The notes under the pieces: model-generated
Told to the model about the DNA's origin: nothing
Seen by the model: only the letters and a program-made list of their open reading frames with translations
Database searches by the model: none
Shown here: one piece after another, positions 1 through 64,000 of the stretch
How the letters are laid out: every line of letters starts with the position of its first letter
How positions within the stretch are numbered: the first letter of the stretch is position 1
Program-made: the position numbers and the translations under genes
From: Brucellaceae bacterium
GTDB lineage: Bacteria; Pseudomonadota; Alphaproteobacteria; Rhizobiales; Rhizobiaceae
Length of the DNA stretch: 64,000 nt
Direction of reading: 5' to 3'
NCBI GenBank assembly: GCA_020637775.1
Contig: JACKJV010000001.1
Coordinates: forward strand, 186,001-250,000

Positions 1-50
1 GAAAGGGCACCGCAGCCCGACCAGGCGCGGAAGGCCGGGAGGATCATGAA

Positions 51-1127
51 GTGGCTGACAAGAAGATCGCCGTTGTCGGCGCCGGAATCATCGGGCGAAC
101 CCATCTCCAGGCCATTGCCGCGGCCGATGGATTCACCATTGCAGGCATTGTCGATCCGGGACCGGGCGCGGCGGAAGCAGCGGCCCGATACGGGGCGCCG
201 CTTTTCCAGGACTTCAATGCCATGCTGGAGGAGAAGCCGGACGGGATCGTCATCGCCACGCCGAATGAAAGTCATGTCGATCTGGCCGTTCGCGCCGTCG
301 AGGCGGGCATACCGGCGCTGGTCGAGAAGCCCGTGGCCACCCGTGTCAGCGAAGCCCGATCCCTGCTTGCCGCCATCGACCGGCATGGCGTCCCCGTGAT
401 GACCGGCCACCACCGCCGCTTCAATCCGATCATCCTCAAGGCCCGGGATCTGGTGGGCAGTCAGCGCTTCGGCCACCTCGTGCAGGGCTCGGTGCTGTGC
501 TCGCTGAAGAAGGAAGACGGCTATTTCGATGTGGAATGGCGCCGCACGCCCGGCGTCGGCGGTCCGCTGCTGATCAACATGATTCACGAGATCGATCTGC
601 TGCGCTTCCTTTTCGGCGAGATCGCCAGCGTCTCGGGGGTCGCATCCACGATGGAGCGCGGGCTGCCGGTCGAAGACACGGCCGGGGCCATCCTCACCTT
701 TCGCGAGGGCGGAATGATCACGCTCAGCGTCTCCGACGCGGCCTGCGGCCCATGGGCCTGGGACATTGCCGCCGGCGAAAATCCGGGGCGGTTTCCCGCG
801 CACAGGGTGCAGTCGCATTTCTTCGCGGGATCGGCTGGCGGCCTCTCCCTGCCGGACCTGGCATTCTGGTCGCATCCGGGCGAGAAGACCTGGTATGAGG
901 AAATGCAGTCGTCGGTCGAACCGGTTGACGCCGCCGATTCCTATATCGGCCAGATCAGCCATTTCGGCGCCGTCATCGACGGCAGGGCCGAACCGCGCTG
1001 CTCGGCCCTCGACGGGGCGCGCAATCTCGCCATCATCGATGCCATCAAGGCCTCCTCGCAAGCCGGCATGCAGCTTTTCATGGCGGCGGACGGCCTGACG
1101 GCGAAAGCGATGGGGCCGGCAGCATGA
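51..1127 (+). CDS. Gfo/Idh/MocA family NAD(P)-dependent oxidoreductase
   Basis: Predicted cytoplasmic sugar- or cyclitol-type dehydrogenase of 358 residues, the usual length for this family. Seen: an N-terminal Rossmann fold with GAGIIG at residues 10-15, the EKPVA motif at 92-96 that marks the nicotinamide-binding region, and a C-terminal alpha/beta domain with INMIHEIDLL around 175-184, where H179 and D182 match the family's catalytic His/Asp positions. The start is a GTG preceded by GGGAGG at the right distance; the reading frame is open further upstream but has no better start. It overlaps the IclR gene by four bases (ATGA), so it heads an operon. Substrate cannot be read from the sequence; the neighbours suggest a ring compound or a polyol derived from one. 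Confidence 0.85.
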   Translation: MADKKIAVVGAGIIGRTHLQAIAAADGFTIAGIVDPGPGAAEAAARYGAPLFQDFNAMLEEKPDGIVIATPNESHVDLAVRAVEAGIPALVEKPVATRVSEARSLLAAIDRHGVPVMTGHHRRFNPIILKARDLVGSQRFGHLVQGSVLCSLKKEDGYFDVEWRRTPGVGGPLLINMIHEIDLLRFLFGEIASVSGVASTMERGLPVEDTAGAILTFREGGMITLSVSDAACGPWAWDIAAGENPGRFPAHRVQSHFFAGSAGGLSLPDLAFWSHPGEKTWYEEMQSSVEPVDAADSYIGQISHFGAVIDGRAEPRCSALDGARNLAIIDAIKASSQAGMQLFMAADGLTAKAMGPAA

Positions 1128-1954
1128 GCGGTGTGCTGGAACGGTCGCTTGCCATCATCGAGATGCTGGCGCGCAATCCGGCGGGGCTGACCGTCAGCGC
1201 GCTTTCGGCAGAGCTTGACATGCCGGTCAGCGCCGCGCACCGGCTGCTCAACGAACTGGCGAAATTCGGCTACGTGCGCCAGGTGCGGGCACAAGGCGAA
1301 TACATGCTGACAATCAAGCTGGCCGCGCTCGGCCTGGGCTTTCTGGGGCAGATGGGCGTGACCGACATCGCCCAGCCGATCCTCGACCGCATGGCCCGGC
1401 TCTCGGGCGAGTTGATCCGGCTCTCGGTCATCGACGGCAACAACCTGATCTGGGTCGGCGTCTCGCAGGGCGCGACGGGCGGGCTTCGCTACGATCCGAA
1501 TGCGGAGCAGGGGCAGGTCGTCCATCTCGCCAGCTCGGCCGGTGGCCACGCCTGGCTTTCGGCGGTCAGCGACGACGAGGCGCTGCGCATGGTGGCCGAA
1601 CAGGGGCTGCACCCGCCATTCGAGCCGGGACCGAAGGCTCCCGCCACCCTTTCCCAATTGCTGGAGCAACTGGCCGAGGACCGGGCGCGCGGCTACGCGG
1701 TGGCAGTCGATTCCTACACCGTGGGCATGGCCGCCATGGCGGTTCCCATCCGCCATCCGGACGACGGACGCGTGATCGGCTGCCTGTCCATTGCCGGTCC
1801 GGCGGTGCGCGTCACGCCGGCCTACATGGCGCGCATGGCCCCTGCCCTGCAGGAGGCCGCCGACGAGATCGCCACGGCCACCCGCGCCTCGCATTTCTTC
1901 GACAGGCCGGATACGGCCCCGGCATCCGCGCAGACGGCAGGCCGCAAACGATGA
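1124..1954 (+). CDS. IclR family transcriptional regulator
   Basis: DNA-binding regulator of 276 residues. Residues 1-60 form the winged helix-turn-helix (helix-turn-helix around LTVSALSAELDMPVSAAHRL), and about 75-255 form the IclR effector-binding domain with typical GLHPPFEPG and IPIRHP-like stretches. It is embedded in the catabolic operon, overlapping the dehydrogenase before it and the flavoprotein after it by ATGA junctions at both ends, so it is co-translated with them. IclR proteins commonly control the catabolic operon they sit in and respond to an aromatic or carboxylic acid effector; that role here is inferred. Confidence 0.9.
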   Translation: MSGVLERSLAIIEMLARNPAGLTVSALSAELDMPVSAAHRLLNELAKFGYVRQVRAQGEYMLTIKLAALGLGFLGQMGVTDIAQPILDRMARLSGELIRLSVIDGNNLIWVGVSQGATGGLRYDPNAEQGQVVHLASSAGGHAWLSAVSDDEALRMVAEQGLHPPFEPGPKAPATLSQLLEQLAEDRARGYAVAVDSYTVGMAAMAVPIRHPDDGRVIGCLSIAGPAVRVTPAYMARMAPALQEAADEIATATRASHFFDRPDTAPASAQTAGRKR

Positions 1955-3720
1955 CGGCAGACCCGTCCGGGCGGATCGACTGCGACGTGCTCGTCGCCGG
2001 TTCCGGCGCCGGCGGACTGGCCTGCGCCGTCGTCGCGGCCTTTCATGGCCTGTCGGTCGTCGTTGCCGAAAAGGAACCCGTCTTCGGCGGAACGACAGCC
2101 TGGTCCGGTGGCTGGCTGTGGATCCCGCGCAACCCGCTGGCGCGCCGTGCCGGCATCATCGAAGAGGCCGATGAACCGCTCGCCTATCTGCGCAGCGAGA
2201 TCGGCAACCGGATCGCCGATCCGCGCATTGCCGCCTTCCTGGCCAATGGCCCGGACATGGTCGCCTTTTTCGAGGCGAACACGGCTGTCGAATGGATCGA
2301 CGGCAACCGCATTCCCGATTTCCACGATACGCCCGGCAGCCGTGACGGCGGACGGTCGGTCTGCGCCAAACCCTATGACGGGCGCGCGCTCGGGGCCGAC
2401 ATTGCCCGGCTCAAGCCGCCGCTCGACCTTGTCAGCCTGGCCGGCATGGGGATTTCGGCCGGGGCAGACATGGCCCATTTCTTCAACGCCACGCGCTCGC
2501 CGCGCTCGGCCCTTCATGTGGCGGGACGGCTCGCCCGCCATGCCCGCGACCTGGCACTGCATGGCCGTGGGCTGCAACTGGTCAACGGCAATGCGCTGGT
2601 GGCACGGCTGATGAAAAGTGCGCTCGATCTCGGCGTCACGCTGATCGAGGGCGCACCGGTGCGGGCGTTGCACCGGGATGGCGCGCGGGTCTGCGGTGCC
2701 ACGATCGAACGCGAGGGACGGCCGGTCGACGTGATCGCGCGGCGCGGGGTGGTGCTTGCCACGGGCGGCTTCCCGCATGACCGGGAGCGGATCGCCGCGT
2801 TGTTCGATCATGCGCCAGAGGGCGATGGCCACCATTCCGCTGCTCCGCGCGCCAATACGGGCGACGGGTTGCGGCTGGGCGAAGCGGCGGGCGGCCGCAT
2901 CGCCGGCGACCATATCCATGCCGGTGCCTGGTGTCCGGTCTCGCTGGTGCCGCTGAAGCATGGCGGGCAGGCGCATTTCCCGCATCTGGTGGACCGCGCC
3001 AAGCCCGGATTCATCGCCGTGCTGCCGGATGGCCGCCGCTTCGTCAATGAGGCTGACAGCTACCACGATTTCATGAAGGCGCTGTTTGCCGCCACACCGG
3101 CCGGCGCGGCGGCGCAATGCTGGCTGATCGCCGACCACCGGGCGCAGCGCCGTTTCGGGCTCGGCTGGGCGAAACCCTTTCCGTTTCCGCTGCGGCGCTA
3201 CGAAAGCTGCGGCTATCTGAAGAGTGCCCCGACGCTTGTTAGCCTCGCTGCGGCCTGCGGCCTGCCCGCCGATGTCCTCGCCGGGACGGTCGACCGCTTC
3301 AATGCCCATGCAAGAGCGGGCGAGGATCCCGATTTCGGACGCGGGCGCTCGCCCTATAACGGCATGCAGGGCGATGCGGCGCACGGGCCGAACCCGTCGC
3401 TGGGCGCCCTGGAAACCGGGCCGTTTCATGCCGTGCGGCTGGTGCCCGGCAGTCTCGGCACATTCGCCGGCCTGACGACCGATGAATTGGCGCGGGTGCT
3501 GGACGGCGATGGCGTGCCGGTTCAAGGCCTTTATGCGGCCGGCAATGACATGGCCTCCATTTTCGGCGGGAATTATCCGTCGGGCGGCATCACGCTCGGG
3601 CCGGCCATGACCTTCGGCTATATCGCGGCCCGCCAGATGGCCGGCCTTCCGGTTTGCGGCGCAGACAGGACACAGAACAGGGAGAGGACCGATGAAATTC
3701 TACGAACTGGCCACGCTTGA
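1951..3720 (+). CDS. FAD-dependent oxidoreductase, 3-ketosteroid-1-dehydrogenase-like (paralog 1)
   Basis: Flavoprotein of 589 residues in the fumarate reductase/KstD family. Seen: the FAD-binding GSGAGG at 17-22, the acidic residue after strand 2 (AEKEP at 39-43), GGTTAWSGG at 46-54, and the C-terminal NYPSGGITLGPAMTFGY beginning at 541. Known for Rhodococcus KstD: Tyr318 is the general base, and Tyr487 with Gly491 binds the 3-keto group. The likely equivalents here are Y371 in NEADSY and Y542/G546 in NYPSGG. The third KstD tyrosine (Tyr119) appears to be replaced by F124 in IPDF. I infer oxidation of a cyclic ketone, not necessarily a steroid. It overlaps IclR by 4 bp and the following NIPSNAP gene by 29 bp. 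Confidence 0.8.
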   Translation: MTADPSGRIDCDVLVAGSGAGGLACAVVAAFHGLSVVVAEKEPVFGGTTAWSGGWLWIPRNPLARRAGIIEEADEPLAYLRSEIGNRIADPRIAAFLANGPDMVAFFEANTAVEWIDGNRIPDFHDTPGSRDGGRSVCAKPYDGRALGADIARLKPPLDLVSLAGMGISAGADMAHFFNATRSPRSALHVAGRLARHARDLALHGRGLQLVNGNALVARLMKSALDLGVTLIEGAPVRALHRDGARVCGATIEREGRPVDVIARRGVVLATGGFPHDRERIAALFDHAPEGDGHHSAAPRANTGDGLRLGEAAGGRIAGDHIHAGAWCPVSLVPLKHGGQAHFPHLVDRAKPGFIAVLPDGRRFVNEADSYHDFMKALFAATPAGAAAQCWLIADHRAQRRFGLGWAKPFPFPLRRYESCGYLKSAPTLVSLAAACGLPADVLAGTVDRFNAHARAGEDPDFGRGRSPYNGMQGDAAHGPNPSLGALETGPFHAVRLVPGSLGTFAGLTTDELARVLDGDGVPVQGLYAAGNDMASIFGGNYPSGGITLGPAMTFGYIAARQMAGLPVCGADRTQNRERTDEILRTGHA

Positions 3721-4309
3721 CACGGTGATCTTCGGGGGAGCGAAGGCGGCGCCCGCCATCGAGGCCTTCGTCAGCGCCCCGGAAGCGAAGGGCCGCCTGC
3801 TGGGCGCATGGGGCAATGATATCGGCGCGCTGAACAAGGTCCTGCTGCTGCGCGGCTTCGACAGCCATGACGACCTGCTTGCCGAACGCGACCGGGTGCT
3901 GCGCTCGTCCAATCCGTTCGGCTGTGCGGACCTTCTGACCGGCATGAGCCTGGACAGCTACAAGCCGCTGGATTTCCTGCCACCTGTCGAGACCGGAAAT
4001 TTCGGCCCCGTCTACGAGATTCGCACCTACCGGATGAAGGTGAACGGGCTCACCCCGACCATGGAGAAATGGGAAGCCGCCATTCCCGGCCGGCTCGGCT
4101 ATTCGAAGATGACAATCGCCATGTACTCGCTCGATGGCGCGCCGAGGCTGACCCAGATATGGCCGTATGCGAGCCTCGAACAGCGGGCACAGGCGCGCGC
4201 GCAATCGGTCGCCGACGGCAAGTGGCCGCCGAAGGGCGGGCCCGACTGGCTGACCCCGGACATGACATCCACGGTGGCCATGCCGCTGGCCATCTCCCCG
4301 CTGAAGTGA
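3692..4309 (+). CDS. NIPSNAP family protein (paralog 1)
   Basis: Protein of 205 residues with two ferredoxin-like NIPSNAP repeats. The second begins near residue 109 with VYEIRTYRMKVNG, the family's hallmark opening; the first begins at MKFYELATLD. Bacterial NIPSNAP proteins have no established activity but recur beside catabolic operons for ring compounds. The start has a strong GGAGAGG eight bases upstream and lies inside the end of the flavoprotein gene, so translation is probably coupled. A second NIPSNAP gene lies at 8787-9365 in the same island. Confidence 0.8.
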   Translation: MKFYELATLDTVIFGGAKAAPAIEAFVSAPEAKGRLLGAWGNDIGALNKVLLLRGFDSHDDLLAERDRVLRSSNPFGCADLLTGMSLDSYKPLDFLPPVETGNFGPVYEIRTYRMKVNGLTPTMEKWEAAIPGRLGYSKMTIAMYSLDGAPRLTQIWPYASLEQRAQARAQSVADGKWPPKGGPDWLTPDMTSTVAMPLAISPLK

Positions 4310-4316
4310 GGCTGTC

Positions 4317-5123
4317 ATGCAGCGCCTCTATTCGATGGCCTACCTGACCGGCAATGGCGCCGATCCCGTTTCAGCGGTCAAGCTGGCGGCATCCTGCGGT
4401 TATGACCTGGTCAGTTTCCGGCTGCTTCCGGCCGGTGACGAGCCGCTGGCCGACCTGATGGGCGACGACCGATTGCTGCGCGACGTCAAGGCCGCGATGG
4501 CCGATTCCGGTGTTTCGATGGCCGATGCGGAGATGATCCGCCTGAAGCCGGAAACCGACCTCGCGCGATTCGATCCGTTTCTCGACCGGATCGCGGAACT
4601 GGCCGCGAAACATATCCTCGTCGCGGTGGACGACCCGGACGAAGCGCGCGCCACCGACACCTATGGACGCCTGTGCCAGCGCGTGGCACCCTACGGGTTC
4701 AGCGCCGACCTGGAATTCATGCCCTGGACCGGCGTGAAGACCATCCAGGATGCGCGGCGAATGGTGGAGGCCGCAGCCAGTCCGGCGGCCGCCATCCTGT
4801 TCGACACGCTGCATTTCGACCGTTCGGCTTCGACGCTGGACGATCTGGCCGCACTGCCGCCCACGATGATGAACTATGTGCAGATTTGCGATGGCCCCGT
4901 GCCCTATGACGCCAGCGATGCGGAACTGGTCCGCGTGGCGCGTCAGGCCCGCCTCATCCCCGGCGAGGGCGGGATCGACTTCGCGCCGATCGTCGCCCGG
5001 CTGCCGGCGGGCATCACGGTGAGCGTCGAGGTGCCGAACCGGCCGCAGGCCGAGGCCATGGGGCTGGAGCGCTTCATCCGCACCGCGCTGGAAAGGACGA
5101 AAGCTGTGCTGGGCGAAGCCTGA
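4317..5123 (+). CDS. Sugar phosphate isomerase/epimerase family TIM-barrel protein
   Basis: Protein of 268 residues of the xylose isomerase-like TIM-barrel superfamily. Seen: alternating strand/helix pattern with family markers ILFDTLHFDRS near 160 (metal-binding Asp and His), MMNYVQICDGP near 184, and IPGEGGIDFAPIV near 212, whose Gly-Glu-Gly matches the conserved C-terminal loop. Such enzymes isomerise sugars or rearrange small cyclic polyols with a divalent metal. It is the last gene of the forward operon, seven bases after the NIPSNAP gene, and its stop faces the SDR gene 50 bases away. Confidence 0.8.
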   Translation: MQRLYSMAYLTGNGADPVSAVKLAASCGYDLVSFRLLPAGDEPLADLMGDDRLLRDVKAAMADSGVSMADAEMIRLKPETDLARFDPFLDRIAELAAKHILVAVDDPDEARATDTYGRLCQRVAPYGFSADLEFMPWTGVKTIQDARRMVEAAASPAAAILFDTLHFDRSASTLDDLAALPPTMMNYVQICDGPVPYDASDAELVRVARQARLIPGEGGIDFAPIVARLPAGITVSVEVPNRPQAEAMGLERFIRTALERTKAVLGEA

Positions 5124-5173
5124 CCGGACAGACCGCGCCTGGATCACCCGGTCGCGGCCTCCATCCGTGCCCT

Positions 5174-5956
5174 TCAATCGTTCGAATAGCCGGGGCGGGG
5201 AATGTGGCTCATCAGCGTCTGGGAAAAACCGCCGTCGACGATGATTTCCTGTCCCGTGACATAGCCCGCCCGGTCGGATGACAGGAAAAGAGCCATGTCG
5301 GCAATGTCCCTGACATGGCCGATGCGGCCCAGCGGGACAACAGCCTCGCGGGCGATCCGGGTCGGCTCATGGGCATAAAAGGCCTCCGACAGCGGCGTGC
5401 GCACAAGGCCGGGCGCAACGACATTGGAGCGAACGCCGCGCGGCCCCCATTCATAGGCAAGCTGGCGCGAGAGCATCGAAACCGCCGCCTTGGTCGCCGA
5501 ATAGGCATTGGAAAACGCCTGCTGGTGATGGCCGGAAATCGAGCCCACATGCACCACGGCGCCAGAGCCGCGTTCCAGCATGGCGGCGCCGAAGCGCTGG
5601 GCGCAGCGCAGATAGCCGGTCAGGTTCACATCCAGCATGCGCTGCCAGTCGGCGATCGCAACGGTGTCGAGACTGCCTGGTGTCACATAGGCCGCGTTAT
5701 TGACCAGGATATCGGCCGTACCATAAGCGGCCTCGACCTCGGCGACCGCCCTGGCCACGCTGTCGTCGCTCGTCACGTCGCAGACGATGGCCTTGCCGCC
5801 GGTCTCCCGCGCGGCCGCCGCAACCGTCTCGCCATTGAGATCGAGCAGCGCCACCCGCGCCCCCGCCTCGCCAAAGGCCGCCGCGATCGCCTTGCCGATG
5901 CCGCCGCCTGCACCCGTGACGACCGCGACCTTGCCCTCCAGACCAAGCCAGTTCAT
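5174..5956 (-). CDS. SDR family NAD(P)-dependent oxidoreductase
   Basis: Classical short-chain dehydrogenase of 260 residues. Seen: TGAGGGIG cofactor motif at 14-21, NNA at 86-88, N111, and a complete catalytic tetrad with S139 in HVGSIS, Y152 and K156 in YSATK. D39 after strand 2 (LLDLN) favours NAD over NADP. The C-terminus (GQEIIVDGGFSQT) is also typical. Its start overlaps the stop of the upstream flavoprotein gene by ATGA, so the two form one operon and probably act on successive intermediates, for example an alcohol/ketone step before or after ring desaturation. Substrate unknown. Confidence 0.9.
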   Translation of the reverse strand: MNWLGLEGKVAVVTGAGGGIGKAIAAAFGEAGARVALLDLNGETVAAAARETGGKAIVCDVTSDDSVARAVAEVEAAYGTADILVNNAAYVTPGSLDTVAIADWQRMLDVNLTGYLRCAQRFGAAMLERGSGAVVHVGSISGHHQQAFSNAYSATKAAVSMLSRQLAYEWGPRGVRSNVVAPGLVRTPLSEAFYAHEPTRIAREAVVPLGRIGHVRDIADMALFLSSDRAGYVTGQEIIVDGGFSQTLMSHIPRPGYSND

Positions 5957-7644
5957 GATTCCACTCCTGCCAGATGCCGGCCCGTGATGTAGCCGAATGT
6001 CATTGCCGGGCCGAGCGTGATGCCCGCGCCGGGATAGTTGCCGCCCATGATCGATGCCCGATCGTTGCCGACGGCATAAAGCCCGTCGATCGTGGAACCG
6101 TCGGCGCGCAGCACCTGCCCGGTCACGGTGGTGCGCAAGCCATCGAAGGTGCCGAGGTCGCCCATGATGATCTTCAGGGCATAGAACGGTCCTTTGACGA
6201 TCGGGCCGACACAGGGGTTCGGCTTGTGCTCGGGATCGGCCAGATAGCGGTTGAAGCTTGTCCGTCCGCGACCGAACGCCGGATCCTCGCCCTTGCCCGC
6301 GTGGCTGTTGTATTCGGCGACCGTGGCCTCCAGGCCTGCCCGGTCAATGCCCGCTGCCTCGGCCAGTTCGGCCAGCGACCGGCCCTTCTTCACATAGCCA
6401 TTGGCGATATGCGGAGCGAGCGGCACCGGGGCCGGCTTGGCGAAGCCCAGCCCGTATTTGCGGATCGTGGGATGATCGCAGATGAGCCAGGCCGCGGTTT
6501 CGGCCTGCCCTTCGCAGGCGCGCATCAGCGCCGCACCGACATCGTGATAGCTCTCGCTCTCATTGGTGAAGCGCCTGCCATTCTTCAGCACGGCGATAAT
6601 GCCCGGCTTGTAGCGGTCAAGCAGGTGGGGGAAGGCCCGGAAACCGCCGCCGCGCTGGGGCACTTTCGAGACCGGCATCCATGCGGAGGTATCGTTGAAC
6701 TCGATCGGTGCATGGCCGCCGACCGCCTCGGCGAGGCGGATACCGTCGCCCGTATTGGCTTCCGGCACGGGCGAGAAATGCTCGCCGCCGCGCGCCAGAT
6801 GCGGATAGGCCTTTTTCAGCTTCTCGATGTCATGGGCAAAGCCGCCGGTGGCAATGACAACGCCCTTGCGCGCCGTCAGCCGCGCGCCAGGCACCCGCAC
6901 GCCGCACACGCGGCCGTCCTCGACGATCAGTTCCTCGGCCGGGGTTTCCGTGTAGAGCGGGATGTCGAGGTCGAAGACCGACTTGGCAAGACGGGCCGCC
7001 AGCGCATTGCCGCTCGTCACCTGCACACCGCGCCCGTAGCGCGCCACTTCGGAGAAATGCTTGACCATGCGCCTGGCCACATAGGCGAAGCTGGCGGGAT
7101 TCTTCGTGGCGTTGAAGAAGTGCTTGATGTCGGCATTGGATGAATTGAACATCATGCCCATGAAGGTAATGGTGGACAGCGGCGGGCGCAGGCGCCCGAG
7201 ATTGCGGCCGAGCGCCGACGTGTCGAACGGCGCGGCCAGTATGGAGCGGCCGACATCGACCCCGCCGGGCACATCCGGGTGATAATCGGGATAGAGCGTG
7301 GGGACGAATTGCACCGCTGTCTCGCGCTCGAAGAAATCGACCATTTCCGGCCCGGCATCGATGAAGGCCTCGACGGCCTCTGCCGAATAGTAATTGCCGG
7401 TCTCCTGCTTCATGTAGGTGATGGCGTCGTCACGGCTGTCGGCAATGCCTGCATCGCGCGCGTGGCGATTGAGCGGAATCCACAAGACGCCGCCGGAAAA
7501 AGCCGTGGTGCCGCCGAAGACCGGTTCCTTCTCGACGATGGCCACCGACAGCCCGTTCTTCTTCGCGGTGATCGCCGTGGACATGCCGCCCGCGCCGGAT
7601 CCGACCACGACGACATCAAATGCCTCATCCCTTTCAGGCTGCAT
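5953..7644 (-). CDS. FAD-dependent oxidoreductase, 3-ketosteroid-1-dehydrogenase-like (paralog 2)
   Basis: Flavoprotein of 563 residues, clearly paralogous to the product of 1951-3720. Seen: GSGAGG at 15-20, VEKEPVFGGTTAFSGG at 37-52, NESESY ending in Y366, and NYPGAG with Y537 and G541. Together with Y121 in YPDY it appears to keep all of the KstD active-site residues (Tyr119, Tyr318, Tyr487, Gly491 in Rhodococcus). The start at 7644 has GAGGAGGTG just upstream; an in-frame ATG at 7671 would lie before that ribosome site and is less likely. It is transcribed away from the AraC gene across a 145-bp intergenic space and precedes the SDR gene. Likely role: dehydrogenation next to a ring keto group. 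Confidence 0.82.
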   Translation of the reverse strand: MQPERDEAFDVVVVGSGAGGMSTAITAKKNGLSVAIVEKEPVFGGTTAFSGGVLWIPLNRHARDAGIADSRDDAITYMKQETGNYYSAEAVEAFIDAGPEMVDFFERETAVQFVPTLYPDYHPDVPGGVDVGRSILAAPFDTSALGRNLGRLRPPLSTITFMGMMFNSSNADIKHFFNATKNPASFAYVARRMVKHFSEVARYGRGVQVTSGNALAARLAKSVFDLDIPLYTETPAEELIVEDGRVCGVRVPGARLTARKGVVIATGGFAHDIEKLKKAYPHLARGGEHFSPVPEANTGDGIRLAEAVGGHAPIEFNDTSAWMPVSKVPQRGGGFRAFPHLLDRYKPGIIAVLKNGRRFTNESESYHDVGAALMRACEGQAETAAWLICDHPTIRKYGLGFAKPAPVPLAPHIANGYVKKGRSLAELAEAAGIDRAGLEATVAEYNSHAGKGEDPAFGRGRTSFNRYLADPEHKPNPCVGPIVKGPFYALKIIMGDLGTFDGLRTTVTGQVLRADGSTIDGLYAVGNDRASIMGGNYPGAGITLGPAMTFGYITGRHLAGVES

Positions 7645-7707
7645 CGTCGGCACCTCCTCCTCGCCTCTCATGCGCCAGATAACGCCCCATGCGCAGGCCC
7701 GCCGCCA

Positions 7708-7736
7708 ATGGACAGGACCGGTTTTTTATTGGACAA
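7708..7736. promoter_or_regulatory. Candidate AraC-type operator: TGGACA direct repeat phased by 21 bp
   Basis: The space between the divergent flavoprotein and AraC genes contains TGGACA at 7709-7714 and again at 7730-7735, exactly 21 bp apart, each preceded by an A/T pair. AraC-family activators usually bind direct repeats spaced by two helical turns. The same bases also form a partial inverted repeat, CCAAT at 7705-7709 and ATTGG at 7728-7732. Assignment to the adjacent regulator is inference. Confidence 0.45.
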
Positions 7737-7789
7737 TTCATCACGAGGCGCGAAAGCGGGACGAAGGCGGGGGAGGACCGGGCGAAACA

Positions 7790-8692
7790 GTGAGCAAGCA
7801 AGCCAAAGGCCCCATTCCAAGCTTCTTCCTCTATGGCGACGAGCAACGCGACCAGGATCTCGATACGCTTCATGTCGAGCCGATTCGCGAGCGGTCCATG
7901 CGCCATGATTGGATTATTCATCCCCATGTGCATCCCGACCACGTGCAGTTCCTGTGGATTGCGGACGGGCATGGCGCCTTCACCATGGAGGGCGAAACCT
8001 ACCATGCCGAGCCGCGTTCGCTGGTTGTCCAGCCAGCCGGTTCCCTGCACGAGATCCGCTTCCAGCCAGGCACGGAAGGCCGTGTCATCACTGCCGCGGT
8101 CAGCTTCGTCGAGGCGGTGGCTGGCGGCGACCAGCGCCTTGTCGACGTGACGTTGCGCCCGGGCGCCTACACCATCCCGGCGGGCAGCCCGATGGCGGAC
8201 AAGCTCGGCGCCGCGTTCGAGGAAATCCAGAACGAGGCACGCTGGGAGAAGGTGGGCCGGCGCATGGCGATCCGCGGGCATATGCTGCTCGTCCTGGTGG
8301 CGCTGCTGCGCCTCAACGAAACCAGGCTATCAGGCGCAGAAGCACGCCGGGACCGGGATTTCGAGATCGTCACCCGCTATCGCGGCGCCCTGGAAGCGCA
8401 TTTCCGCAATCAGAAGGGCCTTGCCTTCTATGCACGAACCCTCGGCATATCGACGCAGCGGCTCAACATGGCGTGCAAGTCGCGGGCCGGACGAACCGCT
8501 TCGGAACTGCTGCATGACCGGATCATCGTGGAAGCCAAGCGAAACCTGCTCTATACCGAAATGACCGTCGCCGAGATCGGTCACGCCATCGGCTATGACG
8601 ATCCGGCCTATTTCAACCGCTTCTTCTCGCAGAGGGTCGGTGTTCCACCGGGCACCTTCCGCGCCGACGCGGCCACCACACACCGCGTCTGA
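7790..8692 (+). CDS. AraC family transcriptional regulator (PobR/HpaA-like)
   Basis: Regulator of 300 residues. The N-terminal third is a cupin-like effector domain (HPHVHPDHVQFLWIADGHG, with the usual His-rich metal-site-like strand), and roughly the last 100 residues hold two helix-turn-helix motifs ending in IGYDDPAYFNRFFSQRVGVPP, the AraC signature. I chose the GTG at 7790 because GGGAGG lies upstream; the frame stays open much further back but only as a shadow of the opposing flavoprotein gene. This arrangement resembles PobR/HpaA activators of aromatic hydroxylase operons. It is divergent from the flavoprotein/SDR operon and probably controls it. Confidence 0.85.
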   Translation: MSKQAKGPIPSFFLYGDEQRDQDLDTLHVEPIRERSMRHDWIIHPHVHPDHVQFLWIADGHGAFTMEGETYHAEPRSLVVQPAGSLHEIRFQPGTEGRVITAAVSFVEAVAGGDQRLVDVTLRPGAYTIPAGSPMADKLGAAFEEIQNEARWEKVGRRMAIRGHMLLVLVALLRLNETRLSGAEARRDRDFEIVTRYRGALEAHFRNQKGLAFYARTLGISTQRLNMACKSRAGRTASELLHDRIIVEAKRNLLYTEMTVAEIGHAIGYDDPAYFNRFFSQRVGVPPGTFRADAATTHRV

Positions 8693-8786
8693 TCTTGCCA
8701 ATCGTGCAAGAGAAAACCGCTATCGTCCATTTCCCCGCAGCTTCGCATCGGCACGATGGCGATGAAAAAGGGAGATGCGGCACGGC

Positions 8787-9365
8787 ATGATCTTCGAACT
8801 GAGAACCTACGACCTGAAGCCGGGAAAGGCGCCGGTCTACCTGGATTTCTTTCGCACGTTCGGCGTTGGCCTGGTGACGCGGCATCTGCCCATGGGCGGG
8901 TACTGGATGGTGGAGACGGGCCGACTGAACCGGATCGAACATCTCTGGATTTACGCGGATATGGAAGAACGCGACGCCTGCCGCGCCTCGCTGGTCAAGG
9001 ACCGGGCATGGATGGAGGATTTCATCCCCAGGGCCTTTGCCGACGTCACCGGCCAGTCGAACCGCTTCATGGCGCTGGAACGCTCATCGGACAGGCTCGA
9101 CGCGGTGATCGGAACACGGCGCGAAGCCCGGCAAAACGAAGATGCCGCTTCGCCGCTGTTCGCCGGCGGCCTCAATTCGCTTTCCCTGTCAGGCATGCCC
9201 CTTGCCGGCGATGGCATTCTCGGGGCGTTCCGCATCGTGTCGGGGCAGGAACCGGGCAAGCATGTCACGCTTCGTTCCGGTGATTTCCGGACGCTGACCA
9301 CGCAGGGCGGGGATCTCGCGTGGCACGAAATCATTCGCCCGCTGGCCTTGTCGCCATTGGCCTGA
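8787..9365 (+). CDS. NIPSNAP family protein (paralog 2)
   Basis: Protein of 192 residues opening with MIFELRTYDLKPGKAPVY, the NIPSNAP signature, and with a weaker second repeat in the C-terminal half. I prefer the ATG at 8787, about 12 bases after GGAGA, over the ATG at 8775, which directly abuts that ribosome site. It follows the AraC gene by about 95 bp on the same strand. Having one NIPSNAP gene for each of two flavoproteins suggests a functional pairing, but no catalytic residues can be named. Confidence 0.8.
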   Translation: MIFELRTYDLKPGKAPVYLDFFRTFGVGLVTRHLPMGGYWMVETGRLNRIEHLWIYADMEERDACRASLVKDRAWMEDFIPRAFADVTGQSNRFMALERSSDRLDAVIGTRREARQNEDAASPLFAGGLNSLSLSGMPLAGDGILGAFRIVSGQEPGKHVTLRSGDFRTLTTQGGDLAWHEIIRPLALSPLA

Positions 9366-9440
9366 CGGTGCGGGTCACGCAAAGCGGCAGCGGACCCAAG
9401 CCCCCGCACGTGCAGCCAACTGACATACCATTGAAATAAA

Positions 9441-9517
9441 TGGCGCACCCGAAAGGATTCGAACCTCTGACCCCCAGATTCGTAGTCTGGTGCTCTATCC
9501 AGCTGAGCTACGGGTGC
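9441..9517 (-). tRNA. tRNA-Arg(ACG)
   Basis: A full cloverleaf reads on the minus strand: acceptor arms GCACCCG (9517-9511) and CGGGTGC, D-arm AGCTCAGCTGGATAGAGC, anticodon stem CCAGA/TCTGG around loop CTACGAA with anticodon ACG at 9483-9481, and a T-loop GGTTCGAATCC. The 3' CCA is encoded. ACG reads CGU, and CGC/CGA after deamination to inosine. Confidence 0.97.
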
Positions 9518-9575
9518 GCACTTGCCTGTCCGGCAAGAATGGCGGGACCGGTCTGTGCCGACCGCCGTGGGCAGG

Positions 9576-9604
9576 TACCTAGCGGCTGTCGGCGACAATT
9601 GCAA
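9576..9604 (-). promoter_or_regulatory. Candidate promoter for tRNA-Arg
   Basis: On the minus strand TTGCAA (9604-9599) is separated by 17 bases from TAGGTA (9581-9576), a reasonable housekeeping sigma promoter whose -10 lies about 58 bases before the mature tRNA 5' end. Both hexamers deviate from consensus. Confidence 0.45.
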
Positions 9605-9646
9605 GCACCCCGCATGACAAAAATGCGAAAGCGGAAAGCGAAGGCT

Positions 9647-11146
9647 TCAGCCGGCCTGACGGCGCTGCTGGCCGCGCAGGCTTTGCAGATCGACGGGCTG
9701 ATCCGGGATCGTGATGGCGAATTCCGTATGCCCGCCACGGCTTTCCACCAGTTCAAGCGTGCCGCCATGGGCGCGCACCAGTTCCAGGGCGATGGCGAGG
9801 CCAAGGCCCGTGCCACCGCTGCGCGCCGACCCCTTGAAGGCGGCGAACAGGTTGTCGCGCGCCTTCTTCGGCAGGCCGGGACCGGTATCGATGATCGAGA
9901 TGACGGCGACGGAGCCTTCGCGGCAGGCGGTGACACTGAGCCGCTTGACGATCGCCGCGTCCGCGTCGCCGGCAAGCGCCTGAACGGCGTTGCGGCAGAG
10001 GTTGGCCAGCACGCGAAACATCTGCTCGGCGTCGCAATCGACCTCCAGCAGCTCGTTCACCCGGTTCTCGAAACGGATGGCCGCTCCACCCTCGATGGGC
10101 AGGATCGCGTGGACATCCTCGACCAGCTGACGCAGCAGGACCTTGCGCCGTACCGGCGGCGCTTCCTGCGCGCGCCCATATTCCAGCACGGACTGGGAAT
10201 AGTTGACCGCGCGGTCGAGCGTTCGCACCAGACGCGGGGCGAACGTCTGGATCTTGGGGTCCGTCGCCGTGGTCAGGCGATCGGACATGAGCTGGGCCGC
10301 GCCCAGAATGTTGCGCATGTCGTGGTTGATCTTGGACACCGCCAGACCGAGATCGGCCAGCCGCTTGCGTTCGCCCAGCGTCTTCTGCAATTCCGACTGC
10401 ATCGCCGCCAGTTCTCGCGTCGCGATGCCCAGTTCGTCGCTGCGCGGTTCGGGGCGAATGATACGGGCCGGATTGTCGGGCTCGGCCGCGAAAGCCAGCA
10501 TGGAGCGCGTCATGGAGCGAACCGGGCGGATCATGACCCGGTTGATCACGGCGAAGACGAGGACCGCCGTCAGGACGGAGATGAACAGGGAAAGCAGAAC
10601 GATGTTGCGCGTGTAGACCAGCAATTCATTGCGCAGGCCGGCATCGGGAATGACGATCTCGAAGTCCTGCGCGCTCGCTCCGACGCGGCCATGAATGCGC
10701 AGCATGCGGTCACCACCTGCAACCAGTGTGGAAAGCGCAGCCACGATCGAGCCGAGCGGATCGATGGCGGCCGAGACATCGACATGCTCGTCCACCATCG
10801 GCACATGGCCGGCCGAAACGAGCATGCGCGACATGCCGTCCTCGCGAACCGCGATCTGCAGGACACCGGTGGCGGACAGAATGTCCTCGCGCAGGGCTTC
10901 GGCGGTTTCTTCGGAATGCTCTCCCATCAGGAACAGGCCGGCCACTGCGGCCGTGTTCAACTTGTCCTGCGCCCAGCGCAGCCGGAAATTCGCAGCCGAA
11001 GGCGGAAAGATGAGCGATTCCGCTATCAGCACGAACACGGCGGTGAGCACGAGAAGCTTGGACGACAAGCCGCTGACCAAAGGCACCCTGCCGACAGGAT
11101 CGGCGATCCCTTCGGCTTCCTGCCGGGCCTTGTTCCCTGCGCTCAT
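9647..11146 (-). CDS. HAMP-domain sensor histidine kinase
   Basis: Inner-membrane sensor kinase of 499 residues. Seen: a transmembrane helix around 28-48, a periplasmic domain of about 130 residues, a second helix around 181-203, HAMP at about 203-255, the phospho-acceptor H275 in SKINHDMRN, an N-box (NLCRNAVQAL), the G1 box DTGPGLP and G2 box GGTGLGLAI. No response regulator gene is adjacent, so it is an orphan in this window. It is co-directional with the reductase and TVP38 genes upstream (19 bp after the reductase) and may share their transcript. The signal sensed is unknown. Confidence 0.9.
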   Translation of the reverse strand: MSAGNKARQEAEGIADPVGRVPLVSGLSSKLLVLTAVFVLIAESLIFPPSAANFRLRWAQDKLNTAAVAGLFLMGEHSEETAEALREDILSATGVLQIAVREDGMSRMLVSAGHVPMVDEHVDVSAAIDPLGSIVAALSTLVAGGDRMLRIHGRVGASAQDFEIVIPDAGLRNELLVYTRNIVLLSLFISVLTAVLVFAVINRVMIRPVRSMTRSMLAFAAEPDNPARIIRPEPRSDELGIATRELAAMQSELQKTLGERKRLADLGLAVSKINHDMRNILGAAQLMSDRLTTATDPKIQTFAPRLVRTLDRAVNYSQSVLEYGRAQEAPPVRRKVLLRQLVEDVHAILPIEGGAAIRFENRVNELLEVDCDAEQMFRVLANLCRNAVQALAGDADAAIVKRLSVTACREGSVAVISIIDTGPGLPKKARDNLFAAFKGSARSGGTGLGLAIALELVRAHGGTLELVESRGGHTEFAITIPDQPVDLQSLRGQQRRQAG

Positions 11147-11164
11147 CGCGTCTCCGATTCCCGA

Positions 11165-12592
11165 TCAGCCGAATTTTCGCAGGAAGCCGATCAGCCGGCG
11201 AACCCACGGATTGCGCGTCGAAGCAGCATAATAGGAAACCGCGGCGCGTTTTCCAATTTCGCTCATGGTCGGATAGGGCGGCACATAGCCGGCGATGTCG
11301 CGCACCGTCATGCCCTTCGATACGGCGAGGCCCCAGAGATTTATCATCTCGCCGGCATGGGCGCCGGCAATGGTGGCGCCAAGGATGCGGCCCCTGCGAT
11401 CCGTCACGACCTTGATGAGACCATCGGTCCTGTGCTCGGCCTGGGCGCGGTCGTTTTCCGCGTAGGGCCAGCGCAGGACGGAAATGTTGCGGTGCTTCTG
11501 CCGTGCCGCGTCCTCGGTCAGTCCGACATGGGCCAGTTCCGGGTCGGTATAGGTCACCCACGGAATGATGGTCTCGTTGACACGGGCCGGCAGGCGGAAC
11601 AGAAGCGGACGCAGCACCAGGCCGCCATGGTAGCCGGCAACATGGGTGAATTGCAGGCCGCCAGCCACATCGCCCACGGCATAGACGCGGCGGTTGGTGG
11701 TGCGCAGCTTGTCGGTGACCTTGATGCCGCGGCGGTCATGGGCAATGCCGGCCTTGTCGAGATCAAGTCCGTCCACGTTGACCGCCCTGCCCACGGCGAC
11801 CAGAAGATGCGTGCCATCCACGACGATGTCTCCATCCGGCGTTGCGGCATGGACGCGGACGCCGGCCTTGCCGCGCGGCTCGACCCCAGTCACCTTTGCC
11901 TGCTCGCGGATATCCACGCCTTCGGCGCAGAGCCGGCGCAGCACCACGGCGGCCAGTTCGGGATCGTCCTTGCCGAGGGCACGGGCCGCTTCCAGCACGG
12001 TCACGTCGGAGCCGAGCCGGCGATGGGCCTGCGCCATTTCCATGCCGATGGGGCCGCCACCGATGATGACGAGATGGCCGGGCTTGCGGGTCTGTTCAAA
12101 CAGGGTTTCGTTGGTCAGGTAGCCGACCGAATCAAGGCCCGGAATGGGCGGCACCAGCGGTGAGGAACCGGTGGCGATGACGAAACGCCGTGCCCGGATT
12201 TCCACATCTCCTGCCAGCAGGGTGCGCTTGCCGGTGAAACGGCCGTGGGCCTGGATGACACGGACGCCAAGCGCGGTGAACCGTTCCACGCTGTCATTGG
12301 GCGCAATCGCATCGATGACACCTTGCACATGCCGGTTGACCTGCCCGAAATTCACCTGGGGCTCGACATCGGCAATGCCGAAGCGCGATGCATGGCGCAT
12401 CGCCTCGGCCTGCTTGCCGGCCGCCAGCAGTGCCTTGGACGGCACGCAGCCATAGTTCAGGCAATCGCCGCCCATACGGCCCTTTTCGACCAGAACGACC
12501 TCGACCCCGAAGGCCGCGGCGGCAGCGGCGACGGTCAAACCGCCCGATCCGCCGCCGATGACGCAGATATCCGGCGTAAGCACCTCGTTCAT
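11165..12592 (-). CDS. Pyridine nucleotide-disulfide oxidoreductase (mercuric reductase/lipoamide dehydrogenase-like)
   Basis: FAD flavoprotein of 475 residues. Seen: FAD-binding GGGSGG at 13-18, the redox-active disulfide C44/C49 in CLNYGCVPSK, an NAD(P)-binding GGGPIGMEMAQ in the middle, the second FAD motif VYAVGDVAG, and a C-terminal dimerisation domain. It has no N-terminal heavy-metal domain and no vicinal C-terminal cysteine pair, so true mercuric reductase activity is unlikely. It is 21 bp from a TVP38/TMEM64 gene; this pairing is common in proteobacteria, where the reductase is usually annotated only by family. Confidence 0.85.
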   Translation of the reverse strand: MNEVLTPDICVIGGGSGGLTVAAAAAAFGVEVVLVEKGRMGGDCLNYGCVPSKALLAAGKQAEAMRHASRFGIADVEPQVNFGQVNRHVQGVIDAIAPNDSVERFTALGVRVIQAHGRFTGKRTLLAGDVEIRARRFVIATGSSPLVPPIPGLDSVGYLTNETLFEQTRKPGHLVIIGGGPIGMEMAQAHRRLGSDVTVLEAARALGKDDPELAAVVLRRLCAEGVDIREQAKVTGVEPRGKAGVRVHAATPDGDIVVDGTHLLVAVGRAVNVDGLDLDKAGIAHDRRGIKVTDKLRTTNRRVYAVGDVAGGLQFTHVAGYHGGLVLRPLLFRLPARVNETIIPWVTYTDPELAHVGLTEDAARQKHRNISVLRWPYAENDRAQAEHRTDGLIKVVTDRRGRILGATIAGAHAGEMINLWGLAVSKGMTVRDIAGYVPPYPTMSEIGKRAAVSYYAASTRNPWVRRLIGFLRKFG

Positions 12593-12613
12593 GGCATTTC
12601 CCTCCTGTGCCGG

Positions 12614-13399
12614 TCAGTCGCGGCGCATGCGTGCATGGCTACCCCGCCATTTACGGACAATGGTAGGGATGATCGCGACCACGGCCAGGGCGATGAAGGC
12701 AATGGTGATTTCCGGGGTCACGAGATCCTTCAGCGCAACGGCTCCGCCTTCGCTGTCCGCCGCCACCAGCACGGACCCGATGCCCTGCCCCAGCCAGGCA
12801 TAGGCAAAGCAGCCGGGCAGGATGCCAAGGAAGGTGGCAGCGACATAGGTGCGCAGCTTCACACCGAACAGCGCGGGCGCGATGTTGATGACGAAAAAGG
12901 GGAAGAAGGGGGCAAGGCGGAGGACGAGCAGATAGCTGAAGGCATCCTCGCGAAACCCGTCGGCCAGACGCGCGGCCAGCCCGCCGACCCGCTCGCGCAG
13001 GAAATCGCCGAAGGCACTGCGCGCAGCCAGGAACAGGACGGTTGCGCCAGCCGTGGCGCCGAAGGCGACCGCGATGCCCGCCACCCACCAGCCGAACAGG
13101 AAGCCGCCGAAGATCGTCAGCACCGAGGCCGCCGGAAATGAGAAGGCGACAGCAAGCGCATAGAGCAGGACGAAACCTGCCAGCGACAGCGGATAATGGG
13201 CCGCGACGTGGGCCGTCAGCGTCTCACGCTGCTCCGCCAGGTATTCGAGGGACAGGAAGCGGTGCCAGTCCATCAGGTATCCGAATGCCAGACCGGCCGC
13301 GATGATGGCGATGGGGCCATACCTCTTCAGGAGATCAGCCCTGCCCGGTTGCGGTTCGCTCTTGGCCATTTCTTCCCCGATCGCGCGTGCTTCGTTCAT
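12614..13399 (-). CDS. TVP38/TMEM64 (DedA-like) family membrane protein
   Basis: Integral inner-membrane protein of 261 residues with about six hydrophobic segments. It carries the SNARE-associated/VTT domain features FPAASVLTIFGGFLFGWW around 122-139 and a glycine-rich re-entrant region. VTT/DedA proteins act as lipid scramblases or transporters in studied cases. It is the first gene of the presumed three-gene operon with the disulfide reductase and the kinase, and faces away from rpmH. Confidence 0.85.
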   Translation of the reverse strand: MNEARAIGEEMAKSEPQPGRADLLKRYGPIAIIAAGLAFGYLMDWHRFLSLEYLAEQRETLTAHVAAHYPLSLAGFVLLYALAVAFSFPAASVLTIFGGFLFGWWVAGIAVAFGATAGATVLFLAARSAFGDFLRERVGGLAARLADGFREDAFSYLLVLRLAPFFPFFVINIAPALFGVKLRTYVAATFLGILPGCFAYAWLGQGIGSVLVAADSEGGAVALKDLVTPEITIAFIALAVVAIIPTIVRKWRGSHARMRRD

Positions 13400-13594
13400 G
13401 CCTGGTCCGGTCGTTCCGTTTGCCTGGTGCCACGTGCCCGCGGCGCTTCATCTGCAACACATGACCGTCCCTGGCCCGGGATGCAACCGCATGACCCGGC
13501 CTCTCACCGGCAATTGAGGCGCTCAAGCGGCCTTCTCACCACAGCGTGACCGCGGCGTGACACGCCCGAAGCGGCCTGCGGCGGCCAAGCCGGA

Positions 13595-13624
13595 TTGACA
13601 TTTGACGCCGCATGTCCCTATAAG
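13595..13624 (+). promoter_or_regulatory. Strong promoter for rpmH-rnpA-yidC
   Basis: A perfect -35 TTGACA (13595-13600) is followed after 18 bases by TATAAG (13619-13624), close to the -10 consensus. It lies in the 345-base non-coding space 13400-13744 between the divergent TVP38 gene and rpmH, about 120 bases before the rpmH start. The rest of that space shows no credible gene. Confidence 0.75.
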
Positions 13625-13744
13625 CCGCGCGATGTCCGGCAGTCATGCGCAGGTGCGGCCAGTTCCTATCCTGCATGCCCGGTCCAATCGCTCCTGAACC
13701 CGTTCAGAACCAAGAAGGGCCGCACTCCGCGGTATTGAAAACAA

Positions 13745-13879
13745 ATGAAGCGCACCTATCAGCCCTCCAAACTCGTCCGCAAGCGCCGTCATGGCTTCCG
13801 CGCCCGCATGGCCACCAAGGGTGGACGCAAGGTTATCGCCGCCCGCCGCGCCCGCGGCCGCGCGCGCCTCAGCGCCTGA
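13745..13879 (+). CDS. rpmH: 50S ribosomal protein L34
   Basis: The 44-residue product begins [20 protein letters not shown] and ends in an arginine-rich tail, matching the normal length and sequence of bacterial L34. It is a structural protein of the large ribosomal subunit and binds 23S rRNA. It sits directly before rnpA and yidC, the standard order. Confidence 0.98.
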
Positions 13880-13901
13880 CCGGGCGCCGGGGGCCGGGCC
13901 G

Positions 13902-14261
13902 GTGGTTGACCGGCAAGACGATCCCAGGCCCGGGCGACTGACCAAACGGGCCGAATTCCTGGCCGTCCGCCGTGGCGAGAAGCGACGCGGGCGGTTTTTC
14001 CTGCTTGAAGTGGCCGACCGCGGCGACGGCGGTCTGCCGCGCGCCGGTTTCACGGTGACGACGAAGCAGGGCAATGCGGTCGAACGCAACCGCATCCGGC
14101 GGCGCCTCAAGGAGGCGCTGCGTCTGAAAGGCCGCATGGCAATGCAGCCTGGACATGACTATGTGATCGTCGGGCGCAGGGATTGCCTGAATGCCCCTTT
14201 CACAGACCTGAGCGACGAGCTCGTGCGGCGAATAGGCGGAAAACGTTTTCATGGAAAATAA
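13902..14261 (+). CDS. rnpA: Ribonuclease P protein component
   Basis: Protein subunit of RNase P, which with the catalytic RNA removes the 5' leader of pre-tRNAs. Seen: [21 protein letters not shown] near the start, the RNR-type signature [18 protein letters not shown], and a basic C-terminus. I chose the GTG at 13902 (119 residues, normal length). The frame remains open upstream through the whole of rpmH, so a longer form starting inside rpmH cannot be excluded, but no homology-like sequence is visible there. It overlaps yidC by 11 bp. Confidence 0.9.
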
Positions 14262-16050
14262 TCGCAACTTCTTCCTGACGATCGCCCTCTCGGTGGTCAT
14301 CCTCACCTTGTGGCAGGTGTTCTACATGAACCCGCGCATCGAGGCCCAGCGCGAGACGGCTCGCATCCAGGCGGAAGAACAGGCCAGCCAGCAAGCCGCG
14401 CAGACGCCAGCCCCCGATATGGCGGGCGGCGGGGACGCGACCATGCCGCAGGCGGGCACGGCCGGCACCGTTCCGGGGGCTCAAGCCGCTGCGCAGGCCG
14501 AGCAGGCCGTGCGCGTGTCCATCGACACGCCGTCGCTTTCCGGCTCCATCAACACGATTGGCGCACGGCTCGACGAACTGGTCCTGAAGGACTACCGCGT
14601 ATCGGTGAATCCGGACTCTGACCGGATCCAGTTGCTCTACCCGTCCTCTGCCAATCCCGGCTATTTCGCCGAGCTCGGCTATGCCGGCTCCGATGCCACC
14701 GGCGCCGTTCCCGGCCCGGACACGGTCTGGACGGTCGAGGGTGAGCCGGTGCTTTCGCCCGGCAATCCCGTCATGCTGACCTTCACCAATGACAAGGGCC
14801 TGACCTTCCAGCGAAGCTTCGCGGTGGATGAACATTACATGTTCACTGTGGAGGACACGATCACCAACGCCTCCGGTGCTGCGGTTTCCCTGCCGGCCTA
14901 TGGCCGCGTCACGCGTTTCAACAAGCCCGATACCCGCTCGGTCTACGTGCTGCACGAAGGCCTGATCGGGGTGACGGGCGAGGAAGGGCTGCAGGAAATC
15001 GGTTATTCCTCCATCGAGGAAGACAAGCGTGTCGTACCGGGCAAGTCCACCAACGGGTGGCTCGGCATGACAGACAAGTACTGGGCTGTGACGATGATCC
15101 CGCAGTCGGGGCTGACCTTCCAGCCGCGTTTTGCCTATTTCGACGACGGCCGGACGCGCTACCAGGCCGACTTCCTGACCGACCCGGTGGAGATCGCCGA
15201 CGGCGCGAGCGCCAATGTGAAGACACAGATTTTCGCCGGCGCCAAGGAAGTCAACGAAATCAACGCCTACAAGGACAAGTTCCAGATCCGGGAATTCGAC
15301 CTGATGATCGACTGGGGCTGGTTCTACTTCATCACAAAGCCGATGTTCTGGCTGATCGACCACCTCTACAAGCTGCTCGGCAATTTCGGCCTCGCCATCC
15401 TGGCCACGACCGTCATCGTCAAGGCCGTCTTCTTCCCGCTGGCCAACAAGTCCTATGTCTCCATGGCCAAGATGAAGACGGTGCAGCCGAAGATGATGGA
15501 AATCCGCGACACGTACGCGGATGACAAGATGCGCCAGCAGCAGGAGATGATGGAGCTCTACAAGCGCGAGAAGATCAATCCGATTGCCGGCTGCTGGCCC
15601 ATCCTGCTGCAAATCCCTGTCTTCTTCTCGCTCTACAAGGTGCTCTATGTCACCATCGAGATGCGGCACGCCCCTTTCTACGGCTGGATCAACGACCTTT
15701 CCGCTCCCGATCCGACATCGCTGTTCAACCTGTTCGGCCTGCTGCCCTATGATGTTCCGTCCTTCCTGATGATCGGCGTCTGGCCACTCATCATGGGTGT
15801 GACCATGTTCCTGCAGATGCGGATGAACCCGACGCCGCCGGACCCGACGCAGGCAATGATCTTCACCTGGATGCCGGTGGTCTTCACCTTCATGATGGCC
15901 GCGTTCCCGGCCGGCCTGATCATCTACTGGGCCTGGAACAACACGCTCTCGATCATCCAGCAGGCGGTGATCATGAAGCGGCAGGGTGCCAAGATCGAGC
16001 TTTGGGACAATCTCAAGGGCGTCTTCACCCGGAACAAACCGGCCGAGTAG
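14251..16050 (+). CDS. yidC: Membrane protein insertase YidC
   Basis: Inner-membrane insertase of 599 residues that integrates membrane proteins alone or with SecYEG. Seen: an N-terminal transmembrane anchor at about 5-25, a low-complexity Ala/Gln-rich linker at 30-85, the large periplasmic P1 domain, and the conserved C-terminal core of five membrane helices beginning near 355 ([18 protein letters not shown]), with the cytoplasmic loop [20 protein letters not shown] and the [20 protein letters not shown] helix. The length suits an alphaproteobacterial YidC. No yidD lies between rnpA and yidC. Confidence 0.97.
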
Positions 16051-16071
16051 CCGGAACCGGAACAGGACGAC

Positions 16072-16098
16072 AAACGGCCGGGCAACCCCGGCCGTTTT
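16072..16098 (+). terminator. Rho-independent terminator after yidC
   Basis: An 11-bp perfect stem, AAACGGCCGGG (16072-16082) with CCCGGCCGTTT (16087-16097), closes a four-base loop and ends in a short T run. It starts 22 bases after the yidC stop and closes the rpmH-rnpA-yidC transcript. Confidence 0.8.
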
Positions 16099-16264
16099 GC
16101 TTTCGGGACCTGGCCGGGTTAGTCTGAAGGCCTGTGCAGCACATCGCTGTTTCGAAAAAGGAGAATGCCGGCATGGCCATCTGAATCACGGGTCCCGGCG
16201 CGGCGGACCGCGCCAGCGAACCGGCTCCCGCCACCGTTCCTCCCGGCTGCCAAGGATCTCAGAC

Positions 16265-16918
16265 ATGCACGGCCCGTCCCCTGACACCCCCTACCCGCTT
16301 TCCGGGTTTTCACGCACGGTCTTCCTGAAGAACTTCATCACCCGGCCCAACATCATCGTGGGCGACTACACCTATTTCGACGATCCTTCCGGTGCCGAGC
16401 GGTTCGAGGAGCGCAACGTCCTGCATCACTACGACTTTCTCGGCGACCGCCTTGTCATCGGACGGTTCACTGCCATTGCCAGCGGCGTGCGCTTCATCAT
16501 GAACGGCGCCAACCACGCCATGGGCGGGTTTTCGACCTATCCGTTCAACATCTTCGGTCATGGCTGGGAAAAGGGTTTTGACACCGCCACCTGGTCGGAG
16601 CAATCCAGGGGCGACACGGTTGTCGGCAACGATGTCTGGATCGGCATGGACTGCCTCGTCATGCCGGGCGTCTCCATCGGAGACGGCGCGATCATCGCCA
16701 CGGGGTCAGTGGTCGCATCCGACGTGGCCGCCTACACCGTTGCCGGCGGCAATCCGGCCCGGCCGATCCGGGCACGGTTCGACGCGGCGACGATCGCCGC
16801 CCTGCTCGATATCGCATGGTGGGATTGGGACGCGGACAGGATCAGCCGGAACATCGACGCCATTCGCGGCGCGGACCTGGAGGCATTGCAGCAGGCAGCC
16901 CGCGCGATCGCGCGCTGA
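16265..16918 (+). CDS. CatB-related xenobiotic O-acetyltransferase
   Basis: Left-handed beta-helix acetyltransferase of 217 residues, of the family that includes CatB chloramphenicol and Vat streptogramin A acetyltransferases. Seen: H84 in NGANHAMGG (the family's catalytic His), STYPF at 90-94, and hexapeptide repeats such as VVGNDVWIGMDCLVMPGVSIGDGAIIATGSVV. The C-terminus (WWDWDADRI) is also characteristic. The start is the ATG after AAGGA; the in-frame sequence before it runs back into yidC. Chromosomal members of this family in soil bacteria often acetylate unknown sugars or antibiotics, so resistance should not be assumed. Confidence 0.85.
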   Translation: MHGPSPDTPYPLSGFSRTVFLKNFITRPNIIVGDYTYFDDPSGAERFEERNVLHHYDFLGDRLVIGRFTAIASGVRFIMNGANHAMGGFSTYPFNIFGHGWEKGFDTATWSEQSRGDTVVGNDVWIGMDCLVMPGVSIGDGAIIATGSVVASDVAAYTVAGGNPARPIRARFDAATIAALLDIAWWDWDADRISRNIDAIRGADLEALQQAARAIAR

Positions 16919-17034
16919 TCAAGCCTGGCGCGGCGCTGCCTGTCCGTGCTTTGTTTACCCTTGCGACGGCATGATTGCCGCGTCACCATGACCCGACAGG
17001 TCACCATCCCCCGTTGATCGATGGAGAAGCCGCC

Positions 17035-17661
17035 TTGCCGTTTCGCCTGCCCCTTCTTTCCGCCCTCGCCTGCATGATCCTCGCCTTGCCGCCCGCAGCC
17101 CATGCCGCCAGCAGCATCGTGACGATGGGCGCCGGCGGGCAGACGCAAGCGGCCAGCGTGGAAACCGCCGGTTCCGTCACCGGCGGGGAAACAGCAGAGG
17201 CGGGCGAGGCGGACCACAGCGTGCTCGACGTCCTGGCGTCGGACCCGCGCCTCTCGCTCTTCAACACGCTGGTCGAAATGGCGGGACCGCCCGCGATCTT
17301 CACCGAAGGCGGGCCGCTCACGGTCTTCGCGCCGACGGACGACGTCCTCGGCCCGGCCTTCGAGGCCTTCATGGCGGGTGCGGAAGGCGAGGCCTACCAG
17401 GAGAGGCTGCGCAAGCTGGTGCTTGCCCATGTGCTCGATGCGCAGTTCACGCTGGACGACATGGCCGCCAACATCACCAATACGCGGCGGCGGCGCGAAA
17501 ACCTTGCCACGGCCAGCCGCGACAACATCACGCTCATGATCGTGGATGAGCGGATCCATATCTATGACGAAAGCGCACAGGTGACACCGTTTTCGCTGGT
17601 GGCAACGGCCCGAGACGGGATCGTCTACGTCCTGGAGGGCGCGATGCTGCGCCCGCGCTGA
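17035..17661 (+). CDS. Fasciclin (FAS1) domain protein, exported, probable TTG start
   Basis: Periplasmic protein of about 208 residues. A TTG start with GGAG eight bases upstream gives a clean Sec signal peptide ([23 protein letters not shown]) cleaved after AHA; an ATG in the same frame further upstream would place charged residues before it. The FAS1 fold follows from about residue 60, with [14 protein letters not shown] and the second conserved block [12 protein letters not shown], and ends in [13 protein letters not shown]1 proteins mediate adhesion in several systems. It is unlinked to the other fasciclin gene at 22572-23123 and much more divergent, with a longer acidic N-terminal spacer. 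Confidence 0.8.
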
Positions 17662-17717
17662 GCCGCGGCGCACGGTTCGTGCTTGACTTCCCGACGGCAA
17701 ACCCCGATGCGAAGGCC

Positions 17718-18371
17718 ATGACAGAGACAATCCCAGACGAGACCCGCACCCTGTTCGCCCGACCCTGGGTTTTCATCCGGGGCGTACCGGCGATGAAGTT
17801 CCTGCCGCCGGAGGGGCCGCCGGAGATCGCCTTTGCGGGGCGCTCCAACGTGGGCAAGTCCTCGCTGATCAACGCGCTGATCGGGCAGAAGGGGCTGGCG
17901 CGCACATCCAACACGCCGGGCCGCACCCAGGAGCTGAACTATTTCGTCCCGGACGGCTTTTCTGGCGCGAAGGACGACCTGCCGCCGCTGGCGCTGGTCG
18001 ACATGCCCGGCTACGGTTTCGCGCAGGCGCCCAAGGACATGGTGGACCGCTGGACCAAACTGGTCTTCGACTATCTGCGCGGGCGCGTCACCCTGAAGCG
18101 CGTCTATGTGCTGATCGATGGGCGCCACGGCATCAAGAAGATCGACGACGAGGTTCTCGACCTGCTCGACAAAGCCGCCGTCTCCTACCAGATCGTGCTG
18201 ACCAAGACAGACAAGATCGGCGAGAAGGCTGTGCCGCACCTGATGGCGGACACGCTGGCGAAGATATCGAAACGGCCGGCCGCATTTCCGGTGGTGCTCG
18301 CCACGTCTTCGGAAAAGAATCGCGGCCTCGACGACCTGCGGCAGGCCATCGTCACGGCGACTGCCGGCTGA
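17718..18371 (+). CDS. engB: Ribosome biogenesis GTPase EngB/YihA
   Basis: GTPase of 217 residues needed for 50S assembly. Seen: G1 P-loop GRSNVGKS at 41-48, switch region [15 protein letters not shown]3 DMPGYGFA, and G4 TKTDK. The motif set and the opening [20 protein letters not shown] are typical of rhizobial EngB. I chose ATG 17718 (GAAGG upstream) over an in-frame GTG at 17679. The 3' end overlaps the convergent histidine kinase gene by 20 bp. Confidence 0.95.
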
Positions 18372-19740
18372 CGTCAGGCGCGGCCGCGGGAAGGCGGACG
18401 GTCACTTCAAGGCCGCCGCGCGCTCCCCTGGCGAATTCCGGCTGACGGCCATAGGCCGCCATGATGTCGGAGACGATGGCAAGACCCAGGCCTGCCGCGC
18501 CGCCGCGTTCATCGTCCCGCATGCCTCGCCCGGCAAGCCCGGACAGCGCGGCGTCGTCGACGCCCGGACCATCGTCGCCGATCGTCACGGCTGCCTGCCC
18601 ATCCTTGGCCGTAACGCGAACGGTCACTTCCGTGCGGGCGTGCCGGGCCGCGTTCTCCAGCAGGTTTCCCAGTATATCGTTGAGGTCGTCGGTCTCCATC
18701 GCCGCCGTCGCGGCTTCATCACCATCAAGGCGAAAACGCACCTTCCCGCCATGGGGCGTTCGCGCGAGGATCCGGACGATGGCGGCGGTGGCGGGAAGAA
18801 TGGCGACGGGACGCGCCGTGCCCGGCCGGTTGCGCAGGCGTGAACGGGCGAGTTCGCGTTCGACGGTGCGGCGCATGCGCTGGGCCACATCCTCCACCGA
18901 GGCCGCGATTTCGCCCTGCCCGGCCGCGCGCAATGCGGCCACATCGGCCGCCAGCGCCGTCAGGGGCGTCTTCAGCCCATGCGCCAGGTCGGCGGCACGG
19001 TCGCGCGCGCGGCGCATGTCATCCTCCTGGCGCTCCAGCAGCGCGTTCATTTCCTCGACAAGCGGCAAGACCTCCAGCGGCACCTGGGCCTCGACCCGGC
19101 CCGCCCGGCCCTGGCGGATGTTCTGGACGGCCGCACGGACGGCTGCAAGCGGCTTCAATCCGGCGCTCACCTGGGCCCAGGCTCCGGCCAGCAGCACCAG
19201 TGCCAGCAGGCCCAGCGCCGGCAGCAGGTCGCGGTTGAAGCCCGCCGTCAGGGCCATCGCGCTGGCGCGGTCGATGGCGGCCGAGATGCGCAGCCGCCGC
19301 GCGGGGCCGTCGCCGCTTTCGATGCGATAAAGCGCCTCGCGCAGCATCAGGTCCGCGCCGTCCGGGCCGGTGATCGAATGCTGATGGGTTTCGCCCTGGA
19401 CCAGATTGTCTTCCGGCAAGTCCAGCATGGTGTCCCACAGCGAGGGCGAGCGCATCACCGTCTCGCCCGTCGCGCCACTGACCTGCCAGTATAGGCCGGA
19501 GAAGATGTCGGCAAAGCGCGGGTCCTGCGGTGGCTGGCGCAGAACGACACGGCCATCGGGACTGTTGGACAGGTTGCCGGCGATTTCGGCAATGACCGCG
19601 TCCAGTTCCTGGGCATTGCCGCGCTCGACATGACGGGTGAAGAGGGCGGAAAGGCCGAGACCGGCCAGCGCCAGCGCCGCCAGAATGCCCGCAATGGCGA
19701 GGGCGAACAGCCTCAGCCGGATCGAGCGGGCAGCCCTCAT
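18352..19740 (-). CDS. feuQ: Sensor histidine kinase, FeuQ-like
   Basis: Inner-membrane kinase of 462 residues. Seen: transmembrane helices at about 11-33 and 171-190, a periplasmic sensor of about 135 residues between them, a HAMP-like linker, H254 in [17 protein letters not shown] (a His box form typical of the PhoQ/FeuQ group), an N-box [10 protein letters not shown], and G boxes DDGPGVD and GLGLAIV. Its start overlaps the response regulator gene by four bases, and a PepSY gene precedes both. In Sinorhizobium meliloti FeuPQ is an osmosensory system governing cyclic glucan export; the symbol is given by resemblance and locus layout. Confidence 0.7.
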
Positions 19741-20396
19741 GCGCTTTCCACGATATATCCGAAGCCACGCCGCGTTTCGATGAGGCCCGGACCGAGCTTG
19801 CGACGCACGCGGCCGACAAGCACCTCGACCGCGTTGGATTCGCGCTCGTAGTGTTCGGCCTGAAGATGCTCGGCCAGTTCCTGCTGACCGACGACGCGGC
19901 CGGCATGATGCATGAGATAGGAAACGAGCCGGTATTCCTGCGGCGTAAGCGATACGGGGATGCCAGCCCTCGTCACCCGCATCTGGCGGGTGTCGAGGAT
20001 CACGTCACCGGCGGCGATCACCGGGTTTGCCTGCCCGGCCGACCGGCGCAGGATGGCGCGCAGGCGGGCCGACATTTCGTCCATCTCGAACGGCTTGGGC
20101 AGATAGTCGTCGGCGCCGGCATCGATTCCCTCTACCCGTTCGGTCCAGCCTCCACGGGCCGTGAGCACCAGAACCGGCATGGTACGGCCGGCGGCACGCC
20201 AGCGCTTGAGGACCGACAGCCCATCCATGGTGGGCAGGCCGAGGTCGAGAATGACGGCGGCGTAGTCTTCCGTGTCACCCAGGAACCAGGCTTCCTCGCC
20301 ATCGCGTTCGACATCGACGATATAGCCCTGCGCCTCCAGCACAGCCCTGACCGCAGAAGCGATCCGCGTATCGTCCTCGGCAAGAAGAATTCGCAT
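19737..20396 (-). CDS. feuP: OmpR-type response regulator, FeuP-like
   Basis: Response regulator of 219 residues. Receiver domain: acidic pocket ED at 7-8, phospho-acceptor D51 in DLGLPTMDG, and the conserved Lys in YLPKPFEMDE. The OmpR/PhoB winged-helix domain occupies about 125-218 and ends in RRKLGPGLIETRRGFGYIVE. It is cognate to the kinase that overlaps it by 4 bp and lies one base after the PepSY gene, so all three are in one operon. Confidence 0.8.
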   Translation of the reverse strand: MRILLAEDDTRIASAVRAVLEAQGYIVDVERDGEEAWFLGDTEDYAAVILDLGLPTMDGLSVLKRWRAAGRTMPVLVLTARGGWTERVEGIDAGADDYLPKPFEMDEMSARLRAILRRSAGQANPVIAAGDVILDTRQMRVTRAGIPVSLTPQEYRLVSYLMHHAGRVVGQQELAEHLQAEHYERESNAVEVLVGRVRRKLGPGLIETRRGFGYIVESA

Positions 20397-20397
20397 G

Positions 20398-20736
20398 TCA
20401 GTCCTTCTCTTCCCGTCCGAGGATCCGGCCCGTCCGCGCGTCCAGTTCGATCTCGATCACCCGGCCGGAGGGTTGCAGCACATAGAATTCATAGACAGGC
20501 GGGTCGTCGTCGTCGAATTCGATTTCGAGAATCTTGCCGGGAATCTCCTTGCGAAGGCGCTTGAGGAGGTCGGCCAGGGGGAGAAGTTCGCCCACCTGCC
20601 TGCGCTTAGCGGCGCGTTCGTGCTTTTCGTAGCGTTCCTCGTCGCCATTGCGGCCGTTTCTGTCGGCAAGGGCAGGCGAGGCAGCCACGACAAGCGCGCC
20701 GGTCAATATGGGCAGTATTTTCAGGAATCCACGCAT
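20398..20736 (-). CDS. PepSY domain periplasmic protein, first gene of feuPQ-like operon
   Basis: Exported protein of 112 residues: signal peptide MRGFLKILPILTGALVVAASPALA, then a basic/acidic spacer and one PepSY repeat (LPLADLLKRLRKEIPGKILEIEFDDDD ... GRVIEIELDARTGRIL). I chose the ATG at 20736 because it starts exactly at the signal peptide and has AAGGG upstream; an in-frame start at 20823 would add 29 residues that do not resemble export signal. Its position before a two-component pair suggests that it senses for, or modulates, the kinase in the periplasm. Confidence 0.8.
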   Translation of the reverse strand: MRGFLKILPILTGALVVAASPALADRNGRNGDEERYEKHERAAKRRQVGELLPLADLLKRLRKEIPGKILEIEFDDDDPPVYEFYVLQPSGRVIEIELDARTGRILGREEKD

Positions 20737-20864
20737 GAGCCCTTCATGCAACCGGGTGAATGACAATTTGCTGAATACTCCCCTCAGCGGCTTGTCACCA
20801 GCATCCTGCGAAAACGGCATCACCGCAACAACGGTGCAACCAAACAGACGAAAGGAACTGTCCC

Positions 20865-21149
20865 ATGCGCATTCTCCTCACCGCCCTCGCCCTTTCCGCC
20901 ACCGCCGCCGCCGTGCAGCCGGCGCTTGCTTCCGACAACGACAAGAGCTGTGGCAATGCCCCGCGCAACGAATGGATGAGCGAAGATGCCGTCAAGGCCA
21001 AGGCTTCCGAGATGGGCTACGAGGTCCGCTCCGTGAAGGTCGAGGACGGCTGCTTCGAAGTCTATGCCATGAATTCCAAGGGCGAACGCGCCGAAGTCTA
21101 CATGAACCCTGTAACCGGCGACGTCGTCCGCACCAAGATGGACGACTGA
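20865..21149 (+). CDS. Small PepSY-like periplasmic protein, divergent from the feuPQ-like operon
   Basis: Protein of 94 residues with a signal peptide cleaved after residue 22 (PALA/SDND) and one PepSY-type repeat (DAVKAKASEMGYEVRSVKVE through AEVYMNPVTGDVV). Two cysteines, C29 and C63, could form a disulfide. AAAGGAA precedes the ATG. It is transcribed divergently from the PepSY/regulator/kinase operon over a 128-bp space. In S. meliloti a small essential periplasmic protein, FeuN, restrains FeuQ; this gene or the larger PepSY gene could play that part, but which one is not decidable from sequence alone. Confidence 0.8.
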   Translation: MRILLTALALSATAAAVQPALASDNDKSCGNAPRNEWMSEDAVKAKASEMGYEVRSVKVEDGCFEVYAMNSKGERAEVYMNPVTGDVVRTKMDD

Positions 21150-21158
21150 CGCCGCAAG

Positions 21159-21194
21159 GGGCAGCGCGGATCTCCGCCGCGTTCCGCGCTGCCC
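21159..21194 (+). terminator. Strong hairpin after the small PepSY gene
   Basis: GGGCAGCGCGG (21159-21169) pairs perfectly over 11 bp with CCGCGCTGCCC (21184-21194) around a 14-base loop. There is no T tract, so it is not a canonical terminator. It may cause attenuation or protect the upstream mRNA between the PepSY and cytochrome b561 genes. Confidence 0.4.
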
Positions 21195-21226
21195 GCTCCT
21201 GACCCGCGGCATTCCTGGCGAGAACC

Positions 21227-21799
21227 ATGACCTCCACCCTGACAACCGACAGCATGAACAAGACGCCGCCGGCAGGCACCAGCACCGTCAAGGTCTGGGA
21301 CCCGTTCGTGCGCATTTTCCACTGGTCCCTGGTCGCCGGCTTCACCGCCGCCTGGATTACCGGCGACGAATTCGGCAAGCTTCACGAGCAGATCGGTTAT
21401 GCCATTATCGGCCTGATCGCTGCACGGGTCGTCTGGGGCTTCATCGGCACCCGGCACGCCCGTTTTTCAAGCTTCGCCTTCGGGCCCTCGAAGGTCCTCA
21501 CCTTCCTGCGCCAGAGCATGAGCCTGAGCGCGCCGCGCCATCTCGGGCACAACCCGGCGGGCGGCGCCATGGTGTTCGCGCTGCTGGCGGCGATCGCGGC
21601 CATCTGTGCATCCGGTTATGCCATGACCACGGATGCCTATTGGGGCGTGAAATGGGTGGAAGAGGTCCATGAGACAGCCGTCTGGATCGCGACCGGCCTG
21701 GTCGTCCTGCATGTGGCCGGCGTGATCCTGGCCTCGGTCGAGCATGGCGAGAACCTCGTGCGCGCCATGATCACGGGGCGCAAGCGCGCGGAACAGTGA
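21227..21799 (+). CDS. Cytochrome b561-type membrane cytochrome b
   Basis: Inner-membrane di-heme cytochrome b of about 190 residues with four hydrophobic helices. Candidate axial histidines are H32 (RIFHWSLV), H53 (KLHEQIGY), H148 (EVHETAVW) and H162 (VLHVAGV), the spacing seen in Ni/Fe-hydrogenase b-type subunits and cytochrome b561 proteins. The opening VWDPFVRIFHW is typical of small b-type cytochromes linked to PepSY or cytochrome c partners. An alternative start at 21254 would shorten it by nine residues. It is co-directional with the small PepSY gene 77 bp upstream. Confidence 0.85.
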   Translation: MTSTLTTDSMNKTPPAGTSTVKVWDPFVRIFHWSLVAGFTAAWITGDEFGKLHEQIGYAIIGLIAARVVWGFIGTRHARFSSFAFGPSKVLTFLRQSMSLSAPRHLGHNPAGGAMVFALLAAIAAICASGYAMTTDAYWGVKWVEEVHETAVWIATGLVVLHVAGVILASVEHGENLVRAMITGRKRAEQ

Positions 21800-21901
21800 A
21801 CCCCCATTTGCGACCGCGCGCCCGCAGCCGGCCGTCATCCGCCTCATGGCGGGTGGCGGCCGGTCTTCTTTCAGGGCAGGGAAACGAAAAAGGCCACGCG
21901 A

Positions 21902-22402
21902 TCAGGCAGCCTTGTCATCGGGCACGAAATCGAGCGCGATACCGTTGATGCAATAGCGCAGGCCGGTCGGCTGCGGCCCGTCCTCGAAAACGTGGCCCTG
22001 GTGTCCGCCGCAGCGCCGGCAATGCACCTCGGTGCGCGGCAGGAACAGCTTGTAGTCCGTTCTGGTTCCGATGGCATCGTCCAGCGGCTGCCAGAAACTC
22101 GGCCATCCGGTGCCGCTGTCGAACTTGGTATCGGAGGAAAACAGCGGCAGGTCGCAGCCGGCGCAGGTGTAGGTGCCCTTGCGCTTTTCCCCCAGCAGAT
22201 CGGAGGTGAAGGCGCGTTCGGTGGCCTCCTCACGCAGCACGGCAAATTCCTGTTCGCTCAGGCGCTCGCGCCACTCGGCCTCGGTGAGCGTGATCTCGAA
22301 TTTTTCGGCCGCATTGGCGTTCTCGCGGCGGCCAAGGAGAGCCGCGCCGCCAAGGGCCGCGACGGCGGCTGCTCCGGTCAGAAGTTTGCGGCGGTTCGTC
22401 AT
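21902..22402 (-). CDS. msrB: Peptide-methionine (R)-S-oxide reductase MsrB with Tat-like signal
   Basis: MsrB reduces methionine-R-sulfoxide in proteins. The 166-residue product has the zinc ligands C80/C83 (CAGC) and C128/C131 (CRRC), the GTGWPSF motif at 87-93, GGHQGHVFEDGP, and catalytic C151 in RYCIN. The N-terminus TNRRKLLTGAAAVAALGGAALLG is a twin-arginine export signal, so this is a periplasmic form. The ATG at 22402 has GGGAG eight bases upstream; longer in-frame starts would bury the signal. It likely repairs oxidised periplasmic proteins; the fasciclin and sigma genes lie upstream on the same strand. Confidence 0.93.
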   Translation of the reverse strand: MTNRRKLLTGAAAVAALGGAALLGRRENANAAEKFEITLTEAEWRERLSEQEFAVLREEATERAFTSDLLGEKRKGTYTCAGCDLPLFSSDTKFDSGTGWPSFWQPLDDAIGTRTDYKLFLPRTEVHCRRCGGHQGHVFEDGPQPTGLRYCINGIALDFVPDDKAA

Positions 22403-22571
22403 GGTCGAATCTCCCGGTTCAGACATGCAATGCCGATAATGTAAGGCTGTTGCCCGCCCATGACCAATCAATCGGCTGCGATCAACGGTCACGGGACGGG
22501 CAACACTTCGTGATCGCGCGGTCCCTACGGGATGGGCGCAAACCGACCGCACGTCACGAGAGCCTCCTGGA

Positions 22572-23123
22572 TCAGGAGGCGGGCAGGAGAACGGTGTCGA
22601 TCACGTGGATGACACCGTTGGACTGGCGGACATCGGCCGTCGTCACGGTGGCGACATTGCCCTGGCCGTCCTTGATCATGAGCTTGCCGTCCTTCTCCAT
22701 GGCCGTGAACTCGCACCCGCCAACGGTCTTGACCGGATGCATGCCGCCATCGTCGGCCACCATCTTTTCGATGGCGTCGGACATGGCATTGGCGGCGACC
22801 ACGTGGCAGGTGAGGATCTTGGCCAACTGGTCCTTGTTTTCCGGCTTCAGCAGCGTGTCCACCGTGCCGTCGGGCAGCTTCTCAAAGGCCGCATTGGTGG
22901 GCGCGAAGACGGTGAAAGGGCCCTCGCCCTGCAGGGTCTCGACGAGGCCGGCCGCCTTGACCGCGGCCACCAGCGTGGTGTGATCCTTCGAATTGACCGC
23001 ATTCTCCACGATGTTCTTGCTCTCGTACATCGGCGCGCCGCCCACCATGGGGTTGGCCGCCCATGCGGCCGTGGCCAGCGCGACGGTTCCGGCGAGGGCA
23101 ATTGCGGTTGTCTTGATGTTCAT
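22572..23123 (-). CDS. Fasciclin (FAS1) domain protein linked to an ECF sigma/anti-sigma pair
   Basis: Exported protein of 183 residues: signal peptide cleaved after AWA at residue 22, then one FAS1 domain with GPFTVFAPTNAAFEKLP, LTCHVVAANAM and IHVIDTVLLP. This is the Nex18/MPT70-like type. It lies 104 bp downstream of the anti-sigma gene on the same strand. In mycobacteria SigK/RskA directly controls the fasciclin antigens MPT70 and MPT83, so this gene is the prime candidate target of the neighbouring sigma factor; that link is inferred from gene order. Confidence 0.92.
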   Translation of the reverse strand: MNIKTTAIALAGTVALATAAWAANPMVGGAPMYESKNIVENAVNSKDHTTLVAAVKAAGLVETLQGEGPFTVFAPTNAAFEKLPDGTVDTLLKPENKDQLAKILTCHVVAANAMSDAIEKMVADDGGMHPVKTVGGCEFTAMEKDGKLMIKDGQGNVATVTTADVRQSNGVIHVIDTVLLPAS

Positions 23124-23227
23124 GTCGGTTCTCCCACTGAGGTGATTGTTGATGACACCCGATCTTGCGAGGTCGAAAACAGTCACGGCAGGCAGGGGAA
23201 AGAAGTTTCAGCTGGGGGCAGAAAAAA

Positions 23228-23941
23228 TCAGATGCCGCGCAACGCGCCCAGCGCGACCACGGCGCCGGTGGGTGCGCCGGTGGGCGATCCGCCATCGGGT
23301 TCGTCGGATATGGCCAGCGTCGCACCATCCGAGATGCGTGACGCGAGCTCCGGCGCAAGCGCGAGGCGGGCGGTCTCGCCTTCCGGCAGAAGGCCCAGCG
23401 AGCGCGGCGCATTGCCGCCCTCGATCAGCCACAGTTCGAAGTCACGGCCCGCTTCCGGTTCTCCGGCAAGGCGGGTGAGGCCTATACTGCCGGTTCCCGC
23501 CTCGTAAAGCGCCACATAGCGCACCGGCGAAGCGTCGGCCTGCATGGCGGCGACAAAGCGGGCCGGCGCAGGCGGCGGGTCCAGCGAGAACGGCAGGATG
23601 AAGATGACCGCCAGCCCGGCCAGCGCCGCGACGGCCAGGCCGCGCCAGAAAGCAAGGCTCTGCCAGAGATTGGGCTTTTGCGCAGGCGCGGTTGCGGCGG
23701 CGAACAGGCGCCGGTCGATCGCAGCCTTGGCCGTGGCCGGCGGCGGCACCTGCGCGTAGTCCGCGTTGAGCGGCGAAAGCCTTTCCTCCCATTCCTCGAC
23801 CAGCGCCCGGAACCCGGCATCGGCTTCAATCCGCGCGGCAACATCCCGTCGCGTCCCGGCTGGCAGGACGCCGAGCACATATTCGGCGGCCAGCAGCGCA
23901 TCGCCGCCTTCATCCATCCCGTGCTCGTTTTCGCCGTTCAT
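23228..23941 (-). CDS. RskA-family anti-sigma factor
   Basis: Membrane anti-sigma factor of 237 residues. Seen: a cytoplasmic N-terminal domain (LLAAEYVLGVLPAGTRRDVAARIEAD, the RskA-type opening, without the zinc HxxxCxxC motif), one transmembrane helix near 103-122 (AVAALAGLAVIFILPF), and a periplasmic RskA C-terminal domain (GRDFELWLIEGGNAPRSLGLL). It overlaps the sigma factor gene by ATGA, ensuring paired synthesis. It is expected to hold the sigma factor inactive until regulated proteolysis. Confidence 0.88.
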   Translation of the reverse strand: MNGENEHGMDEGGDALLAAEYVLGVLPAGTRRDVAARIEADAGFRALVEEWEERLSPLNADYAQVPPPATAKAAIDRRLFAAATAPAQKPNLWQSLAFWRGLAVAALAGLAVIFILPFSLDPPPAPARFVAAMQADASPVRYVALYEAGTGSIGLTRLAGEPEAGRDFELWLIEGGNAPRSLGLLPEGETARLALAPELASRISDGATLAISDEPDGGSPTGAPTGAVVALGALRGI

Positions 23942-24483
23942 CGTTCCAGGCACTCTTTCAGTTTCATCAGGCTGCGCCGCAGCCAGGTTCGCATCGTGTT
24001 GAGCGGCACGCCATGGCGTTGCGACAGCTCCTCGTAGGAATGGCCCATAACATAGGCCGACCGCACGGCATCTGCCCGGGCGCTTTCCAGTTCCTCCATG
24101 CAGGCATCGATCCGCCTTCCTTCGCTGGATGACACGGCCAGTCTCTCCGGGCCAGGTGCGTCATCGGCCAGGTCGAAGGCTTCCTCCACGGGCCGGGCCG
24201 GCGCCTTGCGGGCGCGCAGCCTGTCGATACAATGATTGCGGGCGATAGCCGCAAGCCAGGAAACGGGGCTGTGAGCGGATACGGCAAACCGGTCGGCCTT
24301 CGTCCAGATCCGGACATAGACGTCCTGCAGCGCATCCTCCGCCTCTCCCCTGTCGTGCAAGACACGCAGACAGATGCCGAAAAGTTTCGCGCTTGTCGCG
24401 GCATAAAGGCGGTCGAAGGCACTCCGGTCCTTCAGGCCGGTCCTGACGATGAGTTCGGAAATGTCATCTTCCAGACCGCCCAT
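23938..24483 (-). CDS. ECF-type RNA polymerase sigma factor (SigK-like)
   Basis: Sigma-70 family factor of 181 residues with region 2 at about 20-90 ([17 protein letters not shown] ... [17 protein letters not shown]) and region 4 at about 125-178 ([27 protein letters not shown]). It lacks region 1 and most of region 3, as ECF factors do. I chose the ATG at 24483; the frame is open much further but only antisense to argB. It is divergent from argB over a 117-bp space. With the overlapping RskA gene and the nearby fasciclin gene it forms a SigK-type module. Confidence 0.9.
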
Positions 24484-24600
24484 CGCAACAAGATAGCGCG
24501 CCACGGCAAAGGCGACAATGGCCGCCCGATTGCGGGCGCTGTGCAATCGCGCTATCAGGCTTGCGCAACCTTTCCACGCGCCGCAAGGACCACGAACGAC

Positions 24601-25500
24601 ATGGCCGACGAACTCGACCTCACACCCGCCGAAACCCAGGCCCGCCTGCTCTCCCAGGCCCTGCCCTTCATGCAGCGCTACGAGAACAAGACGGTGGTTG
24701 TGAAATATGGCGGTCATGCCATGGGCAATGCAGCGCTTGGCCAGGCGTTTGCCCGTGACATCGCGTTGCTCAAGCAGTCGGGCGTCAATCCCATCGTGGT
24801 GCATGGCGGCGGGCCGCAGATCGGTGCCATGCTGACCAGGATGGGCATCGAGTCCAAGTTCGAGGGCGGCCTGCGCGTGACCGACGAGAAGACGGTCGAG
24901 ATCGTGGAAATGGTGCTGGCCGGCTCCATCAACAAGGACATCGTGCGCATGATCAATGCCGAGGGCGAATGGGCCATCGGCCTGTGCGGCAAGGACGGCA
25001 ACATGGTGTTCGCCGAAAAGGCGGCCAAGACTATCCGCGATCCCGACAGCAATATCGAGCGCATTCTCGATCTCGGCTTTGTCGGCGAACCGGCCGAGGT
25101 GGACCGCACCCTGCTGGACCTGCTGGCGCGCTCGGAGATGATTCCCGTCATCGCGCCGGTTGCGCCCGGCCGCGACGGCCATACCTACAACATCAATGCC
25201 GACACATTTGCCGGGGCCATTGCCGGCGCGGTGGAAGCCACGCGCCTCCTGTTCCTGACCGATGTGCCGGGCGTCCTCGACAGATCCGGCAAGCTGATCG
25301 ACGAACTGACGGTGGCGGATGCGCGCGCGCTCATCGCCGACGGCACGATTTCCGGCGGCATGATTCCCAAGGTGGAAACCTGTATCGAAGCCATCGAACG
25401 CGGTGTCCAGGGCGTCGTCATCCTCAATGGCAAGACGGCGCATGCGGTGCTGCTGGAACTGTTCACCGAACATGGAGCGGGCACGCTCATCGTACCGTGA
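24601..25500 (+). CDS. argB: Acetylglutamate kinase
   Basis: Second enzyme of arginine synthesis: phosphorylates N-acetyl-L-glutamate. The 299-residue product shows the amino-acid-kinase fold with KYGGHAMGN near 39-47 (phosphate-binding Lys), [10 protein letters not shown] near 69-78, and the C-terminal [24 protein letters not shown] block. Length and start [20 protein letters not shown] are normal for the order. It is followed by its own terminator. Confidence 0.97.
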
Positions 25501-25524
25501 TGCCGGGCAAGGCATTCTTTCACG

Positions 25525-25550
25525 AAGGCCGGGGCGACCCGGCCTTTTTT
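25525..25550 (+). terminator. Rho-independent terminator after argB
   Basis: AAGGCCGGG (25525-25533), loop gcga, CCCGGCCTT (25538-25546), running into six Ts. It starts 24 bases after the argB stop. Confidence 0.85.
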
Positions 25551-25588
25551 CTTGCCGAACGAAAATAGTTTGCTACCATAACAATTAC

Positions 25589-25650
25589 ACGGACGCAGGG
25601 AGAGCGTCCGTTCCGCCGCAACGGCGGGGCCGATGACCGGCAGACCGGTC
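25589..25650 (+). promoter_or_regulatory. Structured leader with three adjacent hairpins before dctP
   Basis: The leader of the TRAP operon contains three consecutive perfect stems: ACGGACGC/GCGTCCGT (25589-25611, 8 bp), CCGCCG/CGGCGG (25613-25627, 6 bp, loop caa) and GACCGG/CCGGTC (25635-25650, 6 bp, loop caga). They end about a dozen bases before the GGGAGG ribosome site. No known riboswitch is recognised. They may stabilise or regulate the dctP mRNA. Confidence 0.35.
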
Positions 25651-25673
25651 CGGCACATTTCGGGAGGAAACAG

Positions 25674-26693
25674 ATGAACACCATTCGCCTGGCCGCGCTG
25701 GCGGCTGCCACTGCCTTGACCACATGGACCGCGGCGCAGGCCGCCGAGGTGGAATTGCGGCTTTCGCACTGGGTGCCCGCCACGCATCCGATCCAGACGC
25801 TGGGTATCGAGCCCTGGGCCAAGTCCATCGAGGAAGCGTCCGAAGGGCGCATCAAGATCACCATCTTCCCGGCCCAGCAGCTGGGCGCGGCGCCGGACCA
25901 CTACGACATGGCCCGCGACGGCATCGTCGACCTGTCCTACACCAATCCGGGTTACCAGGCCGGGCGCTTCCCGCTCTACAGCCTTGTCGAGATCCCGTTC
26001 CACATGAACAATGCCCAGCGCGGTGCCGTGGCCATGCATGAATGGTATGCGCCCATCGCCAAGACGGAGATGTCGGACGTCTTCTTCTGCCTGGCCAATC
26101 CGCACGATCCCGGCACCATCCATTCCAAGGCGCCGATCAAGCTGCCCGGCGACATCAAGGGCCTGAACGTTCGCCCGGCCCATGCAACGATGGCGCGGTT
26201 CATTTCCACGCTGGGCGGCGCACCGGTGCAGGTGCCGGCTCCGGAAGCGCGTGAAGCCATCGCCAAGGGCGCGGCGGATGCCATCACCTTCCCGTGGAAC
26301 TCGATCAACATTTTCGGCATCGATTCGGAGACCAAATACCACCTCGACATGCCGTTCTACATCTCCGCGCAGCTCATGCTGATGAACAAGGACAGCTACG
26401 CGGCGCTGAGTGAGGAGAACCGCAAGGTCATCGACGATCACTGCACGCCGGAATGGTCGGGCAAGTTCTCTCAGGGCTGGGCCGAAAACGAGGCATCAGG
26501 CCGGCAGAAGATGATCGATGCCGGTGGCCACACCATCTACGCGCCGACGGCCGAAGAGGTGCAGCAGTGGCGCGATGCCGCCGCACCGCTGATCGACACC
26601 TGGAAGGAAGAGGCCAAGGCCAAGGGCGCCGATGCTGACAAGATGTACCAGGATTACCTGGACGCGCTGAACCGCCACGACGCGAAGTTCTGA
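25674..26693 (+). CDS. dctP: TRAP transporter substrate-binding protein DctP
   Basis: Periplasmic binding protein of 339 residues of the DctP family, with a signal peptide cleaved after AQA at residue 23 and a ribosome site GGGAGGAAACAG directly upstream. Seen: LRLSHWVPATHPIQTLG at the mature N-terminus, the DctP signature GLNVRPAHATMARFISTLGGAPVQVP around 162-187 with the Arg (R165) that usually grips a substrate carboxylate, and EDA-like helical C-terminus. It delivers an organic acid to the DctQM permease encoded next. The neighbourhood (acyl-CoA ligase, DUF3237) points to an aromatic or hydroxycinnamate-type acid, but this is inference. Confidence 0.9.
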   Translation: MNTIRLAALAAATALTTWTAAQAAEVELRLSHWVPATHPIQTLGIEPWAKSIEEASEGRIKITIFPAQQLGAAPDHYDMARDGIVDLSYTNPGYQAGRFPLYSLVEIPFHMNNAQRGAVAMHEWYAPIAKTEMSDVFFCLANPHDPGTIHSKAPIKLPGDIKGLNVRPAHATMARFISTLGGAPVQVPAPEAREAIAKGAADAITFPWNSINIFGIDSETKYHLDMPFYISAQLMLMNKDSYAALSEENRKVIDDHCTPEWSGKFSQGWAENEASGRQKMIDAGGHTIYAPTAEEVQQWRDAAAPLIDTWKEEAKAKGADADKMYQDYLDALNRHDAKF

Positions 26694-26766
26694 GCCTACC
26701 GTCCCGTATCGCGAGCCGCCGGAACCTTGCCGGCGGCTCATGACCCCCAGCTTTCCGGAGCCAGCG

Positions 26767-27312
26767 ATGACCAAGCCGCCAGCCGGCCTGCTGGAACGCA
26801 TGTCGCTTGCCATCGAGAACGTGGCGGGCGTCCTTCTGGCGCTCGTCACCATCCTGATCGTCGTCTCGGCCATCGGCCGCTACCTGCTGGCATGGCCGGT
26901 GCCCGATGCGTTCGATCTTTCGCGTTTCCTGATCGGCGCCGCCATCATGTGGGGCTTCGCTTCCGTCGGCTTTCGCGGCTCGCATATCAAGGTGGATATC
27001 GTCGCCGAGTTGCTGCCTGCCGGCGCCAGGCGCTGGATCGACAGTTTTGCCTGGGCCGTGCTGCTGCTGTTCTCGGTGCTGCTGACCTGGAAGATGTTCG
27101 GCCGGGTTACCAGCGCCTTCCACAGCGGCGAGGCGACATTCGACCTGCGCATGCCGGCATGGATCTTCCTCGCCTTCATCTGGCTTGGCGTGGCCTTCGC
27201 CAATGTCGCCATCCTGGCGCGGCTCATCCTGGTGGCGAGCGGGCGGGCCACGCTCGAGCATTTCGAAAGCACCGAGATCGCGGACATGGATGAAACGGAG
27301 ACCCGGCCATGA
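26767..27312 (+). CDS. dctQ: TRAP transporter small permease DctQ
   Basis: Small membrane subunit of 181 residues with four hydrophobic helices; conserved features FDLSRFLIGAAIMWGFASVGFRGSHIKVDIVAELLP around 48-83 match DctQ. I prefer the ATG at 26767 (GGAG six bases upstream) to that at 26740. It overlaps dctM by ATGA and follows dctP by 73 bp. It forms the inner-membrane complex with DctM. Confidence 0.9.
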   Translation: MTKPPAGLLERMSLAIENVAGVLLALVTILIVVSAIGRYLLAWPVPDAFDLSRFLIGAAIMWGFASVGFRGSHIKVDIVAELLPAGARRWIDSFAWAVLLLFSVLLTWKMFGRVTSAFHSGEATFDLRMPAWIFLAFIWLGVAFANVAILARLILVASGRATLEHFESTEIADMDETETRP

Positions 27313-28604
27313 GCAGCGCTGATTTCATCGCCGTCTCCGGCTTCGTCGTCCTCTTCGCGCTGATGCTGCTGCGCGTGCCGATCGGCATTGCCATGGGCCT
27401 TGTCGGCGTGGGCGGGTTCGCCGCGATCACCGGGTGGAAACCGGCGCTGAACCTGCTGGCACAGTCACCGGTGCGCACGATCACCGATTTCAACCTCAGT
27501 CTCATTCCCTTCTTCATCCTGATGGGTGTGCTGGCCACCAATTCCGGCATGTCACGCGAACTGTTCCGTACCGGGCAAGCCTGGTTCGGCTCTTTCAAGG
27601 GCGGCATGGCGCTGTCGACCGTGGGCGCCTGTGCCGGCTTTGCCGCGATCTGCGGCTCGTCGGTGGCCACAGCCGCCACCATGACCAAGATCGCCCTGCC
27701 GGAAATGCAGCGCGTGGGCTATCGCGACGATGTCGCGGCCGGCGTGATCGCCGCCGGCGGCACGCTCGGCATCCTCATTCCGCCTTCGGTGGTGCTGGCC
27801 GTCTATGCCTTCATCACCGAACAGGACGTGGGCAAGCTGTTCATCGCCGGCGTGGTGCCGGGCCTGCTGGCCATTCTCATGTACATGGCCACGGTTCGCA
27901 TCGCCTATGCCCGGTCGCTGCCCGCCGGCGAGCCCTTTCGCCTCGGCGCGGCAATCCGTTCGCTCAGCGGCGTCTGGGCCGTGCTGCTGCTGTTCATCGC
28001 CATCATCGGGTCGATCTATTTCGGCGTGGTGACGGCGACGGAAGCCGCCGCCGTGGGCTCGCTGCTGACCGCGCTGATCGGCATCGCCCGCGGCCGGCTC
28101 GGGCCGCGTCTCATCCTCGAAAGCCTTGTCGAAGCATTGCGCACCTCGGTCGCCATCTACACGATCCTGATCGGCGCGATCCTGTTCGGCTATTTCCTGG
28201 CGATCACCCAGACGCCGCAAAAGATCACCGCTTTCCTCGTGGCGCTCGACCTCGGCGCCTATGGCACGCTGGCCATCATCCTTGGCTTCTTCCTGCTGAT
28301 GGGCTGCATCCTGGATGCCATGGCGATGATCATCCTGCTGGTGCCGATCGTCTTCCCCGTCATCATCCAGCTCGGCTTCGATCCCATCTGGTTCGGCGTC
28401 ATCATCGTCATGACGGTGGAACTGGGGCTCATCACGCCGCCGGTCGGCATGAACGTCTTCGTCATCAACACGATCGCGCGGGAAGTGAAACTGCCGACGA
28501 TCTTCCGCGGCGTCCTGCCCTTCGTGGCGGTGGACGTGCTGCGGCTGATCCTGCTTGTCGTCTTCCCCGGCCTGGTGCTGTTCCTGCCGATGACGATGAA
28601 TTGA
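27309..28604 (+). CDS. dctM: TRAP transporter large permease DctM
   Basis: Inner-membrane subunit of 431 residues with about 12 hydrophobic segments. Typical DctM motifs: NLSLIPFFILMGVLATNSG, GFAAICGSSVATAATMTKIALPEM, GTLGILIPPSVVLAVYA, and LGLITPPVGMNVFVIN. It forms the sodium-coupled transport path with DctQ. The stop is 35 bp before the DUF3237 gene, so the latter probably belongs to the same operon. Confidence 0.95.
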   Translation: MSSADFIAVSGFVVLFALMLLRVPIGIAMGLVGVGGFAAITGWKPALNLLAQSPVRTITDFNLSLIPFFILMGVLATNSGMSRELFRTGQAWFGSFKGGMALSTVGACAGFAAICGSSVATAATMTKIALPEMQRVGYRDDVAAGVIAAGGTLGILIPPSVVLAVYAFITEQDVGKLFIAGVVPGLLAILMYMATVRIAYARSLPAGEPFRLGAAIRSLSGVWAVLLLFIAIIGSIYFGVVTATEAAAVGSLLTALIGIARGRLGPRLILESLVEALRTSVAIYTILIGAILFGYFLAITQTPQKITAFLVALDLGAYGTLAIILGFFLLMGCILDAMAMIILLVPIVFPVIIQLGFDPIWFGVIIVMTVELGLITPPVGMNVFVINTIAREVKLPTIFRGVLPFVAVDVLRLILLVVFPGLVLFLPMTMN

Positions 28605-28639
28605 GCGCGCGAGCGCCGGAATGACGAGGGAGAGAAACG

Positions 28640-29104
28640 ATGGACGTAGCCACTCCGGAACTGAGGCACCTGTGCGACCTGAAAGTCGAACTGGCCCCGA
28701 TCATGGAACTGGGGGACGCGCCGCGCGGAAAACGCCGGATCATTCCGATCACCGGCGGCACGGTGACGGGCGAACGGCTCAACGGGACGATCCTGAACCT
28801 GGGTGCGGACTGGCAGACGATCCTTGCCGACGGCACGGCGGAACTGGACACGCGCTATTCCATGGAAACGCATGACGGCGCGTTGATCGACATCCGCAAT
28901 TTCGGGTTCCGGCACGGTCCGGCCGAGGTGATCGCGGCGCTGGCGCGCGGCGAGGCCGTCGATCCGTCGCGCTACTACATGCGCACGCATCCGCGTTTCG
29001 AGACGGGCGACGAGCGCTACGCCTGGCTCAACCGGATAATCTGTGTCGGCACCGGCTCAAGGCAGGCTGATCACGTTCGCATCACCTTCTTCGAAGTGCT
29101 CTGA
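28640..29104 (+). CDS. DUF3237 domain-containing protein
   Basis: Cytoplasmic protein of 154 residues, matching DUF3237 (beta-barrel) by LRHLCDLKVELAPIMELG, the mid-region GTVTGERLNGTILNLGADWQ, and YYMRTHPRFETGDERYAWLNRIICVGTG. Function is not established; such genes recur beside aromatic-compound operons and transporters. GGGAGAG precedes the ATG. It is the last gene of the TRAP operon and its stop lies 17 bases before the 54-bp repeat array. Confidence 0.85.
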   Translation: MDVATPELRHLCDLKVELAPIMELGDAPRGKRRIIPITGGTVTGERLNGTILNLGADWQTILADGTAELDTRYSMETHDGALIDIRNFGFRHGPAEVIAALARGEAVDPSRYYMRTHPRFETGDERYAWLNRIICVGTGSRQADHVRITFFEVL

Positions 29105-29121
29105 ACCGCCTGATGGTCTTT

Positions 29122-29330
29122 TCACGCAATTTCACGAGCGCGAAAGTCTGCAACTTTCGCTGAAATTGCCCCCTCTCACGCAATTTCACGAGCGCGAAAG
29201 TCTGCAACTTTCGCTGAAATTGCCCCCTCTCACGCAATTTCACGAGCGCGAAAGTCTGCAACTTTCGCTGAAATTGCCCCCTCTCACGCAATTTCACGAG
29301 CGCGAAAGTCTGCAACTTTCGCTGAAATTG
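29122..29330. repeat. Tandem array of four 54-bp palindromic repeats
   Basis: Four units start at 29122, 29176, 29230 and 29284, exactly 54 bp apart. The first 48 bases are identical in all four; the fourth copy departs after GAAATTGC. Each unit is a two-part hairpin: outer arms CAATTTC/GAAATTG and inner arms GCGAAAGT/ACTTTCGC around loop ctgca, with unpaired bases between the arms on the 5' side. The units are joined by a pyrimidine-rich spacer (CCCCCTC). They are AT-richer than the surrounding DNA. The array fills almost the whole convergent space between the DUF3237 and acyl-CoA ligase genes. Because 54 is a multiple of three, open frames cross it on both strands, but these are not credible genes. 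Confidence 0.97.
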
Positions 29331-29337
29331 CTTGTCC

Positions 29338-31203
29338 TCACGCCTTCGTCTGCCTGTTCGTAACCAGCACGTGGTCCACCGGCTGGTCGGCATAGATGTT
29401 CTCGATGAGATGGGCGCGGGCGGCCATGACCGCGCGCTGGTTGATCGAGCCCTTGTCGGTCACCTCGTGATCGTCGAGCGAGGGCGGACTGTCGACGATG
29501 ATCGCGCGGGCAACGAAATTGGAACTGCCGGTCGACGTGGCGCCCAGCGCATCCAGCCGCTCCTGGAAGATGCGGCGCACCTGCGGATGGGCGGCGACGG
29601 CCGCATCGTCGGCATCGGCCAGTTCGGGCGCGATCCGCCGCACGGCATCATGATCGGTGAAGAGCAGCGCGCCGATGAAATTGCGGTTGAGACCCGTCAG
29701 CACGGCATCGCGCACATAGGGGGCGAAGGTCTTGACGATCTTCGCCCGCACCCCGGCGAAATCGACCCAAGTGCCGGTGGACAGCTTGAAATCCTCGGTC
29801 ACGCGGCCATCGAAGATCAGGCCCTTGTTCGGATCCTGCGGATCGACGAATTTCAGCGCATCGCCCATGAGATAGAAGCCCTCCTCGTCGAAGGCTTCCT
29901 TCGTCTTGTCGGGCTGGCGCCAGTAGCCAGGCGTGATGGACGGCCCGCGCAGGCGCACTTCCGTCTTCTCGGCGTTTTGCACCAGCTTCAGTTCGAGGCC
30001 CGGCGCCGGCAGGCCCACCTCTCCGGGCCGCTCCACCGCCCAGGTGGTGGTCAGCGCAAAGGGCGCGGTTTCGGTCGACCCGTAACCGGTCACGATGATG
30101 ATCTTCTCGCCCACGGTCTGTTCGGCGAAGCTCTCCAGCGCATCCCAGACATGCTGCGCCAGACCCGCGCCGGCATATTGCATCAGCTTCAGGCGCGAAT
30201 AGAAATTGCGGCGCAGCGCCTCGTTTTCCGCAAACTGGGCGGTGAGCATCTCATAGCCCTTGGGCACATTGAAATAGAGGGTCGGCGCGATCTCGGTGAG
30301 GTTGCGCACCGTTGCCGCGATGCCCCTGGGCGTCGGCGCGCCATCGTCGATGTAGAGCGAGCCGCCATTGTAGAGCACAAGCCCGAAATTGTGGTTGCCG
30401 CCAGCGGTGTGGTTCCACGGCAGCCAGTCGACCAGAACCGGCGGCTCTTCCTTCAGGAAGGCCATGGCATTGGCGATCATCTCCTGGTTGCAGGCCATCA
30501 TGCCATGGGTGTTGATGACCGCCTTGGGCATGCCGGTGGAGCCGGAGGTGAAAAGGAACTTGGCCACCGTGTCCGGCGTGATCGCGGCATGGGCAGCATC
30601 GACAGCCTGGCGCGCCGGGGTTGCCGCCAGTTCCTCGAAGGAATGGGTCTCGTAGCCCTCCACGGGCTCGCGGGCGACGACCAGTGTCATGCCCGGCTTC
30701 ATCACCGCTGCAAGCGCCTTTTCGAATGGCTTGCCCTCGGCGGTGAAAATCATGCCCGGCGTCAGCAGGTTACAGACATGTTTCAGCTTGGCGTGATCCT
30801 GCGAGACCAGCGAATAGGCAGTCGAGACCGGCGCGTAGGGAATGCCGGCATACATGGCGCCAAGCGCCATCAATCCGTGCTCGATACTGTTCCCCGAAAG
30901 GATGACAAGGGGTTTCTCGGCGGAAAGGCCATGGGCCAGCATGTATTCACCGATGGAACGAACCTGCGCCAGCGCCCCGGCATAGGTGACAGTGCGCCAC
31001 ATCCCCTCGAAACGGTCTGCCAGGAAGATGCGGTCCGGCGCTTTTTCCGCCCAGTCCTCCAACCGGTCGGTGACGGAGCGTGCCGATTGCGCCAATGGAA
31101 AGGGCGAGCGCAGGATCACCGCGCCGTCATCCCGGCGCTCCGCCTCGACCGCGAGATCGCCTAGCAGGACCGGCCGCATGCCGGGAACATTCAGAAGCGC
31201 CAT
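29338..31203 (-). CDS. Feruloyl-CoA synthase-like acyl-CoA ligase
   Basis: ATP-dependent acid-CoA ligase of 621 residues in the ANL superfamily. Seen: A3 phosphate-binding loop FLFTSGSTGMPKAVINTH, WLPWNHTAGGNHNFGLVLYNGGSLYIDDG, TGYGSTETAPFA (A5), and DGRVTEDFKLSTGTWV (A7/A8 hinge region). The opening RPVLLGDLAVEAERRDDGAVILRS is characteristic of feruloyl-CoA synthases, which activate ferulate and related hydroxycinnamates. I chose the ATG at 31203 (GGAGGA upstream); an in-frame start at 31242 would lie inside the palindromic operator. No enoyl-CoA hydratase/vanillin dehydrogenase genes are adjacent, so the substrate is uncertain. Confidence 0.75.
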   Translation of the reverse strand: MALLNVPGMRPVLLGDLAVEAERRDDGAVILRSPFPLAQSARSVTDRLEDWAEKAPDRIFLADRFEGMWRTVTYAGALAQVRSIGEYMLAHGLSAEKPLVILSGNSIEHGLMALGAMYAGIPYAPVSTAYSLVSQDHAKLKHVCNLLTPGMIFTAEGKPFEKALAAVMKPGMTLVVAREPVEGYETHSFEELAATPARQAVDAAHAAITPDTVAKFLFTSGSTGMPKAVINTHGMMACNQEMIANAMAFLKEEPPVLVDWLPWNHTAGGNHNFGLVLYNGGSLYIDDGAPTPRGIAATVRNLTEIAPTLYFNVPKGYEMLTAQFAENEALRRNFYSRLKLMQYAGAGLAQHVWDALESFAEQTVGEKIIIVTGYGSTETAPFALTTTWAVERPGEVGLPAPGLELKLVQNAEKTEVRLRGPSITPGYWRQPDKTKEAFDEEGFYLMGDALKFVDPQDPNKGLIFDGRVTEDFKLSTGTWVDFAGVRAKIVKTFAPYVRDAVLTGLNRNFIGALLFTDHDAVRRIAPELADADDAAVAAHPQVRRIFQERLDALGATSTGSSNFVARAIIVDSPPSLDDHEVTDKGSINQRAVMAARAHLIENIYADQPVDHVLVTNRQTKA

Positions 31204-31223
31204 CGGTTCCTCCCTCACGCATT

Positions 31224-31242
31224 TTGTTATCTTGTATAACAA
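31224..31242. promoter_or_regulatory. Palindromic operator candidate upstream of the acyl-CoA ligase
   Basis: TTGTTAT (31224-31230) and ATAACAA (31236-31242) form a perfect 7-bp inverted repeat around cttgt, starting 21 bases before the ligase start codon. The half TTGTATAACAA (31232-31242) also fits the TNGTNNNACNA consensus of FadR-type GntR regulators. It is strikingly AT-rich here. The cognate regulator is not identified; MarR-type hydroxycinnamate regulators are another possibility. Confidence 0.5.
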
Positions 31243-31276
31243 TCAAGAGGAAACCTGTCTACTGGCAAGGCGCCCG

Positions 31277-32194
31277 TCAGGGCAGCAGTACCAGCAGCAC
31301 GATGCCGGCAACGATCATGCTGCAACCGGCGACTTCCAGCCGGTTCATGTGTTCCCTGAACACGAAGACCGTGGAGGCGAAGATGAACAGCATCTCGATC
31401 TGGCCCAGCGCCTTGACCACCGCGGCCTGTTCCAGCGTCATGGCGGCAAACCAAAGGAAGGATGCCGTCGCACCGGCCAGCCCGGTCAGGGCCGACATGC
31501 GCCAGGCAGCGCGGATGCGTCCGAGTTCGGCGCGGTCGCGCCACAGCATCCAGCCCAGCATCAGGGCGGTCTGAAGAAGAATGGCGACGACCAGGACGCA
31601 AGCGGCCTGCACGAAGAAATCCGGCACCGCCATGGTTTCACCCAGCGAAAGCGACGCCGCGCGATAGGCCACCGCCGCTATGCCGAAGATCGTGCCCGAT
31701 GCCAGCCCGATGGCCGCGGTGCGGGTGAAAACGGAGGCGACAAGCGCGCGGGCATTGACCGGTCCGCGCGCCACCGAAATCAGCATCACGCCGGCCACGG
31801 ATACGCAGATGGCGACCAAAGCGCCGGGCGACACCCGGTCACCCAGGAAGATCAGGCCGAAAATGGCCGCCTGGGCGGGCTCCGTGCGGGAATAGGCGCT
31901 GCCGACGGCGAAATTGCGCAGCGAGAACATTTGCACCAGCAGCGCCTGGGCCGCGATCTGGGAGACCGCGCCGACCGTAACCCAGAGCATGAATCCGCGA
32001 TTGGGCGCAGGCAAGGCCAGACCGGACGCATGAAGGGAGCCCAGCAGGAACAGAAGGGCGAAGGGCGCACCGAATCCGAAACGCACGAAGGTGGCGCCCG
32101 TGGTTCCCATGGCGCCCTTCAGATGCTTCTGAAGGCTGGAACGGATGTTCTGGATGAAGGCGGCGGCGATCGTGATGACGATCCAGGCTTCCAT
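31277..32194 (-). CDS. EamA/DMT family transporter
   Basis: Integral membrane protein of 305 residues with about ten hydrophobic helices arranged as two EamA repeats (first ending at ISVARG near 141, second ending at IVLLVLLP). Drug/metabolite transporters of this type usually export or take up small metabolites; substrate is not predictable. It lies upstream of the acyl-CoA ligase on the same strand, separated by 73 bp that include the palindromic operator. Confidence 0.85.
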   Translation of the reverse strand: MEAWIVITIAAAFIQNIRSSLQKHLKGAMGTTGATFVRFGFGAPFALLFLLGSLHASGLALPAPNRGFMLWVTVGAVSQIAAQALLVQMFSLRNFAVGSAYSRTEPAQAAIFGLIFLGDRVSPGALVAICVSVAGVMLISVARGPVNARALVASVFTRTAAIGLASGTIFGIAAVAYRAASLSLGETMAVPDFFVQAACVLVVAILLQTALMLGWMLWRDRAELGRIRAAWRMSALTGLAGATASFLWFAAMTLEQAAVVKALGQIEMLFIFASTVFVFREHMNRLEVAGCSMIVAGIVLLVLLP

Positions 32195-32252
32195 GGGGGG
32201 ACTCCGGGCGGGGGAACGGCCCGAAGCGTTTAGCCTTCAAACGGACCTGCGA

Positions 32253-33014
32253 TCAAGCGGCCCGCGTCGGTGCGTCGTCGATCACCACCAGGTTGCGGCC
32301 GCGATGCTTGGCGGCATAGAGCGAGGTATCGGCCCGGCGCAGCGCCTCGGGCAGCGGCAGGTCCTGGGCTTCGACCACGCCGCCGATGGACACTGTCAGG
32401 GCATGGCGCTTGCCGGCTTCCGGTTCGAAGACGATCTCCTCGACGGCGATACGCACCCGTTCGGCAACGATGCGGGCCTCGTCACGGCCGGCGCCGCGCA
32501 GATAGATGCCGAACTCCTCGCCGCCGATCCTGCCAAGGATGTCCTGTTCGCGGACATTCTCACGGATGCGCCGGGTGATGACGATCAGCGCTTCGTCGCC
32601 GGTCAAATGTCCATAGCGGTCATTGATCGACTTGAAATGATCGGCATCGAGAATCAGCAAGGTGCCGCGATCGGTCTTGCGGCGCAGGGTCGAGAGTTTC
32701 GTCATGAAGTATTCGCGGTTCAGGAACCCGGTCATCGGATCGATCTCGACCCGGCGGCGCAGGTCGGCGTTCGAGCGCTCCAGGTCCTCGCGCGCGGCAT
32801 CGAGTTCGGCGATGGCCTTGCGGTGCTTCTCCGACTGGTACAGAAGGTAGCCGACGAGCGGCATGGAGATGGCATAGGGCGCCAGCGAAGCCATGATCAC
32901 ACTGGCCGTGTCGAATCCGGCAAGGGACATCCTGTCAACAAGGACGACAAGGCCCGATGTCACCATCAGGGCGCCTGTGCAAACCAGGAAGGCTTTCCAC
33001 ATGATGAATTTCAT
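32253..33014 (-). CDS. GGDEF domain diguanylate cyclase, membrane-anchored
   Basis: Protein of 253 residues with two N-terminal membrane helices (about 8-27 and 38-60), a charged coiled-coil linker at 62-90, and a GGDEF domain at 90-250. The active-site motif is intact as GGEEF at 164-168, and an RxxD inhibitory I-site (R155-D158) lies five residues before it, so it should make cyclic di-GMP with product feedback inhibition. There is almost no periplasmic sensor domain. It lies alone between the DMT gene and the divergent nucleotidase gene. Confidence 0.92.
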   Translation of the reverse strand: MKFIMWKAFLVCTGALMVTSGLVVLVDRMSLAGFDTASVIMASLAPYAISMPLVGYLLYQSEKHRKAIAELDAAREDLERSNADLRRRVEIDPMTGFLNREYFMTKLSTLRRKTDRGTLLILDADHFKSINDRYGHLTGDEALIVITRRIRENVREQDILGRIGGEEFGIYLRGAGRDEARIVAERVRIAVEEIVFEPEAGKRHALTVSIGGVVEAQDLPLPEALRRADTSLYAAKHRGRNLVVIDDAPTRAA

Positions 33015-33136
33015 GTCACGAACTCCTGCTGCGTGACGTGTACCCTAACCGCCTTCGTTTAAGATATTTCTGATGTGCTTATGAGAATTTTCGACAAATC
33101 CCGGCAAGTCCTCACCCTCGCAGAAATGGATGCAGC

Positions 33137-33838
33137 ATGACGAAGCCGCCTTCCCCGCGTGAAACCTTCGCGCATGTGCGCAACTGGGTTTTCGACCTCG
33201 ACAACACCCTCTACCCCCATCATGCCAACCTGTTCGCGCAGATCGACGTGCGCATGACGCAGTATGTTTCAGACCTGCTGCAATTGCCGCGCGAAGCGGC
33301 GCGCAAGGTGCAGAAGGATTTCTACCGCGACTACGGCACGACCCTGAAAGGTCTGATGGAGGTCCATGGGATCGACCCGGACGATTTTTTGGAAAAGGTG
33401 CATGACATCGATTATTCGTGGCTCACGCCCGACCCGGACCTGGGCGAAGCCATTGCCGCCCTGCCCGGGCGCAAGTTCATCTTCACCAATGGCGACCGGG
33501 GCCATGCCGAGCGCACCGCGCGGCAATTGGGCATTCTCGACCATTTCGACGAGATTTTCGATATCGTGGCCGCCGGCCTGGTGCCGAAGCCGGCACAGGA
33601 GACCTATGACAAGTTCACTGCGCTGCATCGCGTGGCGGGTGAACAATCGGCGATGTTCGAGGACCTGGCGCGCAATCTCACCGTGCCCAAGGCGCTGGGC
33701 ATGAAGACGGTGCTGATCGTGCCACGCAATTTCGAACCGGATTTCGCCGAGGTCTGGGAACGCGACGAGGCCGAAACGGGGGTCGTCGATCATGTGACCG
33801 ACGACCTCAAATCCTTTCTTGCGGCCATCCTGACCTGA
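33137..33838 (+). CDS. HAD-family pyrimidine 5'-nucleotidase
   Basis: Phosphatase of 233 residues. HAD motif I is FDLDNTLYP with nucleophile D20 and D22; motif II is FTNGD; motif III Lys is in VPKPAQETYDKF; motif IV is MFEDLARNL. DNTLYP with a small cap is typical of the pyrimidine 5'-nucleotidase (SDT1/YjjG-like) group. This gene usually lies between argB and dapD in Rhizobiales; here the TRAP/ligase block separates it from argB. Confidence 0.9.
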   Translation: MTKPPSPRETFAHVRNWVFDLDNTLYPHHANLFAQIDVRMTQYVSDLLQLPREAARKVQKDFYRDYGTTLKGLMEVHGIDPDDFLEKVHDIDYSWLTPDPDLGEAIAALPGRKFIFTNGDRGHAERTARQLGILDHFDEIFDIVAAGLVPKPAQETYDKFTALHRVAGEQSAMFEDLARNLTVPKALGMKTVLIVPRNFEPDFAEVWERDEAETGVVDHVTDDLKSFLAAILT

Positions 33839-33845
33839 GGACGGG

Positions 33846-34412
33846 TCAGCCGCCCTGCTTCATCATGCCGCCATGGCCGCCGCCATGCATCATGCCCTTG
33901 CCGTCGCCCTGGTTCATCTTCATGCGGCCGTGGTCGAAGGGCATGACGGTCAGTTCCGCTTCGACCGTGCCGGCCTTTTCGAAGGTCAGCGTGACGGGCA
34001 CCGTGCCGCCCTCCCTGAAGGGCTCCTTCACCTCCAGAAACATCATGTGGAAGCTGCCCGGCTTGAGTTCGACCGTTTCACCGGCGGGGATCGGAAGGCC
34101 GTCGGCCAGTTCGCGCATGCGCATGACGCCGTCGACGACGGCCATCTCGTGAACCTCGCCGCGGGCCAGAGGCGTTTCCACCTTCAGGAGGCGGTCGTCC
34201 GCCGACCCTGAATTGCGGATGGTGACAAAGCCGCCGCCGGCCGGCTGGTTGGGCAGCATGGCGCGGGTCCAGAAACCGGTGAGCTCCAGGTCGCCGGCCT
34301 TGAGCGGGGCCTGCATGGCCGCCTTTTCCTCCGCCATGGCGGGATGAACGGCCGCAAGGCCCGGCAGCGCGAGCGCGGCGGCAAGCGTGATGATCTTGAG
34401 GGTGTGTTTCAT
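33846..34412 (-). CDS. Periplasmic copper chaperone PCu(A)C
   Basis: Exported protein of 188 residues with a signal peptide ending AMA (residue 27). The copper site H(M)x(n)Mx(n)HxM is intact: VHEMAVVDGVMRMREL followed by GSFHMMFLEV. A C-terminal Met/His/Gly-rich tail (HGRMKMNQGDGKGMMHGGGH) offers further copper ligands. PCu(A)C proteins deliver Cu(I) to the CuA or CuB site of cytochrome oxidase. Convergent with the nucleotidase gene (8-bp gap), and downstream of a DUF2946-like gene. Confidence 0.93.
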   Translation of the reverse strand: MKHTLKIITLAAALALPGLAAVHPAMAEEKAAMQAPLKAGDLELTGFWTRAMLPNQPAGGGFVTIRNSGSADDRLLKVETPLARGEVHEMAVVDGVMRMRELADGLPIPAGETVELKPGSFHMMFLEVKEPFREGGTVPVTLTFEKAGTVEAELTVMPFDHGRMKMNQGDGKGMMHGGGHGGMMKQGG

Positions 34413-34548
34413 GTCTTTGCTCCTGGCGGCATGGGCTATTCCGGCGCCATCCGCCGCACGGTGGTCGTCCGTGAAAAAGAAGGGATTCGTTCAGTTTAGG
34501 CGTTTCAGCGCCCGCAACCAAAGCAGGTGCGGGACATGGCGTCCTTGC

Positions 34549-34950
34549 TCAAACGCAAACCGGCGGGCCACGGATGGTCGGCGGCAGCGTGCGGGACGGC
34601 TCGCCGCCACGGTCCCGGCCAAGGGTCCAGCGCAAGGGTGAGGCCATGCGCGTGAGGACCGGCAGGGCGGGCGGAACGGCGGCAAGAACCGGCTGGACAT
34701 GCGCGCCGGCAAGGCAGAAGGGACAATCGTCGGCGCCCGGCGGCGTTTCCGGCGTCTGGCCGGGATCGGGCTGCACGGCGCCGAAGGATGAGCAGATCAT
34801 GCCGGCAAAGGGGGAGCCTGCCGCCTTCGCCTCGGCAAGCGGCTTTGCATGCACGATCAGGATCACCACCGCCGCGAGAATGGCGAATGCCAGCCCGTCG
34901 CGGCGCAGCGAAGCCAGGAATGTGCGCGGCTGCCTGCTCATGGCCTTCAT
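34549..34950 (-). CDS. DUF2946-like small exported/membrane protein
   Basis: Protein of 133 residues with one N-terminal hydrophobic segment (GLAFAILAAVVILIVHA) and a paired-cysteine motif DDCPFCLAGAH around residue 75, plus C54 in MICSSFG. This pattern fits DUF2946 proteins, which often accompany copper genes; the following PCu(A)C gene on the same strand supports a copper link. Start uncertain between 34950 and 34941; neither has a clear ribosome site. The C-terminal 40 residues show no recognised motif. Confidence 0.55.
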   Translation of the reverse strand: MKAMSRQPRTFLASLRRDGLAFAILAAVVILIVHAKPLAEAKAAGSPFAGMICSSFGAVQPDPGQTPETPPGADDCPFCLAGAHVQPVLAAVPPALPVLTRMASPLRWTLGRDRGGEPSRTLPPTIRGPPVCV

Positions 34951-35010
34951 CTATGCCAAACCGCGCCGGATGCAAAGAGGCGGTGGACGATCTGCCGCAG
35001 CCCCCGGCAG

Positions 35011-35853
35011 TCAGGTCAGGGCGTAGAATTCGGCCACCGCGGCCCAGGCCTCATCGGCGGTGTCAACAAAGGTGATGAGATCCGGGTCGTCGGGCGAGAT
35101 CGTGCCCTGGGCAGCAAGGAAATCGAGGTCGATGGCGTTGTGCCAGAAATCCTTGCCAAACAGCAGGACGGGCACACGCTCCATGCGGCCGGTCTGGATG
35201 AGCGTCAGCGTCTCGAACAGTTCGTCCATGGTGCCGAAGCCGCCCGGAAAGACGGATACCGCCTTGGCGCGCATGATGAAATGCATCTTGCGAATGGCGA
35301 AATAGTGGAAATTGAAGCACAGTTCCGGCGTCACATACTCGTTCGGCGCCTGTTCGTGCGGCAGCACGATGTTCAGGCCGATGGAGGGCGCGCCGACATC
35401 CTGCGCCCCGCGATTGCCGGCCTCCATGACGCCCGGTCCGCCGCCGGTGACGACCACGAATTCGCGGTAGCGCGACTTGGCCGATTCCTCGGAGCAAAGG
35501 CGGGCGAACTTGCGGGCTTCCTCGTAATAGCGCGCATTGGCTTCCAGGTTCTGCTTCTGCACGTCGTTCTTGGCCGCCCAGGCCGCGCCGCCCGGCTCGG
35601 GAATGCGCGCCCCGCCGAAGAGAATGACGGTGGAGCGGATGCCGCGCTCGGCCAGCATCATTTCCGGCTTGAGCAATTCCAGTTGCAGGCGAACGGCGCG
35701 CAGGTCGCGCTGGGTCATGAAATCCTGGTCGGTCCAGGCGAGACGGTAAGCGGGCGCGCGCGTCTGCGGCGTGTCGGGTACCGACCGGGCACGGGCGGCA
35801 TCCTCGCCGGAATGCGGCAGCGGCGTCCAGCTCGACTTGTCTTCAGGATTCAT
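35011..35853 (-). CDS. LOG family protein (TIGR00730 Rossmann fold)
   Basis: Protein of 280 residues with the lysine-decarboxylase-like motifs VTGGGPGVMEAGNRGA and PGGFGTMDELFET, the signature of cytokinin riboside 5'-monophosphate phosphoribohydrolases (LOG) and related nucleotide 5'-phosphate hydrolases. The extended N-terminal region (about 65 residues before the fold) marks the longer type II-like form. The ATG at 35853 begins MNPEDKSS; in-frame sequence upstream is antisense to dapD. It is divergent from dapD across about 150 bp. Confidence 0.85.
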   Translation of the reverse strand: MNPEDKSSWTPLPHSGEDAARARSVPDTPQTRAPAYRLAWTDQDFMTQRDLRAVRLQLELLKPEMMLAERGIRSTVILFGGARIPEPGGAAWAAKNDVQKQNLEANARYYEEARKFARLCSEESAKSRYREFVVVTGGGPGVMEAGNRGAQDVGAPSIGLNIVLPHEQAPNEYVTPELCFNFHYFAIRKMHFIMRAKAVSVFPGGFGTMDELFETLTLIQTGRMERVPVLLFGKDFWHNAIDLDFLAAQGTISPDDPDLITFVDTADEAWAAVAEFYALT

Positions 35854-36000
35854 GCTCGATCGTCCCCGATTCGCAATGTTGTCGCGGGGGGCCGTGCGCA
35901 ATTGACCCCGTCTGGTCCTTCGCATACTTTCCGCGCGATTTTTACCCCCCGGGAAGCCTATTTCCCAATCCCTTAACACGACGTGTAGCGGAGCCTGCCG

Positions 36001-36855
36001 ATGTCCAAGCCCGACCTTGCCGCCCTGGAAGCCGTGATCGAGAAGGCGTTCGACGAACGCGACGGCATTTCCACTTCCACACGCGGCGACGTGCGCGATG
36101 CAGTGGAAACCGCGCTCAACCTGCTCGACCGGGGCGAGGCACGCGTCGCCAGCCGCGGCGATGACGGCAACTGGGTGGTTCACCAGTGGCTGAAAAAGGC
36201 GGTGCTGCTCTCCTTCCGGCTAAACCCGATGGAGATCATCAAGGGCGGGCCGGGTGAAGCGACCTGGTGGGACAAGGTGCCGTCCAAGTTCGACGCCTGG
36301 GGCGCGAAGGATTTCGAAAATGGCGGCTTCCGCGCCGTTCCCAATTGCGTCGTGCGCCGTTCCGCCTTCATCGGCAAGGGCGTGGTGCTGATGCCCTCCT
36401 TCGTCAATCTCGGCGCCTATGTGGACGAGGGCACGATGGTGGATACCTGGGCGACTGTCGGATCCTGCGCGCAGATCGGCAAGAACGTCCACCTGTCCGG
36501 CGGCGTCGGCATCGGCGGCGTGCTGGAGCCGCTGCAGGCCGGCCCGACCATCATCGAGGACAATTGCTTCATCGGCGCGCGTTCGGAAGTGGTGGAAGGC
36601 TGCATCGTGCGCGAAGGCGCGGTGCTCGGCATGGGCGTCTATATCGGCAAGTCGACCAAGATCGTGGACCGTGAGACCGGCGAGATCCACATGGGCGAAG
36701 TGCCGCCCTATTCCGTCGTGGTTTCCGGTTCGATGCCGGGCAAGAACCTGCCGGGCCAGAATTACGGCCCCAGCCTCTATTGCGCCGTCATCGTCAAGAA
36801 GGTGGACGAGCGCACGCGCTCCAAGACCTCGATCAACGAATTGCTGCGCGCCTGA
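36001..36855 (+). CDS. dapD: 2,3,4,5-tetrahydropyridine-2,6-dicarboxylate N-succinyltransferase
   Basis: Lysine/diaminopimelate pathway enzyme transferring succinyl from CoA to tetrahydrodipicolinate. The 284-residue product has the N-terminal helical domain, then left-handed beta-helix hexapeptide repeats from about 110 ([42 protein letters not shown]) and the C-terminal [30 protein letters not shown]. Full length and start agree with other alphaproteobacteria. Confidence 0.98.
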
Positions 36856-36870
36856 CCGGCCAATCCCTGC

Positions 36871-36896
36871 CCGCGCCGCCGGCTGCGGCGGCGCGG
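36871..36896 (+). terminator. Hairpin after dapD
   Basis: CCGCGCCGCC (36871-36880) pairs over 10 bp with GGCGGCGCGG (36887-36896), loop of six, 16 bases after the dapD stop. The nearest T run (36925-36930) is about 30 bases downstream within a second, weaker hairpin AAGCC/GGCTT, so factor-independent termination is uncertain. Confidence 0.4.
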
Positions 36897-36955
36897 CACG
36901 CTGCATGAGGCATGGCGGCAAGCCTTTTTTCAGGCTTTGCTGATAACACCGCTCC

Positions 36956-37702
36956 ATGCCCTATTCGAAGCTGGATGCCGACAAGATCATCGCCACGGCC
37001 GAGCGGCTGGAACGCCGCATCGCGGAGCGGTTTGCGCAATCGGGTCTGTGCAGCGTGGCGCGGGAGCTGACGGCAACCGGGCGCGGTATCAGCGCCGAAG
37101 CGGCGACCATCGAGAAGAACGACTGGTTCTGGCGCGCCCTGTCTCTGGCCGGCATCGCGGCCGGCGCCATCGTTCTCTTCCTCGCCTTTCGCTTCCTGCG
37201 CTTCGACCGGATCGAAACCGGCACGTTCGACATTCTCCAGGGTATCGACGCGCTGTTCAACACCGCCGTCCTGACAGGCGCGGGTCTCGTCGCGCTGATG
37301 GGGCTGGAAAAGCGCCAGAAGCGGCGGGCCGTGCTTGAAGGCCTGCACAAGCTTCGTTCGCTCATCCACGTCATCGACATGCACCAGTTGACCAAGGATC
37401 CGGCGGCGCTGTCGCGCGATTTCATCATGACCGAGAGCTCGCCGTTGCGCAGCATGACGGCCGCGGAGCTGAAGCGCTATCTCGACTATTGCTCCGAACT
37501 GCTGTCGCTGACGGGCAAGTTCGCCGCACTCTATGCGCAGACATTGCCGGACATGGAGGTGGTCAATGCGGTCAACGACGTGGAGGCGCTGGGAACGAAC
37601 CTGTCGCGCAAGATCTGGCAGAAGATCATGCTGATCGGCGACCCTTCACGCCAGGGCGAAGGCAAAACGCAGCCCGCTGCCACCGGGATGGCGGGTGCCT
37701 GA
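36956..37702 (+). CDS. Conserved membrane protein of unknown function between dapD and dapE
   Basis: Protein of 248 residues that I do not recognise as a named family. Two hydrophobic helices (about 62-82, ALSLAGIAAGAIVLFLAFRFL, and 97-117, ALFNTAVLTGAGLVALMGL) separate a helical N-terminal domain from a C-terminal cytoplasmic helical domain of about 110 residues (LRSLIHVIDMHQLTKDP ... LTGKFAALYAQTLPDMEVVNAVNDVEALGTNLSRKIWQKI). It lies 35 bp before dapE and may be co-transcribed. Position between dapD and dapE suggests a conserved locus rather than a recent insertion. Confidence 0.8.
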   Translation: MPYSKLDADKIIATAERLERRIAERFAQSGLCSVARELTATGRGISAEAATIEKNDWFWRALSLAGIAAGAIVLFLAFRFLRFDRIETGTFDILQGIDALFNTAVLTGAGLVALMGLEKRQKRRAVLEGLHKLRSLIHVIDMHQLTKDPAALSRDFIMTESSPLRSMTAAELKRYLDYCSELLSLTGKFAALYAQTLPDMEVVNAVNDVEALGTNLSRKIWQKIMLIGDPSRQGEGKTQPAATGMAGA

Positions 37703-37736
37703 TGACAGGCGTTCGCGGTTTCGCTAATCAGGCACC

Positions 37737-38942
37737 ATGACTCGCTCAACCGATCCTGCCGCCATCCTGGCGGACCTCATCCGCTGCCCCTCGGTCACGC
37801 CGGCCGAGGGCGGTGCCCTTTCGGTGCTGGAAAACCTGCTCAAGCCGCAGGGCTTCTCGGTGCAGCGTCCGGTCTTTTCCGAAGACGGATCGCCGGATAT
37901 CGAAAACCTCTATGCGCGCATCGGCACATCCGGCCCGCATCTCATGTTCGCCGGCCATACCGATGTCGTCCCGGTGGGCGACGAGGCCGCGTGGAGCGCC
38001 GGGCCCTTTGCCGCGGAGATCCGCGACGGGATGATGTACGGGCGCGGCGCGGTGGACATGAAGGGCGGCATTGCCTGTTTCGCCGCCGCCTTCGCCCGCC
38101 ACGTGGAAGACCATGGCCTGCCGCACGGATCGGTTTCCTTCCTCATCACCGGTGACGAGGAAGGGCCCGCGGTCAACGGCACGGTCAAGCTGCTGGACTG
38201 GGCGGCGCAGAAGGGCGAGGCATGGGATGCCTGCCTGGTTGGCGAGCCGACCAATCCGGGCCAGCTTGGCGACATGGTGAAGATCGGCCGGCGTGGCTCG
38301 GTGTCCGGGCGCGTTGTCGTCCACGGTGTTCAGGGGCACGCGGCCTATCCGCATCTGGCGGACAATCCCGTGCGCTCGGTCATCATGCTGGCGGAAGCGC
38401 TGATGACGCCGCCCTTCGACGAAGGCTCGCACGACTTCCAGCCGTCGAACCTCGAAGTGACCTCCATCGACGTCGGCAATACGGCGACGAACGTGATCCC
38501 GGCCAGGGCCGAAGCCCGGTTCAACATCCGCTTCAACGACCATTGGACGGCGGAAAGCGTGATGGCCGAAATCCACAACCGGCTGGACCAGGCGGCACAG
38601 GATACGCGGCTGCGGCCCGGAGGGCGGGAACCGGTGAATTTCGAGCTGATCTGGGCGGACCGGCCGAGCCATGTCTTCCTGACGCGCGACGAGGATCTCG
38701 TCGCCACGCTATCGGGCGCGGTGGAGGCGGTGACCGGCCGGGTGCCGGCGCTTTCCACCTCCGGCGGCACCTCCGATGCCCGGTTCATCAAGGACTATTG
38801 CCCGGTGGTGGAGTTTGGCCTTGTCGGCCAGACCATGCACATGGTCGACGAGCGCGTGGCCGTGGCCGACCTGGAAGGACTGACGCAGATCTACCAGCAT
38901 TTCATTGCCTACTGGTTCACCGCCAAGGCGGCCGGAGCCTGA
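37737..38942 (+). CDS. dapE: Succinyl-diaminopimelate desuccinylase
   Basis: M20 zinc peptidase-family enzyme of 401 residues that removes succinate from N-succinyl-LL-diaminopimelate in lysine and peptidoglycan synthesis. Seen: metal ligand H74 and D76 in [10 protein letters not shown], bridging D107 in [10 protein letters not shown], the catalytic base Glu in ITGDEEG, and the dimerisation-domain motif [15 protein letters not shown]. The C-terminal [18 protein letters not shown] holds the last zinc His. Normal length. Confidence 0.97.
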
Positions 38943-38947
38943 GGGCC

Positions 38948-39538
38948 ATGCTCGATGCGGACTATGTGCAGGCCCATCTGACCGCCGCCTGGCGCATCAT
39001 GGTCACCGCGAAGGGCGATGCACTGGCCCGCATGGACATCACGGCGGAAGGGTTCTGGCGTTCGTTCTGGTCGATCCTGCTTGCCCTGCCGCCGATGCTG
39101 CTGTCCTGGGTGGCGGCGGCACCGGATTTCCTAGCCGGGGATGGCAGCCTGTCGCTGACCGTCCTGCGGTTGGGCATAGCCGATCTGGCAGCATGGATCG
39201 TGCCGATCGCCGGACTTGGCGCGGTGTCTGGGGCGGTCGGCATGCGCAGATCCTTCGCGGCCTATGTGATCGCGACCAATTGGGGCAGCGCGATCCTCGT
39301 CTGGCTGGCCGTGCCGCCGGCGCTGGTCCGGCTGCTGGCTTCTGGCGAACCGGATCCTTCCGGCTTCCTGTCGCTGATGGTCTTCGTGCTTTCGCTTGTG
39401 CTCGGCTGGCGCATCACGCATGGCGCCATCGGACGTGAGGCCATGTATTCGGCCGGTGTGTTCATTGCCATGGCGGTCGCGTCGATCCTGGTGCTGGTCG
39501 CCATGCATGGCATGCTGGGCCTGTCGGCTCAGCCGTAA
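38948..39538 (+). CDS. Polytopic membrane protein of unknown function downstream of dapE
   Basis: Protein of 196 residues with about five hydrophobic segments (around 42-58, 75-96, 104-127, 140-158 and 172-192). No motif identifies a function. It begins six bases after dapE and so is probably co-transcribed with it, and its last ten bases overlap the convergent truA gene. Proteins of this type occur at the same place between dapE and truA in other Rhizobiales to my knowledge. Confidence 0.8.
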
Positions 39539-40278
39539 TCCACCTTGGTGAGATAGAGCCCATGGGGCGGGGCCAGCGCGCCGCAGGCCTGATGATCGCG
39601 GGCTTCCAGAGCGCGGCGAAGGTCGTCCTTCGTCCAGCGGCCCTCGCCCACCAGCTTGAGCGACCCGACCATGGAACGGACCTGGTTGTGCAGGAAGGAG
39701 CGGGCCGAGCAGCGCACCTCGATCATGTCGCCGCCGCGCGTCACATCGATGCGCTCCATTGTCTTCACAGGGCTCCTGGCCTGGCACTGGGCGGCGCGGA
39801 ATGTCGTGAAGTCATGGGTGCCGATCAGTATCTCGGCCGCGTCGGCCATCGCCGCTTCGTCGATCACCCCCTTCTTGACCCACCAGGCGCGGTCGCGCTC
39901 AAGCGCCAGCGGCGGGCGGCGATTGATGATGCGATAGAGGTAGTGGCGGCGCGTTGCGGAAAAACGGGCATGGAATCCCTCCTCCGCCCTTTCCACCGAC
40001 AGCACCGAGACGGCTTCGCCGGCCTCGCGCAGCATGGCGTTGACTGCCTCGTGAAACTTGAAGGGCGCCCAGTCGCGCGCCAGATCGGCATGGCTGACCT
40101 GCCCGGTCGCATGCACGCCGGCATCGGTGCGCCCGGCCACCTGCAAGGTCACGGTCTCGCGCGCGAAGCGGGCGATCGCCGCCTCGATGGCGGCCTGCAC
40201 GCTGTGGCCGTTCTTCTGGCGCTGCCAGCCCTTGTAGGGCGTGCCGTCATACTCGACCGTCATGCGATAGCGCGGCAT
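39529..40278 (-). CDS. truA: tRNA pseudouridine(38-40) synthase TruA
   Basis: Enzyme of 249 residues forming pseudouridine in the anticodon stem-loop. The catalytic Asp is D52 in [14 protein letters not shown]; other markers are [12 protein letters not shown] at the N-terminus, YLYRIINR and [12 protein letters not shown]. The start at 40278 lies four bases after the fmt stop, so the genes are coupled. Longer in-frame starts would overlap fmt. Confidence 0.97.
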
Positions 40279-40282
40279 GGCT

Positions 40283-41215
40283 TCAATCCAGCACGACGCC
40301 GGCGGAAACGGGATTGCCGCGCAGGAAGCCGGCCGCATCCAGCGTCTTGCCGCCCGCCTTTTGCAGCCGGGTAAGGCGGACCGCGCCGGTGCCGCAGGCA
40401 ATCGTCAGCGCTTCGTCCAGCACGGATCCGGGCTTGCCGCTCCCTTCGGCAAGCGTGGAACCGAGCAGCTTGACCCGCTCAGGCTTGCCTGCGCCGAGCG
40501 TCATCTCGCACCAGGCGCCCGGAAAGGGGGCGAGACCGCGAATGCGATCATGGACCTCGCGCGCAGGGCGCGACCAGTCGATGCGGGTCTCCGCCTTGTC
40601 GATCTTGCGGGCATAGGTGACGCCGTCCTCCGGCTGCGGCGTCAGCGTCAGCTTTCCTGCCTCCAGCGCAGCCATGGCCTCCACCATCAGGGCGGCGCCG
40701 GTTTCCATCATCACGTCATGCAATTGACCGGCCGTCATGTCCGGGCCGATGGCAACGGGCGCGGCCTTGGCGACGGGGCCGGTATCCAGCCCCTCGTCCA
40801 TCTTCATCACCATCATCGCCGTTTCCCTGTCGCCGGCCATGATGGCGCGCTGAATGGGCGCGGCACCGCGCCAGCGCGGCAGCGCCGAAGCGTGGCCGTT
40901 GAAGCAGCCGAGCCGCGTTCCCTCCAGGATGGGCCGGGGCAGCAGGAGGCCATAGGCGACAACGACCGCGGCATCGGCCTCCAGCGCACGAAAGGCGGCC
41001 TGTTCGGATTGACCTTTCAGGGAAACCGGCGTTCGCACGTCGATCCCCAGCGCTTCGGCGGCCTTGTGAACCGGAGACGGGGTGAGTTCGAGCCCGCGGC
41101 GGCCTGCCTTGCGCGGCGGCTGCGCGTAGACCGCCACGATGTCATGGCCGGCCGCGTGAAGTGCGCGCAGTGTCGGCACGGAGAAATCGGGCGTTCCCAT
41201 GAAAATGATGCGCAC
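40283..41215 (-). CDS. fmt: Methionyl-tRNA formyltransferase
   Basis: Formylates initiator Met-tRNA using 10-formyl-tetrahydrofolate. The 310-residue product has [16 protein letters not shown] at the start, catalytic Asn/His in [22 protein letters not shown], the conserved Asp in [10 protein letters not shown], and the C-terminal OB-like domain. Genes def, fmt and truA form an operon on the minus strand. Confidence 0.98.
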
Positions 41216-41255
41216 GATCAGGCTCTCCCGGCGATTCGCAAGCGGCGCGGGCGCG

Positions 41256-41789
41256 TCAGCCCACCATGGTGCGGGTGCCGCCGCGATCCTTCGCCAGCTT
41301 CTTGAATTTCTTGATGACCATGTCGCGTTTCAGGCGCGAAATGTGATCGATGAACAGAACGCCGTTGAGGTGGTCGATCTCGTGTTGCAGGCAGGTGGCC
41401 ATGAGACCGTCGGCCTCCATCGTGCGCTGCCTTCCGTCCAGATCGAGATAGTTGACCGTGACGCTGGCGGGCCGTTCCACCTCCGCATAATAGTCCGGGA
41501 TGGAAAGGCAGCCCTCCTCATAGACCGAACGGTCATCGCTGGAGGCGACGATTTCCGGGTTGATGAAGATGTGCGGGGCCGGCGCCTCGCCCTCCTTGGC
41601 CAGATCAATGGTCAGCATCCGGATCGGCTCGGCCACCTGGATGGCGGCAAGGCCGATGCCCGGTGCATCATACATGGTGTCCAGCATGTCCCGCGCGAAA
41701 GCACGCAGGGCATCGTCCACGCGCTCGACAGGCCTGGAAACCTCGCGCAGGACAGGATCGGGCAAAAGGACAAGCGGCTTGATCGTCAT
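41256..41789 (-). CDS. def: Peptide deformylase
   Basis: Fe/Zn enzyme of 177 residues removing the N-formyl group from nascent proteins. All three motifs are intact: GIGLAA at 44-49, EEGCLSIP with metal ligand C94, and QHEIDH with H136, E137 and H140. The ATG at 41789 is preferred to a GTG nine bases upstream; neither has a good ribosome site. It leads the def-fmt-truA operon. Confidence 0.98.
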
Positions 41790-41892
41790 GGCTTGCACAT
41801 AAGCGCTCGCGCGCGAGGCGTCAACGCGCCAAACGGCATTTGTTCGCGTTTTGATCTCGCTTCAGGCGTGCAAACCTGCTAGCCTCGCCGGC

Positions 41893-43140
41893 ATGGAATC
41901 GTTGATCATGCTGCTTTCGGAGCCCGCCGGCGCGTTTGGACGCACCGTCGTCATCTTCGGCCACGTCCTGCTGGCGGGAGCGGTGGCGCTGCTCGGCGCC
42001 GTCCTGCTCGCCTGGCGGCGCGGGGCGCGGCAGAGCGCGGAAGCCGCCGCGCGGGAGGCCGAGCAACAGCGCCTTCTGGCCGACCTGATGAAGGCGCAGG
42101 GCGAGATGCAGGGGCGCATGGCCACGCTGGCCGATGTGTTCGGCGCACGCCAGGCCGAACTCAACCAGTCGATCCGCGAACGTCTCGACGGCATGACCAG
42201 CCGGATCGGCCAGACCATGAGCGAACAGACGAAATCCACCCATGAGAACCTGGCGAAACTGCAAGAGCGGCTGGCTGTCATCGACACGGCGCAGAGCAAT
42301 ATCCAGTCGCTGGCGGGACAGGTGGTGGAGTTGCAGGCGATCCTTTCCAACAAGCAGACGCGCGGCGCCTTCGGGCAGGCCCGCATGGAAGCCATCATCG
42401 CCGATGCACTGCCGGCGGGCGCCTACGAATTCCAGGCCACGCTGGCGAACGGATCACGGCCGGATTGCCTGATCCTGATGCCGAACGGGGCGCCGCCGCT
42501 GGCCATCGATGCGAAGTTTCCGCTGGAAGGCTGGAACGCGGTGCGCGCGGCGGAGCATGCCGAAGCGGAAAAACAGGCACGGCAGCGTTTCCGCCGCGAC
42601 ATGGAGGTTCACATCGCAGCCGTTGCCGGGAAATATCTCGTTCCCGGCGAGACACAGGACACGGCCTTCCTTTTCGTGCCATCCGAATCGATCTTCGCCG
42701 ACATCCACGAGCAATTCGAGACGCTGGTGCAGAAGGCCCACCGCGCCCGGGTGGTGATCGTGTCGCCATCGCTGCTCATGCTCTCGGTGCAGGTGGTGCA
42801 ATCCGTGCTGAAGGATGCGCGCATGCGTGAGCAGGCGCATCTGATCCAGGGCGAGGTGGCGCATCTGATGAACGACCTGGGCCGGCTGAGTGACCGGGTC
42901 ATGAAGCTGCAGACCCATTTCGGCCAGGCATCGCGCGACATCGAGCAGATCGTCACGTCCACACAGAAACTGTCGCAGCGCGGCGAGAAGATCGAGGCCC
43001 TGGAGTTCGGCCCGTCCGAGCCGGACCGGCGGCAGACGGACCACGGGCGGCTGGCCGGAAGCCGTCCCTCCTCTCCGCACGACGTGCCGCACGAGGACAC
43101 GCCGAGGCGGCTGCGCCTGCACGTGGTGGACGAGGATTGA
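41893..43140 (+). CDS. rmuC: DNA recombination protein RmuC
   Basis: Protein of 415 residues: one N-terminal membrane helix (about 13-37), a long coiled coil (about 40-135, rich in Ala/Gln/Glu), then the RmuC nuclease-like domain (AFGQARMEAIIADALP, DAKFPLEGWNAV, DTAFLFVPSESIFADIHE). RmuC limits inversions between repeats in Escherichia coli. The C-terminal 45 residues are charged and variable. Divergent from def. Confidence 0.92.
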   Translation: MESLIMLLSEPAGAFGRTVVIFGHVLLAGAVALLGAVLLAWRRGARQSAEAAAREAEQQRLLADLMKAQGEMQGRMATLADVFGARQAELNQSIRERLDGMTSRIGQTMSEQTKSTHENLAKLQERLAVIDTAQSNIQSLAGQVVELQAILSNKQTRGAFGQARMEAIIADALPAGAYEFQATLANGSRPDCLILMPNGAPPLAIDAKFPLEGWNAVRAAEHAEAEKQARQRFRRDMEVHIAAVAGKYLVPGETQDTAFLFVPSESIFADIHEQFETLVQKAHRARVVIVSPSLLMLSVQVVQSVLKDARMREQAHLIQGEVAHLMNDLGRLSDRVMKLQTHFGQASRDIEQIVTSTQKLSQRGEKIEALEFGPSEPDRRQTDHGRLAGSRPSSPHDVPHEDTPRRLRLHVVDED

Positions 43141-43248
43141 CCCGGCGCGTCGTGTTGAGCCAAATCAAGAAAAAACCGGCAGGTGCGGTTATTGTGCCGG
43201 ATAAAGGGCCGTGCAACGGTGTGCGGCATTCAGGAGGTAAGAAGATCC

Positions 43249-43563
43249 ATGGTCGATGTCGCCTATTTCAAGAACAAGCTGCTTGCCCGCCAGGCTGAAC
43301 TCCGCGAACGTCTTGAGGAAATCGAGCACGATCTGGACGAGCCGGCCAGCGCCGACACGGAAGAACGCGCGACGGAACGCGAAGGCGACGAAGTGCTTGA
43401 AAGCCTCGGCAACCAGGGCATGGAGGAACTGCGCCGGATCGAAGCCGCGCTCAATCGCGTCGACAACGGGACCTATGGCGACTGCGTGAAATGCGGCGAG
43501 GAAATCTCGCCGGACCGGCTCGAATTGCTGCCGGCCACGCCTTTCTGCCGCAATTGCGCCTGA
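43249..43563 (+). CDS. Short TraR/DksA-type zinc finger protein
   Basis: Protein of 104 residues with a coiled-coil N-terminal half (LLARQAELRERLEEIEHDLDEP) and a C4 zinc finger: C79-x2-C82-x17-C100-x2-C103 (CVKC ... CRNC). It lacks the long N-terminal segment of E. coli DksA and resembles the short DksA-like proteins common in alphaproteobacteria, which bind RNA polymerase through the secondary channel. AGGAGGT precedes the ATG by ten bases. Its stop is four bases from a convergent small gene. Confidence 0.9.
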   Translation: MVDVAYFKNKLLARQAELRERLEEIEHDLDEPASADTEERATEREGDEVLESLGNQGMEELRRIEAALNRVDNGTYGDCVKCGEEISPDRLELLPATPFCRNCA

Positions 43564-43567
43564 CCGG

Positions 43568-43741
43568 TCAGCGCCGGACGCGAATCCTGACCGGCTGCAT
43601 CGCCAGCCGGTCATAGCTGCGCAGGGCGAGGGCCCGGCGCGCCAGTTCGCGCGCTTCTGCCACGAGACCGCTGTGCTTCAACAGCTTGGCCTGCTTGATC
43701 ATCATGGTTGCAAGTTCATTCAGGCGGCTCGGTCTTTGCAT
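43568..43741 (-). CDS. Small basic protein of 57 residues, unrecognised
   Basis: A complete reading frame on the minus strand: ATG at 43741 with GGGAGA about ten bases upstream, stop at 43568. The product opens MQRPSRLNELATMMIKQAKL and continues into a second amphipathic helix (EARELARRALALRS) and a basic tail ending VRIRVRR. It is rich in Arg/Leu/Ala, has no cysteine and no signal peptide. The two helices resemble one TPR-like hairpin. I know no function. It ends four bases from the convergent DksA-like gene; the good ribosome site and tight packing argue that it is real. Confidence 0.6.
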   Translation of the reverse strand: MQRPSRLNELATMMIKQAKLLKHSGLVAEARELARRALALRSYDRLAMQPVRIRVRR

Positions 43742-43902
43742 CTTTCATCTCCCTGTGCCCCCGTCCTGTTACGGTGGGTCTTGAAGGGCGGTTTTCCAAT
43801 TCACGTTCTGTTTACCGTGGTGCACCGGCGAACAGCCGCTTGCCCTGACGGCCCTTGCGCCTATAGTCCCGGTCCAGACGATCGCCAGCACGGGAGGAAA
43901 GC

Positions 43903-44937
43903 ATGGGCGCGAACGGTCAACGGATCATCCTGACGGCTTATCCGAAAGGGATGCCCGGTCATGACGAACTGAAACTTCAAGCCCATGACTATCCATCTCC
44001 GGGCCAGGGCGAGGTTCTCGTCAAGGTCATCTATCTTTCGCTCGACCCCTACATGCGCGGGCGGATGAGCCCGGCAAAATCCTATGCCGTATCGACAGAG
44101 ATCGGCGGCGTCGTGACGGCGGAGGCCGTCTGCTCTGTGCTGGAAAGCGGCGATGCCTCGCTTTCGGCCGGCGATATCGTGCTGGCGCGCACCGGCTGGC
44201 AGAGCCATGCGGTGATGCCGGCGGATGCCTGCCGCAAGCTCGATCCGTCGGCCGCGCCGATTTCCACCGCGCTCGGCTGCCTCGGCATGCCGGGCTTTAC
44301 CGCCTATGCCGGGCTCATCGAGCATGGCAAGCCGAAGGCCGGCGAAACCGTTCTCGTCTCGGCGGCCAATGGCGCTGTCGGCCAGCTTGTCGGCCAGATC
44401 GCGAAGATCAAGGGCTGCCGGGCCGTCGGCATTGCCGGTTCGGACGAGAAATGCGCCCAGGTGGTGGACGAATTCGGCTTTGACGCCTGCGTGAACTACA
44501 AGGAAGCCGACTTTCCCCAGAAGCTGAAAGCCGCCTGTCCGGATGGCGTGGATGTCTATTTCGAGAACGTGGCCGGCGATGTGCTTAAGGCCGTCATCCC
44601 GCTGTTCAACCCGTTCGCGCGCATGCCGGTCTGCGGTACCATCGCCTATTACAACCTTTCCGGCCTGCCGGAAGGGGGCGACTACCTGCCCATGTTCATG
44701 CGGGCGATTCTCGTCAACCGGCTGACCGTGCGCGGCTTCATCAATTACGATCACGAGGCCGAACATCGCGGTTCCTTCGAGCGCGAGATGGCCGCGTGGG
44801 TGCGCGAAGGCCGGATCCGCTACACCGAAGACATCGTGGACGGGCTGGAAAACACCGTCGAGGCCTTCCAGGGCTTGCTGACCGGGCGCAACAAGGGCAA
44901 GCTGATCATCCGCGTATCGGAAGATCCGACAGCCTGA
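43903..44937 (+). CDS. NADP-dependent oxidoreductase, zinc-independent MDR (CurA/leukotriene B4 dehydrogenase-like)
   Basis: Protein of 344 residues of the medium-chain reductase superfamily, without the catalytic zinc ligands. Seen: LSLDPYMRGRMS near 45-56, characteristic of the prostaglandin reductase/CurA group, the cofactor motif SAANGAVGQLVGQIAK near 151-166, VYFENVAGDVL, and RGFINYDHEAEH. These enzymes reduce alpha,beta-unsaturated ketones and aldehydes with NADPH. GGGAGGAAAGC precedes the ATG. The stop faces the lytic transglycosylase gene four bases away. Confidence 0.9.
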   Translation: MGANGQRIILTAYPKGMPGHDELKLQAHDYPSPGQGEVLVKVIYLSLDPYMRGRMSPAKSYAVSTEIGGVVTAEAVCSVLESGDASLSAGDIVLARTGWQSHAVMPADACRKLDPSAAPISTALGCLGMPGFTAYAGLIEHGKPKAGETVLVSAANGAVGQLVGQIAKIKGCRAVGIAGSDEKCAQVVDEFGFDACVNYKEADFPQKLKAACPDGVDVYFENVAGDVLKAVIPLFNPFARMPVCGTIAYYNLSGLPEGGDYLPMFMRAILVNRLTVRGFINYDHEAEHRGSFEREMAAWVREGRIRYTEDIVDGLENTVEAFQGLLTGRNKGKLIIRVSEDPTA

Positions 44938-44941
44938 GCGC

Positions 44942-46171
44942 TCAGCGGATTGCGCGGATCAATTCCGCATCGGGAAAGCAGGTCGGCTGGCGTCCGTTCT
45001 TCGCCTGCCATGCGCCGATGGATCGCCGGGTCTTGAAACCCGGCAGGCCGTCGGCGCCGCCCACATCGTGGCCCTGGCGTTCGAGCACGCGCTGCATGGC
45101 GGCGATGTCGGAGCGCCAGAGCTTGTCGATCTTCCCCCAGCCTTGCGTAAAATCGCCGACATTCCACTCGATGCGGTCGCCGACATGGCCGACGAAAAGG
45201 GCGTAGAGGTCGCTCTCGTTGTAGTCCTTCAGGACATAGAAATTCGGCGTGACGATGAAGGCCGGGCCGAGGCGGCCAGCCGGCATCATCAGATAGCCCT
45301 CGCCCTTCAGTTCGTGGGCCGGGAAGGGTTTTCCGTTCACGCGGCGGATTCCCATCGCTTCCCATTGCGCAATCGTGCGGCCCTGATCCGGCCCTTCAAG
45401 CGTACAGGCCACGGATTGCGGAACCACCACCTCGAAACCCCAGTCGCGGCCTGTCTGCCAGCCATGGTGGCGCAGGTAGCTGGCGATGGATGCCAGCGTG
45501 TCGGCCTGCGATCCCCAGATGTCTGCGCGGCCGTCACCGTCGCCGTCGGCGGCGTGTTTCAGGTAGGAGGACGGCATGAATTGCGGCTGGCCGAGCGCGC
45601 CGGCCCAGGACGATTTCATGTTGCGCGGCGGCACGCCGTTCTGCGCCATCTGCAGGGCGGCCAGCAATTCGTTGCGGAACATCTCCTTGCGCGTGGACAT
45701 GAAGGCCTTGGTACCAAGCACCTCGAACGCGTCATGGGGGATCTTCGCCCGCCCGAAGCCGCTCTCGCGCGCCCATATGGCCAGCAGGATGCGGCCGGGC
45801 ACGCCATAGGCGCTCTCGACACGCTTCAAGGTGGCCGCAAGGCGGGCCTTGTGGTCACGCCCGCCGGCAGCCGCGCCCTGCACTGTCCCGGGATTGAAAT
45901 ATCTCGCCGGAGCGCCGAACTCCGCCTGGCGCTGTTTCCGCGGCGTTTCCGGCCTGGTGCCCGGCGGCACCAGATCGGGCAGTTTCCAGTTCAGCGTCAC
46001 GCCATCGAAGGCCGCATTGAACGTCGCCGCGCTGACGCCGCGCTGGCGGGCCTGCGGCCACAGGTCATTGGCCAGCCAGTCGCGGAACTGGCGCTCGACA
46101 GCCTGCGAGCGGGCCAGCGCCGGGGCCGAAACAAGCAGGACGAGGGCGAATGCGGTGAGAAGATGGCGCAT
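44942..46171 (-). CDS. Lytic murein transglycosylase (MltB family) with peptidoglycan-binding domain
   Basis: Exported enzyme of 409 residues: signal peptide MRHLLTAFALVLLVSAPALA, SLT domain with catalytic E136 in IWARESGFGR, the MltB motifs FMSTRKEMFRNELLAAL and SWAGALGQPQFMPSSYLKHA, then a C-terminal PG_binding_1 domain at about 345-405 (MQRVLERQGHDVGGADGLPGFKTRRSIGAWQ). It cleaves peptidoglycan glycan strands to form 1,6-anhydro ends in the periplasm. Same strand as recR, 86 bp downstream. Confidence 0.95.
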   Translation of the reverse strand: MRHLLTAFALVLLVSAPALARSQAVERQFRDWLANDLWPQARQRGVSAATFNAAFDGVTLNWKLPDLVPPGTRPETPRKQRQAEFGAPARYFNPGTVQGAAAGGRDHKARLAATLKRVESAYGVPGRILLAIWARESGFGRAKIPHDAFEVLGTKAFMSTRKEMFRNELLAALQMAQNGVPPRNMKSSWAGALGQPQFMPSSYLKHAADGDGDGRADIWGSQADTLASIASYLRHHGWQTGRDWGFEVVVPQSVACTLEGPDQGRTIAQWEAMGIRRVNGKPFPAHELKGEGYLMMPAGRLGPAFIVTPNFYVLKDYNESDLYALFVGHVGDRIEWNVGDFTQGWGKIDKLWRSDIAAMQRVLERQGHDVGGADGLPGFKTRRSIGAWQAKNGRQPTCFPDAELIRAIR

Positions 46172-46257
46172 GGAGAGACGGCTCCGGCGTTCAACGGACG
46201 ATTCGCAACCATCCTACCAGCCGTTGTGGCTTGCGTAAGGCGGGGCGCAAGGCGTTT

Positions 46258-46866
46258 TCAGAAATTGGTGCGGGCGCGCAAGGCCGCCGCCAGCGTGCCG
46301 TCGTCCAGATAGTCCAGCTCGCCGCCCACGGGCACGCCATGGGCCAGCCGCGTCACCTTCACGTCGAAACCGGCCAGGCGGTCGGTGACATAGTGGGCCG
46401 TTGTCTGGCCCTCCACCGTGGCATTCACGGCAAGGATGATTTCCGACACGCCGCCAGCCGCCACGCGGTCGACCAGGCCGGCAATGTTGAGATCGTCCGG
46501 GCCGATGCCATCGAGCGGCGAGAGCGTGCCGCCCAGCACATGGTAGCGCGCCGCGGTCATGGCACCGGCGCGTTCCAGCGCCCAGAGGTCGGCCACGTCC
46601 TCCACCACGATGATGACGGTTCCCTCGCGGCGGGGATCGGTACAGATGTTGCACGGGTCCACCGTGTCGACATTGCCGCAGACCGAGCAGGTGCCGACCT
46701 TCGCGTAGGCCTCGGCCATGGCACCGGCAAGAGGCCCCATCAACTGGTCCTTCTTCTTGATCAGATGCAGTGCGGCACGGCGGGCCGAACGCGGCCCCAG
46801 GCCCGGCACCTTGGACAGAAGCTGGATCAGTTTCTCGATTTCGGGACCGGCGATTCGCTTGGACAT
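46258..46866 (-). CDS. recR: Recombination mediator protein RecR
   Basis: Protein of 202 residues acting with RecO/RecF to load RecA. Seen: helix-hairpin-helix [19 protein letters not shown], the C4 zinc motif C60/C63/C72/C75 (CSVCGNVD ... CNIC), and the Toprim domain opening [14 protein letters not shown] and including [16 protein letters not shown]. In most relatives it directly follows dnaX-ybaB; here about 4.3 kb of other genes intervenes. Confidence 0.97.
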
Positions 46867-46908
46867 GGGCGAGAGATAGACCGAAAGGGGCGTCTGGACC
46901 AGTGCCGA

Positions 46909-48507
46909 TCAGCCGCCATGGGCAGCCAGAAGCGCCTTCAGGTCGGCCAGCGTGTTGATCTCGGAAACCGGCTTGTCGGTGCGCCAGCGGGCCATGCGCG
47001 GGAAACGCAGCGCGATACCGGACTTGTGCCTGCTGGAGGCCTGGAGGCCCTCGAAGGCGATTTCAAAAACATGCACCGGTGGCACGGAACGCACGGGGCC
47101 GAAGCGCTCCAGCGTGTTGGCGCGCACCCAGCGGCTGATCTCGCGGAACTCCGCATCCGTCAGCCCGGAATAGGCCTTGGTGAAGGGCACCAGATTGCCC
47201 TCGTCGTCGGGCACGGCGAAGGTGAAATCGGTGAACAGGTTGGCGCGGCGGCCATGGCCGGCCTGGGCGTAGATCATCACGGCGTCCACGGTGAGCGGGT
47301 CGACCTTCCATTTCCACCAGTCGCCCCGCTTGCGCCCGACGTGATAGGGGCTGTCCAGCCGCTTAAGCATCAGCCCCTCGGCGCCACGTTCGCGCGATGT
47401 GGCGCGGGCATCGGCAAGCCCGGCCCAGGTGGTGGCCGGCACCGTTGGCGAAAGGCGAAGCGGCGCGGTCGGCGGCAGGTTTCCGATCAGCCGTTCAAGC
47501 CGGGCGCGGCGTTCGGCGAAGGGCGTCTGGCGCAGGTCCTGCCCGTCCTGTTCCAGGAGGTCGTAGGCGGTCATGACGACCGGCGTTTCCGCCAGCAGCT
47601 TCTTCGAGACGGTCTTGCGGCCGATGCGCGTCTGGAGCGCCTGAAACGGCAGGACCGCATCGTCGCGCCAGGCCATGATCTCGCCGTCGATCACCGTGCC
47701 GTCGGGCAGGCAATCCAGTGTGGCGGCAAGTTCGGGAAAGCGGTCTGTCACCAGTTCCTCGCCGCGTGACCAGACGAAAAGCTGTCCCTCTCGGCGCACC
47801 AGTTGCCCGCGGATGCCGTCCCATTTCCATTCTGCCAGCCAGTCGGAGACAGGGCCGAGACTGCCCGGTTCTGCCTCCAGCGGATGAGCCAGGCAGAACG
47901 GATAGGGCCGGGAGGTGGCGACCTCGTTGTCGCCGGACAGGACGAGACGGTCGAACGTGGTGGTGTCGGGCGACCAGTCGCCCATGATGCGATGGGCAAG
48001 CGCGGTCTCCTCGATGCCGGTGGCCGCGGCGAGCGCGCGGGTCATCAGCTTCTGCGAGACGCCCATGCGGAAGCCGCCGGTTATCAGCTTGTTGAACAGG
48101 AAGCGGCCGGTCCGGTCGAGCCGGTTCCAGGCCGACAGAATGGCGGCCTTGCGGGTTTCGTCATCGGCGTCGCGCAGTGCCCGCGTCTCGTTGATCCAGA
48201 AGGTCAGGCTTTCGTCGCTGGTCTCTTGCGGCTCGGGCAGGACGAGGGCGATGGTCTCGGCCAGGTCGCCGACAACCGGATAGGCCTCCTCGAACAGCCA
48301 GAGCGGGATGCCGGCGCGCCCGGCGGCCCATTCACGCAGATTGGTCGCGGTGACCGCGCGACGCGGGCGGCGGCCCGAGAGAAGGGCGATGGTCCACAGC
48401 CGGTCGTCCTCCGGTGCCTCGCGGAAGTACGCCGCCAGCGCGGCAACCCTGGCATTGGTGCCGGTGGTCTGGTCGAGCGCGGTGAAAAGGGCGGCGAAGC
48501 GGTTCAT
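46909..48507 (-). CDS. ATP-dependent DNA ligase (cisplatin-resistance/LigC-like)
   Basis: Ligase of 532 residues. Nucleotidyl-transfer Lys is K228 in AEWKWDGIRGQL (motif I KxDG). Further motifs are FPELAATL, VIDGEIMAW (motif III/IIIa region), EGLMLKRLDSPYHVGRKRGDWWKWK (motifs IV/V), and a C-terminal OB fold. An N-terminal DNA-binding domain covers about 1-200. It is the ATP-dependent ligase that travels with a metallo-beta-lactamase-fold exonuclease; the exonuclease gene overlaps it by four bases. The usual third partner, an Lhr-type helicase, is absent here. Presumed role: DNA repair alongside NAD-dependent LigA. Confidence 0.92.
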   Translation of the reverse strand: MNRFAALFTALDQTTGTNARVAALAAYFREAPEDDRLWTIALLSGRRPRRAVTATNLREWAAGRAGIPLWLFEEAYPVVGDLAETIALVLPEPQETSDESLTFWINETRALRDADDETRKAAILSAWNRLDRTGRFLFNKLITGGFRMGVSQKLMTRALAAATGIEETALAHRIMGDWSPDTTTFDRLVLSGDNEVATSRPYPFCLAHPLEAEPGSLGPVSDWLAEWKWDGIRGQLVRREGQLFVWSRGEELVTDRFPELAATLDCLPDGTVIDGEIMAWRDDAVLPFQALQTRIGRKTVSKKLLAETPVVMTAYDLLEQDGQDLRQTPFAERRARLERLIGNLPPTAPLRLSPTVPATTWAGLADARATSRERGAEGLMLKRLDSPYHVGRKRGDWWKWKVDPLTVDAVMIYAQAGHGRRANLFTDFTFAVPDDEGNLVPFTKAYSGLTDAEFREISRWVRANTLERFGPVRSVPPVHVFEIAFEGLQASSRHKSGIALRFPRMARWRTDKPVSEINTLADLKALLAAHGG

Positions 48508-49529
48508 GCGCCCTCCCCCGCCTCGTCACCGCCCGGTGCGGTGTCCAGGCTCTCGCCCTCATATTCGGTGGAGACGACATGGGCATCATAGCCGCGTGAT
48601 TGCAGCCATTTGCGGAACGGTCCGGTATAGCCATGGGTGACGAAGACGCGTTCGGCGCCCGTCGCGGCAACGGCTTCGTTGAGGCCGTGCCAGTCGGCAT
48701 GATCGCTCATCACGAAGCCACGGTCGGCGGCCCGCCTGCGGCGCACGCCGCGCAGCGCCATCCAGCCCGACGCATAGCTGCGCGAGACAGGCCCGAAGCG
48801 GCGCATCCAGTTTCCCTCCATGGCCGAGGGTGGAGCGATGACAAGGCCACCAGCGAAGGCGGCGCGGGCAACGTCCGGTGTCACTTGCGTCGTGGGCGGC
48901 AGGTCCACGCCCTGTTCGCGCAGGACCGAATTCATGTTCTCGACCGCGCCATGGGTGAAAACCGGGCCGATGGACAGGTCGAGGCTCGTCAGCACGCGCT
49001 GCGCCTTTCCCAGCGAATAGGCGCCGATGACCGCCACCTTGCCGGCGTCCCGGCAGGCGCGCCACCAGGCGTTGAGTTCGCCGGCCAGTTCGGCCTGGCT
49101 GGTCCAGTTGAAGACGGGCAGGCCGAAGGTGCATTCGGTGATGAAGGCGTGGCAGGGCACCGGCTCGAAAGGCTCCGACAGGCCGTCCTCTTCGACCTTG
49201 TAATCGCCAGAGACGACCCAGATCTGGCCACCGACCTCGACCCGGATCTGTGCCGATCCCGGCACATGGCCTGCCGGATGGAAGCTGACTGAGGCATCGC
49301 CGATCGTCAGGGTCCTGCCATAGTCCACGGTTTGCGGCGTGACGCCGAGGCGCCGTTCAATGACGGGCGCGGCGGGCGCGGTACACAGATAGCTTTCATG
49401 GCCCCAGCGGGCATGGTCGGCATGGCCATGGGTGATGAGCGCGCGCTTCACCGGACGCCACGGGTCAATGAAGAAATCGCCGGCAGGGCAATAGATGCCC
49501 TTGTCGGTAAAGGTCAGCACATCGCGCAT
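48504..49529 (-). CDS. Ligase-associated DNA exonuclease, metallo-beta-lactamase fold
   Basis: Protein of 341 residues of the SNM1/beta-CASP-like group. Metal motif THGHADHARWGHE (H34, H36, D38, H39) is intact, with YKVEEDGLSEPFEPVPCHAFITECTFGLP and VSGDYK further on. The ATG at 49529 has GAGGA five bases upstream and is preferred to that at 49553. Its stop overlaps the ligase start (ATGA), so the two are translationally coupled; the partner trims DNA ends before ligation, as inferred for this conserved pair. Confidence 0.92.
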   Translation of the reverse strand: MRDVLTFTDKGIYCPAGDFFIDPWRPVKRALITHGHADHARWGHESYLCTAPAAPVIERRLGVTPQTVDYGRTLTIGDASVSFHPAGHVPGSAQIRVEVGGQIWVVSGDYKVEEDGLSEPFEPVPCHAFITECTFGLPVFNWTSQAELAGELNAWWRACRDAGKVAVIGAYSLGKAQRVLTSLDLSIGPVFTHGAVENMNSVLREQGVDLPPTTQVTPDVARAAFAGGLVIAPPSAMEGNWMRRFGPVSRSYASGWMALRGVRRRRAADRGFVMSDHADWHGLNEAVAATGAERVFVTHGYTGPFRKWLQSRGYDAHVVSTEYEGESLDTAPGGDEAGEGA

Positions 49530-49660
49530 TCGGTCCTCGTCATCGACGATCATATAGGCAATTGGCAGAGGTTTTCATCCATTGGGAGGATGGCGAATCG
49601 CGCTTCAGCCATTAAGAAATGAGACAAGTTGGAAGCATCGGTAAGCCGGGAGACGAGACC

Positions 49661-50164
49661 ATGAACGATATCGTGATACGGCGAGCCGGTGCCGATGACC
49701 GGGAAGCGCTCGAAGCATTGATCGCGGATTGTTATTCGGCGGTCTATCCGGGCTGGTACAGCGACGACATCCTGACCGACGCCCTGCCGGCCATGCTGCG
49801 CATCGATCCGGCGCTGCTCGCATCCGGCCATTACTTCGCGGCCCATATCGGCGGACGCGTGGCCGGTTGCGGCGGCTGGAGCAAGGCGACACCGGGAACC
49901 GGGCGGCTGGACGATGCCAGCGGCCATATCCGCCATTTCGCCACCCATCCCGATCTCATGCGCAGCGGCGTGGGCGGCGCCATCCTGTCGACATGTCTCG
50001 CGGAGGCCAGGCGCGACGGCTTGCGCAAGCTGATGTGCTTTTCCTCGCGGCCGGCGGAGAAATTCTACGCCCGCCACGGCTTTCACCGGCTGGAAGACGT
50101 GGCGGTGATGCTGGCAAGCGACACCGCCTTTCCCGCCGTTCTCATGGAAAAGCAGCTCGGCTAG
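49661..50164 (+). CDS. GNAT family N-acetyltransferase
   Basis: Acetyltransferase of 167 residues with the GNAT fold: IRRAGADDREALEALIADCY at the start, the acetyl-CoA motif A as HFATHPDLMRSGVGGAIL, and ARHGFHRLED at the end (motif B). Substrate unknown. GGGAGA precedes the ATG. It is the only plus-strand gene in this stretch and is divergent from the exonuclease gene. Confidence 0.88.
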   Translation: MNDIVIRRAGADDREALEALIADCYSAVYPGWYSDDILTDALPAMLRIDPALLASGHYFAAHIGGRVAGCGGWSKATPGTGRLDDASGHIRHFATHPDLMRSGVGGAILSTCLAEARRDGLRKLMCFSSRPAEKFYARHGFHRLEDVAVMLASDTAFPAVLMEKQLG

Positions 50165-50181
50165 CGGGCCGGAAACACGAT

Positions 50182-51066
50182 CTACATCGCCGCGAAAGGC
50201 TCCCGGCGCGGCCGGCGCAAAAGCGTGTAGAGCCCGGAAGCGAGGATCAGCACTGCGCCCGCAAGGGTGATCCGGTCAAAGCTTTCGCCGAACACGGCGA
50301 TGCCGAGCGCGATGCCGAACAGCAGGCGCGTGTAGCGGAATGGCGTGACCACCGACACCTCGCCCATGCGCATGGCGGCAGTCAGGCTCCAATATGCGGT
50401 GACACCAAACAGGGACGCGGCGGCGAGAAAGCCGATGACCGGCGGGGACGGCCGGACCGGCGCACCGGTGAACGGAAGAAGGATGAGGCCTGCCACGGTG
50501 AGGGCTGCAAAGCCATGGGCACCCAGTTGCGGATTGGACAACACCTTTGGCGCGGCGCGCGAGGCAAGGTCGCGGCCGGCAAAGCCGAACATGCCGATCA
50601 CTGTCCACAATGCGGCCGGCACAAAGCCCTCCATGCCGGGACGCAGCACGATCAGCACGCCCATGAAGCCGATGCCGACGGCCAGCCAGCGGCGCAGGCC
50701 CACCTTTTCGCCAAAGAGAACAGCGGCGCCCGCCACGACGACCAGCGGCGTTGCCTGAAGAATGGCCGAGGCATTGGACAACGGCGTCAGCGCGATTCCG
50801 AGCGTATAGCCAAGACGCCCGACCACCTCGAGCACCGCCTTGAGGAGAAGCGTGCGACCCAGCATGGCCCCGTGCCACGGGCGCTGGCCGCGCATGGCGG
50901 CAATCGCGGAAAACGCGATCATGCCCGCCAGACCGAACAGGATGAGGATTTGCCCGACGGGCAAGGACTGCGCGGCGCGCTTGATGAACATGTCCTCGAC
51001 GGCGAAGCACGCCATCGCGAAAACCATCAGCATCGCACCGCGCAGATTTTCCTGCGCAAGCGTCAT
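50182..51066 (-). CDS. EamA/DMT family transporter
   Basis: Polytopic inner-membrane protein of 294 residues with ten predicted helices in two EamA repeats (for example ILILFGLAGMIAFSAIAAM and LFGIALGIAVFGESFDRITLAGAVLILASGLY). RhaT/YdcZ-type drug-metabolite transporter; substrate unknown. Its stop is 17 bases from the convergent GNAT stop. It is unrelated in detail to the DMT protein at 31277-32194. Confidence 0.88.
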   Translation of the reverse strand: MTLAQENLRGAMLMVFAMACFAVEDMFIKRAAQSLPVGQILILFGLAGMIAFSAIAAMRGQRPWHGAMLGRTLLLKAVLEVVGRLGYTLGIALTPLSNASAILQATPLVVVAGAAVLFGEKVGLRRWLAVGIGFMGVLIVLRPGMEGFVPAALWTVIGMFGFAGRDLASRAAPKVLSNPQLGAHGFAALTVAGLILLPFTGAPVRPSPPVIGFLAAASLFGVTAYWSLTAAMRMGEVSVVTPFRYTRLLFGIALGIAVFGESFDRITLAGAVLILASGLYTLLRRPRREPFAAM

Positions 51067-51142
51067 GATCCACGCCTCCGGAAGAGGCCGGGTTCAACCG
51101 GCGAGTGATTGCAACAAGGCGCAGCCCGTGGGCCGGCCCGGA

Positions 51143-51466
51143 TCAGAACGGCAGTTTCATGCCGGGCGGGATCGGCAGGCCGGCGGTCAGTTCCTGGGTT
51201 TTTTCGGCCATCACCTGCTCCACCTTGGCCTTGGCCTCGTTGTGGGCCGCCAGGATCAGGTCCTCAAGGATTTCCACATCGTCTTCCCTGAAAAGCGAGG
51301 GGTCGATCTTCAGACCGCGCATCTCACCCTTGCCGCTCAGCGTCACGGTGACAAGACCGCCACCGGACTGGCCGTCAGCGGTGATGCTGGCCATTTCCTC
51401 CTGCAGCGCCTGCATCCTGGCCTGCATTTCCTTGGCCTTGCTCATCAGGCCCATCAGATCTTTCAT
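51143..51466 (-). CDS. ybaB: YbaB/EbfC family nucleoid-associated protein
   Basis: Small DNA-binding protein of 107 residues: helical N-terminus [25 protein letters not shown], then the beta-sheet core [25 protein letters not shown] and a C-terminal helix ending [12 protein letters not shown]. It lies 27 bp after dnaX, the normal arrangement, and is probably co-transcribed. Confidence 0.96.
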
Positions 51467-51493
51467 CGTCTCTCTCCCGCGTTCGGGTCCGTG

Positions 51494-53344
51494 TCAAAGA
51501 ATGTCGTCGTCATCGTCGTCGGGCAAGGCCTCGACCGGCATGCCCTCAGCGCCGGGCACCTCTTCGGGTGCGGCCGGCAGGCGGACATCGATGACCCTGG
51601 CGCCCGGGAACTTCTGCAGGATCGCGGCCACGGCCGGATCCTTGCTTGCATCGGAAAACAGCGTTTCGCGCGTTTCCTCCTCGATCTCGGCAATGGTGCG
51701 TCCGCCCTCTTCCTGACTGAGCGAGACCATCCAGTTGCGCCCGGTCCACAGTTTCAGGCGCTGGGCCAGATCGGTGAGAATCGACCGGTCGGCATTGGGT
51801 GTCAGCGAGACGGACAGGTGGCCCGGCGCCAGCGAGACGAGACGAATGCTGTTGCGTACGCCGATCTTGATGCGCAGGTCGCGATGCTGGTCGGCCAGCG
51901 CGACGATGTCCTCCAGCGATCGCACCGGGACGGCATCGGCGGCCGCCGTCTCCGCTTCGGGCGCCGGTGCAGCGCGCATGGCCGGCGTCTCGGCCGGCCG
52001 GCTTTCCACCAGACGCATGGCAGGGCCGGAAACCGGCTGCGCGGACCGTGCGGAGCGGCCATAGGCCGTCGCGGCCTGGCCCTGGCGTGACGCAGGGGCA
52101 CCCTGCCCGCCCGCGCCACCGCCTGCCGAAGGCGCGCCGGCCGGTGGGGCACCCGCGCCGGCATCGCCGCCGCTCCGCTCGCCGAGCGCGCGGATGGCCT
52201 CGTCCAGCGTGGGAAGGTCGGCGGCATGGGCGATGCGGATCAGCACCATCTCGGCGGCCGCATAGGGCCGGGCCGCGCCCTGAACCTCGTGGATACCCTT
52301 GAGCAGCATCTGCCAGGTGCGCGAGAGCACCCGCACCGAGAGATTCTGCGAAAAATCAAGCCCGCGCGTGCGTTCGTCCTGGCTGAGCGAGGCATCGTCG
52401 GCGGCTTCCGGCACGAAACGAAGCCGGGTGACCAGATGGGTGAAGGCCGCCAGATCCGTCAGCACGACGGCAGGATCGGCACCGGCGTCATACTGGTTCT
52501 TCAACTCTCCCAGCGCGCCGGGCAGGTCGCCCCTCATCAGCATCTCGAACAGGTCGATGACGCGGGCATTGTCGGCAAGGCCGAGCATGGAACGCACGGC
52601 CTGCGCGGTGACATGGCCGGAGCCATGGGCAATGGCCTGATCGAGAATGGACAGCGAATCGCGCACCGAGCCTTCCGCCGCGCGCGCCATCATGGACAGG
52701 GCGTCGGCCTCGACCGACACCTCCTCCAGCTCGGCAATGCGGGCGAGATGGCGCGTCAGCGCCTCGGCGTCGACACGGCGCAGGTCGAAGCGCTGGCAGC
52801 GCGAAAGAACGGTGACCGGCACCTTGCGGATCTCCGTGGTGGCGAAGATGAACTTCACATGCGGCGGCGGCTCTTCCAGCGTCTTCAGCAGGCCGTTGAA
52901 AGCCTGGTTCGACAGCATGTGAACCTCGTCGATGATGAAGACCTTGTAGCGGGCCACCGAGGGCATGTAGCGCACCTGCTCGATGATCTCGCGGATGTCG
53001 CCGATACCGGTATGGGAGGCTGCGTCCATCTCGATCACGTCGACATGGCGGCCTTCCATGATCGCCTGGCAATGCTCGCCGGGCACCGACAGGTCGATGG
53101 AGGGCCGGTCGACACTCTCCGTATGGTAATTCAGGGCACGGGCCAGGATGCGTGCCGTCGTCGTCTTGCCGACCCCGCGCACGCCGGTCAGCATCCATGC
53201 CTGGGCGATGCGGCCCGAATGGAACGCGTTGGTGAGCGTGCGCACCATCGGCTCCTGACCGATCAGGTCGGTGAAATCGCGCGGGCGGTATTTGCGGGCG
53301 AGCACCCGGTAGGGTGTCTGCTGTCCGCCGGACTGGTCGCTCAT
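51494..53344 (-). CDS. dnaX: DNA polymerase III subunit gamma/tau
   Basis: Clamp-loader ATPase of 616 residues. Walker A is GVRGVGKT at 54-61, Walker B is FIIDEVHMLS, and the SRC sensor motif is SRCQRFDLRR. The region of the bacterial zinc module (after ARALNYHTESVDR) keeps only C92, so the four-cysteine zinc site is missing, which is the usual Rhizobiales form. A Gly/Ala/Pro-rich linker (about 395-470) joins a C-terminal tau-type domain. The ATG at 53344 starts MSDQSGGQQT; the frame continues upstream through the SRP RNA gene and is not coding there. Confidence 0.96.
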   Translation of the reverse strand: MSDQSGGQQTPYRVLARKYRPRDFTDLIGQEPMVRTLTNAFHSGRIAQAWMLTGVRGVGKTTTARILARALNYHTESVDRPSIDLSVPGEHCQAIMEGRHVDVIEMDAASHTGIGDIREIIEQVRYMPSVARYKVFIIDEVHMLSNQAFNGLLKTLEEPPPHVKFIFATTEIRKVPVTVLSRCQRFDLRRVDAEALTRHLARIAELEEVSVEADALSMMARAAEGSVRDSLSILDQAIAHGSGHVTAQAVRSMLGLADNARVIDLFEMLMRGDLPGALGELKNQYDAGADPAVVLTDLAAFTHLVTRLRFVPEAADDASLSQDERTRGLDFSQNLSVRVLSRTWQMLLKGIHEVQGAARPYAAAEMVLIRIAHAADLPTLDEAIRALGERSGGDAGAGAPPAGAPSAGGGAGGQGAPASRQGQAATAYGRSARSAQPVSGPAMRLVESRPAETPAMRAAPAPEAETAAADAVPVRSLEDIVALADQHRDLRIKIGVRNSIRLVSLAPGHLSVSLTPNADRSILTDLAQRLKLWTGRNWMVSLSQEEGGRTIAEIEEETRETLFSDASKDPAVAAILQKFPGARVIDVRLPAAPEEVPGAEGMPVEALPDDDDDDIL

Positions 53345-53429
53345 GGTTCGGGTCTGGTCTCCGTTCCCGGCGATACTTGCAGGGGGGCGCGGCGCGGTCA
53401 ATGCGAAGACGGCACAGCGACGGGGAAAG

Positions 53430-53530
53430 GCGGGAGGCTGGCGCGGTGACCCGCGCCATGGCTCGTTAGGGCTGCTTCCTTCCGGACCTGACCCGGTTGG
53501 CGAGTGGCTCGTCCACCACCAGCCTCCCGC
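53430..53530 (-). ncRNA. ffs: Signal recognition particle RNA (small bacterial 4.5S type)
   Basis: The minus strand contains the invariant SRP RNA core GGTCAGGTCCGGAAGGAAGC followed by AGCC, that is, the Ffh-binding apical hairpin with the GGAA tetraloop. The ends form a perfect 12-bp terminal stem: GCGGGAGGCTGG (53530-53519) with CCAGCCTCCCGC (53441-53430). The length of about 100 nt fits the short alphaproteobacterial form. It lies just upstream of dnaX on the same strand. Confidence 0.95.
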
Positions 53531-53534
53531 TGCC

Positions 53535-53563
53535 CATATCGGTTCTTTTGACCGCGAATGCAA
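53535..53563 (-). promoter_or_regulatory. Candidate promoter for ffs
   Basis: On the minus strand TTGCAT (53563-53558) is separated by 17 bases from GATATG (53540-53535). The -10 ends five bases before the inferred RNA 5' end at 53530, the expected geometry. Confidence 0.55.
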
Positions 53564-53690
53564 GCGCCATGGACGTGATTTCGGACGAAGGCACAGGATG
53601 AAAGGGTAAAAATGACAAGACATCCGCGAAAACTTGAGTCAGGATTGTTCTTTCATGACAGTCGGAACGCCAGGAACGGACGGAAGAGGG

Positions 53691-54119
53691 ATGTTGCCAC
53701 GGGTGAAAGCCGGATTTGAGCTCGACAGACGACTGGAAGCCGACACGCATCCGATCCTGTGGCTGGGCCTTTGCGAATTGCGTCTGATGAATGACAGCCG
53801 CTGGCCCTGGCTGATCCTCATTCCGCAACGGCCGGACATCCACGAATTGCACGAGCTGACGCCGCTGGACCAGGCCATGCTGACCTTCGAGACCAATCTC
53901 GTGGCCGGCGCACTCAAGGACATCACCGGCTGCGACAAGATCAATGCCGGGGCGCTTGGCAATATCGTGAGGCAACTCCACTGGCATATCGTGGCCCGCA
54001 ACGAGGGCGACGCGAACTGGCCCGGCCCGGTCTGGGGCCATGGCGAACGCCAGCCGTGGCGAAAGGAAGATCGCCACCAGTTCGTTTCACGGCTGAAAGA
54101 AGCCGTCTCGGCGGCCTGA
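53691..54119 (+). CDS. HIT family protein with degenerate histidine triad
   Basis: HIT-fold protein of 142 residues (154 if the ATG at 53655 is used; both have weak ribosome sites). Seen: FELDRRLEADTHPILWLG, WPWLILIPQRPDIHELHEL, NIVRQLHWHIVAR. The usual HxHxHxx triad is here Q-L-H-W-H, so the first His is Gln; the last, nucleophilic His is retained. Nucleotide hydrolase or transferase activity is therefore possible but not certain. Divergent from ffs and followed by nudC 53 bp later. Confidence 0.82.
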   Translation: MLPRVKAGFELDRRLEADTHPILWLGLCELRLMNDSRWPWLILIPQRPDIHELHELTPLDQAMLTFETNLVAGALKDITGCDKINAGALGNIVRQLHWHIVARNEGDANWPGPVWGHGERQPWRKEDRHQFVSRLKEAVSAA

Positions 54120-54172
54120 TCGCATCCACATGACGCACGGGCCGCTGCGCCCTTCCCGAAGGATACCCAAAC

Positions 54173-55120
54173 ATGCCCTTTCCGTTTTTCGACGCGCCAG
54201 CCGAAGAACCGTCCATGCGCGTCGGCTTCGCCGGCAACCGGCTCGACCGGCAGTCGGAGCACCGCTCCGAAGATTGCGTGGAGAAGGCGCTCGACGACCC
54301 CTCCGCCCGGCTGTTCGTCGCCCGCGCAGGACGGCTCTACATGACCGCGGAAGGGGAAGGCCTTCGCGGCCTGCACGATGTGGGCGGGGCGCAGGGCCTG
54401 GGTGCCCGGCTCGGACAGGCCATCCTGCTGGGATATGACGAGGGACACCCGGTGCTGGCCGCGCCGTCATCACTCGATCCGGACTCACTTCCCGCTTCGG
54501 TCAAGGCCATCGACTACCGCTCGCTCTACATGCAGCAATTGCTGACCCGGGAAACGGAAGCCGCGCTGGCCCAGGGCGCGGCTTTGCTGGCCTGGCACGC
54601 GGCCAACCGGTTCTGCGGCCGGTGCGGCGAGAAGACCGCCATGGGCGGCGGCGGCGTCAAGCGCGTCTGCCCGGGATGCAAGGCGGAGGTGTTTCCGCGC
54701 ACCGATCCGGTGGCGATCATGCTCGCCCTCGATGGCGAGCGGTGCGTTCTTGGGCGCAGCCCGCATTTCCCGCCCGGCATGTATTCATGCCTGGCCGGGT
54801 TCATCGAGCCGGGCGAGAGCATCGAGGAGGCGGTGCGCCGCGAGACGCTGGAGGAATCGGGAATTTCGATCGGCCGCGTGGCCTATCACGCCAGCCAGCC
54901 CTGGCCGTTTCCCCATTCGCTGATGATCGGCTGCTATGGCGAGGCCACGAGCTTCGAGATCGATCCCGACAGAACCGAACTGGAGGATTGCCGGTGGTTC
55001 TCGCGCGACGAGGTGCGCGAGATGCTGAAGCGGGCGCCGGGCAACCCGGACCTGCCGGCCATTCCGCCCTCACGCGCCATCGCCCACCGGCTGATTTCCG
55101 ACTGGGTGGCGGCCGGCTGA
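54173..55120 (+). CDS. nudC: NAD(+) diphosphatase / RNA decapping hydrolase NudC
   Basis: Nudix enzyme of 315 residues that cleaves NADH or removes NAD caps from RNA. Seen: C4 zinc ribbon C148/C151/C166/C169 (CGRC ... CPGC), Nudix box starting at G209 (GFIEPGESIEEAVRRETLEE), and the NudC-specific SQPWPFPHSLM at 241-251. The length is slightly above that of the E. coli enzyme because of a longer N-terminal domain. The start MPFPFFDAPAEE is preceded by GAAGGA. Confidence 0.95.
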   Translation: MPFPFFDAPAEEPSMRVGFAGNRLDRQSEHRSEDCVEKALDDPSARLFVARAGRLYMTAEGEGLRGLHDVGGAQGLGARLGQAILLGYDEGHPVLAAPSSLDPDSLPASVKAIDYRSLYMQQLLTRETEAALAQGAALLAWHAANRFCGRCGEKTAMGGGGVKRVCPGCKAEVFPRTDPVAIMLALDGERCVLGRSPHFPPGMYSCLAGFIEPGESIEEAVRRETLEESGISIGRVAYHASQPWPFPHSLMIGCYGEATSFEIDPDRTELEDCRWFSRDEVREMLKRAPGNPDLPAIPPSRAIAHRLISDWVAAG

Positions 55121-55130
55121 CAGGGCCGCT

Positions 55131-55934
55131 TCATGCCGACGGCATGTCGACCTCACGCCATGCGGCCTCGGCAAAGCTGTAGAGACAGAACAGGATCAGC
55201 CCGACGCCCAGGCCGGCCAGAACGGGGCCGCCCCAGGGCAGGCTGCCAGTCCACGAAAGCACGGTCTCGGTGTCGGGGATCGAGGCGGAGCCATAGTCGA
55301 GCCGGCGCGCCCAGAGCAGAAAGGCAATGGTTGCGAAGACGGCGCCGCGCGCGGTCAATCCGCCAATGGCAACCAGGTCAACCAAATTGCTGTAGCGCGG
55401 CGGCGGATGCACGTATTTCGCATGGCCTGCGGTGACCGCCTTCCAGACATGCGCGACGGCAATCCCGGCGAAGACAAGCGACAGAATGATCGTTCCGCCC
55501 CAGGAACCGGTGAGGGCGACCAACCAGGCGACGGCCGGGTTGCGGTCGCCTTCCCCCGATCCCGCTTCCGCCAGACCGGCCAGACCCAGCGCAGAGAGCG
55601 CCAGCGCACCATAGCTGAGCGCACTGGCAAACAGGCCGGCGCGAACCACGAGCCCGCGCCATGCCAGGCCCAGATCATCGGCATCGAGCACCGATTGCAT
55701 CAGCCGCCAGCCGGCATGCGACATCAGCCCGGCAGCCAGGACAAGCAGAAGAAGGGGACCGGCGCTCCCGGTCATCAGCGTGAGCAAGGCGCCACGGGTT
55801 CCGGTTTCCTCGGCCGCGCCGAAGGAGGCCAGCAGCGCAAGGCCGCCGATCAGGAGATAGACCACGCCCCGGGACGCATAGCCCCAGCGGGCGAGGAGCC
55901 GCAGCCATTTGCGCGGTTTCGGCCGAGCCATCAT
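55131..55934 (-). CDS. DUF1206 membrane protein
   Basis: Integral membrane protein of 267 residues with six hydrophobic helices forming three two-helix DUF1206 repeats; each repeat carries a variant of the motif GYASRGVVYLLIGGLAL / RAGLFASALSYGALAL / LTARGAVFATIAFLL. Function not established. The start (ATG 55934 or 55931) is five bases after the PAP2 gene stop, so they are co-transcribed. Convergent with nudC. Confidence 0.88.
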   Translation of the reverse strand: MMARPKPRKWLRLLARWGYASRGVVYLLIGGLALLASFGAAEETGTRGALLTLMTGSAGPLLLLVLAAGLMSHAGWRLMQSVLDADDLGLAWRGLVVRAGLFASALSYGALALSALGLAGLAEAGSGEGDRNPAVAWLVALTGSWGGTIILSLVFAGIAVAHVWKAVTAGHAKYVHPPPRYSNLVDLVAIGGLTARGAVFATIAFLLWARRLDYGSASIPDTETVLSWTGSLPWGGPVLAGLGVGLILFCLYSFAEAAWREVDMPSA

Positions 55935-55938
55935 GGCG

Positions 55939-56628
55939 TCACCCCACCCGTCCGCCAGCCTGCCGGCGTCGTGCCTCGCGCATGCCGGCGATGCCGAAGA
56001 CAACGCACAGCCAGGCAAAGCCCAAGGCCCACCCGGCCAGGACATCGCTGGGCCAATGCACACCGAGATAGATGCGGCTGAGGCCGACAAGGGCGGCCAG
56101 CAGCAGCGACACGGCGACAAGATAGATGCGCACGGCACGGACCGGAACACGGGCAGCCAGCACCAGCGCCAGCGTGAGCCAGGTGGCAAGCGATACGGTG
56201 GCATGGGAACTGGGGAAACTCACGGCCACGATGGTGGGGTCGAGATGGGCGACAATATCGGGTCGCGGCCGCGCGAAGACCTGTTTCAGCCCCGAACTGA
56301 GAACCGATGCCCCGGAAACCGAAGCGGCCACGAGGGTGGCTGAAGTCCGGTCCTCCATGATGACGAGGACCACGATGACATTGAGGACCGCGAAGACGAT
56401 GACGGGATATCCGCCCAGCACGGTCATGGAGCGGACGGTGTCCTCGAACCAGGCCGGGCCGAGCGCATCGGTCAGATCATCGGCCGAGCGCAGGCTTTCC
56501 AGGACCAGGATATCGAGGCCGGCGGTGAGATCCAGTTCGACCAGCACGGCAAGGATGCAGAACAGGGTGGCGCCGGCAACGAAACCGGTGCTCCAGAATG
56601 CCCTCCGGCCGGCAAGCCGTCCATCCAT
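55939..56628 (-). CDS. PAP2 family phosphatase
   Basis: Membrane phosphatase of about 229 residues with six helices. All three catalytic motifs are intact: KQVFARPRP (motif 1), SFPSSHA (motif 2) and SRIYLGVHWPSD (motif 3). Such enzymes dephosphorylate undecaprenyl diphosphate, phosphatidate or related lipids at the periplasmic face. Start uncertain: ATG 56628 has GGAG six bases upstream; ATGs at 56640 and 56667 are in frame. It lies just downstream of pheA on the same strand. Confidence 0.88.
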   Translation of the reverse strand: MDGRLAGRRAFWSTGFVAGATLFCILAVLVELDLTAGLDILVLESLRSADDLTDALGPAWFEDTVRSMTVLGGYPVIVFAVLNVIVVLVIMEDRTSATLVAASVSGASVLSSGLKQVFARPRPDIVAHLDPTIVAVSFPSSHATVSLATWLTLALVLAARVPVRAVRIYLVAVSLLLAALVGLSRIYLGVHWPSDVLAGWALGFAWLCVVFGIAGMREARRRQAGGRVG

Positions 56629-56683
56629 CGCGTGCTCCATGGATGATGAACGGCGCGGCCTGCGCATGGTTCCTGCCGATGCC

Positions 56684-57556
56684 TCAGCGTCCGTCCGCTT
56701 CTTCCGCCTGGGTGGCGCGGAAGGGATGGGCCTCATAGACACCGAGCACGCGGACATCGCGGGAGAAGAAGGCCAGTTCCTCAAGCGCCAGCTTGACGTT
56801 GGCGTCATCGGGATGGCCCTCGATGTCGGCATAGAACTGGGTGGCGAAGAACTTGCCGCCGGTCTGGTAGCTTTCCAGCTTGGTCATGTTGACGCCGTTG
56901 GTGGCGAAACCGCCCATGGCCTTGTAGAGCGCGGCGGGAATGTTGCGCACCCGGAAGACGAAGGTGGTCATCATCGCCTCGTCGCCGACGCGCGCCGGTA
57001 TCACCTTGTCGCGTGACAGAACGACAAAGCGGGTGACGTTGTTCTCCTGGTCCTCGACATCGGATGCAATGATCTTCAGGCCGTAGAGATCGGCCGCCAG
57101 GCGCGGCGCGAGCGCGGCCTGCGCCTTGTCGCCCAGATCGCGCACGAGACGGGCAGCGCCTGCAGTATCGCCCGCCACGAGCGGTTTCCAGCGATGCTTG
57201 CGGATGATCTTGCGGCACTGGCCGAGCGCATGGATGTGGCTGTGCACGGCCTTGATGTCGGCGATGTCGGCATCCGGCAGCACCATGAGCTGGAAGTGGA
57301 TCGGCAGGAAATACTCGCCGACGACATGCAGCCGGCTTTCAGGCAGAAGATGATGGATGTCCGCGACGCGCCCCGCGATCGTGTTCTCGATCGGGATCAT
57401 GGCGAGATCGGCCTTGCCGCTTTCCACGGCCACGAAGGCATCCTCGAAGGTGGGGCACGGCATGGGCTCCATGGCGGGGAACATGTCGCGGCAGGCGGTA
57501 TCCGAGTTCGCGCCGGGTTCGCCCTGGAAGGCGATGTTGTTTGTCTTGGCGGCCAT
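56684..57556 (-). CDS. pheA: Prephenate dehydratase
   Basis: Enzyme of 290 residues making phenylpyruvate for phenylalanine synthesis. Catalytic domain at about 1-180 (IAFQGEPGANSD, MIPIENTIAGRVADIHHLL, AARLV); ACT domain at about 195-280 with the allosteric motif LESYQTGGKFFATQFYADIEGH. It lacks a chorismate mutase domain, as is usual in alphaproteobacteria. Eleven bases downstream of kdsB, so probably co-transcribed. Confidence 0.96.
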   Translation of the reverse strand: MAAKTNNIAFQGEPGANSDTACRDMFPAMEPMPCPTFEDAFVAVESGKADLAMIPIENTIAGRVADIHHLLPESRLHVVGEYFLPIHFQLMVLPDADIADIKAVHSHIHALGQCRKIIRKHRWKPLVAGDTAGAARLVRDLGDKAQAALAPRLAADLYGLKIIASDVEDQENNVTRFVVLSRDKVIPARVGDEAMMTTFVFRVRNIPAALYKAMGGFATNGVNMTKLESYQTGGKFFATQFYADIEGHPDDANVKLALEELAFFSRDVRVLGVYEAHPFRATQAEEADGR

Positions 57557-57567
57557 GGTGTCTTCCT

Positions 57568-58293
57568 TCAGCCCAGCATCCGGCGGGCGCGTTCGAGATC
57601 CTCGGGCGTATCCACGCCCAAAGGCACGGTGTCAACGATTTCGGCGTCAATGCGCATGCCCGCCTCCAGCGCACGCAACTGCTCAAGCCTCTCGCGCTGT
57701 TCAAGAACCGAAGCGGCAAGCGAGACGAAGCGCGCCAAGGCCGCACGGCGGTAGGCGTAAAGACCGATATGGTGGTAGAGCGGTCCCTCGCCCCAGGGCG
57801 CGGTGGCGCGGGTGAAATAAAGCGCGCGCAATCGTGTCGGCGAGACCGGCGTGCCGACCACCTTGACCACATTGGGATTGCCGCGCTCTTCCGCCCGCGT
57901 GATTTCCGCGGTGAGCGTGGCGATGTCCACCGCCGCATCGTCCAGCGGCTTCAGCGCGGCGCGCACGGTTTGCGGATCGATCGTGGGAAGGTCGCCCTGG
58001 AGATTGACGACGACGTCATGCCCCCCTTGCGGGTCGAGCGTTTGCAGCGCCTCGAAAATGCGGTCCGAGCCGGACTGGTGATGCATGCCGGTCATCACCG
58101 CCTCGAAGCCTGCATCGCGCACGCCCTCGAAGACATCGGCACTGTCGGTCGCCACCACGACACGGCCGCAATCGGCCTCGGCGGCCCGCCTGGCGACCTG
58201 GACGATCATCGGAGCGCCAGCGATATCGGCAAGCGGTTTGCCCGGCAGGCGCGTGGAGGCCATGCGGGCGGGAATCAGGACAATGGGGTTCAT
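57568..58293 (-). CDS. kdsB: 3-deoxy-manno-octulosonate cytidylyltransferase
   Basis: CMP-Kdo synthetase of 242 residues, activating Kdo for lipid A core synthesis. Seen: [20 protein letters not shown] with the nucleotide-binding Arg/Lys, [27 protein letters not shown] and [13 protein letters not shown]. The ATG at 58293 starts [10 protein letters not shown]; an in-frame upstream start is unlikely. Its presence shows that the host makes lipopolysaccharide. Confidence 0.96.
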
Positions 58294-58492
58294 GAAGGCG
58301 TCACCCGCGAAAAGTGGCAAAAAGTCTCAGTGGGAGGCTCTTTATATGTGTTGCAACGAAGGTGCAAAAGACATAGGTTCCGCGCGACCAAAAACCGGCC
58401 CGCCGGTCGAGGGATAGGTGTGCCCGCACGTCATGGTGAATTCCGCGGCAGGAGGGCAATGCGGCGGGAAAGCATGCAGGAGCCTCTGGGAC

Positions 58493-59158
58493 ATGGACTC
58501 GTTTGAACTCAACAAATTCATCGGCGCGACGCTGGGCACCGTTTTCGTGGTGTTCTCGCTGGCCATCGCCTCGGATGCGATCTTCGCGACTCACGCGCCG
58601 GAAACGCCGGGTTTCGCGATCGAGGTTGCCGAAGGCGCCGGCGGCGCAGCGCCCGAAGCCCCGGCCGATACCGGACCGGAACCGGTTGCACCGCTGCTGG
58701 CGAGCGCGGACACGGGCGCTGGCGAAAGCGTGTTCAAGAAGTGCGCAGCCTGCCACACCGTGGAACAGGGCGGCGCCAACAAGGTCGGCCCGAATCTGTG
58801 GGACATCGTCGGCCGCCCGGTGGCCAGCCATGAGGGCTTCTCCTATTCAGCCGCCATGCAGGAATATTCCCAGGGCCAGTCGGTCAACTGGGAATACAAG
58901 AACCTCAACGCCTTTCTGGCCGCGCCGAAGAAGTATATCAGCGGCACCGCAATGGGCTTTGCCGGCCTGAAGAAGGTGGAGGACCGCGCCAACCTGATCG
59001 CCTGGCTGCGCGAGCAGGCCGACAACCCGCTGCCGCTTCCCGCCGAGGGTGACGCCGCAGCGGCCGAAGGTGACGCCGCAGCAGCTCCGGCCGAAGGCGA
59101 AACCGCAGCCGCGCCGGCGGAGGGCGAAGCAGCCCAGACCGAAGGTCAGGCCCAGTAA
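58493..59158 (+). CDS. Membrane-anchored class I cytochrome c with Ala/Glu-rich tail
   Basis: Protein of 221 residues (CycM/c552-like): an N-terminal uncleaved helix at about 8-30, an Ala/Pro/Glu linker, then a c-type heme domain with CAACH (C84, C87, H88) and distal Met in GTAMGFAG. A final segment of about 35 residues is a low-complexity repeat of AEGD/AEGE units with alanine. Such cytochromes pass electrons from the bc1 complex to cytochrome oxidase in rhizobia. AGGAG lies ten bases before the ATG. Divergent from kdsB over a 199-bp space and followed by a clear terminator. Confidence 0.92.
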   Translation: MDSFELNKFIGATLGTVFVVFSLAIASDAIFATHAPETPGFAIEVAEGAGGAAPEAPADTGPEPVAPLLASADTGAGESVFKKCAACHTVEQGGANKVGPNLWDIVGRPVASHEGFSYSAAMQEYSQGQSVNWEYKNLNAFLAAPKKYISGTAMGFAGLKKVEDRANLIAWLREQADNPLPLPAEGDAAAAEGDAAAAPAEGETAAAPAEGEAAQTEGQAQ

Positions 59159-59181
59159 GCCTGTCTCACGACGATTTGAAG

Positions 59182-59209
59182 AAAGCCGGCCTTCGCGCCG
59201 GCTTTTTTT
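59182..59209 (+). terminator. Rho-independent terminator after the cytochrome c gene
   Basis: AAAGCCGGC (59182-59190) pairs with GCCGGCTTT (59197-59205) across a six-base loop and runs into seven Ts. The remaining 200 bases up to the next gene at 59411 show nothing else that I can identify. Confidence 0.85.
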
Positions 59210-59410
59210 AATGCTCCTGTCATGTTGCTGGCCGCCAGCGCCCTTTCATTCGCCACAAAAAGCCATAGGTTACAAATCGTGAGCGGCACGGCTCGCAGCG
59301 GTGCCGCCTGGCCGGTTCGTAGCGTTTGCCTGGTCGCGATCTGCACGCGCAACCGGTTTCCACTTTCGCCGGACCTGCTCTGGCCATGGCATGAAAGGAC
59401 ACTCTCAACG

Positions 59411-61339
59411 ATGGCGCTTCCCGATCTCGTCCTGACCCGTCGAAGCCTTCTCCTTTCCGCGGCCCTGTCGCCATTGGTGTTCGGCCGGGCGGCAGCCGTG
59501 GAAGTTCCCATCGAAAACCCGTCACTGCCCGATGCCACGGCGCGCGAGGCCGAGGCCTGGCACCATGCAACGTCGTTGACCGGAACGCCCCGCTATCCTG
59601 CCGGCTTTGCCCATTTCGACTACGTCAACCCGGATGCACCCAAGGGCGGGCGGGCGCGGCTGGCCTCGCTCGGGTCCTTCGACAGTTTCAATCCCGTTCC
59701 GCCGAAGGGCGAGGTGGCCACAGGTCTCGGACTTGTGTTCGAGACATTGATGACGACCAGCCTGGACGAGCTGAACATCTCGGCCGAATATGGACTGCTG
59801 GCCGAAGCCATCCGCTATCCGGCCGATTTCTCCTGGGTTTCCTTCCGCATGAATCCGAAGGCGCGCTGGCATGACGGCGAGCCGGTGACGGCGGAAGACG
59901 CGATCTGGAGTTTCGAGAAACAGGTGGAATTGAACCCGCAGGTCCGCTTCTACTACCGCAACGTGGTGGGGGCGCAGAAGACCGGCGACAACGAGGTGAC
60001 CTTCTTCTTCAATGTGAGCGGCAACCGCGAATTGCCGCACATCATGGGCCAGCTCATGGTGGTCGCGAAACACTGGTGGGAGGGTACAGGGCCGGACGGA
60101 ACCGCCCGCGACATTTCACGCAGCACGATCGAGCCGCCGCTTGGTTCCGGTCCCTACCGGATCGGCCGGGTGGATCCGGGACGCTCGGTCACCTTCGAGC
60201 GCGTCGAGGACTATTGGGGCGCCGATATCCCCACCAATGTCGGCCAGAACAATTTCGACGCGGTGGAATACGAGTACTACCGGGACGGCGCGGTCATCGT
60301 GGAGGCGCTGAAGGCGGACGCCTATGACTTCCGGCTGGAGAATTCCGCCAAGAACTGGGTGACGGCCTATGATCCTTCGATCTTTCCCGGCCGCGCGGCC
60401 GGCCATGTGAAGCTGCTCGCCTATCCCGACAGGGCGTCGGGGTCGATGCAGGCTTTCGTGCCGAACCAGCGCCGGAAGCAGTTCCAGGACTGGCGGGTGC
60501 GGCGCGCGCTGAATTATGCCTTCGACTTCGAAACCACGAACCGGACGGTTCTTTTCGATCTCTACCTGCGCAATGACAGCTATTTCGCCGGCACCGAACT
60601 GGCCTCCAGCGGGCTTCCGGAGGGCCGGGAACTGGAAATCCTCGAAAAGTACCGCGACCTGCTGCCCGAAACCGTCTTCACCGAGCCCTATGTCAATCCG
60701 GAGGCCGGCAGCGACGCAAAGCTGCGCGCCAACCTGCGCGAAGCGGTGCGCCTGCTGCGCGAGGCCGGCTACGAATTGCGGGATCGCAAGATGGTTCATT
60801 CCGAAACCGGCGCGCCCTTCACCTTCGAAATCCTCGACATTTCCGGGCGCGATTTCGGTAAGATCGTGCTGCCTTATGTGGAAAACCTGCGCAAGATCGG
60901 CATCGAGGCCACCTATCGGGAAATCGAAACCTCGGCCTTCATCAACCGGTGGCGCAGTTTCGACTATGACATGATCATATCGAACTGGGGGCAGAGCCTT
61001 TCGCCGGGCAACGAGCAACGCAACTACTGGGGTTCTGAATCGAAGGACCGGACCGGTTCGCGCAATTATGCCGGCATTGCCGACGAGGGGATCGACCGGC
61101 TGATCGACGAGATCATCTTCTCCAGGAACCGCGACGACCTGGTGGCCGCCACGCGGGCGCTGGACCGGGCGCTGCTGCACCATCACTACGTCGTGCCGCA
61201 ATGGTATTACCCGTTCGACAGGATCGTCTACTGGGACCGTTTCGGCCATCCCGATCCGCTGCCGGAATACAATCACGGCTTCCCGACCGTCTGGTGGTGG
61301 GACGAGGAAAAGGCTGCACGCACCGGCAAGCAGGGCTGA
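59411..61339 (+). CDS. yejA: YejA-like extracellular solute-binding protein 1
   Basis: Family 5 periplasmic binding protein of 642 residues for peptides/microcin C-type transport. The N-terminus LTRRSLLLSAALSPLVFGRAAA is a twin-arginine signal. YejA markers: GFAHFDYVNPDAPKGGRARLASLGSFDSFNP and, at the C-terminus, QWYYPFDRIVYWDRFGHPDPLPEYNHGFPTVWWWDEEKA. The ATG at 59411 follows AAGGA; longer in-frame sequence upstream is not signal-like. Four bases separate it from a second paralogous binding protein gene and the yejB gene follows, so one ABC transporter has two receptors. Confidence 0.92.
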   Translation: MALPDLVLTRRSLLLSAALSPLVFGRAAAVEVPIENPSLPDATAREAEAWHHATSLTGTPRYPAGFAHFDYVNPDAPKGGRARLASLGSFDSFNPVPPKGEVATGLGLVFETLMTTSLDELNISAEYGLLAEAIRYPADFSWVSFRMNPKARWHDGEPVTAEDAIWSFEKQVELNPQVRFYYRNVVGAQKTGDNEVTFFFNVSGNRELPHIMGQLMVVAKHWWEGTGPDGTARDISRSTIEPPLGSGPYRIGRVDPGRSVTFERVEDYWGADIPTNVGQNNFDAVEYEYYRDGAVIVEALKADAYDFRLENSAKNWVTAYDPSIFPGRAAGHVKLLAYPDRASGSMQAFVPNQRRKQFQDWRVRRALNYAFDFETTNRTVLFDLYLRNDSYFAGTELASSGLPEGRELEILEKYRDLLPETVFTEPYVNPEAGSDAKLRANLREAVRLLREAGYELRDRKMVHSETGAPFTFEILDISGRDFGKIVLPYVENLRKIGIEATYREIETSAFINRWRSFDYDMIISNWGQSLSPGNEQRNYWGSESKDRTGSRNYAGIADEGIDRLIDEIIFSRNRDDLVAATRALDRALLHHHYVVPQWYYPFDRIVYWDRFGHPDPLPEYNHGFPTVWWWDEEKAARTGKQG

Positions 61340-61343
61340 CCCC

Positions 61344-63221
61344 ATGATGCAGGACCAGACCCGCCGGCAATTCCTGACGCTTGCCGGATCCGCCGCGCTT
61401 CTGCCGCTGACCGGGCTTCCCGGCCTTGCAGCCCTGCCCGCCGAAACGCCGCTGCACGGGCTCTCGGCATTCGGCGAACTGAAATACGGCCCGGCTTTCA
61501 CCCATTTCGCCTATGCAAACCTCGCGGCGCCGAAGGGCGGCACGTTCAATTTCTCGCCCCCCAACTGGGCCTTCAACCAGGGTGCCCAGACCTTCGACAC
61601 GCTGAACAGCTTTACCTTTCGCGGCAATGCGCCGATGCGGATGGAATTGTGCTTCGATGCACTGATGACGCGCGCGCTGGACGAACCGGACGCAATCTAC
61701 GGGCTGCTGGCCGAAAGCGTGACGATTTCCCCGGATCGCAAGACCTACCGCTTCCTTCTGCGCGAGAACGCGCGGTTCCATGACGGTTCGCCGGTCACGG
61801 CGCAGGACGTCGCCTTCTCTTACCAAACGTTCAAGACACCTCAGGCGCATCCGTCACTCAGCCAGCCGCTGCGCGAACTCAACGACGCCGTGGCGGTGGA
61901 CGAGCGCACGGTCGATCTCGTCTTCTCCGGCCAGCATTCCGACCGCACCATCCTGACAGCGGCCACCTTTCCCATTCTCCAGAAAGCGTTCCTCGAGGGT
62001 TTCGCCTTCGACCAGACGAAGATGACGCCGCTGATGTCATCCGGCCCGTTCCGTGTGGCCGAGGCGCAGGCCGGACTGTTCATCGAATATAAGCGGATGG
62101 CGGACTACTGGGGCCGTGACCTGCCCGTCATGCGCGGGCAATTCCATTTCGACCGGATCCGCATCGACTACTACCGTGACCGGCAGGCCGGGTTCGAGGC
62201 CTTCAAGAAGGGAATCACCCTGTTCCGGCAGGAATTCACGTCCAAGACCTGGGCCACGGAATATGATTTCCCGGCCATCACGGAAGGCAAGGTCATCAAA
62301 CGCACCTTCCCGCGCGAGAAATACGCCACGATGCAGGGCTGGGCGATCAACCGGCGGCGGCCGCACCTGGCAGACCGCCGCATGTCACAGGCCATCAACC
62401 TGTGTTTCGATTTCCAGTGGACCCGCGAAAAGCTGTTCTACGGCTCCTACGAGCGGTCGCAGTCGTTGTTTTCCGGCTCCGATTTCGTGGCCAGCGGGCC
62501 GCCCTCGCCGGAAGAACTGGAATTGCTGGAGCCATGGCGCGGCAGCCTGCCGGACACGGTGTTCGGCGAACCGGTGACCATGCCGGTTTCGGATGGCTCG
62601 GGACGCGACCGGCGGCTGTTGTCACAGGCTGCCCGCCTGCTCAACGAGATGGGATACCGCCGCGGCGGCAACGGCATGCTGGCCGATGACAAGGGCGTGG
62701 CGCTGACCCTGGAAATCCTGGTGCGTGACGCGACCTTCGTGCGCGTCCTGCAGCCTTTCATCGAAAACCTTCGCGCCGTGGGCATCGACGCGTCCTCGCG
62801 GCTGGTGGATGCCTCGCAATTCGAGACGCGGCTGCGCGACTATGAATTCGACATGGTGGGCATCGCGCTCAACCACGGCGCCACGCCGACCCGCGAAGGC
62901 CTGGCGCTGATCTTCTCTTCGGAAGCGGCGGCAGCAGCGGGCACGCGCAATCTGCCGGGAACGGCGGACCCGGCCGTCGATGCGCTGATCGACACGGTCG
63001 GCAGGGCGGAAACGCGCGAGGCCATGACGATTGCCATGCGCGCGCTCGACCGGGTCTTGCGCGCGCGGCTAGACTGGATTCCAAATTGGCATGCGGCGAA
63101 TCACCGGGCAGCCTTCTGGGACATGTTCGGTTACGCCGAACCGAAGCCCGACTACGGCTTTTCGCCGGAACGGCTCTGGTGGGTGGATGAAGAAAAGGCA
63201 AGGGCGATTGGCAAGGCCTGA
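61344..63221 (+). CDS. YejA-like extracellular solute-binding protein 2
   Basis: Paralog of the preceding protein, 625 residues, with a Tat signal (TRRQFLTLAGSAALLPLTGLPG). Corresponding features: AFTHFAYANLAAPKGGTFNFSPPNWAFNQG near the mature N-terminus and IPNWHAANHRAAFWDMFGYAEPKPDYG ... WWVDEEKA at the end. Start four bases after the first binding protein gene; two adjacent ATGs make residue 1 or 2 possible. It shares the YejB permease and the presumed YejEF downstream. Confidence 0.92.
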   Translation: MMQDQTRRQFLTLAGSAALLPLTGLPGLAALPAETPLHGLSAFGELKYGPAFTHFAYANLAAPKGGTFNFSPPNWAFNQGAQTFDTLNSFTFRGNAPMRMELCFDALMTRALDEPDAIYGLLAESVTISPDRKTYRFLLRENARFHDGSPVTAQDVAFSYQTFKTPQAHPSLSQPLRELNDAVAVDERTVDLVFSGQHSDRTILTAATFPILQKAFLEGFAFDQTKMTPLMSSGPFRVAEAQAGLFIEYKRMADYWGRDLPVMRGQFHFDRIRIDYYRDRQAGFEAFKKGITLFRQEFTSKTWATEYDFPAITEGKVIKRTFPREKYATMQGWAINRRRPHLADRRMSQAINLCFDFQWTREKLFYGSYERSQSLFSGSDFVASGPPSPEELELLEPWRGSLPDTVFGEPVTMPVSDGSGRDRRLLSQAARLLNEMGYRRGGNGMLADDKGVALTLEILVRDATFVRVLQPFIENLRAVGIDASSRLVDASQFETRLRDYEFDMVGIALNHGATPTREGLALIFSSEAAAAAGTRNLPGTADPAVDALIDTVGRAETREAMTIAMRALDRVLRARLDWIPNWHAANHRAAFWDMFGYAEPKPDYGFSPERLWWVDEEKARAIGKA

Positions 63222-63260
63222 CGATGCAAAACCGGCCGTGACGAAGCGGGGACCGGCCTG

Positions 63261-64000
63261 ATGGGTGCCTATATCCTCAGGCGCCTGCTGCTGATGATCC
63301 CGACGCTGCTCGGGATCATGGCGGTGTCTTTCGCTGTCATCCAGTTCGCGCCCGGCGGGCCGGTGGAGCAGGTGATCGCGCAACTGACCGGCCAGGGCGG
63401 CAGCGCGACCGACCGCATTTCCGGCGGCGGCGGCGATTTCGGCGGGCAGAACCAGGGCTTCGATTCGGGCGGCGGCGACGTATCGTCCAAGTATCGCGGC
63501 GCGCAGGGGCTCGATCCGGAGTTCATCCGCCAGCTCGAACAGCAATTCGGATTCGACAAGCCATGGTATGAGCGCTTCGGCCTGATGCTGTGGGATTATG
63601 CCCGGTTCGATTTCGGCGAAAGCTATTTCCGCTCCACTTCAGTGATCGACCTGATCCTGGAGAAGATGCCGGTCTCGATCTCGCTCGGGCTGTGGCTGAC
63701 GCTGATCTCCTATTCCATCTCCATACCGCTGGGCATCCGGAAGGCGGTCAAGGACGGTTCGGCCTTCGACGTCTGGACATCGGCCGTCATCATCGTGGGC
63801 TATGCCATTCCAGGCTTCCTGTTCGCGGTGCTGCTGATCGTGCTGTTTGCCGGCGGTTCCTTCTGGGATCTGTTCCCGCTGCGCGGCCTGACATCGGAAA
63901 ACTGGAGCGAATTGTCCTGGCCAGAGCGCATCGTGGACTATTTCTGGCACCTGACACTGCCGCTCACGGCCATGGTGCTGTCGCAATTCGCCACGCTGAC
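63261..64000 (+). CDS. yejB: Microcin C/oligopeptide ABC transporter permease YejB (partial, cut by window end)
   Basis: The first 246 residues of an inner-membrane permease: N-terminal helix MGAYILRRLLLMIPTLLGIM, periplasmic stretch with FAPGGPVEQ, the YejB-specific glycine-rich insertion (GGQGGSATDRISGGGGDFGG region, about 53-82), then LDPEFIRQLEQQFGFDKPWYERFG and further helices. The gene runs off the window at 64000 before the binding-protein-dependent transport motif near the C-terminus. YejE and YejF are expected beyond. Confidence 0.93.
   Translation, partial: MGAYILRRLLLMIPTLLGIMAVSFAVIQFAPGGPVEQVIAQLTGQGGSATDRISGGGGDFGGQNQGFDSGGGDVSSKYRGAQGLDPEFIRQLEQQFGFDKPWYERFGLMLWDYARFDFGESYFRSTSVIDLILEKMPVSISLGLWLTLISYSISIPLGIRKAVKDGSAFDVWTSAVIIVGYAIPGFLFAVLLIVLFAGGSFWDLFPLRGLTSENWSELSWPERIVDYFWHLTLPLTAMVLSQFATL

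What the first reader, a model, noticed from the sequence alone, without database searches (positions are those of the whole stretch)
51..9365. Catabolic island with two ketosteroid-dehydrogenase-like flavoproteins and two NIPSNAP proteins, substrate unknown
Two operons converge here (51-5123 forward, 5174-7644 reverse), with an AraC regulator and a second NIPSNAP gene beyond. Paired flavoproteins plus a Gfo/Idh dehydrogenase, an SDR and a TIM-barrel isomerase look like one pathway that desaturates and reshapes a cyclic keto compound. No steroid ring-cleavage genes (HsaC, KshA) are present, so the substrate is probably not a steroid. I know of no described pathway with this set, and it is my best candidate for an undescribed system.
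Basis: partly seen in the sequence, partly recalled or inferred. Interest (0 to 1): 0.75.

Follow-up and report, generated by a model that had tools for sequence, protein, structure and literature searches.

The report
Candidate hydroaromatic acid degradation gene cluster
This stretch of a bacterial chromosome carries two neighbouring gene modules that related bacteria often keep together with genes for breaking down simple aromatic acids, so they probably turn a shikimate-like, non-aromatic ring acid into an ordinary aromatic one; the exact starting compound is not known.

Summary
They are two units. Module A (51-5123: Gfo/Idh, IclR, FAD, NIPSNAP, TIM barrel) and module B (5174-9365: SDR-FAD, divergent AraC-NIPSNAP) lie on separate contigs in the nearest relative found, yet cluster in several rhizobial genomes. 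Of 80 loci fetched with the module A NIPSNAP, 61 also carry two FADs, the TIM barrel and a shikimate-dehydrogenase-like gene, which the window does not show (it starts at the first gene). pobA lies within 10 kb in 9 of 80 loci, a QuiC-like gene in 7; in Bartonella choladocola pcaH, pcaB and pobA flank module A on its strand. 71 of 78 searched carriers have pobA, against 50 of 121 genomes of one order. Best reading: a shikimate/quinate-like alicyclic acid is imported, oxidised, desaturated by KstD-type flavoproteins and sent into protocatechuate catabolism. Substrate and reaction order are inferred. More distant NIPSNAP relatives sit in other contexts. No description found in the papers searched. 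New variant of a known kind.

The parts
51..1127 (+). Gfo/Idh/MocA oxidoreductase (module A)
   Evidence: PF01408 E 4e-28; below the IolG cut-off, 126 of 355 bits; present in 40 of 80 module A loci
1124..1954 (+).
   Evidence: PF01614/PF09339; 65 of 80 loci
1951..3720 (+). KstD/ChcC-like FAD flavoprotein, clade A1
   Evidence: PF00890; over the PRK06134 cut-off, 802 of 747 bits; clade A1 of the tree; Tyr318/Tyr487/Gly491 equivalents kept, Tyr119 is Phe
3692..4309 (+). NIPSNAP-A, two NIPSNAP stretches
   Evidence: PF07978, two stretches; model pLDDT 91.5; nearest solved folds 3f44 (putative monooxygenase), 2pgc and 5f9p (anthrone-oxidase-like), at 9-11% identity
4317..5123 (+). Xylose-isomerase-like TIM barrel, QuiC/IolI-like
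   Evidence: PF01261; nearest folds IolI (1i60), 5hmq and Lmo2234 (2g0w); Glu133, Asp163, His166, Gln189, Arg212, Glu238 invariant in 32 aligned sequences
5124..5173 (.). Junction between module A and module B
   Evidence: DNA match to the module A contig ends at 5127 and to the module B contig begins at 5174 in the close relative
5174..5956 (-). SDR dehydrogenase (module B)
   Evidence: PF13561; ChcB2 model 179 of 350 bits, below cut-off
5953..7671 (-). KstD/ChcC-like FAD flavoprotein, clade B
   Evidence: PF00890; ChcC2 model 549 of 900 bits, below cut-off; Tyr119/Tyr318/Tyr487/Gly491 equivalents all kept
7790..8692 (+). AraC-family regulator (module B)
   Evidence: PF12833/PF02311; HpaA model 128 of 275 bits, below cut-off; likely GTG start at 7790
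8775..9365 (+). NIPSNAP-B (module B)
   Evidence: PF07978; matches over nearly the full length (E below 1e-39) in only 3 of 121 genomes of one order

Best explanation
Module A (and the linked module B) is a peripheral catabolic pathway that turns a shikimate/quinate-like alicyclic acid into a hydroxybenzoate, most likely 4-hydroxybenzoate or protocatechuate, for the beta-ketoadipate pathway. Steps: (1) uptake by a branched-chain-type ABC or TTT transporter; (2) a shikimate-dehydrogenase-like enzyme of the RifI2 type, with Gfo/Idh and SDR enzymes for other hydroxyls or stereoisomers, makes the ring ketone; (3) KstD-type flavoproteins A1, A2 and B desaturate the ring next to the ketone; (4) the QuiC-like TIM barrel removes water or isomerises; (5) the NIPSNAPs act on an intermediate in an unknown way; (6) PobA and/or PcaGH finish. 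Shown: co-conservation among close relatives, family membership, conserved catalytic residues, pob/pca/QuiC-like neighbours in part of the loci. Inferred: substrate, order of steps, role of each enzyme, and that the window's own genome has the unseen dehydrogenase and A2.
For: NIPSNAP-A with TIM, dehydrogenase-like gene and two FADs in 61 of 80 loci. Dehydrogenase-like gene: closest solved relative of the one tested (L001) is 4k28; catalytic Lys and Asp motifs kept in the sequences printed. KSTD Tyr318, Tyr487 and Gly491 equivalents kept in all 150 flavoproteins bar one gapped row at the last two. The Glu, Asp, His, Gln and Arg of 5hmq that line up with the TIM barrel are invariant in 32 sequences. 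pobA within 10 kb in 9 of 80 loci and a QuiC-like gene in 7 of 80. Bartonella choladocola: pcaH, a pcaG-like gene, dehydrogenase, TIM, Gfo/Idh, A1, A2, NIPSNAP-A, MFS, pcaB, pobA in a row on one strand. pobA over cut-off in 35 of 38 plus 36 of 40 carriers, against 50 of 121 genomes of one order; pcaH in 34 of 40. Paracoccus alcaliphilus plasmid: module A genes beside a QuiC-type fusion, a second shikimate dehydrogenase and TTT genes. Rhizobium NXC14: shikimate dehydrogenase, branched-chain-type ABC and QuiC-type fusion together, no such flavoprotein in the stretch shown.
Against: No substrate is shown. The window has no dehydrogenase-like gene, pobA, pcaF/I/J or quiC in its 64 kb by tblastn, and its genome is not held. 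The first Ser of the AroE SxSP motif (carboxylate binding, recalled) is Val in the sequences printed, so a carboxylated substrate is not assured. 71 of 80 loci have no pobA within 10 kb, and five of the nine that do are one rhizobial-type group. Seven of 78 carriers lack pobA over cut-off and 6 of 40 lack pcaH over cut-off. The pobA background is one order, while carriers span several classes; the pcaH background did not complete; carriers may simply be genomes rich in aromatic catabolism. In the 121-genome sample four further genomes hold a 40-46% NIPSNAP-A relative: one has only an A1-like flavoprotein beside it and three none of the core. On plasmids, Rhodococcus and pCAR1 NIPSNAPs of 41-46% identity sit elsewhere. 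In Rhizobium ACO-34A module A is followed by sugar ABC, sugar kinase and tagatose-bisphosphate aldolase genes. Six of the 80 loci show no such flavoprotein.
Confidence: 0.55

Rival explanations
1. Cyclitol or sugar route: Gfo/Idh, TIM barrel and the dehydrogenase-like gene oxidise and isomerise a polyol without carboxylate, the flavoproteins desaturate it, and the pob/pca neighbours are general soil-catabolism company.
For: The TIM barrel's top fold match is IolI; the Gfo/Idh best NCBIfam hit is IolG; a 5-ketofructose reductase is the second solved relative of the dehydrogenase of L001; the first AroE motif Ser is Val; in Rhizobium ACO-34A sugar ABC, sugar kinase and tagatose-bisphosphate aldolase genes follow module A.
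Against: IolG scores 126 of 355 bits. Apart from ACO-34A I saw no sugar-cleavage gene in the annotated plasmid loci with module A, but only part of the families of the 80 loci was annotated. pcaH, pcaB and pobA flanking module A in Bartonella fit poorly.
Confidence: 0.2
2. Cyclohexanecarboxylate (Chc-type) aromatisation: SDR = ChcB, flavoproteins = ChcC1/ChcC2, product 4-hydroxybenzoate, then PobA.
For: ChcC2 model hits 499 and 549 bits, ChcB2 hit 179 bits; pobA, pcaIJ and pcaF near module B in four rhizobial-type loci.
Against: All Chc models stay below their cut-offs of 900, 1000 and 350 bits. No P450 is named in the annotated plasmid regions; it was not searched for by profile. The dehydrogenase-like gene, TIM barrel and NIPSNAPs are not part of the Chc route as I recall it.
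Confidence: 0.12
3. Steroid or other terpenoid catabolism by true KstD enzymes.
For: KstD structures are the nearest solved relatives of both flavoproteins by sequence.
Against: The three KstD equivalog cut-offs are missed by both (345-483 of 788-793 bits); no steroid gene is named in the annotated plasmid regions (not searched by profile); named neighbours are shikimate, quinate or protocatechuate type in several loci.
Confidence: 0.04
4. The two modules are unrelated pathways that happen to touch in this window.
For: They are on separate contigs in the closest relative, and only module A matches in the Zhengella regions compared; 73 of 80 module A loci show no NIPSNAP-B.
Against: In 121 genomes of one order the 3 with near full-length NIPSNAP-B are the 3 with NIPSNAP-A at 62% or more (G009 was chosen as a carrier), and in the other two both modules lie within about 20 kb. 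Seven of the 80 loci hold NIPSNAP-B too.
Confidence: 0.25

Closest known systems
Quinate/shikimate catabolism (QuiA/YdiB, QuiB, QuiC, then Pca; pathway recalled)
   Same: Shikimate-dehydrogenase family enzyme in the associated set, QuiC-like TIM barrel, branched-chain-type ABC or TTT transporter, protocatechuate genes nearby in some genomes
   Different: Two or three KstD-type flavoproteins and NIPSNAPs; dehydrogenase below AroE/YdiB cut-offs with Val for the first motif Ser; TIM barrel without the C-terminal HPPD-like half
Cyclohexanecarboxylate aromatisation (ChcA, ChcB, ChcC1, ChcC2, PobA; pathway recalled)
   Same: KstD-like ring desaturases with an SDR, and pobA nearby in some genomes
   Different: Below all Chc cut-offs; extra dehydrogenase, TIM barrel, Gfo/Idh and NIPSNAPs
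3-Ketosteroid delta1-dehydrogenase (KstD)
   Same: Family and Tyr318/Tyr487/Gly491 equivalents
   Different: Below KstD cut-offs; Tyr119 is Phe in clade A1 (73 of 75)
RifI2-class shikimate dehydrogenase (PDB 4k28; class name recalled)
   Same: Best solved relative of the associated dehydrogenase of L001, same QVKSP motif
   Different: Gene not visible in this window

Membership tests
3-Ketosteroid delta1-dehydrogenase (KstD) | Score over KstD equivalog cut-off | tested here: not met
   448 and 483 of 789 bits (NF009478), 423 and 444 of 788 (NF005882), 345 and 384 of 793 (NF009479)
3-Ketosteroid delta1-dehydrogenase (KstD) | Catalytic Tyr119, Tyr318, Tyr487, Gly491 (numbering recalled) | tested here: inconclusive
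   All four in clade B incl. 5953-7671; Tyr119 is Phe in 73 of 75 clade A1 incl. 1951-3720
Cyclohexanecarboxylate Chc pathway | ChcC2, ChcC1 and ChcB2 equivalog scores | tested here: not met
   499 and 549 of 900; 320 and 338 of 1000; 179 of 350 bits
Cyclohexanecarboxylate Chc pathway | pobA linked | tested here: inconclusive
   9 of 80 relative loci; none in the window
Quinate/shikimate catabolism | AroE/YdiB equivalog for the dehydrogenase | tested here: not met
   Four relatives scanned (L001, L003, L006, L009), all below every cut-off listed; gene not in the window
Quinate/shikimate catabolism | QuiC 3-dehydroshikimate dehydratase | tested here: not met
   4317-5123 scores 28 of 1200 bits
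Quinate/shikimate catabolism | QuiC-type metal and catalytic residues in the barrel | tested here: inconclusive
   Glu, Asp, His, Gln, Arg align to 5hmq; the fourth ligand lies past the aligned part (roles recalled)
Inositol catabolism | IolG equivalog | tested here: not met
   126 of 355 bits
NIPSNAP family (PF07978) | Pfam gathering score | tested here: met
   85.9 and 68.5 bits against 22.3
Hydroaromatic acid degradation (as function) | Growth on or turnover of such an acid | not testable with these tools
   Needs experiment

The most novel reading that the evidence does not exclude
A third aerobic route that makes hydroxybenzoates from alicyclic acids: a RifI2-type dehydrogenase plus specialised KstD-type flavoproteins (A1 with Phe for Tyr119, A2, B), a QuiC-like barrel without the HPPD half, and NIPSNAP proteins with a first defined metabolic role. 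It would be spread over alpha-, beta- and gammaproteobacteria and act on a natural alicyclic acid other than quinate or shikimate.
Probability: 0.35. Interest if true: 0.7.

Novelty: new variant of a known kind. Interest (0 to 1): 0.5.

Why it matters
If true, it gives a concrete biochemical context to two little-understood groups (RifI2-type shikimate dehydrogenases and bacterial NIPSNAPs), shows how soil and marine bacteria may aromatise alicyclic acids with flavoprotein desaturases, and names the gene set that a substrate screen can test directly.

Tried and rejected
Rejected: steroid pathway (KstD cut-offs missed); plain inositol or levoglucosan route (IolG 126 of 355, levoglucosan dehydrogenase 69 of 650 bits); a genomic island at the tRNA-Arg as proven fact (the first 12 bases of its 3' end have no second copy in the window; GC of 0.64-0.68 in 1-10000 lies inside the window's 0.615-0.683). 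Paper searches listed nothing on this gene set that I could see from the listings (the first two were broad and capped at 25 and 15 rows); of papers, only passages of PMC5906575 were read, and these describe a CoA-dependent cyclohexanecarboxylate cluster, not this one. The product is not settled: by formula, shikimate and quinate need no net oxidation by flavoproteins to reach 4-hydroxybenzoate, so a less oxidised relative (such as a di- or trihydroxycyclohexanecarboxylate) fits better; this is my own balance, not a result. No locus of the 80 was dropped before the counts. The FAD tree dropped pieces under 480 residues or with a stop, so the 'one clade only' lists are not absences. The fold of NIPSNAP-A gave no mechanism.
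Full report
What is there. The nine genes named in 'parts' are real by frame, overlap and domain. The flavoproteins belong to the FAD_binding_2 group of KstD and ChcC2; 1951-3720 passes the PRK06134 subfamily cut-off (802 of 747 bits), 5953-7671 just misses it (730), and neither passes a KstD or ChcC equivalog cut-off.

Two modules. In the nearest relative found (locus L009's genome, handle G001, a Phyllobacteriaceae MAG) window 37-5127 matches one contig at 81% DNA identity and window 5174-9365 matches another at 83%. So the window's arrangement joins module A and module B; the break lies in the 50 bases between the two convergent runs. In Zhengella mangrovi (G002) the two regions compared hold module A at about 80% and no module B, and the best clade B match in that genome is 54%.

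Co-conservation. The module A NIPSNAP brought 303 relatives in a collection of one genome per species; the best 80 were kept. By tblastn in these 80: TIM barrel 76, shikimate-dehydrogenase-like gene 71, IclR 65, two or more flavoproteins 64 (one in 10, none in 6), Gfo/Idh 40, module B NIPSNAP 7; TIM, dehydrogenase and two flavoproteins together 61. Loci cut by contig ends count as misses. Of eleven plasmid neighbourhoods viewed around a NIPSNAP-A relative, eight (45-69% identical) have a dehydrogenase-like gene (in Diaphorobacter it is annotated ThiF and was assigned by clustering), and three (41-46%; two Rhodococcus, pCAR1.2) do not. A tree of 150 flavoproteins from the 80 loci, the plasmid loci and the window gives three clades: A1 (75, with 1951-3720), A2 (66, in many loci beside the dehydrogenase), B (9, with 5953-7671). 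The window shows A1 and B; synteny with L009 and L011 predicts A2, the dehydrogenase and an ABC transporter left of position 1, but this cannot be checked because the genome is not held, and neither A2 nor the dehydrogenase is elsewhere in the 64 kb.

Linkage of A and B. In a sample of 121 genomes of the order of G009, near full-length relatives of the module B NIPSNAP occur in 3, and relatives of the module A NIPSNAP at 62% identity or more in the same 3. G009 was chosen as a carrier, so the fair count is 2 of 2. In both, the modules lie within about 20 kb, and in one (G067) pobA sits next to the TIM barrel. A chance match of two and two in 120 is 1 in 7140; if the six other genomes with a NIPSNAP-A relative below E 1e-40 are counted (a seventh at E 7e-11 set aside), 0.002. 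Against: of the four such genomes without module B, one (G053) has only an A1-like flavoprotein beside its NIPSNAP and three have none of the core in the 20 kb looked at. So the NIPSNAP family alone is no marker below about 50% identity.

Where the product goes. pobA lies within 10 kb of NIPSNAP-A in 9 of 80 loci and a QuiC-like fusion gene in 7 of 80. Five of the nine pobA were scored by NCBIfam and all five pass; three of the seven QuiC-like proteins were scored and reach 605-677 of a 1200-bit cut-off, so they are relatives, not certified QuiC. About 0.3 pobA would be expected by position alone in 5-Mb genomes, but five of the nine are one rhizobial-type group (L057, L063, L066, L070, L075); L028, L034, L052 and L077 are separate. 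In Bartonella choladocola (L077) pcaH, a pcaG-like gene, the dehydrogenase, TIM, Gfo/Idh, A1, A2, NIPSNAP-A, an MFS transporter, pcaB and pobA follow each other on one strand, with about 0.5 kb between NIPSNAP-A and the transporter. pobA passes its cut-off in 71 of 78 carriers searched (35 of 38, 36 of 40; L032 and L085 not held) against 50 of 121 genomes of one order; Fisher p = 9e-14 after setting aside 7 carriers in the control (71 of 78 against 45 of 114). That test mixes taxa and genome completeness and says association, not function. pcaH passes in 34 of 40 carriers, without a background. One plasmid (Rhizobium ACO-34A) has sugar transport, kinase and tagatose-bisphosphate aldolase genes after module A instead.

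Chemistry. Tyr318, Tyr487 and Gly491 of KstD1 (numbers recalled; mapped by hand through the alignment) are kept in all three clades, Tyr119 in A2 and B but Phe in 73 of 75 A1. So alpha,beta-desaturation next to a ring ketone is the likely reaction, with A1 differing in some way. The dehydrogenase-like protein of L001 is nearest to 4k28, which I recall as P. putida RifI2; in the printed members of the family the Lys and Asp motifs are kept and the first Ser of the AroE motif is Val. The TIM barrel model (pLDDT 95.8) is nearest to IolI, 5hmq and Lmo2234; 5hmq is, as I recall, the P. putida QuiC1, and the Glu, Asp, His, Gln and Arg that line up are invariant in 32 aligned sequences. NIPSNAP-A (pLDDT 91.5) is nearest to 3f44 (putative monooxygenase), 2pgc, 5f9p (anthrone-oxidase-like), with PenE monooxygenase and heme proteins of the coproheme decarboxylase type further down, all near 10% identity; this suggests a small-molecule enzyme but no reaction.

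Reading. The set looks like a variant of the shikimate/quinate operon (dehydrogenase, transporter, QuiC-like barrel) into which KstD-type desaturases have been built, ending in the protocatechuate branch. The shown part is gene content and residues; the substrate, the order of steps and the role of NIPSNAP are inference. Searches of the held library for NIPSNAP with shikimate dehydrogenase (one listing, on antibiotic responses of Acinetobacter), NIPSNAP with protocatechuate (none), and three of six cluster terms (none) found no description; subscription journals are mostly not held.

Noticed in passing
window 9441-9517: tRNA-Arg(acg) directly past module B; the first 12 bases of its 3' end have no second copy in the window.
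   Followed up: partly
window 59222-61339 and 61344-63221: Two tandem family 5 extracellular solute-binding proteins.
   Followed up: no
L051, L053, L059, L037, L041: An extra xylose-isomerase-like TIM barrel near module A in 5 of 80 loci.
   Followed up: no
L142 (Thioclava plasmid) 2161-9813: Shikimate dehydrogenase, TTT transporter, FAD and TIM barrel together with no NIPSNAP annotated, a possible simpler variant.
   Followed up: no
L112 (G002:C66) 8922-12363: Two further adjacent flavoproteins of this group (53% and 51% to 5953-7671) with SDRs nearby, elsewhere in Zhengella.
   Followed up: no
L141 (Rhizobium ACO-34A plasmid) 14004-19753: Sugar ABC transporter, sugar kinase and tagatose-bisphosphate aldolase genes follow module A.
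   Followed up: no
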